Below are positions 1 to 64,000 of a stretch of 64,000 nucleotides of DNA, in pieces (the first letter of the stretch is position 1; each line of letters starts with the position of its first letter). The notes beneath the pieces are model-generated. The model saw only the letters and a list, made by a program, of their open reading frames with translations, ran no database searches and had not been told where the DNA came from. Position numbers and translations under genes: made by a program. Location: the NCBI GenBank assembly GCA_003024785.1, contig PUQB01000238.1, positions 112,193-176,192 of the forward strand. Direction: 5' to 3'. This stretch comes from Selaginella tamariscina (Eukaryota > Streptophyta > Lycopodiopsida > Selaginellales > Selaginellaceae).

Positions 1-135
1 TAATATATTGAAGTTGGCTTGACCAAAATTTTCTGTATATTTGTTGAGATGAGTCTTGGTACATCCTTTAATATCAATCCAGCTTCGTGCAGATGGCCAA
101 GAATGGCATTGTCACTGTCTGGGATAATGCTCTGT
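1..135 (-). pseudogene. Chalcone-synthase-like copy A, 3' part (cut by the MULE)
   Basis: The reverse complement matches the C-terminal half of the two other chalcone-synthase-like copies (10440-11661 and 17547-18929), for example the segment around 'NIEKILVK' and 'PDSDNAILG'. The gene runs off the left edge of the window. It resumes at 8128 after the 8.0-kb transposon, so the two pieces are one broken type III polyketide synthase gene. The last bases (128-135, tgctctgt) are the left copy of the transposon's target duplication. Confidence 0.85.
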
Positions 136-160
136 GAGGATTGGCAAAAACCGGGCTCGT
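136..160 (+). repeat. MULE left terminal inverted repeat
   Basis: The first ~24 bases pair imperfectly with the reverse complement of 8103-8127. Shared blocks are GAG at the tip, then CAAAAA, then GGGCT. The outer edge is fixed by the target duplication at 128-135. Confidence 0.7.
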
Positions 161-193
161 ACAACGGGCTTTTGCATATTCCCGAATATCCAG

Positions 194-233
194 GAATATT
201 CTGTCAAATAAAAGGGAATATTCTAGAATATTC
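194..233. promoter_or_regulatory. Left subterminal GAATATTC palindromes (3 copies)
   Basis: Copies lie at 194-201, 216-223 and 226-233. Start-to-start spacings are 22 and 10 bp, counted inward from the left end. The right end repeats the pattern in mirror image. Subterminal repeats are commonly transposase binding sites; that role is inferred here. Confidence 0.6.
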
Positions 234-327
234 TGCCAAGTAGATTATCTTTAACTTTCAATAAAATGCCGACCAACAAGTGAAAAACGCTAATTATTTG
301 CCGACTAGACTTTACTATACCGACTAA

Positions 328-3300
328 TTAAAAGGTCGCAGGTTCGACATTGCGCTTGCAATCAACCAATAACCGATGCACTTCTGCTGGAGTAAGGGTC
401 CGCCTCTGTAAGAAGTAAGTAATCGTTGGGTCCAATCCAAGAACATGAGTGTACACAAAATACATGTGTTGGCAGGGGCTCCAGTTCTTGGCTTTCTGAA
501 AAGTTGCACAAGTGCATGACGGAACAGTAGAAATTGTTACCTTAGCAGATTGCATGCCTGCAGAGACAATGAAGGCCTCAGTCTTCCCTCTTTGAACCAC
601 CTCCACGTTGTTGATCCGACCTTGAAGAATCTTTGCCTGGTTGTAATGTTTCTCATGTTCCTTGGACATTCTTGTTGGTGTTCGCACACTCCGTCCATGG
701 TATGTTGGTACTCTATGTGCTCCCTCTCCTCTTGGTGGTGATGGTGTTCGATCCATTCGGCTACTACTGTCGTCTACCATTTCTTCAAATCCCTCCAACT
801 TGAATCCTGCTTTCAGAAGAGCTTCAACCTCATTTGCATTCAAGTTTGTTCCTTTTTGAACTGGCCAAACCTCTGGAACTTCTGGAATACTCTCAGGAGG
901 AATCCCTGCATATGGTCGTCTGAAGCAACAAGAATCGCGTGGGCAGAACCATAACATCTGATGAGTGAACTCAATGTTCCCAAATGCATTTGTATATTGC
1001 CGTCTACCGTGAAATCCTGGTGCCGGTACACGATGTGGATATCCTATGGGTCTGCCACACTTGCTGTTACCGTCCTGAGTGAGACCTAGACATTTCACCT
1101 GACTTGCCTCCCCAATGCGTCTGATGGCCCACTGAGTCATCAACGTCTCTCTTTCAGTGACATTGACATCTTGAAACTTGAGTTTTTTCCTGCGTGCATT
1201 TGGGATGACTTGTTCTGCATATTGTGTGTCATGTCTATGTGTACGAAGTGCATCAATCCCATGGTCCCCAGTTGACGGTTGACGAACGGTTCGAACACGA
1301 ACATTTGTTGTAGAGGCAAACTCTGGACTTGCAAGATGCTCTTCATCACTAACAAGATTTGCAAAAGTTGTTGGAGACACTGATTTTCCCGCTGAAAGTT
1401 TCTGCTGTGCACGTTTCAGAAGAGTTTCCATGGAAGGACCTGTGCCTGAATATCTCCCTTCAAATGATGCCTTGACCTTTGCACTTTGGAAAACAGCATC
1501 TGTTAAATCTAACATTGTTGCCTCCAACAAAGGAACACGCTTCGTCAGCCTTGCTCTTCGTGCTCTTGCATGAACAACTTCGGAGTTGTTAGTGGTAGGC
1601 ACATTCGCAACACCATCTTCTGTCAAGTCAATTATCTCTGTCATGGAAATATGATCTTCATGTCTTGCCCACCATGACAGCCATGTTTGCAAAGCGCTAA
1701 CGTTACTGGACCTGCCTTCCCAAAATGACTCCAACATTACTCGTCGTTCCAACTTATCTTGGTTGGTTAGTGCTGCAGGCCATGAGCGTGCAAGGTTCAT
1801 GTGCTCCTCCCTGTGTTCCTCAAGTATCCACTTCTTTGTAACTTGACGCACTGACTGCATGTAATGGAACAAACAACTCCTTTCTCTTCCTCTCATCTTT
1901 GACCCATTGTTGAAAACTTGACGCAATGCTAACCAAATTGCACCTGACTCATCTGACATGAACCCCGCAAAGTTCACATTATGAAGTCCTTGCTTGCTGC
2001 ACACTTGAAGCATAGTGTTCAAAAATTTGATCACCGCCACACTATCCTCCCTGATCATGTCACCATAAGCAAGTGTCACCATCGACCTTAAACTACACAA
2101 ACATAAGTGCATTATATTAGTAAGTATTTTAAAACATAGATATGTTAATACTTACAATGGATCATAGAGATGTATTCCCAGTGTACACCAATCATCAATA
2201 CGATATGTGTGGTCTAGCACCACCCACTGCTGTTCGAGATCACCTCCAGATTGACACCTTCTAATGTAGTCTATTCCGGATCCTGGGCCGGCAACCGTCA
2301 TTTTGAAGATTAAAGGCTGCTCTTCAGCTCCGTTGAGGTCCATTCCGGGTATGTGGATAACATGTATGAATGGGATTGATAGCTTCTTCTTTAACTGCAG
2401 AAGTCCTTCGTAACCTTCTTTGAAACGAGTGTCTCTTGTTCTAGCCTGAGATATCCATTCTCTTGTTCTACATGGAAAGGTTAAGCATCTCCAAAAGGAA
2501 ATAATAATTTTTTTGCTTACCGGCGGTGATTTGTGAGTGGTAGTAGATCTGACAGAACCTTGTCGTATGATACATCTCCAGAATCTGTTACCAGTTTTTC
2601 CAAAATTATATTGCGTGCTGCTTGAAACTCTATGACACGTTGATTAGTTCTTGGGGTTGCAGCGACTGCTTTGTTGATTGTCTCCTTAGCTCTGTCTTTA
2701 GAGACCATGGATTCGGGTGGTCTACGTGGGTGTTGATGTTCTCCAAGATGGATGAAAAGCCTCGTGCATGTGATATCATCTGGAATTATGTAATATGCAA
2801 CAACGGAGCATGTCTGCACTAGAAGGGGCTCATTGTTGCAATGCACACACTTCATTCCAAGCACTCTACCATCTGAAGATAACTGGACTTTATCAATGGT
2901 GCCCTTAAATTGGCAGTCATTTGCTTTCTTACTGAAGCTGATGAACGGACATGTTTCCTTTACGCATTTCATGTGGCCAATACATGAACTGCGACTAACA
3001 CGAGCTGGAACATTCCAATGTGTTGTGCAGCGTTGAGTCCAGTAATCACACCCATCCTTCCTATTCATCCCTTTGTACTTGTCCTTCATTGTTTCGTGTG
3101 CTGGCAACTCGTAAATCACATTTCCGTTGCAATCTTCTGGGACCTCAGCAACTTGCTGAATCGATGACGAGACCACCAGTTGCTTCCCAATCCTACATCT
3201 CTGACTATTGCGAAGTATTGTTACCATAGAATTGTCCCGATCTGTTGTCTCCAACCGGAATAGCGGTCCTTTGGAAGGAAGAAGTGTGTAATACACAAAA

Positions 3301-3500
3301 CTGCTAGCTCTTGCCCCTTCTGGTTCTACCTCAACATTCGCAGCATCTCCACCAACAACAGACATCAAATGCAGCACTTTAAAAGATTGCCAAGGTGGAA
3401 TGTCAAATGCAGACCTGAGATCTGTTTCAAAGACAAATGCAATACCATCTTCATCTGCAGGGAAGTCCTTGTCAACACCATTGTAGCTGATTCTTGCCAT
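328..3500 (-). CDS. MULE transposase with zinc-binding N-terminus and SWIM finger
   Basis: Three exons read to an unbroken 1018-residue protein: 3500-2521, 2467-2156 and 2092-328, with GT-AG introns of 53 and 63 nt. The start at 3500 (MARISYNG) is preferred over an upstream in-frame Met at 3542. The N-terminal third has many Cys/His residues (around 'SCIGHMKCVKETC' and 'LGEHQHP'), suggesting a WRKY/GCM1-like zinc fold. The core fits a Mutator-type DDE transposase: D412 in 'VVLDHTYRIDD', D478 in 'FMSDESGA', then 'CLFHYMQS' (the CxxH of MULEs), and E602 in 'TTNNSEVVHARA'. The C-terminus has a SWIM finger, C957-x-C959 ... C971-x-H973. It would cut and paste the element in the nucleus. The assignment to MULE is firm; the exact subfamily is not known. 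Confidence 0.88.
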
Positions 3501-3767
3501 GTAGCAAAAATGGAACAAACAAAAGTTAAAATTCAAAGACAATGAACATATTACACACGATGGTTAATGTGTTTGTTAGTCGTGAGGCAATCATTTCATT
3601 GACAAATATTAAAAATAATATTAATTGCGTGCGTCTGGGTAGAAGAGTGAAATTAATTTACTGCGTCTGGGTAGGTTTTTTGTAAATTAAAAAGTTTTAC
3701 TATGTACAAGTGGCGATCATGCATGCAATATGTTTACAGAAATTAGGTTGGTTTTTAATTGATTTAG

Positions 3768-3823
3768 GGCGGCTAGGGTTTTGCAATTAGGGCGGCTAGG
3801 GCAGCTAGGGCGGCTAGGTTTTC
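3768..3823 (+). repeat. GGCTAGGG-rich stretch, possible G-quadruplex
   Basis: At least five GGG runs occur within about 55 bases, in repeats of the form (a)gggcggcta. The spacing would permit a G-quadruplex on the plus strand, upstream of both genes. It resembles, but is not, plant telomere repeat (TTTAGGG). Confidence 0.45.
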
Positions 3824-4032
3824 GTGGAGCAGGGCTCATTTGGGGGCATAGCGTGGAGCAAGTGTGGCTCCAGGGATTAATCACAATAGGCTTCCATTGA
3901 GGGGGTGAGTATTTTCTGATTTCTTCATGATCTGCTCATGATCTTTTCATGATCTGTTCATCTTTTTACATCTCTTCACAGTTGCAAGAAATCCGGTCGG
4001 GCCTGCCGACTCGGACTGACTTCGTTGTCCGT

Positions 4033-4509
4033 CCCAGTCGGCAGGCCGACTGGGGTGGACTGTTCCAGATCCAGTCAACATTTTGACCGGGGTTGACTGT
4101 TCCAGCCCCAGTCAGCATTTTGACTAGGGTTGACTGTTCTAGTCCCACCTAGCATTTTGACTGGGCCTGTTCGTTCCCAGTCCAGACTGGGCCTCCCTTT
4201 GTGCCGTCCCAGTCGGCATGCCGACTGGGCCTCCCTTTGTTGCCAGTCCCAGTCGGCATGCCGACTGGGACTCCCTTTGATGCCAGTCCCAGTCGGCATG
4301 CCGACTGGGCCTCCCTTTGTTGCCAGCCCAGTCGGCATGCCGACTGGGACTCCCTTTGATGCCAGTCCCAGTCGGCATGCCGACTGGGACTCCCTTTGAT
4401 GCCAGCCCAGTCGGCATGCCGACTGGGCCTCCCTTTGATGCCAGCCCAGTCGGCATGCCGACTGGGACTTACAGCAACTGCTCTCTCAGTCGGCACGCCG
4501 ACTGTGAGG
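4033..4509. repeat. Palindrome array: seven identical 22-bp copies plus degenerate flanks
   Basis: The unit is CCCAGTCGGCA followed directly by its own reverse complement. Perfect copies start at 4208, 4248, 4288, 4327, 4367, 4406 and 4445, so they are spaced 39-40 bp (close to four helical turns). The spacers are near-constant (ctccctttgatgccag type). Degenerate relatives lie at 4033-4054 and ~4484-4509, with further half-similar units between 4080 and 4195. Each palindrome has two CpG sites. The copies are perfectly conserved while the spacers vary slightly. That argues for recent amplification or for selection on a binding site. Neighbouring genes encode a ParB-like/methyltransferase protein and a transposase, either of which could bind it. 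Confidence 0.9.
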
Positions 4510-4589
4510 GCTAGTATGTTTTTTTAATTTTTATTAAACATCTTTGAACATTTATTACAGTTTTTTGTTAAACCTTATTGCTTTTGTAG

Positions 4590-7500
4590 ATGCGCTCTTC
4601 ACAACGTTTACAAGAAAAGAAGATGAAGGAGCCTACTGAGAGAGAAGCAGAAGCTAGAGCTGCAATTCAGAGAGGGCGTCGGGGTCGTGGGAGAGGAAGT
4701 AGGAAGCTGGCTGTGGTTCAGGAACAAGGACCTTCAAGTGATGCTCCAGTTGAACAGGCAAGCCAGCAGGACTGGTCAGGAGAGCAAGAGGATGTAGTTC
4801 AACCCCAACAAGAACAATCAGACTTTGTTGAAGAAGTTGAGGATGATGTCTTACCACAGGAGACACAGGAGCAGACAGAAGGCACACAAGCCTCATGCGC
4901 AGTGACTTTGTCGAGTGACGAAGAGGATGAACCCAAGAGCAAGAAGAGACGACGCAAAGCTGCTGGAGATTCAGAGGCTGCTAAGAAGAAGAAGAAGGGG
5001 AAAGCAGAAGTGCCAGATAATGAGGAAGTTTACAACATTGCAGCCAGCATGCATTCGGAGAGTGCAGTGCGTCTTCTCGCGAAGATCACAATCCGAGAAT
5101 ATGGAGAGGCACCGGATGTCCCTATTTGCCGAATTCTGGGAAATGAGCAGGTGCGGAGAGTCAATCCAGCGGATCTGGAATCTTTGACTAGGAGTTTCAA
5201 GAAGGCAGTTGGTTATTTGCGCAACACCACTCAGTTCATCCTTCAAGTTGGGGACCCCATGACAGATGCAGATCTGGCAGCATTGAGAAGCGATGAAGCG
5301 ATGTATGCTCAGCATTTGGCTTTTGAGGAGGAGCTTCAGTCCGACATGTTCCGGCAATGGGCACCAATGCTTTCGATGAAGAAGTTCATCTGTTGGGATG
5401 GTAATCACAGGCTAAAGGTGCTTCAGAAGCTGTACACAGAAGACACGGAAGATAAGATTCAGTGGGCAGTGAGAGTGCGTTCAGGCTTCATCCGTGCTGG
5501 GGTCATGGATAATCTTCAGCTTGTGACAATGTTTCAGCAAATTAATAGGTAAACATAGTGACCTCTAGATCATAGGATTAACTAACTTCGAGCTTTTCAA
5601 ATATGCAGTTCCTCCGCAACGGCAGTGCAAACCACACTGCCACATCTTCTGCTATCTGTGAAGACATGTTGCACCAGTGAGGAGGGCACAGCGAAGATCT
5701 TGGCCAGGCTCAGTGACAAGGAACGAGATGACATAAGAAAGTGGAAGGAAAGCGCGACTGGACAACAAGCTTGGCATCCACTTCCGAATTTGATCTGTGC
5801 AAAGATTTTTTTGAGGTACCACGTCTCACACTTATTCACTTAGTTGATTACGTCTGTGAATTACAGAGTGAGATTGAGGATGATCTTGAGAAGGCTGCAA
5901 GGGCATCCAAAGGCAACAAATACCAGGAGCAACAACAGGTCTACATTAAGCATGACAAGCGCATGATGAAGATCTTAGCCATCATCGATCCTGCATTGGG
6001 TGAAGAGTGGTTCGACAAGGTGACCCAAATCACATGGAAACAATGCAGATGGATGGGGTTGGAAAAGCTGTACGCGCTTTCAAGGGCGAGAATTCCAAAC
6101 GAGACGAGAATCATGTACTTCAATAAACTGGTACGTCTCGATCTGAAGAGAGAGCAAGAGACACTTGGATTGCCGGGTGTTCAGGATAAGGAGTGGATAA
6201 GGTGGTTTACTATCGATTTGTATTGGCGGGCAATCAGAGAGGAGGCAGTACAGATTCTCACGGGACTCATCGAGGATGGCGAGTGGAGCAGGCCGGTTAC
6301 AGATTTCACGACTTGGTGCGATGAAGTGCGGGTAAAATGCAAGAACGTGATGTTCCAGCCATTCCATGAGTGTGTGAAGTTCACTTACTCCATAGAGCCG
6401 AAAGAGTTCCTCGAACACGAAGAGACAGCAAGAAGGATGATTTGGAGGTAAGGATGATCTTCTTGACATTGTTACATTCTGACACTACTATATGTTCATT
6501 ACAGGTATGTCGCAGCGAGAAAGGTGCCTCACACACAGACTATGGTATTCTGGTCAGATTACATGGAAGCACCACACATGTGGTCGAAGACAAGATCTGG
6601 CCTGACAGAGTTCGAGCGTGTACACGTACCGTTCTGGCTTGATTATCCACCTGGGCAACCACCAACATGGGAGAAGGATCTCTACAATGAACACTCAAAA
6701 GATCTCCCATGCATCTCATGGGATCCGGCAGAGGTCGACTTCATTAAGAAGACAAAGGCCAAGGCAAAGCGGCGTCAGCCTGTGCAGCAGTCAAAGAAGA
6801 CCTCAGATACAGTAGCTGGCACCTCCACTACTCGCGATCCAGCTGCCTTCTTCAATTTATCTGAAGTGCTACCATCGCAGGGAACCATGGACATCAAGGA
6901 TGACTTGGTCACATTCGTCCCTTCACTTGCTACAACTCGAGGTGATAATTTCTTGGCGATTGATGACATCGAGGAGATGCAACAGGCCGTGCTCACGGAT
7001 GAGAAGGAAGAGGAGGTTCCTGACGCTAGACTGGTTCCTTATAGAAAAGTTCAGACACAGGTGGCCAGGTACCATACAGCTGACAGCCAGACTCGCTACC
7101 AGCATATTGCGGGAGAATATGGTTTCAACTTGGTGATCTTCGACCTTCCAAATGGGACCTTGCCAGGAAATACAACGAGTGATACGCCATACCTCTACCT
7201 TGATCCAGTGAAGTTCGATGAAGCACTCCAGTTTGCAGGTATGCATATGGCTGCAAATGGTTGGTTGGTTGTGTTTGCTGCAGCAAACACCTGGGATCAA
7301 GTTGTCCGAGCTGCAAGTGTGGTGGACCTTCAACTTGCTGCAACGTACTACATCTACAGAGGGCGTGGTTGGGGCTACCGCAACAAGATGAAGGTACTTT
7401 TTTCTTTATTCATGAAGTTCATTAATGATTTTGATGTTTTAACAGGAGAGCATCCTGCTCCTTCTTGTCTTCCAAGATGCATCTAGAGGATTGCGCGATA

Positions 7501-7908
7501 ATCCACTGCGTTTGTCATCAACAATTCTTGTTGATAATCCTGAGCGGTTCCAAGAAGCATGGTAGGCATTTCATTTCAACAAATTAAGTATTTACCATTA
7601 TCTTCACATGCAGGATGGACTACCAACCGAAGAGCACTCGATTGATGCAGCTCGTGATAGAACGACTCACCCGGCCAGGTGATCTTATCTGGGATATAGG
7701 CAGTGGTACGGGGTCCTCAATGCTTGCAGCTATCGAGCTGGGGAGAAACATTGTTGGGACTGAGAAGAACCCTGAGCTCGGGAGAATTGCTATGAACAGG
7801 ATTAAAGAGAACATCCAGCCAGAGGAAATCCCAACCCAACCAATAGCGACGTCAAGTAGGACTGGTGGTTCACGAATTGCAGCATTGCTCAATCGTAAGA
7901 AGAAGTGA
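4590..7908 (+). CDS. ParB/sulfiredoxin-like domain fused to N4/N6-type DNA methyltransferase
   Basis: Six exons (4590-5548, 5609-5815, 5869-6447, 6505-7393, 7446-7561, 7614-7908) total 3045 nt with no break, giving 1014 residues. All five introns are 52-60 nt. The N-terminus is basic and acidic with likely nuclear signals ('RGRRGRGRGSRK', 'KSKKRRRK'). About residues 175-320 resemble a ParB/sulfiredoxin fold, with 'VPICRILGNEQVRR' and the signature 'CWDGNHRLKVL'. The C-terminal third is a methyltransferase with permuted order: motif IV-like 'VIFDLPNG' (D795-N798), then motif X-like 'QPKSTRLMQLVIERL', then SAM-binding motif I 'DLIWDIGSGTGS' (940-951) and 'GRNIVGTEKNPE'. The usual (D/S/N)PP(Y/F/W) is DLPN here, so activity is uncertain. 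The middle region is not recognised. Exon 3's acceptor (ending 5868) was chosen because it alone restores the frame. Confidence 0.85.
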
Positions 7909-8038
7909 CAAGTGTTGAATTGTACTCTTTGGTGTTGAAATAAAACTTTAATAATACAGTATAAACATGGCTATGATTAAATATTTTTTGTTGTTAATTG
8001 CCGACTGAGCCAAAATCCTAAATTCTAAGAATATTTAG

Positions 8039-8079
8039 GAATATTCTAAGAATATTCTGGTAGATTCTTTAGAATATTC
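8039..8079. promoter_or_regulatory. Right subterminal GAATATTC palindromes (3 copies)
   Basis: Copies lie at 8039-8046, 8050-8057 and 8072-8079. Read inward from the right end the spacings are 22 then 11 bp, mirroring 22 then 10 at the left end. The set sits 48-88 bp from the end. It is a probable transposase binding cluster. Confidence 0.6.
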
Positions 8080-8102
8080 CGGGTCCAAGCCCGGAAGCCC
8101 GG

Positions 8103-8127
8103 AAGCCCTCTTTTTGTCGGGGACTCT
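8103..8127 (-). repeat. MULE right terminal inverted repeat
   Basis: Imperfect inverse of 136-160. Just inside it, 8087-8107 holds short tandem repeats of gcccggaa. The outer edge is fixed by the right target duplication tgctctgt at 8128-8135. Confidence 0.7.
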
Positions 8128-8860
8128 TGCTCTGTCCAGCCCAATGCACTTCAAATAGCGGTTTCTCAATTGGAGATGGGTTTTGAACCAATAATAAGCG
8201 CTGCTGCACATCTCCGAATAAAGCTGAACCTACAAGTCCATCAAGGTGTGACTCAGATGGTCAATGCTGACACTTCACTACATATGGCAAGGACTCTTGC
8301 TGTAGGGTTATTTTCTGCAAGGTCTTTGGCAATCCGAATCACTGTTGCACCTGCAAACATCCTTGTTGGTAGATGACACTGGTTTTTCCCACTCTTTAAT
8401 TGCATTGCTAGCTGCGTCCTTTGCCAATTTAAAAAACTTCTCGAATTGCAATTTCTTGAACGTTGATTCAAGAATGTTCCCGTGTAATTGCACATTTTAG
8501 GGTTCTCTTCGGTCAAGTAGAAGTGCCTCTTTCTGATATGTGAGTTATCACCTGAATATATGCAAAATGCTACGATGTCTTTCATTTAAAGAAGATTTAA
8601 AACTATACTAGTGTTAAAAAATAACGATTGTTGTTATAATAAGTGAATTAATAAATAGAAGTGATGTAAAATCATAAATTGTTTAGATTTATGAATTAAA
8701 GACACAAACAATAATTTATATTAAAAGATATAAAAAGTAGACCTAGTGTAAGCATATTTATTAAGTGTATATGCATATTATAGCTTCAGTTTGTCATTGC
8801 AATTGGTGACATTAAAGAAAAAATCAGGATAATTACATTGTAGAAACTACATTGTAGCAA
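8128..8860 (-). pseudogene. Chalcone-synthase-like copy A, 5' part
   Basis: This is the remainder of the gene broken by the MULE, on the minus strand. Exon 2 (about 8585 to 8128) reads 'KRHFYLTEE', 'MCNY', '[12 protein letters not shown]' and 'LIIGSNP'-type segments of type III polyketide synthases. Roughly 115 bases are missing at about 8370-8380. That removes the catalytic-cysteine block present in copy C as '[12 protein letters not shown]'. An AT-rich intron (about 8590-8790) matches those of copies B and C, and a short exon-1 remnant follows to ~8850. The gene was therefore disabled by a deletion as well as by the transposon. Confidence 0.85.
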
Positions 8861-10439
8861 AATAAAATTAATAATAATGATTGCATTTAGCTAAGCACGT
8901 GTCAATTTTAATAATGTTTAAAATAAATTATATGTAAAAACCATTAAAACCATTAGTTTTCAAAACCATTAGTTAAAACCATTAGTTTTCAAAAACAAAT
9001 CAAGCTTGATAATGTAAGAGCATATGTAGTTACTTTTAAAAACCTTTCCAAACATATTGAATATTTATATGCATTATTTGTAATATATTTAAATATTTTG
9101 TCTATACAACAATATATATTTATATTATAAATTTATCTTTATAACATAAATGTAAACATTTTAATTTAATTCATCAATATGCCAATTTAGTAATTTTAAT
9201 CAATCTAATGGTTTAGTATGGCTCATGTCATAATTTAATATTATTACATTAATTAATTACTATAATATCATAAACACGTATATAATTCAAAATTTTAAAA
9301 TAAATTTAAATTAATGATGATGTTAATAAATTTTAGGTTTATATATAGGATTTTTAAATTCTTATATACAAAGACTCATGTTATATGTATATAGATTGTT
9401 ACAATTTCACTATGTTGTTAACATAACACTATGAATAAAGGATAATTATGGATTATTGTATACATGGTCTCCAAATGTAAAATATTTAGAGGACATTTAA
9501 TATTTCAAAATCTGGCTATATGGCCGAAAACAAACACTGTACCGTCACGACGTAGAGCAGGTGTTGCTAGACATGGTGACGGTTCTTAAAGTGAAGTAAT
9601 ACGGTGACTATGAAAGTTATATATGTAAATTTAATTCTCTTTTTAATTTAAATTAATATACAAAAATATAAATTCCTATATATTAAGACTCTAATTATAA
9701 TCTTATATAAATTTTTTTTTATAGAGATTTTACTCAACAATCGTGATCATCGTTTAAAAATTCAACACAAGTGTATAATTTATGAGACTTCTAACAAGAC
9801 TAAAGGCAAACCGAAGGTAAAATCACGTGGTACATACACTACCAAATTTAAAATGTATTTAAAGCTTGATTAAATTAAATAATAAAGTAAGTGTAAAAAA
9901 AATTTAAATAAAAAGTGATGCATTATTTAACAAAATATATTAAAATTTTATCTGTATAATACGTAAAAGAGTACAAAATTTCTTTTATATGTTAGACAAA
10001 CTTGGATAACTTTGCAAAACCATATATAAGTATATAACTTACGAGACTTCATGTATAGTGTATGACTTATGAGACCTCTAGGAAGACCAGAAAAATACAT
10101 ACAATACTAAATATAAATATATTTATAGCTTAGATAAATTTTAAAATAATAAAAGTAACTGTTAAAAAGTATGCTTATTTAAAAACAAGATGCTATATAT
10201 TTGAGCCGTACAATAGAATTTTCTCTATATAGTACATAAAATTTCTTTTAAATGTTGGACAAACTTGGATAAATTTTGAAAACCACATGTCGTTGACATT
10301 GCTGTACAAAATATAAAACTACATACATACGTATAAATACGTGGCAGACAATATCTGTATTAAAAATGTTTTTGCACGTTAGATGCACTAGTATCTTGCA
10401 TGTATTAAGCAAATCTGGGTGGTCACTAATGAGAAAAAT
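8861..10439. other. AT-rich spacer with inverted copies of chalcone-synthase flanks
   Basis: No gene is seen. Much of 9480-10400 matches, in reverse complement, the 15880-16640 region (for example the stretch around tacgtggcagacaatatctg and the 'cacgtggtacatacac' region). The surroundings of the synthase copies were thus duplicated in both orientations. Confidence 0.6.
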
Positions 10440-11661
10440 CTTATGAATTAATGTTACTGTCCTTCCAAATGAGTTTTTACAATGTAATTATCCCTAATTG
10501 CAATGACAAACTGAAGCTATAATATGCATATACACTTAGGTCTACTTTTTATATCTTTTAATATAAATTACTGTTTGTGTCTTTTATTCATAAATCTAAA
10601 CAAGTTATGATTTACATCACTTCTATTTATTAATTCACTTACTATAAACAATAATTATTTTTTAACACAGTATAATTTTAAATTTTCTTTAAATGAAAGA
10701 TAGATAACTCACTAAAGAGATTTTAAAAAGCAAACCCTAAAATGTGCAATTACAGGGAACATCCTTGAATCAACGTCAAGAAATTGCAAATTCAAGAAAG
10801 TTCCAAAGTTGGCAAAGGAGCAGATATCAATGCAATTAAAGAGTGGGAAAAACCAGTGTCATGCATAACACATCTTGTGTTTTACACAACACGTGGAGTT
10901 GACATGCCTGGTGCAGATTTCCAACTCATAAAGCTCCTTGGATTGCCTCTTGATGTTAAGCGTGGTCTGCTCTACCAACAAGGATGTTTTTTTCAGGTGC
11001 AACAGTGATTCGGATTGCCAAAGACCTTGCAGAAAATAACCCTACAGCAAGAGTCCCTTGCCATATGTAGTGAAGTGTCACCAATTGACGTTTGAGCACC
11101 ATCTGAGTCGCACCTTGATGGACTTGTAGGTTCAGCTTTATTCGGAGATGGTGCAGCAGCGCTTATTATTGGTTCAAACCCATCTCCAATTGAGAAACCT
11201 CTATTTGAAGTGCATTGGGCTGGACAGAGCATTACCCCAGACAGTGACAATGCCATTCTTGGCCAAGCTGGATTGATCTTTCACCTACTGAAGGATGTAC
11301 CACTCATCTCAACAAATATAGAGAAAATTTTGGTCAAGCCACTTCAATATATTACAGCATTTGATAACAATAAGCAAACATTGAGCTATAACGATTTGTT
11401 TTGGGTTGTGAATCCTGGGGAGCAGCAATACTGGATCAAGTGGAGACAAAGCTCTTGCTTAAACAAGGATCGGCATGCAAGCAACTCGAGATGTTCTTGC
11501 AGATTACGGCAACAATGTCAAGTGCTTCAGTTTTGTTTGTCCCCGATCAGATGCGAAAGCGTTCCATTGAGCTTAATGAGGAGACAACTGGAGATGGCCT
11601 GTTATGCTCACTTTTGGTCCAGGGCTTACTATTTGAAAGCCTCGTCCCTGAGAGCGCTTGA
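10440..11661 (+). pseudogene. Chalcone-synthase-like copy B, active-site residues lost
   Basis: A short exon-1 remnant (~10455-10515), an AT-rich intron and exon 2 (~10710-11661) align with copy C. The active-site cysteine block reads '[12 protein letters not shown]', so the catalytic Cys of type III polyketide synthases is Tyr. The catalytic His block reads 'FWVVNPGE', so His is Asn. Several indels break the frame and exon 1 is largely deleted. The C-terminal text ends in 'ESLVPESA' before the stop at 11659. These are substitutions, not homopolymer slips, so this copy is convincingly dead. Confidence 0.85.
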
Positions 11662-11929
11662 ACTTCATCAAATCAAATAATTACATATTTGTGTGAGATG
11701 AAAATTATACATAAACCTTCAAGGTGTTCAATAATATGATAGTTACTTTTCATCCTTGTCTTTAATGTTTTATACATGTGATCTATATCAAATTCATATA
11801 TTGATGAGTTACTGATTTGTATTTATGCCATGACATATGTTTTTTAGTATGTTTATGGTTTTGAAGATGGTTTTTTATGCTTTTTAAACATGGTTTATAC
11901 GTTTAATATGGTGTCAACAATTACAAGGA
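11662..11929. other. AT-rich downstream flank of copy B
   Basis: It resembles the flank after copy C (18930-19150; shared 'aaaccttcaaggtgttcaataa'). No gene is seen. Confidence 0.5.
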
Positions 11930-12410
11930 TTTTGTGGAGACTATAGCAGCAATATGTCACAGTTCTAGAAGATTTCCTTTCCATCTACAAAGCACGAAGG
12001 AAGTTTGTGATATCTCTTATGAGTTTTTAACTCTTGACATAAACTTGATTGCCAAAGTTGTTGGAGCACTTGATTGTACACACATTAAGATTTTGTAGCC
12101 TATTAGGCAAGACAAGGACTTCTTCAACAAAAGCAATGATATAGCATTGTTATTTAAGATATTATTGATGCATGCATGCAAGTAGTTTTCTAAATGTCCA
12201 TGTTAACTAAATAATTTTTGGGTTCTAATGAATTGTTTTCTTTTAGTGTGCCATGACATGCATGTATGAACTGTTTGGCTTGACACAAGATTGTGGATTG
12301 AGGTTTATCTCAAGGGCTTGTTGTCCTTACTTATATAAATTCTATGAAGCCGTATCTTGTGAGAAATAAAGGATATCAACTTGCACCATATTCAATGGTT
12401 CTATATACTG
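11930..12410 (+). pseudogene. PIF/Harbinger-type transposase fragment
   Basis: Translation gives 'IAKVVGALDCTHIKI' followed by a polar segment containing 'FFNKSND'. This recalls the 'GAIDGTHI...NRKGYHS' block of the DDE nuclease of PIF/Harbinger elements (DDE_Tnp_4). A further stretch at 12240-12300 ('CHDMHV...LTQD' in mixed frames) fits the following second-Asp block. Stops and frame changes show a decayed fragment with no visible ends. Confidence 0.45.
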
Positions 12411-13489
12411 GTGAGTCTTCTTTTTTAATGTAATATCGAAAACAATAATAACTATTTTGTTATTTTTAGATTCTTGATTGATGATTGCTTAAGAACCATT
12501 CAATAAAGAATTTTTTTATAATAAGAATGATTGTTGAATAAGCATTTGAGCTTTTAAAGTAAAAGTTCCGATGCATTTAATAAAGAACTTTCTACAGCAA
12601 GGATAATTGTTAAACAAGCATGTGAACTTTGAAGTAGATGTTCCAATGCCTCAATAGTAAATTTCAAATGTAGTGAGTGCATGTTATCTAATTATAACAT
12701 CCTTAATAATATAACCAATGTAGTGAAGTGCATAGTGAGTGTACATTGTCTTAATCATAACATCCTTATTATAAATGAAGGGGAAGTAAACTTGGAAATG
12801 ACATTAAAGGTAAAAAGAAAAAGATGATAAGAATCGAATAAGAGGTGATGGTATTAAATATGGCAATCCACCAAGAAATGCAGGTGATCTGGGTGAAACA
12901 ATGTATGGTGAGATTAACATTGGAGACCCACTTAATTTTTAAACACAACATTACCTGAGCATTCACTTTTGAACTTATACATAATTTGTGTTTTGAATTG
13001 TTTTGAATTTGAAAATTAAGAAAATATTATTTCATGAAAACCCAAACTTGTTAACAATTAAGTTAGGACATGTGCATTAAATCACCTCATTAATTAACAA
13101 AGAAACCCATGAAAACACGTTACCACTTACTTAGCACATAAGTAGAGTTTGATGAAAAACAGTTTATTCGTAGCTTGCATAAGTTAACCTATCACAACGG
13201 TTAGTGAATGAAAGCCTTAAATTTTATTATTAATAATATTTTTAAAAGAACCATAACTAATATATGCTGTAGAATATGTAATTAATTATTTTTAAATCTT
13301 ATTAAGGTGAAGATATACATATGTGTACATAGTATATATGTTGGATATATGCATATATAGAGATTGATTAATACAATATTATATATGTACAAGTAAATAT
13401 ACACATATTCCATATACACATGCGATAAAATATGTCTTTATTAAAACTGATTTGTCTTATTTTTATTCTTATTAAGACTCAGACCCTAA
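12411..13489. other. AT-rich spacer
   Basis: No convincing gene on either strand. Short imperfect direct repeats occur near 12540-12730 ('gtagtgaagtgcatagtgagtg'). Confidence 0.4.
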
Positions 13490-15703
13490 ACATATTTGGA
13501 TTGTAATTGTAAATCCAACTTAGGTCGGATGCGGGTAACTCAAGTGCTCTTTTACGTGAAAATTCTTGAATATGTTTCGTTCGGGAGATTCGTCTGTCTT
13601 CATACCTTTGAAGAGCCACACTGAAAGTGAAAACCTTAATAAGTATAATTAATAGAGAAAAATTAATGATAGCATAAACGAAACGATTTTAAACTTACAC
13701 GAGATGGTGATAACGGCTTAAATAAATTAAAATATAAACTTAAAACTAAAAAACGTAGCTTCAGATTTACATGGTATATTATAATTGACACGCGTTTGAA
13801 TAACATCTACGTTTACACGCATTGATTATATGTATATATTTAAATTGAATGCGTCAAATATCATGCCAAACATCACCATGAATGAGTTTAATGGCTACCT
13901 GAGAGAAGAACAAGATGAGAGTTGATAAGCTAGCTCATTTCCATCTTCAAATGCAAGATTTGCCCCTTGTCCAGCACTAGGTGTAACAGCATGAACTGCA
14001 TCTAAACACGTCCAATATATACGTTATTTGTACATTCTTACTATTATTCTTTAAGCAAACTCGTTCATTTATTAAATATAGAAATGTAATTTGCCTACAT
14101 GTTATGTTCTAGTAATTCTGTACGCATGTCATACGTGTATACGAGTGTATATATATGGTATTAACGGCTACCTCCAATGAGTACAACGTGGCCTTTAGAC
14201 CATCTAGGCAACACATCGAGGTCTACCATTCTTCGTTCAATTATGGCCCCGGACTCAGTTCTGAAATTATTAGTTTAATACCAGTTTATCATTGGTAAGT
14301 CTTCTGAAGGCACACACCTGTATCAAGCGAGTAACGAGCTGCCACTCTTACAGATCTTTAACAGAATTTCTTTCATTCATGTTGATCATTAGACCTCCTC
14401 GTTTGATTGAAACCTGTTATTGAATCCGAAGCGGTCACTGCCCAGAACAGCTTTTCATCAACACCATTCTGAATGAGGCAAAAGTTCCCTTCACCCTTGG
14501 TGATCATTGTGCCTTTATTAAGTGAAAGCTACATTCATACAAACTAGTTAGTTCATATATAAACAAAAGTAACTCGACTTAATTAAATATGAAAACCTCT
14601 TTGGGAGTGTCCTTGCATCCAGCATGGCTCTCCAGATGGTATGACCTCGGTCGTTAATGGGTACATAACCAAAAACTGAAGAAACGGACAGATGATCTTA
14701 GTCCATCAGCACCAATTAACAAGCTCGCCTGTTAATATAAAATAAGCAGTGAAGTGATTCATGGTGTGTGTGTGTTTGTATACACATAGAGTTCACTTAA
14801 TAAAGGCATAATGAAATCAATACTTTCACACTGATTTTTCGATTTTCGTGCATGAAATATACAGTAGCTCCATCTTATCCTGAAAAAACAATCACTTGAG
14901 GATTTTTATTTACTCTTCATTAAGGACTCAAAACCTGGATGACATCATAGAACTCATATCCATAATGTTTGAATTCAGCTGGTAATTCTGCATCGAGAAT
15001 CTCAAGAGCTTTCTTCCAAGGAATGGGTATACGAGGGCACTCAAGATTCCCACTTGGGAAAATCTCATATATTATGTTGCCTTTAGTGTCTGTGAACACT
15101 GTTGGGAAATCCAATAAACCTGCTTCGTTTAGCTGTTAAGAAGAAAGACAATCAGAGTAAGGCAGATTTTTATAGTCAAAACACGTGATCTTACTTATAA
15201 TTTCCGGTGATTAAACGCTACATGAAAATTTTAAACATATTATATAATACATTGTTTTGTTCTTTTTTTTTAGAATAAGACTAAATTTGAGTAACAAGGT
15301 CATAGTCTGAATCATAAGATCTTATGTAAATTTTGAATCTAAGTCTGCTGGGCTAAAACGCTTATAAAAACATTAAAGTTGACATGTTTATAAGACATTT
15401 TAAGTTGCAGTGTTTAAGTTCTCAATGCCAGTTACCTTAATGACTAGATCAGGCGGAAGAGCACAAGAACCATTTGGTTGGATAGTAATCATGGTTCCTT
15501 GATTCTTCTTGCACTAATACTCTTCTCGTACACCTAATCATATCAACATTACATTACATGCCAAATACTGAATATAAATGTATATATATTACTTACATGA
15601 GCCTTTATCCATGCTTGTGCAATTGCACTGCAGTGGCTAATCCACCAAGACCACCTCCAACAATCACAACCTTCCCAGCTTGCAATAACTCTTTAATTGT
15701 CAT
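13490..15703 (-). pseudogene. FAD-dependent monooxygenase (salicylate hydroxylase / zeaxanthin epoxidase-like)
   Basis: Minus-strand exons can be followed from an ATG at 15703. Exon 1 (15703-15597) has the dinucleotide-binding motif 'KVVIVGGGLGGLATAVQL'. Exon 2 (15533-15436) reads 'GTMITIQPNGSCALPPDL'. Exon 3 (15132-14935) reads 'FPTVFTDTKGNIIYEIFPSG'. Later exons give 'LLIGADGLRSSVR', 'RPDVLP'-type text as 'VDLDVLPRWSKGHVVLIG', then 'HAVTPSAGQGANLAFEDG' (the second FAD motif), and a last exon with 'ALQRYEDRRISRTKHIQEF'. This is the group A flavin monooxygenase layout. Breaks include a one-base loss after 'HKHG' in exon 1, a TGA in exon 4 and shifts around 14670 and 14400. It is a pseudogene, or a gene with sequence errors. 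A shorter second copy lies at 42715-43345. Confidence 0.75.
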
Positions 15704-16288
15704 TTCTGCTTCCGATAAGTTTTTCTCACGTTATATGTTTGGCGGCACGATTCTATAAAGAAGTGGGAAAGTCGAATTAAAATTTGCTAGTGAATAATCT
15801 GTAGCCGTCGAATTATACAGAAAATGAATTACATCTATCAATTTAATTCATAAGATTTTTCTCATTAGATTTGCTTAAAGACATGCATACATCTAATGTG
15901 CAAAAACATCTTTAATACAGATAGTGTCTGCCACGTATGTTATACGTATGTATGTAATTTATATTTTGTACAGCAATGTCAATGACGTATGGTTTTCAAA
16001 GTTATCCAAGTTTCTCCAACATCTAAAAGAAATTTTATGTACTTTATAGAGAAAATTCTCGAATATATAACATTTTGTTTGTAAATAACAGTTATTATTT
16101 AAAATTTATCTAAGCTTTAAATATATTTAATTTAGTATTGTATGTATTATTTTCTTCTGTTTGCCTATGGTCTTGCTAGAGGTCTCGTAAGTCATACACT
16201 TGTTTATACATGAAGTCTCGTAAGACATATGTTTTTCAGAGTTATCCAAGTTTGTCAACATATAAAAGAAATTTTATACTCTTTTGCG

Positions 16289-16418
16289 CAGTGATATATG
16301 GCGTAGTCAAAAAATGTTACGGATTAATAATTAAATTAGATTAGTGATTAATAAACTAGTAATTAAATTAATAATTAAACATTTCCGTAGCATTTTTCAA
16401 CTACAGATTTAATCACTG
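16289..16418. mobile_element. hAT-like MITE, copy 1
   Basis: A 130-bp element with ~35-bp imperfect inverted ends beginning CAGTGAT (left cagtgatatatggcgtagt; right read inward cagtgattaaatctgtagt), both leading to 'tacgga'. The flanks cttttgcg and cttttgca form an 8-bp target duplication with one mismatch. CAGTG-type ends and 8-bp duplications are typical of hAT elements. A second copy is at 27666-27795. Confidence 0.75.
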
Positions 16419-16610
16419 CTTTTGCATATTATATAGAGAGAAATTCTAATAGATAATTTTAATATATAACATTTTTATTAAATAATGCATCACTTTTTAT
16501 TTACAATTTTTTACAGTTACTTCATTATTTTAATTTAATTAAGCTTTAAATATAGTTTAATTTGGCAGTGTATGTACCACGTGCTTTCCCTTCGGATTGC
16601 CTCTAGTCTT

Positions 16611-16766
16611 GTGTTAAGTCTCATAAATTATACACTTGTGTTGAAAAGTCTCATAAATTATACACTTGTGTTGAAAGTCTCATAAATTATACACTTGTGT
16701 TGAAAAAGTCTCATAAATTATACACTTGTGTTGAAAAAGTCTCATAAATTATACACTTGTGTTGAA
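16611..16766. repeat. Five-copy ~31-bp tandem repeat
   Basis: The unit is 'aagtctcataaattatacac' followed by ttgtgttgaa. Five copies differ almost only in the number of A's at the junction. A single unit occurs inverted near 9760-9790. Confidence 0.9.
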
Positions 16767-17546
16767 TGTCCAAGTGATGATCACGATTGTCAAGTAGAAT
16801 TTATATTTGATATATATAATCAAAATATAATCTATTTATAAAAAAGTAATTTATATAAGATTCTTTGAATTTATAATTAATTATTAAAATATGTAATTTA
16901 TGAATTTTACATATTACTTTGATTTATGATATTGTATACGAATTAGTTACTGTAATTTTTTTAAAATTCTCTTTTAAGTCTAGTTTGACTATAAATTACT
17001 TTTAAAGTAACTAATTCTTTAAATTTATAGAATTATGTATTAAATATTAATTTATTTTTTATATTTAAAATTATTATTTCATAATTTAATTAATTTATTT
17101 TCTTTCTTAAACGAATTCACTTACATACAGAGATTTTTAATACAACTTGGCAAATATAGCATTCTAAAATAGATTTGTTTTGAAATTTAGCTTATTATTA
17201 AAATAAGTAAAATAAAAACTTAATAATATTAAAAAAGTAAGAACAGAAATTAGGTGAATTCCCAGGTTCCAAATTGATACTATAATTAAAGTGTATAAAT
17301 AATTGGTTTATAATTTATTTTAATGAGTTAGTAGCTAATTAAATGCAATCATTATTATAAATATTGATCTATTTTGATTTAAATCAATTATTTTTCAACC
17401 ATTATAATGCACCAACACCATTGTTTAAATATTAAAAATTAAGATTGTTAATAATTACTTTGACTACAAGCATCACATACAATATAAATATTCATGATCA
17501 ATCTTTTAAATTAGTATACTTCTCTTTGAGAATTGATTTAATTGTG

Positions 17547-18929
17547 ATGGAAGTTAAGGTAAGAAATAACAAAGTTATAGCATCTGTTCTTGCAATTGGA
17601 ACGGCTGTCCCTCCAAATGAGTTTTTACAATGTAATTATCCTAATTTTTTCTTTAATGTCACCAATTGCAATGAGAAACTGAGCTCAAGGAAAAGTTTCA
17701 ACGTATATGTAAGCTATAATATGCATATACAGTTAATAAATATGCTACACTAGGTCTACTTTTTATATCTTTTAATATAAATTACTGTTTGTGTCTTTAA
17801 TTTATAAATCTAAAATTTATGATTTACATCACTTCTATTATTAATTCACTTACTATAAAACAACAATAATTATTTTTTAACACTAGTATAATTTTAAATG
17901 TTTTTTAAATGAGTATTTTGCTATATACAGGTGATAAATCAACCATAAAAAAGAGGCACTTCTACTTGACTGAAGAGATTTTAAAAGCAAACCCTGAAAT
18001 GTGCAATTACATGGGAACATCCTTGAATCAACGTCAAGAAATTGCAATTCGAGAAGTTCCACAGTTGGCAAAGGATGCAGCTAGCAATGCAATTAAAGAG
18101 TGGGGGAAACCGATGTCATGCATAACACATCTTGTGTTTTGCACAACAAGTGGAGTTGACATGCCTGGTGCAGATTTCCAACTCATAAAGCTCCTTGGAT
18201 TGCCTCTTGATGTAAGCGTGTCATGCTCTACCAACAAGGATGTTTTGCAGGTGCAACAGTGATTCGGATTGCCAAAGACCTTGCAGAAAATAACCCTACA
18301 GCAAGAGTCCTTGCCATATGTAGTGAAGTGTCAGCATTGACGTTTAGAGCACCATCTGAGTCGCACCTTGATGGACTTGTGGTTCAGCTTTATTCGGAGA
18401 TGGTGCAGCAGCGCTTATTATTGGTTCAAACCCATCTCCAATTGAGAAACCTCTATTTGAAGTGCATGGTCTGGACAGAGCATTACCCCAGACAGTGACA
18501 ATGCCATTCTTGGCCATCTGCATGAAGCTGGATTGATCTTTCACCTACTAAAGGATGTACCAAGACTCATCTCAAAAATATAGAGAAAATTTTGGTCAAA
18601 GCCACTTCAATATATTACAGCATTTGATAACCATAAGCAAACATTGAGCTATAACGATTTGTTTTGGGTTGTGCATCCTGGGGGACCAGCAATACTGGAT
18701 CAAGTGGAGACAAAGCTCTTGCTTAACAAGGATCGCATGCAAGCAACTCGAGATGTTCTTGCAGATACGGCAACATGTCAGTGCTTCAGTTCTGTTTGTC
18801 CTTGATCGCATGCGAAAGCGTTCCATTGAGCTTAATGAGGAGACAATTGGAGATGGCCTCAAGTGGGGTGTTATGCTCACTTTTGGTCCAGGGCTTACTA
18901 TTGAAAGCCTCGTCCTTAAGAGCGCTTGA
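17547..18929 (+). pseudogene. Chalcone-synthase-like type III polyketide synthase, copy C (best preserved)
   Basis: Exon 1 starts at ATG 17547 ('VIASVLAIGTAVPPNEF') and ends near 17704 in text matching the family's 'TELKEKFQR'. After an AT-rich intron, exon 2 (from ~17932) runs to the stop at 18927. Type III polyketide synthases extend a CoA starter with malonyl-CoA. The catalytic triad is present: Cys in '[14 protein letters not shown]', His in '[14 protein letters not shown]', Asn in 'YGNMSSA'-type text near 18770. The '[11 protein letters not shown]' block is also kept. The frame is broken by single-base losses (gagaaact in exon 1; gatgtaagcg near 18211; cttgtggttc near 18380; others near 18590-18770). 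Several are homopolymer or short-repeat losses, so sequencing error is possible. Otherwise it is a recent pseudogene. Product type (chalcone, stilbene or other) cannot be told. Confidence 0.75.
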
Positions 18930-20238
18930 ACTTCATCAAATCAAATAATTACATGTTGTGTGCGTAGGAAAGCGATAAAAATCATACATAAACCTTCAAG
19001 GTGTTCAATAATACGATATGATAGTTACTTCTCATCCTCGTCTTTAATGTTTTATACATGTGATCTACATATTTATATATATCAAATTCATGATTTGTAT
19101 TTATGCGGTTTTAGTATGTTAAGGTTTTAAGGATGCTGTTGTGCGTTTTAATATGGTTTATATGTTTGTAAATCTCGAGGTGGTTCGTGGAGATGGTTTC
19201 ATATGATTTTTCAACTGGGTCACAACGGTAAAAAGATAATTTATATTATGAGTTTCTTAATTTATATTATTGTTGCATGCTATTTGAACAAAGCTCATTC
19301 TGTGTGTTGATTAGGTTTGAATACATTTGAATATATTTGCAAAATATACTCATGGTTACGTTCGACTCTTACCTTTCAAATGGTTTATATTACCGTTTGA
19401 AATTACTGTAAAATAATTCTTTTTCGCATAGAAATATATAAGTTTTTTGCAATCGCGTTATAAGGTATCACTCTTTCAAAATGTAATACACGCCTTGAGT
19501 GCAGCAACATAATATTATGTGAAGGAGTCCGTTCTGTGTAAATCAGTCTTATATGTAAGCTGAATTGAGGTCAAAATGAATTAAATCTTAAAAATACATA
19601 ATTTACTATAATTGAAAGAATATACAATATTTTTAAATATGTTGACCATATGACACTAAAGAGAATCGTTAAATATGTTTGTACAAACAAAATAAAAATA
19701 CATTAACCAAAATACATATAGATACTGATTTGTGTTTAACTATAATTCATGTGATATATGTGTGTTCACCTCTGACTATATGTTCGCGTATGTTTGAACT
19801 GATATACGTTATATTTACCTTAGTACTTGCATGTGATATAATATATGATATATACATATTTTCACGTATATATGTTGTATTGTATATACTCACTTTATAC
19901 TTGCATGTGTATGCATAAATTTATGTGTGTACATGCTATTTATAAAGAGAGGAGAGAGAACTTTGGACTGAAGGGAGTCACTTTGTATTCACTTCAGTTA
20001 TATGTTTTGTGTTTATATGCATATAATAATTCACGTTTTAGTCACTTTATATGTATATGTGGATGTATGTATGTGTGTACGTATTATAATCTAATACATA
20101 CATATGTTCTACATTTAAATATGTATAAACTTTACACTTTAAATATCTATGTACATATTTTTATATAGAGAAAGACGTCCACATATTTAAATGTTTTAAT
20201 ATGTTTAAGTTTCACAGCGGATATTGTTCTCATATATA
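18930..20238. other. AT-rich spacer, partly duplicated at 44.45-45.0 kb
   Basis: No gene is seen. From about 19440 ('ttgcaatcgcgttataa') to 20238 the text recurs with deletions at 44470-45000, including 'cttagtacttgcatgtgat'. Confidence 0.55.
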
Positions 20239-20396
20239 CAGTAGAACCTGTCTAAGATAATTACAATTTTAAGTAATATGTCTTTATTAATTAATAAAAA
20301 ATGGCAGTCCCAATGTATATCAAATACATATAAATATAATAAAATAATACTATATAATTAATAAATAAAAAGTGCTGGTCCAATCAGGTTCTATTG
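20239..20396. repeat. Possible pogo/Emigrant-like MITE, copy 1
   Basis: It begins CAGTAGAACCTGTCTAAGATAAT and ends, read inward, CAATAGAACCTGATTGGACC. Ends of the CAGTAGAACCT type are known from Emigrant/pogo-like elements of plants. No clear TA duplication is seen. A second copy is at 45002-45160, inside the larger duplicated block. Confidence 0.4.
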
Positions 20397-20456
20397 AACA
20401 GGTTACAATTATTATGTCACATTTTTTGAATTTAATGTTTGATAAGCTGTAGAATG

Positions 20457-20490
20457 TTTTGAATATGAAAGTAGTGAGGTTTTTTTTCAG
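20457..20490. repeat. Inverted fragment of the copia LTR end
   Basis: 'ttttgaatatgaaagtagtg' followed by aggtttttttttca is the inverse of 20617-20643, the outer part of the left copia LTR. It ends in CA as an LTR would. It is a small stray LTR fragment beside the main element. Confidence 0.55.
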
Positions 20491-20608
20491 TGCTTCCCAG
20501 CTGAATATATGACCTGAAATTAATATTTGAATTCAAATTATCTTAAACTTAAAAACCTATGTGTGTATATTTATATATACACACATTGTATGTAGTATAT
20601 ATACCCAC

Positions 20609-23600
20609 AGTAAAACAAACCTCACTACTTTCATATTCAAAACAATGTTTATATACACTGGTTTGGACTATCCTGAGTATCACAACTTTTAAGCTCCTTG
20701 CTCTTTTGTGATTGGAATCTAATTGTGTAATCTCAATTACTTAATCTTTCAACACTCCCCTTTAAGCAAGGACTCTGAGTTAGTGTATGAACTTGAAAAC
20801 AGCTTCTCTCCAATGCTTTGATGAAATGTCGGTTAATGTTTTGGGTACAGGAATATACTCTAGAATTATCTCACCATCCTTGACCTTCTCATGTATGAAG
20901 TGGTGTTGAATCTGAATGTCTTCATTCAGGTGTGGAACACTAAATTCTTGGTCATCTCGATTGTACTTTGGTTGTCATAAAAAAGCTATGTTGGTTGAAT
21001 TTGTTCTATTTTGAGTTCCGAAAGCATGCAGCATAAACCAATGACTTCCCTCATGTAGGAGATTGTAGCAATGTATTTGGCTTCCACATTGGAGAGTGCA
21101 AAACTATTGCTTAGCATTTGCTTCCAAGGACACACTTGCCCCGCTGAGCAAACAACACATGCCTATAGTTGAGCGTTGCAAGTTAGGATCTCCCACCCAA
21201 TTGCATCTAGTTCATGGATAAAGTTGAACTCTATTGGTAGGTGAGACCAAAGGAGATGGTTCACGCGGATAGTTGTACAACACATTTGGCGGCTATTCAA
21301 TGTTGAATGGTTAGTTGGCAGTTGTATCGACTGAGTAGTCTAGTTGCAAACGATATGTCTGGCTGGGTTGAATTTGCAACATCCAAGAGTCTACCTATTA
21401 AGTGATTGATACCGTGAGGGGTTTAGACACAGTTCTTCATCATCCATTGCCAACTTACGTCATGTGACCATCAGAGTCAGAGAAGGTTTGCAGTTTTGCA
21501 TGTTGAATTCTTCAAGCAGCTTCTTCATTTGTTGAACTTGTGTCAACTTCATAGTTTCACAAGTGCAATCATGAGAAATTTCCATTCCAAGAAGTTTGGA
21601 GATGGTATGAGGTCCTTCATAGCATTCATGGTGTGTAGACGTGCCTTGGAATCGTTGAGCAGCTATAAGTGGTTGCTGACCATCAAGCAATCGTTTACAT
21701 AAATAGCGATTATGACAAAGTGACTTTCATGTTCCTTGATATAGAGGTTCCATCAGAATTCAGCTTGGTGAAGCCCTTGGAGTGTAGGAAGGAGTCAATA
21801 CATTCATGCCATTCCCTCACTCCCTGCTTAAGGCCATATTAGCCTTTTGTAGCTCTAACATAGCTCTTCACATGCGTCATCAAACACTTCAAATCCTGTG
21901 TGGATGCTGCATGTAAAGCTCTTGTGTAGTGGGGCATTGAGGAAAGTAGTCTTCATGTCTAGGTGGTGCGCTTCGAGGTTGAACTATGCAATGAACACAA
22001 GGAGTGCTCGGATACTTGTCGCCTTGATGATCGAGGAGAAAGTCTCCGTGAAGTGAACTCCCAATACTTATGCAAAGCCTTTTGCTATGTACCTAGCTTT
22101 ATAATGTACTGCCTTTCCATCCTTGAAGACATGTTTGTAAACCCACTTTCCTCCAATAACTTCATGAGTTGACTAATGAGGGATAAGATGGAACATATCA
22201 TTCTCTTTGTGTGATTGTAGCTCCTCCTACATTGCCTCAATGTGAAAACACTTGTTACAGTTGGGTGGCTATGCTGAATGACCTCCGCTTCCGAGGACCA
22301 TTTGGATCAAAAGGAAGATTTTGGATGAGACGCTGAACCTCTTGAGGTATTTGCTTAGTTACTAGTAGAGCACCAGACAAAAAGTTCCCATTGTCAAGCA
22401 TCTATTAAGAACTAGTTGCCACATGTTCTCCTTCTTCTGTTTCAGTTGAGTTGGTGCTTGCACTTGAGCTGATGCTGAACTGCTCAAACCACTTCACCAC
22501 ATAGCAATTGTTTTTGTAGTACTTGGGTTGTTCGCATGCAATGTCAATAGAGAGCAGTTGGCATGTGGAGACTCAGCTTGCCTAGTCTTGATAATTTCTA
22601 GCTTGTATAGGTCGTTGCACCTCATGTAGGACATTTTAACCTTTAGACTGGAGTTTGCATTGATTTTTGGAGAACATAACATCTAGCTCTTGAAACATTG
22701 GTCTCCTCCTCAGCCTCTCTTGGTGAAGCCACCATGCTGAACATTTGCAAAGGGTGGCCCTCCGTGCTGGGTATTTCCTAGTTGTTTGCTGAAATGTCCT
22801 TGTCCTCTCCTGTGTTGATTCGCTGGTGATTGTGGCTACAAGAATAGAGAAATCGTTCTTGGGAGCTCCTTTTAGGAGACCTTTGACAATGAGTATTGAA
22901 CAAAGAATGTTCCAACTCTTTGAAATGGAGCATTGACATTATGGACAATTGCAATGATGATTTCAAACACTAGGTTGGAGAAAAAATTGCACAGAGCAAG
23001 CACTTTCCTTTGACTCAGTGTAGAACTCAGTCATTCCTTCCAAAATCATGAAGTTTTTTGGCAAGTTTGTCAAAGTCATTACCTGCATGGAATTGGGCAT
23101 TATTGATTTGGGACTTTATCACATTCATTTTGGTGGTGGTTAGATTTCTGAACCACTCCATCAAATATCACCATATTTCTTGCGCACTCATTGTTCTTAC
23201 CTAAAGGCGAATTAATTTGGCTAAAGGCCTTCCCTTCTCTTAGTGTTAAGATTGTTATTTTCTGCACGGTTGTTGCACTCCCATGTTGGTTGACATGAAC
23301 TTTCTCCTTCAAAGTTTCTTCAATTGTTCCACTCGTACCAGTCGGTACAACTCGTCCCATGGCTCCTCAAGCTTGAGCACTTCTGTCATGTTGTTAACCT
23401 AAGTGATGAACCCTCTTAATCCATCAAATGTGGGAGTCCCCTGTTAGTAGGATCATTGTGACTTTGCTAACTGAGGTCGTCATGAGGGCGAGAAGAAAAG
23501 AATCATAGATGAAGACGATAAAGTCTTTAAGTTGTCAACTTAAATGCTCTAATACCATGAAAAAACAAACCAAAAAGTTACAATAGAGTAAATGACAACC

Positions 23601-23731
23601 TTGTTGCTTCGTATTCAAAATAAATATTTATATACACTAGTTTGAACTATCCCAGTACCATAACTCTTAATCTTCATGTTCTTTTATGATTGAAATCTAA
23701 CTGTGTAATCTCAACTACTCGAGCTTCAACA
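20609..23731 (-). mobile_element. Decayed Ty1/copia retrotransposon with two LTRs
   Basis: The element reads on the minus strand. The 5' LTR (23731-23558, starting TGTTGAAGC, ending TTTTTTCA) is followed at once by tggtattagagca, a good match to the plant initiator-Met tRNA primer site. The 3' LTR (20754-20609, starting TGTTGAAAG) is preceded by a purine tract (aaaggggag). Both LTRs contain tatataa. Inside, 21690-21460 reads reverse transcriptase C-terminal text ('ISKLLGMEISHD', 'KKLLEEFNMQNCKP'), and 23360-23100 is gag-like. The total of 3.1 kb is well short of the ~5 kb usual for copia, so parts are deleted. Frames are broken throughout; it cannot move by itself. Confidence 0.85.
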
Positions 23732-24300
23732 AGCACTAGTTTACACAACAACGTACTGAGATATATGCTGTCTGGACTTGACAAAATGTACCGAGTAATA
23801 TATTAATAATAATTTCATTTTAAAATACAATATATAAATACACATAAACACGTACCAGTAAACATATTCACCAGCCCAAAATATAACGTAACATGGTGAT
23901 TAACACAAAAGAACAACACTGTTCTTGTGTTAATCACCATTTTAATCAATTATTGTTTTTCTTGAAATAAAAGCTCTTATGTGCCACCCCAAATAGCATA
24001 AACATTTCATATTATCATAGTTTTAGAATTAATAAAGATATTACAAAGCACATATGTGACTCTCTTCTCAAGTAGCATGTGATGCTCTCGAACATGTGTC
24101 TGCAACTCCTCCTTAATACGTTCATAATGTAGACACGATATTACCACGATGAGAATATAGAATGAGAATAAGTCTAAATATAACTAAAATAGAACGAATA
24201 GAGCAAATGGGCTAATATGATTTTGTTAATCATCAGGATTAGATTAGCCTGGTGGTATAAATACTCCCACGTAAGTTATGCAAACACAGCAGCAAGCATA
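23732..24300. other. AT-rich spacer upstream of the FAD oxidase
   Basis: It holds an inverted repeat (23893-23940). The last ~80 bases are the likely promoter and leader of the oxidase ('ggtataaatactcccac' at ~24253, a TATA-like box ~45 bases before the ATG). Confidence 0.5.
23893..23940. repeat. Hairpin-forming inverted repeat
   Basis: Arms of about 21 bases (atggtgattaacacaa... / ...ttgtgttaatcaccat) flank a loop of ~6. Its role is unknown; it could be a small transposon remnant. Confidence 0.7.
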
Positions 24301-26219
24301 ATGGATTCATTGTACAGATTTCTCATGTTCTTATGCATTTGTCTTGCGACTGCTACTTTGTGCTGGTGCTCGACCACCACGGCGTGGTGTGTCACTGTTT
24401 GCCTCATGAATCGTGCTTCCCAAGTCCATTCGCATGGAGTTTCCTCAACCATACACTAAATGGTCGCCTTCTCCAACTCAGGTGTGTGTGTGTGTGTGTG
24501 TGACTTATAACACAATCTATGCAGGCCTCTAGCTTATCCATGTCATAATCCGAATTATGATGAGGTTAAATGCAATCTCATAAAGGAGAACGCAGGAGAT
24601 GCATTATGGAGGTCCGGTCAACCAAGTGCAATACAACACCCACTCTGGGAAACCTACCACAACTACACTTGTTTTCTTAATTTCCCAAAGAACACCACTT
24701 GTGCGCAAGGCTCCGTGCCTCTCTACGCAGTTCAAGTTGAAGAAGCAAATGATGTATCTAAAGCATTCGAGTTTGCTTATCATAACAACATTCGTCTTGT
24801 AGTGAAAAACACTGGTCACGACGCACTTGGACGTGAAATGGGTATGCCATCTCTGCCTCTCTCTTATACAAAATGACTAAGAAATATATGTACACTATGA
24901 AGGTGTGGGATCTCTTATGTTGTGGACACACAAGCTCAAAAAGATGGAGTTCCACGAGTCATTTGTTCCAAACAATTGTCATGTCGAGAAGGGAGTACCA
25001 GCAGTCACAATAGGAGCAGGCGTGCAGTGGGACGAGGTCTACTCCGCAGCTGACAAACTAAACAGATCAGTTGTGGGTGCATACAGTAGAACCGTGGGTG
25101 CTTCAGGTGGTTACATCCTTGGTGGTGGCCATAGTATCCTTACCCCTTCTTACGGGTTTGCTGTTGACAACGTGCTCCAGCTTGAGGTGTGTGAGCGTGT
25201 GAGTGTGTGTATTGTATCTTATTTATGGGATTTTTCTATAGTTGGTCACACCAGATGGGAAATACAAAGTGGCCAACAAGTGTCAGAACAAGGAGCTTTA
25301 CTGGGCACTTTTGGGTGGAGGTGGTAGCACTTTCGGTGTGGTTTTGAGTTCCACGCACAAAACTCACTCTTCAGTGCCCATAGTCCAGATGATGATTAAC
25401 ATATCTGTTAACAAGACATCTGACATGTTACATGTTTTCTATGGTCTAGGAATGATGCAGTCGTCCTTGTCATTGAAGCATTGGGGAGGAACATTCAAAG
25501 CTAACCCTGCTGGGGTACGGATCGATTACATCCTTCCCAATGGAACAGCTTCCGATGCAGAATCCGACTGGTCTGACTTTGTATCAGAGGTGAAGATGAT
25601 GCCTGCTCTCCAGGTGACGCAGGAGATTACCACGTACACTTCATTCTACCCGTGGTTCGAGTCTGCCATGTGCCAGCATTTCCCTGATACATGTACCGAC
25701 CACGGCGGCTCAAATGAAGTGCTGGCTTCCAGGCTTATTCCAGAGACAATATTAATGAACTCGACTAGTGTTCTTGAGCTTGCGTCTGCAATTATTGAGG
25801 TTCTCAGTAGGAACTCAAGCAACGGAGCTGGGAATGCAATATTGGGAATGGCAGTGGGAAAAAGTCCCTCTAACGAGACATGTGTGGAGAATGCACTGAA
25901 TCCTGCTTGGAGGAAGTCTCTCTGGCACGTTATAATATCTGCATTATGGCAAGATGGTGCCTCAGATGTGGAAATGAAGCATAAGCTCGAGGATGTCACG
26001 GAAACCAACAAGTTGTTTGTTAATGTCACACCTGACTCTGGGGCTTACATGAATGAGGCAGACTACAACGAGCCAAACTGGAGAGAGTCATTCTACGGTA
26101 GCCACTACCCGAGGTTGCTAGATATCAAGAGGAGTGTGGATCCTACACACTTGCTAGCTTGCCATCACTGCGTTGGAAGTGAGGTATGGGATGAAGACTT
26201 CGTTTGCAGGAACTGCTAG
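24301..26219 (+). CDS. Secreted FAD-linked oxidase (BBE/PCMH family, fungal-like)
   Basis: Four exons (24301-24481, 24525-24841, 24903-25186, 25242-26219) with introns of 43, 61 and 55 nt give about 585 residues. The start has a hydrophobic signal peptide ('FLMFLCICLATATL'). The FAD-binding domain shows 'LVVKNTGHDALGR', 'VGAYSRTVGASGGYILGGGHS' and 'ALLGGGGSTFGVV'. The C-terminus carries 'NEPNWRESFYGSHYPRLL', typical of the berberine-bridge family. These enzymes oxidise alcohols, sugars or alkaloids using bound flavin. The opening 'CHCLPHESCFPSPFAW' and the motif order recall fungal members more than plant BBE-like proteins. One flaw: two extra bases (tg) in 'cgtggtgtgtcac' near 24389 put the signal peptide out of frame with the rest. 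Confidence 0.8.
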
Positions 26220-27323
26220 TCATGAATTCACTCAAGTTAACCCAACAATAAAAGTTTAACATTTTCACAAACATATTATAGTAGATTTAAGAACTCGTGT
26301 ATATATATATATATAATATATATATATGCTGTGATATGCACAGAATGTGTTGAACTCTGCACTTTAAGGCAATGTAGTCATGAACAGAAGGCCCGAAGTC
26401 ACTGTTGTGGATGGAGTTGCACAGATTGTTATACACGTATATGCGATAGAATCTTCCCTGTTTGAGTATTTTGATCAATCAAATGTAAGTTACGATGTCA
26501 CTATTATTACTGCCTTGCATATGATGTCGTTGTAAATCATCATTGTTAAACGCTTGTTTGTGAAAAACATGTTGTCACAAGGTGGCCTTACTATTAAACT
26601 CACTTACATTTACATTAGTTTTTATATGTTTTACACTAAAGACTAATCTAATTTATTTTAAGAATACATTTAACACCTAACCAAACTGCAATTGTTAACG
26701 AATGTATATTCGTATATAATATACATTAATAAAATTATGCCTGTGTAATACGTGTGTTTACCACATCAGCATCGTCTCGTTCCATTCTCCGTCAACATGT
26801 CGTATATATGTATGGAACTTCAAATTTCAGGACGCTATGTGTGGATGTGCGCACGCGCACACGCACACGCACACGCACGTAAGAGATACGTTGGATTGCA
26901 TGACAAGAAGTCTACAGTACTTCAAGCGTCCATTCTTGTCATCTGTCGCCCTCTGAGCTTATACACGCAACGCGAGCGTGCGTTCAGACACATTCGTAGC
27001 CTTTCCTTTCCCTTTCCTTTCCCCTTTCCCTTTCCCCTTTCCCTTTTCCTTTTCCCATTTTGATCCGAGGTTCCGTGGGACTAATAATAATATTATGGTA
27101 ATGAAACGTTGTATGTGTCTTCTTTAGGAGATATACATTAGATACAGTACATGCGTTGTCATACACATGAATATTAAGTCTATAAATGAGAGCCCAATCA
27201 AACTCAGAGCCTTGTCATTACAAATTTTCTTTGGATAGTATGTCCCTCCATCATCATATGCTCTAAAACACATAATAAACAAAAATGAACACGTATGTGT
27301 TACACACGCATATGTCAAGTTGC
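26220..27323. other. Downstream spacer with microsatellites
   Basis: No gene is seen. It includes a TA repeat (~26300-26330), an alternating cacgcg/cacac tract (~26849-26880) and a 60-base polypyrimidine run of cccttt/ccttt units (27000-27060). Confidence 0.5.
27000..27060 (+). repeat. Polypyrimidine tract (tttccc-type)
   Basis: About 60 bases of only C and T in irregular cttt/cccttt units. Such tracts can form triplex DNA; no function is shown. Confidence 0.8.
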
Positions 27324-28440
27324 TTACTTGTGGGCATATGACAAATGGGGAAACTTATTCTTGAGAATATTCAGCATTTCCTCGTGTCCTCCGTTCCATG
27401 CAACACATAAATATCTCCCGGAAGCAAGAATGTGAGCTTTTGCAATGTCCCGCACATCCGAAATGGGACGAGGGGTCGTGGGATATCTGCCTTTGGAACC
27501 TGCAACACATACGTGCGTGCGTGTGTGTGACATCTCTCACTGTACCATCAATGAACTGGTTGAGATATAAAACACTCTCATTCACAGTAGGGACCAAATG
27601 TGTACACAGGGCATATCACAACGAGGTCCAAGTCATATTCCTTTCTAGCTTACCACTAGAAGTACCAGTGATATATGCCGTAGTTAAAAAATGCTACGGA
27701 TTAGTAATTAAATTAGATTAGTAATTAATAAATTAATAATTAAATTAGTAATTAAATATTTCTGTAGCATTTTTTAATTACGGATTTAATCACTGACTAG
27801 AACACTAAATTGTTAATCATTTTATTAAGATTTAATAAAATGCGCATTATAAACGTTAATTACCTTGGTTTCTCGCAATTGATCGGAATCGCTCACTTCA
27901 TATAACAGCTGCTCCAGAGGAAGTCATTACCTCTTTTCTTCATGGGCTGCTCGCAAAACATTCGCTGTTCCTTTAAGTGCAGGGTTCAACACATCCTATA
28001 CATAATTTATATAATTAAGATTTATATGTATACACACACACACACGTATATACATATCAAATATATATATATTAATAAACCTCAGGATTTTCAAAGTGAA
28101 AGAAGAAACAGCATCGCAAGAACAAGAGAGTCATAATCTAGAACATCTGCTTTGGAGAGAGTAAGTCTCTCTTTAGCTGCTTCAGGTGTTCGTACTTCTT
28201 ATCATCGTCTGCCGTACAAGCACCAAAGTTACTGAATGTTGTTAAACAGAAAAAAATTGATAAAATAATGAAGCTTTAATCGACATTTAATAAGAACTTC
28301 ATGAAGTATAATATAAGAAAACAATTTAATTTTTCAGCAGAAACATTTATGAGTAATTACTTGCCTGGGTTTCGGACTGTGCCATGAACTGTGTAGCCTT
28401 TCTCGAGCATGTATTCGAAATCCCGTACATATGCTACATT
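27324..28440 (-). pseudogene. DFR/CCR-like NADPH reductase (pseudogene)
   Basis: Minus-strand fragments follow the order of dihydroflavonol/cinnamoyl-CoA reductases (extended SDR family): 'MLEKGYTVHGTVRNPG' (28440-28365), 'KERLTLSKADVLDYDSL' (~28200-28130), 'LNPALKGTANVLRAAHEE' (~27985-27930), 'VMTSSGAAVI' (~27925-27890), 'VPTVNESVLYLNQFIDGT' (~27597-27540) and 'SDVRDIAKAHILASGRYLC' (~27470-27400). These enzymes reduce ketone or thioester groups in flavonoid and lignan-type pathways. The N-terminal Rossmann start is missing. The catalytic YxxxK segment is not found, and frames shift between fragments. A MITE sits inside it (27666-27795). It is probably a pseudogene. Confidence 0.65.
27666..27795. 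mobile_element. hAT-like MITE, copy 2
   Basis: Same 130-bp family as 16289-16418, with CAGTGATATATG and ATCACTG ends and the internal 'attaaattagattagt' segment. The flanks contain actagaag on the left (offset by three bases) and actagaac on the right, a possible damaged 8-bp duplication. It lies within the reductase pseudogene. Confidence 0.7.
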
Positions 28441-28879
28441 TTATATAGTTAAGTTGTAAGGGAAAATGTTGGAATCTCTCTATCTCTCTATATATTCACA
28501 CACATACACGTACATATACATGTCAAAAGGCTATAATAAGATGAAGAAAAAAATAATCAGGTAATCTAAATAACATGCAATGTCTGTGTACGTGTTGCTA
28601 TAAGATATCCAATACACTTATAAGAAATATAAAAACGTCAGAATCAGCAAGTTTCTTTTCCGGATAGCTTGGAGTGAAATTAGAATATAAATATTTTTAA
28701 TAATGGCACACGACAAAAATATCTTATATAAAATGCCACTGTGTGAGAGTTCGGAATATAAAATTGTGTATATTGCAATAGCGAGTGGTTCAGATTGAAA
28801 TCAATTCGATGATTATCAAAACTCACTATGTTAATAATAGTATGTGCACATGCATATGTATAAGTGGATTTTTTCCTCT

Positions 28880-31800
28880 CAGAAAGGATGTAATGTGGTC
28901 AGGTTTTCTGGTAGATGGGCTTGAATACAGAGGAACATGAGGAGGAGGCATGTAAGGTGGTTAGGGTTCTTTGGTAGATGACTTGGATATCAAGAGGAGG
29001 CACTGGTGAATTTGTAGGGCACAATTATTTCTGTTGCATAAAATACTTCAACCGTTGCATATGCACAATCTTCGAAGAATCGGGTTAAATGTCGTGTCAT
29101 ACTTTATAAACTTGCGGCTCTACTTACCGTAACACTCGATATGGTCCTTTCCACTGAGAAGGAAACTCTTAACTAAATCACATATCATAAGCTTGAAAAA
29201 ACAAACCAACACTAATTCATCAACCTTGTACTCCACAAGATGACGATGATGAGAATTATAGTGTTGTTATTGTCTTATTTATACGCAGCCCAAGTGTTCT
29301 ATTGACTCCGCACGACCAATAGAAGAATGCGTCAATACCGATCATATACACTTAGCATCAATAGCTTATGACAACCAAGAAGGCAGGCCCAACTCCATCA
29401 CAACACTGGGTCATGAGCATACAAGAGTTTTATATAGGAAGTACCAATGTAACTTTGTACTTTAATGACATATGCATATCGGAGAGATGGAAAATAATTA
29501 TCCCAATCCGAATGTTGAAAATTCACATACTTTACGATCATCATCTTGAAGGTCTTGATGAGATGTTCCACCAAACCATCTTTCTGAGGATGATAAGCAC
29601 TTGTGAAAGTGTGGTGTATCCTCACTCGTTAAGACGTTAATACATGAAATGCCTCGGTCATAAATGCAGAACTATTATCCGAGAGAATTTGCTCTTAACA
29701 AGAATGTTGAAACATGACCCAATTAAGGAGAAAATAGAAGCAGTCGCACTAGCAAGAGCACCAACTTTTACCAACGAGTTAGGTTGCAGAAGTAATAATA
29801 ACGTACTCATTACTAATAGTCAACCACAGAAAAAGTTCTATTAGATCAAATGCTACCAACTTAAATGGATGAGAAACTGCAATTGACTCTAACTGTCCTT
29901 CCAAAGTACATGGGGGAGTTTGGCACCACACAATTATGTACATAGCAAATCACATCTCTTTGCAACTTTGACTAATAAAAAGATTTGTGCAGCTTCTTTA
30001 TCACACGACGATGTCCCATATGCTTGTTGAGAATAGAAGAGTCATGGTAAGTGTGGAGGAAGCGTGGAACAAAGACCAAAGGCACCACAAAATAAAGAAG
30101 GTTGTCCTGAAGGCTGTAAGTGCCTGAAAGACAAATCATTAGCAAGTGATGTAGGATTCTCAAACTCATTATGAAGCCTTTGAATTCATAGCTCAACCTT
30201 TTGAACTTTTCAAACATCATCCAAAGATAATAATATAACTCTGCATTTTGTAGACTGAACATCAAGCATAACAACTACTAATGGTATGGAATCTTTGTTC
30301 AAAAAGTCCAATGATGCTGAAACAACTGGCTCCTCATGTGCAAAGAAGAGAGAGAAGGTGAAGAAGAGTTCGAGAAAGAGTATCAGCATCAGCCATGGAA
30401 CTCCCTATGTGATGAACAACCTCGAAGTCGTAAATTTTTGGCTTCAAGGCCCACTGAGCAATACGGCCAATCAAATTCTTCCACTTCAACAACGAAGTGA
30501 TTGCTGCATGATTGCTTCTAATAACATCTGAGAACCATACAAGTAGGCATGGAGCTTCTCAAAACCCCAAACCGCTGCTAGACACTCATTTTCCGTCATG
30601 GAGTAATTCACTTTTGTTGGCTGCAATGTACGACTGATGTACATAATGGGATGTCGTTGGCCAGGTAACACTCGTACTCTCCTATATCAATACGCCCTCG
30701 AGACCGATGTTAGAAGCATTTACATGCAAGATGAAAGGATGAGTGCAATCAGGGTACGCCAAAACTGGAGGAGTCATCAACATCTCTTTGAGATTTGCAA
30801 ATGCTTACTTGCAATCCTTAAACCAAACAAAAAGAAGTATTAACGACTTCAGCAATGCCCGCAATGGTGCAATATGATCTGAAAGATGATCCACAAAATG
30901 GCCCATATATTGTACATTGCCAAGAAAGTGTTGCACATCGTTATACACTTTGGCGTAAGGAACTTCAAAACTGCAACAAGTTTGTTAGGATGGACTTGCA
31001 AACCATGCAATAATTAAAATAAGTGGTGTCCTTGGATCCAAACATACACTTAGACAGATCCCACAACTGATCCAAAACCTTATGTACATCACCAACATGT
31101 TCCTCCCACATTCCATCCGAGTCGATTAAAACATTGTCAATGAAGTAGGCAGTCACCTCCGACATATCATAAAGAACCTCGTCCATCATACGTTGAAAAG
31201 TCACTGGAGCATTGCTCAAACCAAAAGGCATCACCAAGAACTCGTACATCCAAATGGTGTTCAAAAAGCAGTCTTAGAAATGTCCATATCAGCAATTGGA
31301 ACTTGCTAATATCCAGAGGCGAGATCTAACTTGGTGAACCAATGGCTCTACCCTAATCGATCCAAAAGATATGCATATAAAGAAGTAAGTACATATCTGA
31401 AATAGTTACATCATTTAATGGGTGATAGTTGATGTAGAATCAAACACTTTCATCTGGCTTCATCACAAGATGAGGTTCACACACCCAAGGACTTCAAGAT
31501 TTCCGGATAACACCCTTCTCTAACATTCGCTCATAAGATCTTGAACTCCTTTGGTGATCGACACTTAACATGTACCTTGATTGGCATAGCATTCCTAATT
31601 GAAATAGGTGGCGTGTCACAATCTTGGCCTATATGACAAGTCGAAGTTAAAAAGATCAGCATAGTCCTTTTTAAGTTGATTAAAGACTGCAACACGACGA
31701 TCATCTAAGGGATTTATAAGGAGCATAAAGGGAAAATGGTTGGAAGTAAGGGTAAAACAAAAATAATGGAAACAGATGAACGAAGTGAAATATAAGTAAG

Positions 31801-32150
31801 AGGAAAAAGAAAGACGAGGGGGAGTCAAATAGGGAGGAGACTTTTCAAAGTCACACTTGGCATGATTGCCAGTTAATCAATCCATATCAAGAATAAGGTG
31901 AAAAGCTTGACTCGGCACCACTTGTAAAATTGAAGCTCAAGCTCATGATCATCCACATGAACAATAATGCCAACTTCATCCCATGAACAAGCATGAGTGT
32001 GTGTCCATTGCTGTATAGAATGAAGTTTGGTTCTACTGCACCACACAAATAAAGACTACAACATGTAACAACAGACTGAGAAATAAAGGACAAACTTGAA
32101 CTTGTATCCACCAACACTGAAAGGAAAACAAGATGCGTCATGTGATTAAA
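28880..32150 (-). mobile_element. Decayed Ty3/gypsy retrotransposon
   Basis: Minus-strand domains run in gypsy order. Protease-like text at 32141-31890 ('VLVDTSSSLSFISQSV', with DTSS for the usual DTGS). Reverse transcriptase at 31264-30965 ('FLVMPFGLSNAPVTFQRMMDEVL', then 'AYFIDNVLI' where YxDD is expected). RNase H at 30671-30486 ('YISRTLQPTKVNYSMTENECLA'). Integrase at 29625-29398 ('TSAYHPQKDGLVEHLIKTF'). The integrase C-terminal 'GPYRV...VHMQRLK' is near 29150-29040. Stops, frame changes and the degraded catalytic motif mean it is inactive. No LTR pair could be recognised. Confidence 0.8.
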
Positions 32151-33249
32151 TCAAATTTAAAAAAGTGAAGACCAGATGAATTAGTGCCGAGTGAACCTCT
32201 TGATGATACTCCCGAAAGAAAGACAGAGGGGTTACTAATTTACTTGCATGAGGACCCTCCTCTACTCGTGCGATTCGTCATTTCCTAGAAGATTTGCATC
32301 AAGACCTTCCACTACCTGTAGCGATGCCAATAGGACGTTATTGACTAGGGCCTCCACACCAGAAAATGGGGACGCCAATTCGAAAATTGTTGATAGTGCC
32401 AATAAGTGTGTCCAACCTCATCACACGCCCAACAACAAATTGCACATCCACATCCTCATTACTAGTACACAAGCAGTGACAAACATCATCGGAGCAGGAC
32501 CATCCCCAACATGAAGTGAAATGAGAAAACGTGAAGATGCAAGTGAGAAAAGTGATGACTCATCAAGAGTCACTAAAGCCATGTGTACAGCTACATACTG
32601 TTATTATAGCATAGTGGGATTGTGATAGCCATTGGATTATTTCAATATGGACTACTGGCTCCTATATATAAACTAAGGTTTTGGGTAATATAATATACAC
32701 ACTTTTATATTCCAAGCTCTCGTAGTTTAAAATTAAATCATAAACATTCAAATTAAAAAATATCAAAATTTAAAAACTTACATTTTAGACTTACATTTTA
32801 AATTGAAAATAAAAAACTAATCTTATTAATGTGGTAATGAATTTACTAATGTTGATTTTATCTTAATTCTTCAGGTAATAAATTTGTTATTTGCTTTTGC
32901 TCCTAGTTAATGTAATTTTTCTTTGTGTTAATCTCTTTATGATAATATTCTATATTATGTTTATTAAACAGCAAAGCATATTTAAGCTGTAAAATACAAA
33001 GATTACTTTTAAAATTATAATTATTTATTTATAGCAAAACTCAATTCAATGGCTTTCTGAATGCACTTAATAGTAAAATGTATATAATAATCCTAGAGTT
33101 TTTCATGTTCACCGGCGTGCTTTAAACATTAGCATTATGAAGATATTAACAAATGCTTTTCATTGTATCTCTTTTTTACACATAAACCAATCTCGGAACA
33201 ACAGAGCATCTGTGTTTATCTCTTACGAGTTCAAAAGCCCTAAAAGAAT
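32151..33249. other. Spacer between gypsy relic and PPR gene
   Basis: No gene is seen. 32620-32690 ('cctatatataaactaagg') looks like an LTR-type promoter, perhaps the worn LTR of the neighbouring gypsy element. The rest is AT-rich. Confidence 0.4.
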
Positions 33250-35130
33250 ATGCTGTGGCAAAATGGCGGGAATACAACAAAGCCGGGGCTGGATCACGCA
33301 GCATGCCTGGAGACGATAAACTCATGCAAGAACCTCTCTACACTAAGAAACGCACACAAAAGAGTCGCGCACTTGCTCAACTCCCACATATACCTCACAA
33401 ACAGGCTACTAGAGATGTACGGCAAATGCGGCAGCACGCAAGACGCACGCTCCATCTTCGACGCCACGAACAAGAACATATACACATGGTCACTCATGGA
33501 GTCTGCGTATGTACGTAATGGCCATCTGCAAGACGCCAAAGCAATCTTTGATGCAATGCCCCAGAGAGACCTCATTGCGTGGACCACACTCTTAGTTGCA
33601 TACGCCCAGAGAGGCAATCTCCTGGAGGCTGAGAAACTCTTTGACGGCATGCCCGAGTGGGATTTGATATCATGGAATGCTACGCTCACTGCATATGCCC
33701 AGAATGGGCATTTGTATCGAGCGAAAGAGGTTTTTGACAACATGCAGGAGAGGGATATCGTGTCGTGGAACGCGATGCTTGCAGCGTATTCCAGAACAAG
33801 CATATTACTCAAGCACACAGCTTGTTCAACTCGATGCCTGCGAGAGACTTGCTCTCGTTTAACACGCTGTTATCGGCTTACTGTCAGGAGGGGGACATAG
33901 AGCTTGCCAAGAAAGTGTTTGATGGAATGCAGGAGAGGAACGAAGCCCCTGCACAACACTTGTTGTGGCATTTGCCGAACAGGGCTGCTTACACTTTGCT
34001 GAGCGTGTGTATGAGCGTATGCAGGAACATGGACTGTATTCTTGCAATGCAATGCTGACTGCATATGCGCGTAACGGGCATCTCCGACAAGCCAGGCGTG
34101 TGTTCGATAGCATGTACGAGCGGAACGTCATCTCCTGGAACGCGATGCTTACGGCATGCATCGAAAACGGTGACATAGACGAGGCCAGGTTGGTTTTCCA
34201 GAGAATGGAGGTGCACACGCTTGTGTCGTGGAATGCTATGCTGGCTGCGTACGTGCACAGCGGGAGAGTAAGCGAGGCTGTGGATGTTTTCCGGCAGATG
34301 CCCGACAGAGACCTCGTGTCGTGGAATGCGATGCTGTCAATGCACGCATGGAACGGACAAGTGGAGAAGGCCAAGGAGGTGTACGAAAGGCTCCAGCAGA
34401 AAGATATCGTTTCATCTACTGCAATGCTCACTGTGTATGCCCAGAATGGGCATCTCGACGAAGCCAAGCAGGTGTTTGATCGGATGCCCCGAGGGACATG
34501 GTGTCGTGGAATGCGATGCTGTCGGGATATGCACAGAATGGATACGTCGACACGCCAAGTTCATGTTCGACACGTTACTCGTCAAGGATCTTGTAAGCTA
34601 CAATGCGTTGCTGGCTGCATATGCCCAGAACGGACATCTCGGCAAGGCACGTGGTGTGTTCGACGGGATGCTGGAGACGGATATCATATCGTGGAATGGG
34701 ATGCTGGCTGGGTACTCGCAAAATGGGGATCCTCGGGAAGCACTGGAGCTGTTTTATGCGATGAAGACGTACGTGTTACCGGATGAGATTAGTTTCGGGT
34801 GTGCTTTAGGCGCGTGTAGTCGCGCAGGGATGTGTATGTGGGCAGGTCGCTGTTTGTGTCTATGCAAATGGACTACGGATTGAGAGCGAACAAGCAGAAC
34901 TACTGCTGCTTGGTCGACCTCCTTGCGCGTGCAAGGTATCTCAGGGAATCCGAGGAACTTATAATGAATATGCCGTATGTGCCCGATGAGTTTGACTGGA
35001 CGTGTTTGCTCTCGTCGTGTGAAAACCATAAGGATGTGGATAGAAGCGCGAGGGCGAGTGAGAATGTGTTGGGTTTGGACCCACGGAATACTGCGGCTTT
35101 TTGTGTTGCTTGCCAATACATACACCACAG
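33250..35130 (+). pseudogene. Pentatricopeptide-repeat protein with frame breaks
   Basis: An intronless array of about 14 or more PPR repeats, nearly all ~31 residues ('WNAMLAAYAQNGHLxxAKxVFDxM' pattern), the S-type seen in many organelle-targeted PPR proteins. PPR proteins bind single-stranded RNA in mitochondria or chloroplasts and direct editing, splicing or stability. The C-terminal part ('FDWTCLLSSCENHKDV', 'ENVLGLDPRNTAAF') is an E-like extension. No DYW deaminase domain follows. The frame shifts near 33793, 33945, 34487, 34835 and 35100, yet the repeat code continues seamlessly in the next frame each time. Either a young pseudogene or a real gene carrying sequence errors. Confidence 0.75.
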
Positions 35131-35520
35131 AGGTGTAATTCATACTATATGGATTGTGTACATTGTATATACGTATTCCACCATTAAACATGTGGATTTA
35201 TACGTGATATTTCATCTACATACTAGTGTGCGTGTGGGATAATCTGGATATGAGTACTAAACACACACGCACACACTGTAAGTCTAATGTGTATGTACAT
35301 ATGGGCGTATATTTCCAAAGGTGTCTTGTGTGTATTATTTACTTAAAGCAAGCAATGGGCAAAAAACAAAATAAAAGTCACTTGCGTGTTGTTTCTATCA
35401 CCTGCTTAACGAAGAGTACGCACTAGACCTCCTGTGTTAATTAAAGTTAATATAGGGGTTGCGTGGGAGCTTATCTCATTAGGGTTCTTAAGGGGGAATG
35501 CGCAGGGGATTTGGGCAGAG

Positions 35521-38996
<3,476 letters not shown>

Positions 38997-40689
38997 CTAA
39001 TCCGAGTCTATTTAAGCGTTAATGTTGTCTTGTGTAAGTACAATCTAACACATGTTTGTTTGCGACAGAATTCTCTCTCTCTATCTCACACAAGTTCTGG
39101 TCTTTAACTTAAGGTTGAAATGTAAAAAATATCACTTTATAAATTAAAAATGTGTGTAGATTAAATATGTGTATGTGTGTGTGTGAAATAAATAAATAAA
39201 TAACAATCATTCACTACAAAATTAGTAATTTTTTTGGTAAAAAGTTCATTGTAATGCCTTTTATTATTTCTTGGTGTGTAATAGAAATATATTTCAATAT
39301 ATTATATTATATATTATATATATACTTACACAAGTTTATATAATTTGAACTATCATATTAATTTCAACTTATATGTTAGCCTATACAAAATAATTTTATT
39401 ATTTATTTTCATATACTAATTTGAGAAAATAATCATTATTTATTGATTTTGTAGTTTCGACATTAACACTTTTGGGAGACTTTTTTTTTTATCATTTTAA
39501 TATAAATAAAATACACCTTAATTCAGGAGATTCTTTTACCATTTTAATTATTAAAATAGAATTGAATTTAGTAGCTCCTGGTTCATATATATATTTTCAT
39601 AACTTAAAAGAGAATTATTTATTTGAATTTTCGTTTTATAATTAAAATGAAAATTCAATTTTACAATTACTAAATTTGAATATTATTTAAAATTTATCAT
39701 TAAGATTAATTACTTTATTGAAAATTATCAAAATTTAATTTAAAATTTAAATTTGTGTATATAAATTTGAAACATAATTATTTACAATTCTAGATTTGGC
39801 TTTATTTATCTAAATTTTTTTAATTTAAATGAAAATATGTAATATATTTTCTTCAAAAATTGGGGTGTCTATAGCATAAATTCATAAATATAATACAATG
39901 CCCAATCGCGAGAACATTTTTTGGAACTGAATTTTGATATTAAAGAATATTTTGATATTGACCCATTAATATATACATATTTTAAATTAATCAAATGTTC
40001 ATTGATTTTCAATAAGAGTACAATATTTTTATATTTGTATAATAAGGATATATGGTTTTATTACTTTTCTATTTGTCAAGTGGTGGTTCTAGCGACCATT
40101 TATTTTTCTTTGGTCTACTTTGACCATGAATACATAATTAATAAATAAATATACATACCATTTTTATATAAAATACTTTTGTATTGGAAGGTTACAATAA
40201 TATATTTTGTCTTGTAATGTGACATTATGATTTTTCATTAAAATATTTATATTTTAAATTTGACTAAAAGTTTATAAATTTATATTCCAAGTTGTTTTTC
40301 ATTAAGTAAAACCTTTCATTGAAAAGTTTAGTGCATTATAGTAACGCGTGTCATTTATATTAGACAAAGTCGTAAATTATGTCTTTTTTTAGCCTTTTGA
40401 CATGTATGTGTACGTTACGCATGAGCATGAATATTGAGAGAGATTGTCTGTCATGCACATTTGTTAGAAATAGGTGACATAAATTAGAAATAACAGGTGG
40501 TGTTTATGTAACAAAGAAGATGAAGACCTATATAGGATGATTTTAATAAGAAAGAAGTTTTAAATCATATATTTCTTTATGTGAGAGTTATGTTAATACC
40601 TTCGATTTTTTTATCAAGCACTAACGACTTCTTCCTTAACGTCCATGTCTATAAACAAATTTTTGAATAAATTTATAAAACATTTCACT
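38997..40689. other. AT-rich spacer
   Basis: No gene, transposon end or RNA is recognised on either strand. Confidence 0.45.
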
Positions 40690-41400
40690 AGTTAAGATTT
40701 AGTTAGTGCTTATGCACGAAGGAAATTGGAACATAGTAGATGGTAGTGAAGTATGTTCCACAATTGATTCGATACAGCATGGGATGTTCGTGATCATAAG
40801 GCATTGATCATGATTAATCTAGCGTTAAAACAAGAATTCATGGTATTGATTGTTCTTGGCAAACTAGCAAAGGACAATTAAGATGGTCTTGGTGGAGCAA
40901 ACACTACCAATGAGTTGAGTTTAAAACAATAATTTTTTGATTTACAAATGAGATAGTATCTAAGTTTGTTAGCCACTTAAAGAGGCTTATGGTGTAACTA
41001 GTCTAAGTGCAAGTAGCCTCAATTAAAAGTGATCGAAAGGTTGTCTTATTTAACGGCTTGCTTCAAGCATATAAAAGAGTGTGAAACCACCTTTTAAGTT
41101 GCCAAAGTAAAGCTTTGAGAAAATGGTCTTTATTATGAATGAGGAGGCTCGTATTGGTTCTTTGTGGGAGGAGAAGACAATAGCAGCAACATCATGGTGG
41201 ATGACAACAATGGCAGCATGGACAGCAAAAACCACAACAAGCAATGTAACAGGGTCAATAACAAGTGGGCCATGCTACAAGTGTCAACAAATGAGGCATC
41301 TTGCTCCTTAACACACAAGAAATGGATTTGCTTGATGAAGAAGTTATGCTTATTTGTGGCTTGCTAAGGAGAGCCCACATTGTCACATGTACTTTGACTT
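40690..41400 (+). pseudogene. Ty1/copia gag relic
   Basis: Reading across frames gives 'VRDHKALIMINLALKQEF', the start of the copia UBN2-type gag. Later comes a worn zinc knuckle 'CYKCQQMRHLAP' (41266-41311). Many stops and shifts occur. No LTRs are seen. Confidence 0.55.
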
Positions 41401-42322
41401 GATTCTAGGGCCAATCTCCATGTCACACCTCTTTGTGAAGCTTTCATTATGTACTGGCCACTCTCAATAGTGGATGTGGTTAAGGTAAACACACTTATTA
41501 ACAAAGCATCATTTTATTAAATTTAATAAATTAATAATAATATGTTTTAAACACTGTTATTTATTACACAATCACAATTACTATAAATTGTAATACATGA
41601 GACCCAGTTGAGAAGCTATGGAGAATGTTGTTTACACATTTGGTTCTCTCCACACACACACACAAAAAATTAAAGAAATGGATTATGAATTTAGAGAATT
41701 TTAAAAATTTAAAGAACTTAAACAAGATTTACAAACATCATTTATCTATTTATCTATGATATATATAAATGACGTGGAACTTTGTCTCTTTCTTACGTGT
41801 ACAATGCTGATTGTACAACCTTTCGATCCCAATTTACGAACCCAAAAGGTTAATCTCTAGTGTAAACCAATACAAAAATCAATGTAAATGCAAGTGAGAG
41901 CTGTTGGTATCTTATATTTAGAAGATTTAATTATTATAATAAATATAAAGGTCATCTTTATGGCAATATTTTGTTGTAATTATAATTAAAGGTTTTTCAT
42001 AATGAATGCGATGACACGTCATGCCATAGATTGCACAGTCAGCATTGTAAGAAAGGGCAGAAGTTCATGATGAGTTATAAACGTAGGCAGTTGCGTGAAA
42101 TGTCTATTACTGTAAGACATTGAATAATTCAGATTGTTTTATATATTCTTCAATGTAAACTCATTAAGACAGTACAAACAATAATCATATCTATGGGTAT
42201 ATTATCCAAACACAGAACTTACTATATGAAAGAGAACGCATGCATCTACAGGTAGAGCTTGCATCATACATTTCCCTCCCTATCTGGGATGCGTGTGTTT
42301 TTAGCTACTATCGTACAAGTTA
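41401..42322. other. Spacer, nothing recognised
   Basis: AT-rich; no gene is seen. Confidence 0.4.
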
Positions 42323-42330
42323 GTTAGCTC

Positions 42331-42520
42331 CAGGGTCATCGGGTTCGTTTCACGTTTCTGAAACGGTACGCCGTGTCCCACTGTACCGCACGGGATCATG
42401 GGCCACCCGTTTAAGGTTTAGAATTTTTATAAAATATTCTATTTTATGGGGCCGTTCCCAGTTTTTGAAATGCCGTCCCGTTACAGACGGTCCGCAGATG
42501 GGACCGTCCCGGTGACCCTG
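42331..42520. mobile_element. hAT-type non-autonomous element with perfect 8-bp TSD
   Basis: Inverted ends CAGGGTCATCGGG and (read inward) CAGGGTCACCGGG bound a 190-bp GC-richer insert in AT-rich DNA. The sequence gttagctc flanks it exactly on both sides (42323-42330 and 42521-42528). CAGGG ends with an 8-bp duplication indicate hAT. The inner part holds further inverted text (tttctgaaacggtac / acggcatttcaaaa type). The clean duplication implies recent insertion. Confidence 0.9.
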
Positions 42521-42714
42521 GTTAGCTCCCTCCTCTTGTGCTTGCGTGCAGGAGAAGATATAAACAGACGTGTACATACTCGGTGTATATATGTAGAGAG
42601 AGATAGTATTTATATATAGTTTTGTACATGTACTATATAGATAGATAAAGAGATATTATATGTAAAATTTATATCAAATTTGTTCTTATTAAAAAACTGA
42701 TTATCAGGCCCGGG

Positions 42715-43345
42715 ACTGTAATTGTAAATCCAACTTAGATCTGATGCAGGTGACCCAAGTACTATTTACGTGAAAATTCTTGGATATTCTTTGTTGGGGA
42801 GATTCATCTGTCTTTGTTCCTTTGAAGAGCCACACTGAAAGTGAATACCTTAATAAGTATAATTAAATTGAAAAGACAACTGATCTAGCATATTAAACGT
42901 AACGATTTTTAAACTTAGGAGGTGGTGTTATAACGGTCGTTTTTAAAAGCATACATATACATATTAATCAAACGTGTCCAATTATGATTATAAGTTAGAT
43001 GTATTAATGATCTTAGTCCATATATAGAATAAGCAGTGACAAATGATTCATTTATATACATATCACCGAGTTTGTACTGCGAGTAGCTCTTAAGTATAGA
43101 TTTCACATAATAATGGTAATACCTCGACACTGATTTTTTGATTAAAATATACAGTAGCTCCATCTTAGTCCTGAAAAACTGTCATATGAGGATTTTATTT
43201 ACTTTTTATTAAGGACTTAAAACCTGGATGACATCATAGACCTCATATCCATAATGCTTATATTCAGTTGGTAATTCTGCATTGACAATCTCAAGAGCTT
43301 CCTTCTAAGGAATGATTACTCAAGAGTCCCACTTGGGAAAATCTC
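42715..43345 (-). pseudogene. FAD monooxygenase relic, second copy
   Basis: 42719-42840 matches the last exon of the 13.5-15.7 kb monooxygenase pseudogene ('tgaagagccacactgaaagtga'). 43140-43345 matches its exons 3-4 ('ggatgacatcatag', 'ccataatg', 'cccacttgggaaaatctcat'). The exons in between, including the GADG region, are deleted. An AT microsatellite lies at 43351-43389. Confidence 0.75.
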
Positions 43346-45625
43346 ATATATATATATATTTATATATATATTATATATATATATATATTGTTAAGAAGAA
43401 AGACAATCAGAGTAGGGCAGATTTTTATTGTCAAAACATGTGATCTTACTTATAATTTCTGGTGATTAAACGTTAGATTTAAAATTATTACATATATATA
43501 ATACATTGTTTTCTAAAATAAAATTAAGGTCATAGTCTGAATCACCAACTTAAGTAAAATCAGTTAAGATTTTAAATTTTGATTATAAGTTTGCTGAGCT
43601 AAAACGCTTATAAAATCGTTAAATTTGACATAGTTATAATAAATTATCAGTGTTAAATTCGAATACCATTTAAATACATCCATAAACCCTAATTTATGGT
43701 TACGGTTAGGGTTTTGGACAACATATTACATATGTACAGACACACACACACACACACACACACTTTATTACAGTGAATAAATCTGTAGCCCTCGAAAATG
43801 AATTGCAGATTTTTCTCATAAATTTGCTGAAACAAGATACTTCTGTAATATAGATATCGTCTACAATGTATATTATACGTATATATGATAATTTTTAAAG
43901 TTATCCAAGTTTGTCCAGCGTATAAAAGAAATTTTTGTACTACTATATAGAGCAAATTCTATTGTACGCTTCTAATATATAACGTTCTTTTTTAATAATG
44001 CATCACTTTTTATTTAAAAATGTACAGTTACTTTGTTATTTTAAATTTTATTTAAGCTTAAAAAAGATTTAAATTTGTATTGTAAGTTATCCAAGTTTGT
44101 TTAACATATAAAAAAAAATTATACTCTTTTATGTACTATATAGAGAAAATTCTATTGTAACTGTTCCAATGTATAACATTCTTTTAAAAAAAATTAATGC
44201 ATTGCAGTTATTTTATTTATAGTTTATCTAATCTTTAAATAGATTTAAATTTGGTATTGTAGAAAGCCTAAGTTAAGTTTTAAACTATTTAAGATAAATT
44301 TTTTTTAAAGTTTGAAAATAAATATTTATAAATTCTTAATGAAATCGTAGCATTTTGCATATAGTGTGAAATAAGAATTTAATATTTTTCCTTTTTCATA
44401 TAGAATTGTATAAGTTTGTACATGGTTTACTAGATAATACCATGTAATACCACATTTTTATATGCTATTTTAAATAGAGTTTTGCAATCGCGTTATAACA
44501 CTAAAAGAGAATTGTTTAAATATGTTTGTATACGAACATCAAAATACAATAAACAAAATATAGTATAGATATTGATTTGTGTTTTAACTATAATTCATGT
44601 GTGTTCACCTCCTAATACACTGATATGTTATATTACCTTAGTACTTGCATGTGATGTAAATATATGATATTATATACATATATTCACGTATGCATATGGT
44701 TTGTATTGTATATGCATGTGTATACATGTAAATCTACATAAATCTATGTATTCACTTTAGTTATCTGTTTGTGTTTATATGCATATTAATAATTCATGTT
44801 TTATTCACCTTATATTTGTATATGTATACGTACTATATTCTAATACATACGCATGTCTACATTTTAAATATGTATTCATACATATAAACTTTACACTTTA
44901 AAGTATATATATATATATATATATACACATTTTGTTTAGAGAAAGATGTCCCACATACTTAAGTTGTAAGTTTAATATGTTTTAAGATATCAAGCATCAT
45001 ACATAAAACCTGTCTAAGATAATAATTATTTTAATTAATAAGCTTTATTAATCAATATAAAATGGCAGTCCAATGCATATAAATACACATGAATATAATA
45101 ACCTCCGTAATTTAATAAAAATTGCTGCTCCAGTGATATTATTTTATGCAGGTTCTATTGAACAAGTTTACCATATATTTATGTCACATATTCTTTGAAT
45201 TTAATGTTTTGATTTGCTTTCAAATATATAATATTTATGTATTGTATGTACGTTTTTACATAGTTTGCAGATACATACTCAGCGCACACACACAACACAC
45301 ACACATCTTAATATGTTTATACTTTGAATTGAATGTTTTGATATATATATTGGATTAGTTTGTATAATTTGAATTGAAATATTAAATTGGACTTACATAT
45401 TCAAGCTGGGAAGTATCTCTCTCTCTCTTCTCTCTCTCTCTCTCTCACACAACACACACACACACACACACGGACCAAATTAATAAACCTCTACATAGAG
45501 ATTGTTTATTATGCTTATTAAAGTTATCTAAGTCAAATTCATTAAAATACTAATTATGATTAACGATTGCCTAATGTACCCAAGTATATTCTAGATGTAT
45601 GCGCCCTAATAACAGAGCAGATAGA
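43346..45625. other. Duplicate of flanks from 15.1-16.5 and 19.4-20.4 kb
   Basis: 43390-44300 follows 15130-16600 and 44470-45180 follows 19440-20410, with many small deletions. The synthase copy C that lies between the two source blocks is absent here. CA and CT microsatellites occur at 43741-43763 and 45416-45470. No gene is seen. Confidence 0.6.
45002..45160. repeat. Possible pogo/Emigrant-like MITE, copy 2
   Basis: Corresponds to 20239-20396 (shared 'aacctgtctaagataat' and 'ggttctattgaaca') as part of the larger duplicated block. It is worn at its left tip. Confidence 0.35.
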
Positions 45626-46674
45626 ATGGCGACTATGGCGGTAGTGGGAACTATGGCTTGCTCTCCTCTCGCCAGTAGTGTAAGGCTGCCCAATGCATCA
45701 AATACGTGCAGATTAGCATATACTTCTCCACAGAGAGGAATATCCGTAGGAGGAACCAGTGGCAAGAGGAGAATTCACACGCCAGTGGCAATTTCAGACT
45801 CGACATCCACGTCTTCCCCAGATACTCAAAAGGTATGCATATATGTGTATACACGCATGTAATGTGAAACACACACACACATATGCATGTGTATGTGTTT
45901 TTTGAGAAATATGAACACACACATACACATTGATGGGAATGTGTTTTCTGAGAAACACACACATACACATTGATGGGATTATTAGCAGAAGACACAGTAC
46001 CATTTCTTGGTGGCAAATGCAAAGTTTATGTTGGATGAGGAGGAGCACCTGCAAGAACTGTTGAGGGAGAGGCTGAGGAACTATGGGGAGCGTAACAAGG
46101 AGCAGGATTTCTGGCTTGTTATTGAACCCAAGTTCATCGATAAGTTTCCCGACCTTGCCTCTCGTGTTAACAGGCCTGCAGTTGCTCTCATCTCCACAGA
46201 TTCTACCTGGATCACGTGAGTATAACACACACTAACACATATACATCCGTAATATGTGTTCTGAGTTACGTTTAGTTGTCTCTGTGCACGCCTGTTCTTT
46301 GTGTCATATACATTACATACATGTATATTGTTTGTGTATAAATACGTATTCTATACATACATGGATTTTGTATATTTATGTTCAGTTTAGTACTTGTATC
46401 CATATGAATATGAGCTTGATATTTTGAATAGATTTATGAAGCTGAGGATAGACCGAGTTTTAAAGGGGTAGTGGAGGCAGAAAGTTTAAAGGAGGTAGCG
46501 GAGTCGAATCCGGTGGAGGTTCGATTCAATCAGCCTGAGAAATGGACTGCACCGTATCCCAAGTATGAAAGTGGCTGGTGGACTCCCTTGTTGCCCCAAA
46601 TAAACAAAATAAAATACCGCAATTTATATTATTTATCTTTTATTTTATCATCAAAATATATTATAATATGTTAA
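45626..46674 (+). CDS. LCAA/YCF54-like chlorophyll biosynthesis factor
   Basis: Three exons: 45626-45832, 45989-46215 and 46432 to about 46674. YCF54/LCAA is a chloroplast partner of the Mg-protoporphyrin monomethylester cyclase, needed for chlorophyll synthesis. The first ~65 residues, rich in Ser/Thr/Arg, look like a plastid transit peptide. The core reads 'YHFLVANAKFMLDEEEHLQ', 'RNKEQDFWLVIEPKFIDKF', 'RPAVALISTDSTWIT', then 'FMKLRIDRVLKG' and 'YPKYESGWWTPLLP', the expected family order and length. In exon 3 one base is missing in the G run near 46468, shifting the frame between 'VLKG' and 'VEAESLKEV'. The last ~20 residues are uncertain; the true stop may lie near 46600. Confidence 0.85.
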
Positions 46675-47136
46675 ATTTATTCTAAGCCACTGGTAGATGT
46701 TGACATTTCATAATAAAAATAAACATATGTATTTAGTTCAAAGCTCATTATTATTCAACCCAGACGGTTGAGATTCAAAAGGAATACATAACATAAAATC
46801 GAAGAAACCACGATAATTCTATATAGTAAGTAAAATGTATTTCTATATGTAACTGTAAAAATTAGGCATGTATGCATGAAATTCATATAGAAATATTTAA
46901 TTATAAAAACATCAGAGTTTGCTAAGTTCGTAATGAAAATTTTCTACAAATATAACGTGTCATATGTGTGGAAAAAGCGACGTGTTCACACACGTCGTGC
47001 GTGCGTGGAATATGCAAGTATATAAGAAACATGGGTGAGTAATCTTAGGTCACGAGTGAGTAAGGGTTCTTACCTATTGTTCAAGTGTTTTAGTTTACTA
47101 TTGATATCATAAGGTGACCTTATCGAAGGGTTACTC
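46675..47136. promoter_or_regulatory. Upstream region of tandem unit 1
   Basis: From about 46840 it is a diverged match to the sequence upstream of the other tandem copies. It includes a TATA box (gtatataag at 47018-47026) about 110 bases before the ATG, and acacgtcgtgcgtgcgtgg-type text. Confidence 0.6.
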
Positions 47137-48226
47137 ATGGATGGTCTCGGTGGGAAGAGAAAACAAGAAGCAACAAAAGAAGGTGAGATCGTGAAGAAGA
47201 AAACAAAGGGAGGGAGTGAAAGTGAAGAAGTAAATATAGAAGAACTTACGAAGGCATTACCACACTAGACATGTTGAATCCAATGGAATTACACCGCTGC
47301 TATTTCTTCTACGGTGTACCCAGTCACAATAAGATGGTGAAGAAATATCTGAACAATCGATGGTATGGAATGGCACACATGATGTTAAATGATACAAAGA
47401 GCGACGCAGAGACTTACCGCATGATTATATTTGAGACGCCCTTGAATAAACCAAAATCCGAATTTGGTGACTCCCACTATATCATACTTTCCAGAGTTCT
47501 ACAGAAGATGAAACAATTGGGCTTTCCATGTAGTATGGAGTTGTTCGAGAAGCTGATCTTACATTCTAATGATGATGTAGTTACTGAGCAACTTTACAAG
47601 GATATGGTTAGAGAGTGCAGTGGCACAGTCAAGCCCCAAGTGTATGGAGCAGTTTTGAATGCTATAGTTAATAGGGATTTAGAAGAAGCTATTAAGTTTG
47701 TTGGGTTAATTCTTGTGACAAGGGTATTAAGTTCGATGTGTCTAGTCTTGTCAAGCGCTTGCACACGATAATAGAATAAAAGATATCGAGCATATTCTAA
47801 AGGCTATTGGTGGATGTGAACCAGTGTTCATTAAGGAACTAGTCAAGAGCGGTGATAGGGTTGAGACGTGGGACTACGCATGTAACCTTGTGTAAGAGAG
47901 CGCAAAGTCAAAATTGCCCAAAACAGAACAACTTTTAAAGGCATTTGTGAGCAGCATTTGGGGCATAAGAAGTCACTTTCATAGGTCATCCCTCGTGATA
48001 TATGGCGGCTGCACATATTGGAAAGGTGCTTTGGCATTGTGATGATAATTGGAAAGGTGCTTGACAAAGAAACATGTGTTCTCATCGCAGCTGCGCTACA
48101 GAAAGTTGACAAGGAAGAAGAGGCCATGTTCATGTTTCAGTGTGGAGTCTGTGAGCCACGTATAGAGAATTAAACGATTTGAGAGAATGGGCGAGCTCCA
48201 TAATGCTATTACAAATTGTCCATTTT
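47137..48226 (+). pseudogene. Tandem F-box-like gene, copy 1 (dead)
   Basis: Same gene as at 49963, starting 'MDGLGGKRKQ'. About 20 bases are missing after 'KALPH' (near 47264), which breaks the frame. Further damage includes altered bases around 47715 and 47765, and a stop in place of Tyr at about 47894. The coding part and upstream flank are clearly more diverged than in copies 2-4, while the downstream spacer is nearly identical to theirs. That pattern fits unequal exchange after the copy died. Confidence 0.85.
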
Positions 48227-49844
48227 GATGTTGTATAATTTCGATGTCACAATTTACTATGACACTAAAATTATGTTGTAAAATAAAAAACCACCATTAG
48301 TGAGAGATAAAGATAATTATTTTTCTTAATTAAAAAGAGTTTAAAATACAGATTATTACATATAATTTATGTATATAAATTTACAATACATTTCCTTATA
48401 AATTATGTAAGGACTATGAAATTATGTAAGGCCCTCGTGAACAAATGTGTACTTTGTCAAAATTAATAGAAAAAATGGTGCTTCATAAACCACTAATGGA
48501 TGATGAAATATTAAAAATATTAAATAACACGTTTTATAGGTTATAAATTAAGATGAATAGTAAAATTTAAAAGAAAAAAAAGAAAAGAAAATTCATTCAT
48601 TGGAAATTTGTTATTAGTGAAGACCTTTAACTCAATTGTTATATATAAGCTGGATGTTTAACCCATTTGTTATTCTTAACCTCGTGAATTTATTTCTGAG
48701 CTGAATCTTTAACTCAGTAGGTTTATGCTTAAGTTTTTAGATTTATCCATTTTTGAGCTTAACTATTTAATGAACCTGAACCCAATTGTTAGTTTTAATA
48801 CAATGAGTTTATTCCTAAGCTAGAACCTTAACCTTAATCTTATCCTTTTAAGCTCTTATGCATGAAATGAAGTGCAATTTATACCCTTAGGCTTAATTGT
48901 AACTATTTAATGAACCTTAACACTATTGGTGAGTTATTCCTAATTGGACCTTTAGCCTAAGGTATTATTTTAATCTAGTGATTTACCATTAACCCAATTG
49001 TTATTTTTATTATAATGAGTTTATCTCTAATCACCCATGCCACACATGATAATGCATGACTCATGCATGGTCTAACTACCTCAATTGTGCCATGTGGATT
49101 TAGGATTATGATGGTTTTTGGTGAGCTTAACTATTTAATAATAATTTACTTTGTACTTAATTGTTATTTTTCACTTGATGAGTAATGCGGTTGTTATGCT
49201 TAACTATCAAAATTGAGTTGGATTCATAACTCACTTAATCTATCGAGTTTCGGATAAATATTCGAATTGAATTTAACATAATTATCGGATGATATTTAAG
49301 ATTACCGTAATATGAAATTTACAATGTGTTGGAATTTAGGGTAGCTATTGAATAAAATTAGGATGGCCATTGAAGAGGTGTTCAAAATAAAATTTAGGAT
49401 GGCACACATACGGTTTAGGCTGGATTGAATTTTAGGATAACATGGAATGTAATTTAGCATAACTGTCCAATGAAATTTAAAAAGGGTCGTTATTACAAAC
49501 AAACACGCATAGTGATGACATATATATGTATTTATGTATGTATTCCTTTTCAATCTCAACCGTCTAATCCACGATAAGGTGATAACTCTATATAGCTGTT
49601 TTGAGCTTAAAGTAAAATGCATTTTTATATGTAATTGTTAAAATACACTAAACATATGCATGAAAATTCATATAAAAATATTTAATTATGAAATCTTCAT
49701 ATAAGCCAATGAGAGTTTGCTATGTTAGTAATGAAAATTTTCTACAAAATTATACGGCGTGAGTTACATGTGGTAAAATATAACATGTCATATGCATGGA
49801 AAAACAACGTGTTCACACGCGACATGCGTGCGTGGAATATGCAA
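48227..49844. repeat. Spacer of the tandem unit, with internal degenerate repeats
   Basis: The ~1.7-kb spacer recurs at 51079-52700 and 53934-55550, almost unchanged. Inside it, phrases such as 'tttaactcaattgtta', 'tttaacccatttgtta' and 'gaacccaattgttag' repeat with intervals of roughly 50-130 bases, a worn internal repeat. No open gene is seen. Confidence 0.7.
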
Positions 49845-49853
49845 GTATATAAG
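49845..49853 (+). promoter_or_regulatory. TATA box of tandem copy 2
   Basis: gtatataag lies 110 bases before the ATG at 49963. The identical box precedes copy 3 (52700-52708). In copy 4 it has lost a T (gtaataag, 55551-55558). Confidence 0.6.
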
Positions 49854-49962
49854 AAACATGGGTGAGTAATCCTAGGTCACGAGCGAGTAAGGGTTCCTAA
49901 CTATTGTTCGAGTGTTTTGGTTTACTATTGATATCATACGGTGAACTTATTAAGGGTTACTC

Positions 49963-51078
49963 ATGGGTGGTCTCGGTGGGAAGAGAAAACAAGAAGCAAC
50001 AAAAGAAGGTGAGATCGTGAAGAAGAAAACAAAGGGAGGGAGTGAAAGCGAGGAAGTAAATATAGGAGAACTTACGAAGGCATTACCACATGATATAAGG
50101 GAAAATATACTAGACATGTTGAATCCAATGGAATTACACCGCTGCTATTTTTTCTACGGTGTACCCAGTCACAATGAGATGGTGAAGAAATATCTGAACA
50201 ATCGATGGTATGGAATGGCACACATGATGTTAAATGATACAAAGAGCGACGCAGAGACTTACCGCATGGTTATAGTTGAGACGCCCTTGAATAAACCAAA
50301 ATCTGAATTTGGTGACTCCCACTATGTCATACTTTCGAGAGCTCTAGAGAAGATGAAACAATTGAGCTTTCCACGTAGTATGGAGTTGTTCGAGAAGCTG
50401 ATCTTACATTCTAATGATGATGTAGTTACTGAGCAACTTTACAAGGATATGGTTAGAGAGTGCAGTGGCACAGTCAAGCCCCAAGTGTATGGAGCAGTTT
50501 TGAATGCTATAGTTAATAGGGATTTAGAAGAAGCTATTAAGTTTGTTGGGTTAATTCTTGTCGATAAGGGTATTAAGTTCGATGTGTCTAGTCTTGTCAA
50601 GCGGCTTGCACGTGAGAATAGAATAAAAGATATCGAGCATATTCTAAAGGCTATTGGTGGATGTGAACCAGTGTTCATTAAGGAACTAGTCAAGAGCGGT
50701 GATAGGGTTGAGACGTGGGACTACGCATATAACCTCGTGTACGAGAGCGCAAAGTCAAAATTGCCCAAAACAGAACAACTTTTAAAGGCATTTGTGAGCA
50801 GCATTTGGGGCATAAGAAGTCACTTTCATAGGTCATCCCCTCGTGATATATGGCGGCTGCACATATTGGAAAGGTGCTTTGGCATTGTGATGATAATTGG
50901 AAAGGTGCCTGACAAAGAAACATGTGTTCCCATCGCAGCTGCGCTACAGAAAGTTGACAAGGAAGAAGAGGCCATGTTCATGTTTCAGTGTGGAGTCTGT
51001 GAGCCACGTATAGAGAATTATAATGATTTGAGAGAATGGGCGAGCTCCATAATCGCTATTACAAATTGTCCATTTTGA
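49963..51078 (+). CDS. Unrecognised 371-residue F-box-like protein, tandem copy 2
   Basis: A single open exon of 371 residues. I do not recognise the family. The N-terminus is lysine-rich with a likely nuclear signal ('KRKQEATKEGEIVKKKTK'). Residues ~40-65 read 'LPHDIRENILDMLNPMEL', resembling the start of an F-box (a Skp1-binding motif). The rest is predicted mostly helical; 'PQVYGAVLNAIVNRDLEEA' is faintly PPR- or helical-repeat-like. No catalytic motif or membrane segment is visible. It encodes exactly the same protein as copy 3. A TATA box lies 110 bases upstream. It could be an F-box adaptor, but that is inference. Confidence 0.8.
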   Translation: MGGLGGKRKQEATKEGEIVKKKTKGGSESEEVNIGELTKALPHDIRENILDMLNPMELHRCYFFYGVPSHNEMVKKYLNNRWYGMAHMMLNDTKSDAETYRMVIVETPLNKPKSEFGDSHYVILSRALEKMKQLSFPRSMELFEKLILHSNDDVVTEQLYKDMVRECSGTVKPQVYGAVLNAIVNRDLEEAIKFVGLILVDKGIKFDVSSLVKRLARENRIKDIEHILKAIGGCEPVFIKELVKSGDRVETWDYAYNLVYESAKSKLPKTEQLLKAFVSSIWGIRSHFHRSSPRDIWRLHILERCFGIVMIIGKVPDKETCVPIAAALQKVDKEEEAMFMFQCGVCEPRIENYNDLREWASSIIAITNCPF

Positions 51079-52817
51079 TGTTGTATAATTTCGATGTCAC
51101 AATTTACTATGACACTAAAATTATGTTGTAAAATAAAAAACCACCATTAGTGAGAGATAAAGATAATTATTTTTCTTAATTAAAAAGAGTTTAAAATACA
51201 GATTATTACATATAATTTATGTATATAAATTTACAATACATTTCCTTATAAATTATTGTAAGGACTATGAAATTATGTAAGGCCCTCGTGAACAAATGTG
51301 TACTTTGTTCAAAATTAATAGAAAAAATGGTGCTTCATAAACCATTAATGGATTGATGAAATATTAAAAATATTAAATAACACGTTTTATAGGTTATAAA
51401 TTAAGATGAATAGTAAAATTTAAAAGAAAAAAAGAAAAAGAAAATCATTCATTGAAAATTTGTTATTAGTGAAGACCTTTTAACTCAATTGTTATATATA
51501 AGCTGGATGTTTAACCCATTTGTTATTTTAACCTCGTGAATTTATTTCTGAGCTGAATCTTTAACTCAGTAGGTTTATGCTTAAGTTTTTAGATTTATCC
51601 ATTTTTGAGCTTAACTATTTAATGAACCTGAACCCAATTGTTAGTTTTAATACAATGAGTTTATTCCTAAGCTAGAACCTTAACCTTAATCTTATCCTTT
51701 TAAGCTCTTATGCATGAAATGAAGTGCAATTTATACCCTTAGGCTTAATTGTAACTATTTAATGAACCTTAACACTATTGGTGAGTTATTCCTAATTGGA
51801 CCTTTAGCCTAGGTATTATTTTTAATCTAGTGAGTTTACCATTAACCCAATTGTTATCCTTATTATAATGAGTTTATCTCTAATCACCCATGCCACACAT
51901 GATAATGCATGACTCATGCATGGTCTAACTACCTCAATTGTGCCATGTGGATTTAGGATTATGATGGTTTTTGGTGAGCTTAACTATTTAATAATAATTT
52001 ACTTTGTACTTAGTTGTTATTTTTCACTTGATGAGTAATGCGGTTGTTATGTTTAACTATCAAAATTGAGTTGGATTCATAACCCACCTTAATCTATCGA
52101 GTTTCGGATAAATATCGAATTGAATTTAACATAATTATCGAATGATATTTAAGATTACGTAATATGAAATTTACAATGTGTTGGAATTTAGGGTAGCTAT
52201 TGAATAAAATTAGGATGGCCATTGAAGAGGTGTTCAAAATAAAATTTAGGATGGCACACATACGGTTTAGGCTGGATTGAATTTTAGGATAACAGTGGAA
52301 TGTAAATTAGCATAACTGTCCAATGAAATTTAAAAAGGGTCGTTATTACAAACAAACACGCATAGTGATGACATATATATGTATTTATGTATGTATTCCT
52401 TTTCAATCTCAACCGTCTAATCCACGATAAGGTGATAACTCTATATAGCTGTTTTGAGCTTAAAGTAAAATGTATTTTTATATGTAATTGTTAAAATACA
52501 CTAAACATATGCATGAAAATTCATATAAAAATATTTAATTATGAAATCTTCATATAAGCCAATGAGAGTTTTGCTATGTTAGTAATGAAAATTTTCTACA
52601 AAATTATACGGCGTGAGTTACATGTGGTAAAATATAACATGTCATATGCATGGAAAAAACAACGTGTTCACACGCGACATGCGTGCGTGGAATATGCAAG
52701 TATATAAGAAACATGGGTGAGTAATCCTAGGTCACGAGCGAGTAAGGGTTCCTAACTATTGTTCGAGTGTTTTGGTTTACTATTGATATCATACGGTGAA
52801 CTTATTAAGGGTTACTC

Positions 52818-53933
52818 ATGGGTGGTCTCGGTGGGAAGAGAAAACAAGAAGCAACAAAAGAAGGTGAGATCGTGAAGAAGAAAACAAAGGGAGGGAGTGA
52901 AAGCGAGGAAGTAAATATAGGAGAACTTACGAAGGCATTACCACATGATATAAGGGAAAATATACTAGACATGTTGAATCCAATGGAATTACACCGCTGC
53001 TATTTTTTCTACGGTGTACCCAGTCACAATGAGATGGTGAAGAAATATCTGAACAATCGATGGTATGGAATGGCACACATGATGTTAAATGATACAAAGA
53101 GCGACGCAGAGACTTACCGCATGGTTATAGTTGAGACGCCCTTGAATAAACCAAAATCTGAATTTGGTGACTCCCACTATGTCATACTTTCGAGAGCTCT
53201 AGAGAAGATGAAACAATTGAGCTTTCCACGTAGTATGGAGTTGTTCGAGAAGCTGATCTTACATTCTAATGATGATGTAGTTACTGAGCAACTTTACAAG
53301 GATATGGTTAGAGAGTGCAGTGGCACAGTCAAGCCCCAAGTGTATGGAGCAGTTTTGAATGCTATAGTTAATAGGGATTTAGAAGAAGCTATTAAGTTTG
53401 TTGGGTTAATTCTTGTCGATAAGGGTATTAAGTTCGATGTGTCTAGTCTTGTCAAGCGGCTTGCACGTGAGAATAGAATAAAAGATATCGAGCATATTCT
53501 AAAGGCTATTGGTGGATGTGAACCAGTGTTCATTAAGGAACTAGTCAAGAGCGGTGATAGGGTTGAGACGTGGGACTACGCATATAACCTCGTGTACGAG
53601 AGCGCAAAGTCAAAATTGCCCAAAACAGAACAACTTTTAAAGGCATTTGTGAGCAGCATTTGGGGCATAAGAAGTCACTTTCATAGGTCATCCCCTCGTG
53701 ATATATGGCGGCTGCACATATTGGAAAGGTGCTTTGGCATTGTGATGATAATTGGAAAGGTGCCTGACAAAGAAACATGTGTTCCCATCGCAGCTGCGCT
53801 ACAGAAAGTTGACAAGGAAGAAGAGGCCATGTTCATGTTTCAGTGTGGAGTCTGTGAGCCACGTATAGAGAATTATAATGATTTGAGAGAATGGGCGAGC
53901 TCCATAATCGCTATTACAAATTGTCCATTTTGA
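52818..53933 (+). CDS. Unrecognised 371-residue F-box-like protein, tandem copy 3
   Basis: Protein identical to copy 2 over all 371 residues, 2855 bases downstream of it. Its flanks also match almost base for base, differing mainly by single-base length changes in A, T or C runs. The upstream TATA box is intact (52700-52708). Such identity means either a very recent duplication, gene conversion or an assembly artefact. Confidence 0.8.
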   Translation: MGGLGGKRKQEATKEGEIVKKKTKGGSESEEVNIGELTKALPHDIRENILDMLNPMELHRCYFFYGVPSHNEMVKKYLNNRWYGMAHMMLNDTKSDAETYRMVIVETPLNKPKSEFGDSHYVILSRALEKMKQLSFPRSMELFEKLILHSNDDVVTEQLYKDMVRECSGTVKPQVYGAVLNAIVNRDLEEAIKFVGLILVDKGIKFDVSSLVKRLARENRIKDIEHILKAIGGCEPVFIKELVKSGDRVETWDYAYNLVYESAKSKLPKTEQLLKAFVSSIWGIRSHFHRSSPRDIWRLHILERCFGIVMIIGKVPDKETCVPIAAALQKVDKEEEAMFMFQCGVCEPRIENYNDLREWASSIIAITNCPF

Positions 53934-55667
53934 TGTTGTATAATTTCGATGTCACAATTTACTATGACACTAAAATTATGTTGTAAAATAAAAAACCACC
54001 ATTAGTGAGAGATAAAGATAATTATTTTTCTTAATTAAAAAGAGTTTAAAATACAGATTATTACATATAATTTATGTATATAAAATTTACAATACATTTC
54101 CTTATAAATTATTGTAAGGACTATGAAATTATGTAAGGCCTCGTGAACAAATGTGTACTTTGTTCAAAATTAATAGAAAAAATGGTGCTTCATAAACCAT
54201 TAATGGATTGATGAATATTAAAAATATTAAATAACACGTTTTATAGGTTATAAATTAAGATGAATAGTAAATTTAAAAGAAAAAAAGAAAAAGAAAATCA
54301 TTCATTGAAAATTTGTTATTAGTGAAGACCTTTTAACTCAATTGTTATATATAAGCTGGATGTTTAACCCATTTGTTATTTTTAACCTCGTGAATTTATT
54401 TCTGAGCTGAATCTTTAACTCAGTAGGTTTATGCTTAAGTTTTTAGATTTATCCATTTTTGAGCTTAACTATTTAATGAACCTGAACCCAATTGTTAGTT
54501 TTAATACAATGAGTTTATTCCTAAGCTAGAACCTTAACCTTAATCTTATCCTTTTAAGCTCTTATGCATGAAATGAAGTGCAATTTATACCCTTAGGCTT
54601 AATTGTAACTATTTAATGAACCTTAACACTATTGGTGAGTTATTCCTAATTGGACCTTTAGCCTAGGTATTATTTTTAATCTAGTGAGTTACCATTAACC
54701 CAATTGTTATCCTTATTATAATGAGTTTATCTCTAATCACCCATGCCACACATGATAATGCATGACTCATGCATGGTCTAACTACCTCAATTGTGCCATG
54801 TGGATTTAGGATTATGATGGTTTTGGTGAGCTTAACTATTTAATAATAATTTACTTTGTACTTAGTTGTTATTTTTCACTTGATGAGTAATGCGGTTGTT
54901 ATGTTTAACTATCAAATTGAGTTGGATTCATAACCCACCTTAATCTATCGAGTTTCGGATAAATATCGAATTGAATTTAACATAATTATCGAATGATATT
55001 TAAGATTACCGTAATATGAAATTTTACAATGTGTTGGAATTTAGGGTAGCTATTGAATAAAATTAGGATGGCCATTGAAGAGGTGTTCAAAATAAAATTT
55101 AGGATGGCACACATACGGTTTAGGCTGGATTGAATTTTAGGATAACAGTGGAATGTAAATTAGCATAACTGTCCAATGAAATTTAAAAAGGGTCGTTATT
55201 ACAAACAAACACGCATAGTGATGACATATATATGTATTTATGTATGTATTCCTTTTCAATCTCAACCGTCTAATCCACGATAAGGTGATAACTCTATATA
55301 GCTGTTTTGAGCTTAAAGTAAAATGTATTTTTATATGTAATTGTTAAATACACTAAACATATGCATGAAAATTCATATAAAAATATTTAATTATGAAATC
55401 TTCATATAAGCCAATGAGAGTTTGCTATGTTAGTAATGAAAATTTTCTACAAAATTATACGGCGTGAGTTACATGTGGTAAAATATAACATGTCATATGC
55501 ATGGAAAAAACAACGTGTTCACACGCGACATGCGTGCGTGGAATATGCAAGTAATAAGAAACATGGGTGAGTAATCCTAGGTCACGAGCGAGTAAGGGTT
55601 CCTAACTATTGTTCGAGTGTTTTGGTTTACTATTGATATCATACGGTGAACTTATTAAGGGTTACTC

Positions 55668-56782
55668 ATGGGTGGTCTCGGTGGAAGAGAAAACAAGAAG
55701 CAACAAAAGAAGGTGAGATCGTGAAGAAGAAAACAAAGGGAGGGAGTGAAAGCGAGGAAGTAAATATAGGAGAACTTACGAAGGCATTACCACATGATAT
55801 AAGGGAAAATATACTAGACATGTTGAATCCAATGGAATTACACCGCTGCTATTTTTTCTACGGTTGTACCCAGTCACAATGAGATGGTGAAGAAATATCT
55901 GAACAATCGATGGTATGGAATGGCACACATGATGTTAAATGATACAAAGAGCGACGCAGAGACTTACCGCATGGTTATAGTTGAGACGCCCTTGAATAAA
56001 CCAAAATCTGAATTTGGTGACTCCCACTATGTCATACTTTCGAGAGCTCTAGAGAAGATGAAACAATTGAGCTTTCCACGTAGTATGGAGTTGTTCGAGA
56101 AGCTGATCTTACATTCTAATGATGATGTAGTTACTGAGCAACTTTACAAGGATATGGTTAGAGAGTGCAGTGGCACAGTCAAGCCCCAAGTGTATGGAGC
56201 AGTTTTGAATGCTATAGTTAATAGGGATTTAGAAGAAGCTATTAAGTTTGTTGGGTTAATTCTTGTCGATAAGGGTATTAAGTTCGATGTGTCTAGTCTT
56301 GTCAAGCGGCTTGCACGTGAGATAGAATAAAAGATATCGAGCATATTCTAAAGGCTATTGGTGGATGTGAACCAGTGTTCATTAAGGAACTAGTCAAGAG
56401 CGGTGATAGGGTTGAGACGTGGGACTACGCATATAACCTCGTGTACGAGAGCGCAAAGTCAAAATTGCCCAAAACAGAACAACTTTTAAAGGCATTTGTG
56501 AGCAGCATTTGGGGCATAAGAAGTCACTTTCATAGGTCATCCCCTCGTGATATATGGCGGCTGCACATATTGGAAAGGTGCTTTGGCATTGTGATGATAA
56601 TTGGAAAGGTGCCTGACAAAGAAACATGTGTTCCCATCGCAGCTGCGCTACAGAAAGTTGACAAGGAAGAAGAGGCCATGTTCATGTTTCAGTGTGGAGT
56701 CTGTGAGCCACGTATAGAGAATTATAATGATTTGAGAGAATGGGCGAGCTCCATAATCGCTATTACAAATTGTCCATTTTGA
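55668..56782 (+). pseudogene. Tandem F-box-like gene, copy 4 (three frame breaks)
   Basis: Nearly identical to copies 2 and 3 but with one G missing after 'MGGLG' (ggtggaag, ~55681), one T inserted (cggttgtaccc, ~55864) and one A missing (gagatagaa, ~56322). The TATA box is also one base shorter. All are single-base length changes, so sequence error is possible. The match to the unit stops at about 57035, where the downstream spacer is replaced by other DNA. Confidence 0.8.
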
Positions 56783-57399
56783 TGTTGTATAATTTCGATG
56801 TCACAATTTACTATGACACTAAAATTATGTTGTAAAATAAAAAACCACCATTAGTGAGAGATAAAGATAATTATTTTTCTTAATTAAAAAGAGTTTAAAA
56901 TACAGATTATTACATATAATTTATGTATATAAATTTACAATACATTTCCTTATAAATTATTGTAAGGACTATGAAATTATGTAAGGCCCTCGTGAACAAA
57001 TGTGTACTTTGCTCAAAATTAATAGAAAAGATGGTGCTTACTAATGGATCAATGAAATATTAAAAGATGTTTTATAAGATGAATAGTAAAATTTAAAAGA
57101 AAAAGAAAAAGAAAACTATTCATTGGAAATTTTGTTTATATGTATAACATGCACTGTTAAGTTTTAAATATTATTAAAATCACACATCTAAACAAAAATG
57201 ATTAGATGCAATATCCAGTCGAGCTTACCAGACAACATCTCTCTCACACACACTCAACAATTTAATAGTAAGGCACAGTTTTCATCCTCATTTCATATGC
57301 GCCATTTTCATCCTGGTTTCAAGGTTCTCTGACTTAACTTAAAGGCAAAAATAAACCATTTTACATATTATTTGCTAACATATATTTGCACACCATACG

Positions 57400-57401
<2 letters not shown>

Positions 57402-57461
<60 letters not shown>
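57402..57461 (+). repeat. AT microsatellite
   Basis: About 30 uninterrupted AT units. Confidence 0.95.
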
Positions 57462-57462
<1 letters not shown>

Positions 57463-57609
57463 CGAGCTGGATTTCATTGAATCCAACGGTCATGTGCACG
57501 TTTAGGTCTAACAATCAAAAATGGCATTCCTACAAACTTGTGTGTTCTAATAATATCAAATAAATAGTTATATTAATATACACACAGATCAAACATACAA
57601 CGTGTATAC

Positions 57610-58045
57610 AAATGTATACATAGCATGTGCAGGAGCACATTACCACGTAAGATAAGGCAAAATTTACTAGATAGGTTGAATTCATTGGAACTACAACACT
57701 ATTACTTTTCTCTATAGTCATCTTCTGCAGAGCTCCGTCTTTTGTAGAGCTTTTAGAAGTACAACAGAGTGGGAGTCACCAAAGTCGGGTTTTGGTTGTT
57801 CAAGGTTGTCTCAACTATAACCATGTGGTAAGTCTTTATGTGTATCATTTAACATCTTGTGTGCCATTCCATACTGCAATTGTCTGTATAATTCTTCATT
57901 GTCTTTTTATAATTTGGTACACTTTACAAGGATATGTAAGTTTGTAAGGTCAACTCTTGATAAAGGTATTAAGTTTGATGCGTCTAGCCTTTGCAAACAA
58001 GAACATATTAATGTGACTTGGATGGATGTGAGTTAGTGTTTTTTA
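57610..58045. pseudogene. Scrambled fifth relic of the tandem gene
   Basis: Three pieces are recognisable. 57635-57715 matches, forward, the 'ALPHDIRENILDMLNPMEL' segment. 57752-57875 matches, in reverse complement, the 'YGMAHMMLNDTKS...VIVETPLN' segment. 57915-58010 matches, forward, 'LYKDM' and 'DKGIKFDVSSL'. An internal inversion and deletions have therefore occurred. A gypsy LTR begins at 58055, right after it. Confidence 0.75.
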
Positions 58046-58054
58046 AATACTATT

Positions 58055-61000
58055 TGTCACGACCTAATATAAGATGCTAAATACAATATACGTAATACAA
58101 AATATGCCTACAAAATATACTTATAGGATATGCTTATAATCTAGTCATGAGCTAAAAATAATGTCCCTTATAGTATATTTTTAGTTCATACCTATATTAG
58201 CTCTTGGAGTTGTGAGTATAAAAGCTCCGACCTAATTGTTGTATAATCAGTTACTATCAACACCAGTCATTCTACGATCATTCTTATCTTGCTCCTTGCC
58301 TCTTGTTCTTGTCTTATTCATAATTCTTTTCATGCTCTTGAGTCAAGCCTCCTTGCTCTTGGATCGTGGCTTGATAGTTTGATAATAACTGATTTATAAC
58401 TCCTCGATTTTCAGTTACTTTTTTATCCTTAGCTTTTCTCCCTTGTTTTCCTCCTTCTTGCTTTCATGAATCATGGCAGATTTTAGGCAATTTCAACGTG
58501 AACACCAAATGTTACTTCATGAGTTGGCCACTTTGCGCCAAGTGGTCACAGATCTGCAAGGTTCCACCAACATGGCACATGCAACTACTGATGCATCCTC
58601 CAAGGCTACTATGCAAGCTCTCTCTCCATCGAACTCTTCTTCATAGCCAAAGATTAGCATGCCAGAGAAGTTCAGTGGCAATCATTGAATCAGATTAAGC
58701 TTTTGATCCGCATGTAACCACGCCGCTACTCGACTGATGCACAAAAGGTTAGCCTTTTAGCATCCTTACTAGTTGGATTTCCACGGCTTGGGTTGCCCCT
58801 TTGCTGGAGCATGACGATCCATTGATGGAAGACTTCAAAGGATTCGTGGTTGCCTTTGAAGCATGCTTTGGAGATTCTGATAAGTACTGTTCCGCAAGCA
58901 CAAAGTTAAGGAAGCTCACACAAGGATTCCGACCAGCTTCTGTCTATGCATCCGAATTTCAGCAACTTTGCACAAACATTCCATGGGATTAGATAGTATT
59001 GATCGAACACTTCCATTTTGGGTTGAGGGATGACGTGAAGGACCTTCTCCTTAAGTTATCGGATGCCCAAACCTTAGTGGAGATCATGCAACATGCCGTT
59101 CGCTGTGACAACCGTTTGTTCGAACGTCGTCAGAAAAAATTCCCTTAGCAGTTCCTACAAGCCAATCCTGTAGCTATAGCACATGTTCCTATGACATCTT
59201 CTGGAGTAGTTCCTATGGAGGTCAACAAATACAAGCGTGGCCCACTTTCAACTGTTGAGAAGTAATGTCGTGGTGAAACTTATGCTTGTATTGTGATGAA
59301 ACAGGATACAAGGTGGCAAAATGTCTTGTTAAAGCCAGGAAGTTCAAGACACGTGAAGTTGAAGTTGAAGCTGAAGTTTAATGTCCACTTTGTCTAGGAG
59401 CTGCGAAGTTGGATATAGGTGTAGGCTTCATTGGTGTTGCTTACACCATTCCATCACTCAAGTTTCCTGTGCACATTCACTTCAATGATTGAGAACTCAA
59501 TGAGTCTGCCTTGTTAAACACTGGTGCAAATGCATGCTTCATGGATGACACTTTTGCAGCTCAGTATTGCATTCCGGTGGTAAAGTTGAAGCATGTAGTT
59601 CCTGTACAGGTCACAAATGGTCGTCTAATTGCTTCTGGTGCAGTTACCCATGCTACCACACCTCTCTCTTGCACCCATGGCGCATTCAATTGTTTGATTT
59701 TCTTCAACTTAATCAAGACTCGGACGACTCTCATTATTTTGGGCATGCCATGGTTCGTGGATGCAAATCTTCAAATCGATTAGAGGTCTAGGATGCTCAC
59801 GTTTTCCTCTTCAGTAGCCAGGATTAATACTGTACCTTCCAGCGTGTAGGATATGACCTTAGTGTTTGAAGCAACACAAGCTACAAGATTGATCGTGCCT
59901 GTTCCTGTATCAGTGTTGAAGATTCCTCCTCACATGATTCACCTCATGTCAGTTCATTAACACATCCGCAGGCTCTCTTCACTCCTGTAAGTTCATGGAT
60001 TCCTCTACATGGTTCTTCCAATCCTGTATCAGTGTCGAAAGTTCGTCCTTAATAAAATCCACCTCCTGTCAGTTCATCAGCACATTCGCAGCTCTCCTCA
60101 CTCTTGTGCATTCACAGACTTTTGTACAGGATTCTTTCAATTCTGTACACTCGTCAACATCAGCACAGGTTTTCCCCAATCCTGCTTCTTTTCATTACTC
60201 TGCTTTTGTTCCATCCCTTAAAATCTTTCCTCTTTTTCATTCACAGCTCCCTCCTCCTCTCTGAGTTCTTACCACTACTATGCATGAACTTGCCACTGAT
60301 CTTGCTCCTTTTTATGTCTTTGCTTTTCAAGTAACTCATATATCCTCTTCTACCACTCATGTATCTAACTCTCATGTTTTTTAATCCCTTTCTCCTTCTA
60401 CTTCTTCCTTTCCATCCAAGTATCACTCCTTCCAGGACATTTTTGATAAGTACAAGGTTGCAGTCCTTCCTATTCACAGGTCCTACGACTGTCTTATCAA
60501 TCTTACGGAGGGAAGACTCCACCATTTGGACCAATTTATGCCCTATCACCTACAGAATTGGAGGTTCTTTGCTAATACATTGAGGACAATTTGGCATCCG
60601 GCTTCATTGTTACTTAAAGTCCCCTGCAAGAGCACCTATCTTCTTTGTCAAGAAGAAATATGGGAGTTTGCGTTTGGTTGTGGACTATAAGGGTTTGAAT
60701 TAAGTCACCATCCGGAACTAGTACCCATTGCCATTGATCCTGAAACTTCTCGATCGGCTACGAAAAGCAAAGTTGTTCACAAAGATCGACTTACAAGGGG
60801 CATATAATCTTATACAGATTTATCTAAGCGATGAGTGGAAGATTGCCTTTCGTACAAGGTATGGACATTTCGAGTACACGGTAATGCCTTTTAGACTTAC
60901 AAATGCCCCTAGTTGTGTTCCAACACATGGTGAATAACATCTTTTACGACTTCTTGGACTAGTTTGTGATGATTTACCTCGATGACATTTTGATTTTTCT

Positions 61001-61472
61001 CCAAGGACCAGGCGGCACATGACAAACATGTACGACTAGTTCTACAGAAGCTTCGTGAGCATGGCATGTATGCGAAGTTGGAGAAGTTTTTTTCGACAAG
61101 GATACTGTGGAATTCTTGGGCTAAATCGTCTCTTCTGTGGTGTTTCCATGGACATGCACAAGGTGAAGACTATCGTGGAGTAGGAGAGGCCCAAGTCTGT
61201 ATGAGATGTACAATGTTTCCTTGGCTTTGCAAACTTCTACAGGCGATTCATACATGACTTCTCCAAGCATGTACTTTCACTCATGAACTCACCAAGCGCA
61301 CATGGGATTTCTCTTGGTCTGATAAGGCAGAACATGCATTCACAGCAATCAAAGACGCCTTCATGACAGCTTCAATTTTAGCACATCCTGGTCCTTCTCA
61401 TCCCTTTTCGTTAAAGCAGATGTTTTGGACTTTGCAGTAGGTTCTATTTTATCACAAGTTGAAGAAGACAAG
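58055..61472 (+). mobile_element. Ty3/gypsy retrotransposon, 5' LTR to RNase H, interrupted
   Basis: An LTR starts TGTCACGACC at 58055 and has a promoter-like agtataaaagctcc (~58218). Its end is unclear (~58380). gag begins at ATG 58473 ('MADFRQFQREHQMLLHEL') and continues as 'FEACFGDSDKYCSASTKLRKL' (58801-58992). Protease: 'LLNTGANACFMDD' (59511-; NTGA for DSGA). Reverse transcriptase: '[14 protein letters not shown]' (60775-) and 'IYLDDILIF' (~60970). RNase H start: 'DFAVGSILSQ' (~61430). Frame breaks are many. The type (protease 'LVIL-GMPW', '[14 protein letters not shown]') recalls chromovirus/Sushi-like gypsy elements. It is cut at 61472 by another LTR element. Confidence 0.85.
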
Positions 61473-62015
61473 TGTTAGAGGCCAAAAATATAGCATGTAG
61501 GAACTGCATACATAGGACTTTCCTACGGTGGAGGAATAACTTGTAGGAAAGTAGTAGTAGGAAATATCCTGTGTACAGGAAAAATCCTACAGCAGTAGGA
61601 AAAATCCTACAGGGTAGGAAGGATCCTACGGTTGCAGGAAGCAGACAGTTATGACGGTTGGAGGAGGACAGGATTCGGTTAGGGCAAGGAAGGGCAAGAA
61701 GGAGAGAGAGACTATGAAGGCTATGAAGGCTATGGAGAGCAATGCATGAGAGAGAGAGTATCTTTGGGAGAGAAGTAAGTCTCCACACTTGCTATCTCTT
61801 TGTATTCATATAGTAATGCAAGTGCATGTTTATGGTGATTGTGAATGCTTATACATGGCAATGGCCAAAGCAAAATCCTATCCTTGACCTTAGAGACGAG
61901 ATAAGTGTATATATAGAGCTCTCTATTGGACGAAATCCCTACACTTTAACTTGCAAAGCTTTTCCTGCGCTGTGAACAGTGTTTTCTGCACACAGGAAAG
62001 TTTTGTATGTTAACA
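61473..62015 (+). repeat. 5' LTR of a second, nested LTR retrotransposon
   Basis: 543 bases from TGTTAGAGGCC to TTAACA, with the TG...CA ends of an LTR. Two bases later comes tggcgaccacgga, where a tRNA primer site is expected. The U3 part (61545-61640) holds a row of short palindromes of the gtaggaaaaatcctac kind. The matching 3' LTR lies outside the window. Confidence 0.75.
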
Positions 62016-62141
62016 CATGGCGACCACGGAGGGATTTCGCCATTGTTGTGGAGGAATTTGTTGAATTCCTAAGTGAGAAGTGATATAGCTCTGAGAGAAG
62101 TAGAGCTTAAGTGAAAAAGAAGTGTGTATATATGATGATGG

Positions 62142-62987
62142 ATGGAGCCTTGGAGGCAACATAATCCTAACTCGTCTCTAGCAAGAGAGAGAGATAATAG
62201 GCAGGCCGAGAGAGAGGCTGCCCGAGCTGAGCAAATAGAGCTTGCTAATAGGCAAGAAGCTCTTATAAAACTCATTGATCAGATAGGAGAAAGTGCTGCT
62301 AAAGGTGTGGAGGATATACAATACGGTGACTATCAAACTGCAGGAGAAGAGGAGTTGGAAGGAACTCCTCGGAGAACAGGATTTCCTATTAGACCAGGAG
62401 GAGTATCTCCTGGAAATTCCCCTCTTGGTGAGGAGGAAGGTGGTAGAGAAAACCCACCGAGTATGTCTAATATGACACTTTTCCCCGGAATGTTGGGAGG
62501 CACATTGATGTTCCCAATATTTTCCGCAGGAAAGAAGGAAAATCCTAAAAGACATTTATTGCAGTTTGAGGAAGTTGTAAAGTTGTATAAAGTAAGCAAT
62601 GCAGATAAGTTGCTTATATTTCCTCACACATTAAAAGGAAATGCATCTGATTGGTATTATGAGTTGGAGAAAGATGTGAGAGAAGATTATGAGAAAGTTA
62701 CAGAAGCTTTTAAAGAATACTTTAAAAAGGAAGAGTTGCCTGAAGAGCACTTAGAGAAGCTCAGAAATATCCTACAAGGAAAAACTGAAACTCTAGAGGA
62801 ATATACACACCGTTTTAAAAAGCATGAAAAGAAATGCTCACTATATGTTAAGGAAGAAGCTTTGCTTCAATGGTATAAGCAAGGATTGCAGAAGCCATAT
62901 AGGCATTATGCAATGACAATTGAGGAAGTAGACAGGAAAGATCTTGTAAAGCATCTTAAAGATTATGAGAAAAGAGGAGACAAATAG
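62142..62987 (+). CDS. gag of the nested LTR retrotransposon, N-terminal part
   Basis: 281 open residues. After a charged N-terminus ('REREAARAEQIELANRQ' type) comes a retrotransposon gag (capsid-like) domain with 'LLIFPHTLKGNASDWYYEL' and 'EYFKKEELPEEHLEKLRNIL'. This protein forms the RNA-packaging particle. The frame stops at 62985-62987, but zinc-knuckle text continues downstream in other frames, so the natural gag is probably longer. Confidence 0.8.
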   Translation: MEPWRQHNPNSSLARERDNRQAEREAARAEQIELANRQEALIKLIDQIGESAAKGVEDIQYGDYQTAGEEELEGTPRRTGFPIRPGGVSPGNSPLGEEEGGRENPPSMSNMTLFPGMLGGTLMFPIFSAGKKENPKRHLLQFEEVVKLYKVSNADKLLIFPHTLKGNASDWYYELEKDVREDYEKVTEAFKEYFKKEELPEEHLEKLRNILQGKTETLEEYTHRFKKHEKKCSLYVKEEALLQWYKQGLQKPYRHYAMTIEEVDRKDLVKHLKDYEKRGDK

Positions 62988-64000
62988 AAAATATAGCAGA
63001 AGGAAAGATAAAATCCTCAAGGAGAAAGGAGGATAGTTCAGATGATGAGGATGAACCTATCAAAGTTCGGGATTATAAGGCTGATGAGAGAATGTTATTA
63101 CAGCTAGTTAAGTCCTTGAAAGGTAATCCTGTGTATAAGGAATTAGATGCAAAGTATGGTGTGCCAAGTGTAAAAATCCTGGACATACTAAGGATGAGTG
63201 TAGACTACAGTTGCCAAAATGTCAAATATGTGATAAAGAAGGACATTCGGCAAAAGACTGTAAGTATTTTATTAATCAAAATGTGGCACGTGTGGAAAAA
63301 GAAAGGAGAAAAGAAGGAAGAAAGGAAGGCTGGTATAACAGGCCGTTTCCTGTGAGACAACCACCTGTTACCACATTCCCATCTCGGAATAGGAAAGCTC
63401 TATTATGAGGAACAGCCTGGGAGTTGGGAAGAAGGAAGAAACAGGAATCCTTTTGATAACAGAAGGAATGTTCCTTATACAGGAGGAGATGATAGGCTGT
63501 ATGAGGGAATCAAACTAGATATGCTCCACCATATAAGCCTAATATGGGAAGGAAGGAGACGTCCTATAGAGGACCAGAAAGATATCCAAGAAAAGAAAGT
63601 TATGGAGATCAAAATAACTATAGACAAAGACAAGTACAAGGAAGGAATTCTATTAATCTTACTTGTTATACATGTGGAGAGAAAGGACATATTTCTCCAA
63701 ATTGTCCTAAGAATCAGCCTTCCACCTCAAACAATGCTCCTAAGAGAGAGCTTGGAGCTCGGTTCATTGATGTGGAGAGAATGAGCTAGAAAACCATCCT
63801 GCCGTGAGAGAGTAATCTGTACAAAAAGAAATATATGTCAGAAACAGGAATACCTTCCAGCAGAAGAAGGAAATTCTGTGTATCCATTGCGGGATAGTAC
63901 GCAAACAATGGGAGAGATGAACACTCATCTCCAAGAAAGATCTCCCTGAGTATATCTCGGATGATGATACACAACCGACGGATATACCTAAAGATCTAAA
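62988..64000 (+). pseudogene. Zinc-knuckle and following region of the nested element, frame-broken
   Basis: Three CCHC zinc knuckles can be read: 'CAKCKNPGHTKDEC' (~63160-63203), 'CQICDKEGHSAKDC' (63217-63258) and 'CYTCGEKGHISPNC' (~63662-63706), in more than one frame. The pol region would follow but the window ends. The element is assigned to LTR retrotransposons, probably gypsy, from its gag type. Confidence 0.65.

Follow-up and report, generated by a model that had tools for sequence, protein, structure and literature searches.

A very recently active MULE-like transposon family in Selaginella tamariscina carrying a methyltransferase-like gene and a palindrome array

What does a plant transposon do with a gene whose product resembles a bacterial DNA methyltransferase? 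The question is raised by a locus in the window (the whole stretch of 64,000 nucleotides of Selaginella tamariscina contig PUQB01000238.1 that was analysed), for which a preliminary description had proposed a MULE-type element with matching inverted ends and an 8-bp target duplication, holding unbroken genes for a DDE/SWIM transposase and a ParB-like methyltransferase. The element is a DNA transposon of 7,991 bp at window positions 136–8126, with the following borders (here and below, strand is given where one applies).

127–135: left target site duplication (TSD) ATGCTCTGT, of 9 bp in other copies and in agreement with the empty-site paralogue
136–8126: complete MULE-like transposon, 7,991 bp, with ends set from other loci
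136–160: left terminus, a short imperfect inverted repeat starting GAGGATTGGCAAAAACCGGGCT (alignment of the two ends)
8102–8126: right terminus, whose reverse complement starts GAGTCCCCGACAAAAAGAGGGCT (alignment of the two ends)
8127–8135: right TSD TTGCTCTGT, with one mismatch (TSD comparison over loci)

The target duplication was present, but with a size of 9 bp rather than 8 bp (127–135 and 8127–8135, one mismatch), which places the element at 136–8126. Among 24 loci, the 9-bp duplication was exact in 13, carried one mismatch in 3 (including the window), was not found in 7, and was not examinable in 1; at one of the 7 loci (L020), the fetched stretch stops within the duplication and the visible bases agree. 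The size falls inside the range of 8–11 bp described for MULEs, some of which are also described as having no terminal inverted repeats (PMC6446971). In an alignment of both ends, the inverted repeats here were short and imperfect rather than matching. The insertion interrupted a chalcone-synthase-like gene with an uninterrupted paralogue 3 kb away; this paralogue (approximately 10971–11354) is colinear through the insertion point and therefore represents the empty site.

Exon 1 of the cargo gene occurs in the assembly in at least 40 nearly identical copies, taken as the best 40 among the 224 candidates; 19 of these (window included) were identical across the 960-bp query, and thus the element is not a chance assemblage. 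As copies were located through this exon, the count comprises cargo-bearing copies only and the conservation of exon 1 is biased upward. Both divergent genes were spanned without a large deletion in 20 of 23 further loci fetched, so the two-gene arrangement first noted at one locus recurs in many copies of the element. The median pairwise coding divergence was 0.2% (171 pairs from 19 rows of the copy alignment, leaving out L012 and L024). The family burst very recently in this land-plant genome and is a recently active jumping gene; the fetched copies represent one recent burst, and the conservation observed holds within that single burst. Biological decay was considered as the source of the excess of small indels between copies but was set aside, because host tandem duplicates in the window showed a similar pattern (11 mismatches and 17 gap openings in 3.2 kb). 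Assembly noise would therefore be the simpler cause of the indels, and part of the frame breakage among copies described below may have the same origin.

The transposase gene occupies the left half of the element on the reverse strand.

2521–3500, reverse strand: transposase exon 1, start codon at 3500 (GT-AG splice, open frame)
2156–2467, reverse strand: transposase exon 2, first catalytic Asp (residue 412, LDHTY; splice and frame, motif)
328–2092, reverse strand: transposase exon 3, second Asp (478, MSDESG), CxxH at 504–507, and SWIM-like zinc motif at 957–973

As first described, this multi-exon gene is unbroken in the window, with 1018 codons in three exons joined by GT-AG splicing. Its catalytic layout (D412, 66 residues, D478, then CxxH at 504–507 and a C-terminal SWIM-like motif) was compared with the D-D-CxxH spacing of MULE transposases. 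The Pfam SWIM profile scored E 0.026, below its curated cut-off, and no MULE profile in Pfam matched either the whole transposase (E up to 1) or its catalytic part (E up to 10). The protein thus shows a layout like the D-D-CxxH-SWIM order of MULE transposases, with no MULE profile match, and for this reason we call the element MULE-like and do not file it as a member. Over the 21 rows used for reading-frame counts (L040–L042 left out), the transposase frame was open in 3 and broken in 18. The majority frame was open over 1018 codons; in the 18 rows used for substitution counts (including the window; L009, L012, and L024 left out), 55 distinct substitutions created no new stop and the nonsynonymous/synonymous ratio was 2.67 versus 3.29 by opportunity, a comparison based on small numbers and including some substitutions at misaligned indels.

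The cargo gene lies on the opposite strand and consists of six exons, with 1015 codons in the majority reading.

4590–5548, forward strand: cargo exon 1, charged N-terminus and ParB-like WDGNHRL (residues 269–275, motif found by eye)
5609–5815, forward strand: cargo exon 2; compared with most copies, the window copy is shifted in frame by 1 bp (copy alignment)
5867–6447, forward strand: cargo exon 3; in the window, a start at 5869 is needed for the frame to close (copy alignment)
6505–7393, forward strand: cargo exon 4, motif IV equivalent FDLPNG (residue 795)
7446–7561, forward strand: cargo exon 5
7614–7908, forward strand: cargo exon 6, motif X/I DIGSGTG and SAM-binding half (Pfam N6_N4_Mtase, phrog_67)

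The multi-exon structure proposed for this gene was recovered, but its integrity in the window needs qualifying: exon 2 lacks 1 bp in the window and in 1 of 20 other aligned loci, so that here the frame closes (1014 aa) only via an alternative acceptor two bases downstream of that implied by most copies. The frame was open in 5 of 21 rows and broken in 16, one of them truncated; the two gene frames were open together in two rows (L010 and L014), and L014 has a change within cargo motif I. The majority frame was open over 1015 codons, with 35 distinct substitutions, no new stop, and a nonsynonymous/synonymous ratio of 1.5 versus 3.39 by opportunity (18 rows; again small numbers, some at misaligned indels). 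No relative of either protein was found in a set of 5.8 billion proteins (7,995 and 5,285 top word-sharing candidates scored), nor one of cargo exon 1 in IMG/VR; these empty searches are weak evidence of rarity.

The two halves of the cargo protein differed in how far the first description of them held. Its C-terminus matched Pfam N6_N4_Mtase (PF01555; E 6.6e-9, 36.5 bits versus a cut-off of 26.7) and, over 62 columns, phage adenine methyltransferases (98.3 probability in hhalign), and exon 6 matched phrog_67 (E 2.4e-11), bearing out an N4/N6-type amino-methyltransferase SAM-binding half; motif X/I was readable as DIGSGTG in 18 of 23 loci. The ParB/Srx domain found no such backing: the motif WDGNHRL is what speaks for it, and Pfam, PHROGs, PDB, and phages (tblastn) returned nothing ParB-like in the cargo protein, with a single unrelated chance match (E 0.76) in the PDB search. 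A single-sequence AlphaFold2 model of this part of exon 1 was discarded as unusable (mean pLDDT 43). DNA binding of the ParB type is a putative property of the protein.

The proposed methyltransferase activity was weakened by motif IV, which reads DLPN in 22 of the 23 loci fetched (one is cut off before the motif); the catalytic [DNS]PP[YFW] was absent from these 22, with Asn in place of the aromatic residue. In 11 phage enzymes, aligned with the cargo protein by MAFFT and not by hhalign, the motif was DPPY in 8, DIPY in 2, and DLPY in 1, so the second position of the motif can vary. Enzyme activity is doubtful because the usual aromatic residue is missing, and the altered motif argues for a protein that would bind DNA or have weak or changed activity.

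The region between the start codons of the two genes contains two tandem arrays, and further sites lie near the ends.

4048–4165: first tandem array, 37-bp period, diverged palindromes (TRF)
4185–4508: main array, 40-bp units with the palindrome (CCCA)GTCGGCATGCCGAC(TGGG) and a diverged last unit (TRF 4185–4466; last unit assigned by its motif at position 4489)
194–233: three GAATATTC palindromes, left subterminal
300–306: left subterminal array half-site GCCGACT
8000–8006: right subterminal array half-site GCCGACT
8039–8079: three GAATATTC palindromes, right subterminal

In 20 of 21 rows, the array palindrome was found as 5–11 exact 14-mers; the zero count in L012 arose because a deletion shifted the slice, and its array is present. 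The half-site occurs once near each end, and two were reached in none of 2000 resampled end pairs (post hoc test). GAATATTC occurs six times in the two 200-bp ends, versus 0.016 expected from resampled ends, and not at all in the interior. Judged from sequence, the array palindrome and the end half-sites form a plausible candidate for a self-recognition site, which the cargo protein may recognise.

The reading that we favour, tentatively and as quite possible, is an autonomous MULE-like family whose accessory protein recognises the element's own palindromes and maintains the element in a state fit for expression or transposition. Beside its MULE-type transposase, the element would encode on the other strand an accessory protein whose charged N-terminus is combined with a ParB-like segment and, at the C-terminus, an amino-methyltransferase fold of the beta class; this protein would recognise both the array between the start codons and the half-sites close to either end, and its sequence-specific binding in cis and in trans would keep the element active, as VANC does for VANDAL, possibly with an anti-silencing effect. 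A narrower proposal, which we consider unlikely, is that a catalytically dead ParB-methyltransferase acts as a parS-like factor, binding the array and the ends and thereby shielding all family copies from silencing; such shielding by binding would be convergent with VANC and built from phage-type parts. That the cargo is instead an active N4-cytosine or N6-adenine methyltransferase, whose marks on element DNA block or redirect host 5mC silencing, appears rather unlikely. The profile and phage matches of its C-terminal half and the variable second position of motif IV speak for it, as do bacterial-type 4mC enzymes reported to act in bdelloid rotifers (PMC8885841) and Marchantia sperm (PMC8566409), but the aromatic residue of motif IV is Asn in every locus where it could be read, and replacing both the catalytic Ser and Tyr of SPPY with Ala is reported to abolish the activity of rotifer N4CMT (PMC8885841).

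The parS sites of ParB are palindromic, and half-sites at both ends together with an array would also suit an accessory protein that has no epigenetic role and instead helps the element to move, using its DNA-binding part to clamp or pair the ends. ParB clamps are described as loading at parS (PMC12704722), but most palindromes here lie between the start codons, where a regulator would act, and not at the ends, and neither profile nor sequence searches confirmed the ParB fold; we regard this explanation as improbable. A captured passenger gene without function is very unlikely. MULEs are described as often picking up pieces of host genes (PMC6446971), and the cargo frame is broken in most rows, though the indels may be assembly noise; against this, the six-exon majority frame is open and free of new stops with a substitution ratio below opportunity, the transposase frame that the family needs is broken more often still, and a like architecture is reported in algal transposons (PMC12477816). 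The favoured reading of self-recognition is open to direct testing, since one genome offers dozens of young, almost identical copies together with a defined candidate target. The change in motif IV makes for a pointed question: does the protein write a mark, or does it only bind?

Among the matches listed in a full-text literature search, only PMC12477816 describes such a transposon gene: the Ectocarpus element Sola1-1_Ec32 has, transcribed against its transposase, a gene that combines ParB with an N4/N6-methyltransferase, the authors suggest that proteins of this kind bind the element encoding them and modify it, and green and red algal counterparts are cited there (Iyer 2011; Petroll 2025). 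By that description, both cases are accessory proteins of approximately 1,000 residues (1104 aa in Ectocarpus and 1015 here), ParB-like with an N4/N6-methyltransferase, and transcribed opposite the transposase inside a DNA transposon, whereas Sola1-1_Ec32 is a 21.5-kb element of a brown alga and ours an 8-kb MULE-like element of a land plant. This type of cargo has a precedent in algal transposons, so that the setting is notable and new rather than the kind; within the literature covered, what is new is the MULE-like setting, the land-plant host, the array, and the altered motif. Should the accessory protein act on the element that encodes it, different transposon superfamilies of algae and land plants would have drawn on the same bacterial parts, and self-marking would be a recurring strategy.

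The family resembles VANDAL MULEs with VANC, as described in PMC6446971 and PMC13317346, in its MULE-type transposase, in a TSD of 9 bp, in terminal repeats that are weak or absent, and in having an additional gene together with short motifs repeated in non-coding DNA as its possible target; its cargo, which matches only N6_N4_Mtase above the Pfam cut-off, may differ from VANC. Like bdelloid N4CMT (PMC8885841) and Marchantia MpDN4MT1a/b (PMC8566409), the cargo would be a bacterial-type amino-methyltransferase in a eukaryote, but those are described as host genes and this one is transposon-borne, and N4CMT has SPPY where the cargo has DLPN. Phage N6-adenine methyltransferases, among them that of Pseudomonas phage Lucjan, annotated as group beta, share 30–44% identity with it over matched C-terminal stretches (13 records) and have the same order of motif IV followed by X/I. 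The 11 fetched phage enzymes are shorter (approximately 210–380 residues) and keep the aromatic residue, as in DLPYGT of Lucjan versus DLPNGT here.

The element at window positions 136–8126 is a complete DNA transposon inserted into a chalcone-synthase-like gene, and the insertion is independently proven because a paralogue is uninterrupted at the insertion point (continuous across approximately 10971–11354). It encodes a transposase and a cargo protein with a methyltransferase-like C-terminus and a ParB-like motif.

Features of the element and of the remainder of the window
3500–2521, 2467–2156 and 2092–328, minus strand: transposase gene, three exons, 1018 codons
Plus strand: cargo gene, six GT-AG exons, majority reading of 1015 codons (18 rows, i.e., aligned copies)
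10971–11680: chalcone/stilbene-synthase-like sequence, the uninterrupted paralogue of the entered gene
25242–26219: berberine-bridge-enzyme-like open frame (Pfam BBE)
33244–34883: PPR-repeat gene whose coding region is scattered across several frames, which may indicate a pseudogene or frame errors
47226–56782: a 374-residue gene in tandem copies, with no Pfam match at E 1e-3
62139–62987: Ty3-like retrotransposon gag open frame

The target duplication, given as 8 bp in the preliminary description, is in fact 9 bp long; it was exact in 13 of 24 loci, carried one mismatch in 3 (including the window), was not found in 7, and could not be examined in 1. The transposase contains Asp412 and Asp478 (66 residues apart), CxxH at residues 504–507, and a C-terminal CxC...CxH motif, which we take to be the layout of MULE transposases. 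Although Pfam returned nothing for this protein but a sub-threshold SWIM match, the catalytic layout and the 9-bp duplication give good, if not complete, support for a MULE-like element.

When cargo exon 1 was used as a DNA query against the assembly, the best 40 of 224 candidates were scored, and 19 of these 40, including the window, were identical to the query over 960 bp. A total of 23 further loci were fetched, all from the same 300.7-Mb assembly, and further copies with both genes were found, 20 loci spanning both without a large deletion; one of these, L009, is missing just the first bases, where a contig ends. Elsewhere, approximately 70 bp were deleted within the cargo gene (L017), a contig end truncated the locus inside the cargo gene (L024), or the transposase centre was gone with no match past element position 7367 (L012). 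In L012, the internal deletion removed 1,861 bp but left in place the array and the larger part of the cargo gene; this locus is possibly a non-autonomous derivative. One insertion site was common to L015 and L025, and another to L009, L021, and L024. Within each set, the loci sit on different contigs with the same duplication, and each set represents either duplicated segments or haplotypes that the assembly did not merge.

Complete single copies are few, as assembled, because open frames are rare: among 21 aligned rows, the transposase frame was open in 3 (window, L010, and L014), the cargo frame in 5 (L010, L013, L014, L020, and L028), and both in 2 (L010 and L014), with L014 carrying a change within methyltransferase motif I. 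Of the two genes initially regarded as complete and unbroken, only the transposase is intact in the window; exon 2 of the cargo copy is frameshifted by 1 bp, as it also is in L026 alone of the 20 other aligned loci, and the window's cargo frame closes (1014 aa) only with an exon 3 start two bases further down. Assembly noise may account for part of this damage, because duplicated host sequence in the window is likewise rich in gaps: copies of the 374-residue gene at 49954–51078 and 52809–53933 are identical in DNA, and the surrounding repeat differs mainly by small gaps (11 mismatches and 17 gap openings in 3.2 kb).

Two tandem arrays lie between the start codons at 3500 and 4590. The main array comprises 40-bp units holding GTCGGCATGCCGAC, and between 5 and 11 perfect copies of this palindrome were counted in each of 20 of the 21 rows. 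Part of the array, as a single DNA strand, folds strongly (z −17), as expected from the palindromes. Outside the arrays, the half-site GCCGACT occurs in the element only at 300 and 8000, one near each end; when the two 200-bp ends were resampled 2000 times with a first-order model, two occurrences were never reached (mean 0.013). This test was run after the matches were seen, with a motif derived from the array. Likewise, each end has three copies of GAATATTC close by, and the interior has none (6 observed vs 0.016 expected). The compared rows are one burst, with a median coding divergence of 0.2%, so the palindromes and half-sites are to be read as present, not as conserved. By eye, a splice-acceptor-like TTTTGTAG was seen at 4582–4589, immediately 5' of the cargo ATG, which suggests a 5' UTR intron; if so, the palindrome array would be located in that intron or the promoter.

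The methyltransferase assignment held for the motif X/I half, to which all profile and structure matches are confined: Pfam N6_N4_Mtase at residues 922–977 in the 1014-aa numbering (36.5 bits vs a cut-off of 26.7), a PHROGs DNA methyltransferase (E 2.4e-11), and MboIIA and DpnA as the nearest solved structures (E 0.003–0.004). It did not extend to motif IV, which reads DLPN where eleven phage enzymes, drawn from 13 phage records, have DPPY (8), DIPY (2), or DLPY (1); this alignment is from MAFFT only, as the 62 columns aligned by hhalign all belong to motif X/I. DLPN was present in 22 of the 23 fetched loci, the remaining one ending before motif IV, and motif I (DIGSGTG) in 18. The proposed ParB-like assignment found no backing from profiles: it comes from a single motif, WDGNHRL, at residue 269, with nothing ParB-like in Pfam, PHROGs, or phages by tblastn and only one unrelated chance match in the PDB, and the single-sequence structure model was useless for a ParB fold.

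The layout of the palindromes suggests that the cargo protein could be a self-recognition factor, binding the palindromes that lie within the regulatory region and close to the ends. Such binding would relieve silencing, as reported for VANC, the accessory protein of VANDAL MULEs (PMC6446971, PMC13317346), or would help in transposition. We tentatively favour sequence-specific protection independent of methyl transfer as the most likely reading, because motif I is mostly kept but motif IV has changed. An active methyltransferase, to which the above-threshold Pfam match would correspond, appears less likely. The aromatic residue of motif IV, absent here, normally stacks on the flipped base. In the rotifer N4CMT, replacing both Ser and Tyr of SPPY is reported to abolish activity (PMC8885841). 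Given this missing residue and the inactive rotifer mutant, a working enzyme is possible but should not be assumed.

Regarding known systems, a gene joining ParB to an N4/N6-methyltransferase is described from a Sola1 transposon of Ectocarpus, with green and red algal counterparts cited there (PMC12477816). A survey of the ParB-CTPase fold describes N6_N4 fusions as frequent in phages, and its main text contains no words beginning with plant or transpos (PMC12704722). Among the matches listed in our literature search, which covered few subscription papers, no report described a ParB-methyltransferase cargo gene carried by a MULE or found in a land plant. The kind of cargo is thus known, and what appears to be new here is the MULE-like superfamily setting, the DLPN motif, the array of palindromes, and the host group, a land plant as judged by its chalcone synthase, PPR, and berberine-bridge-type genes.
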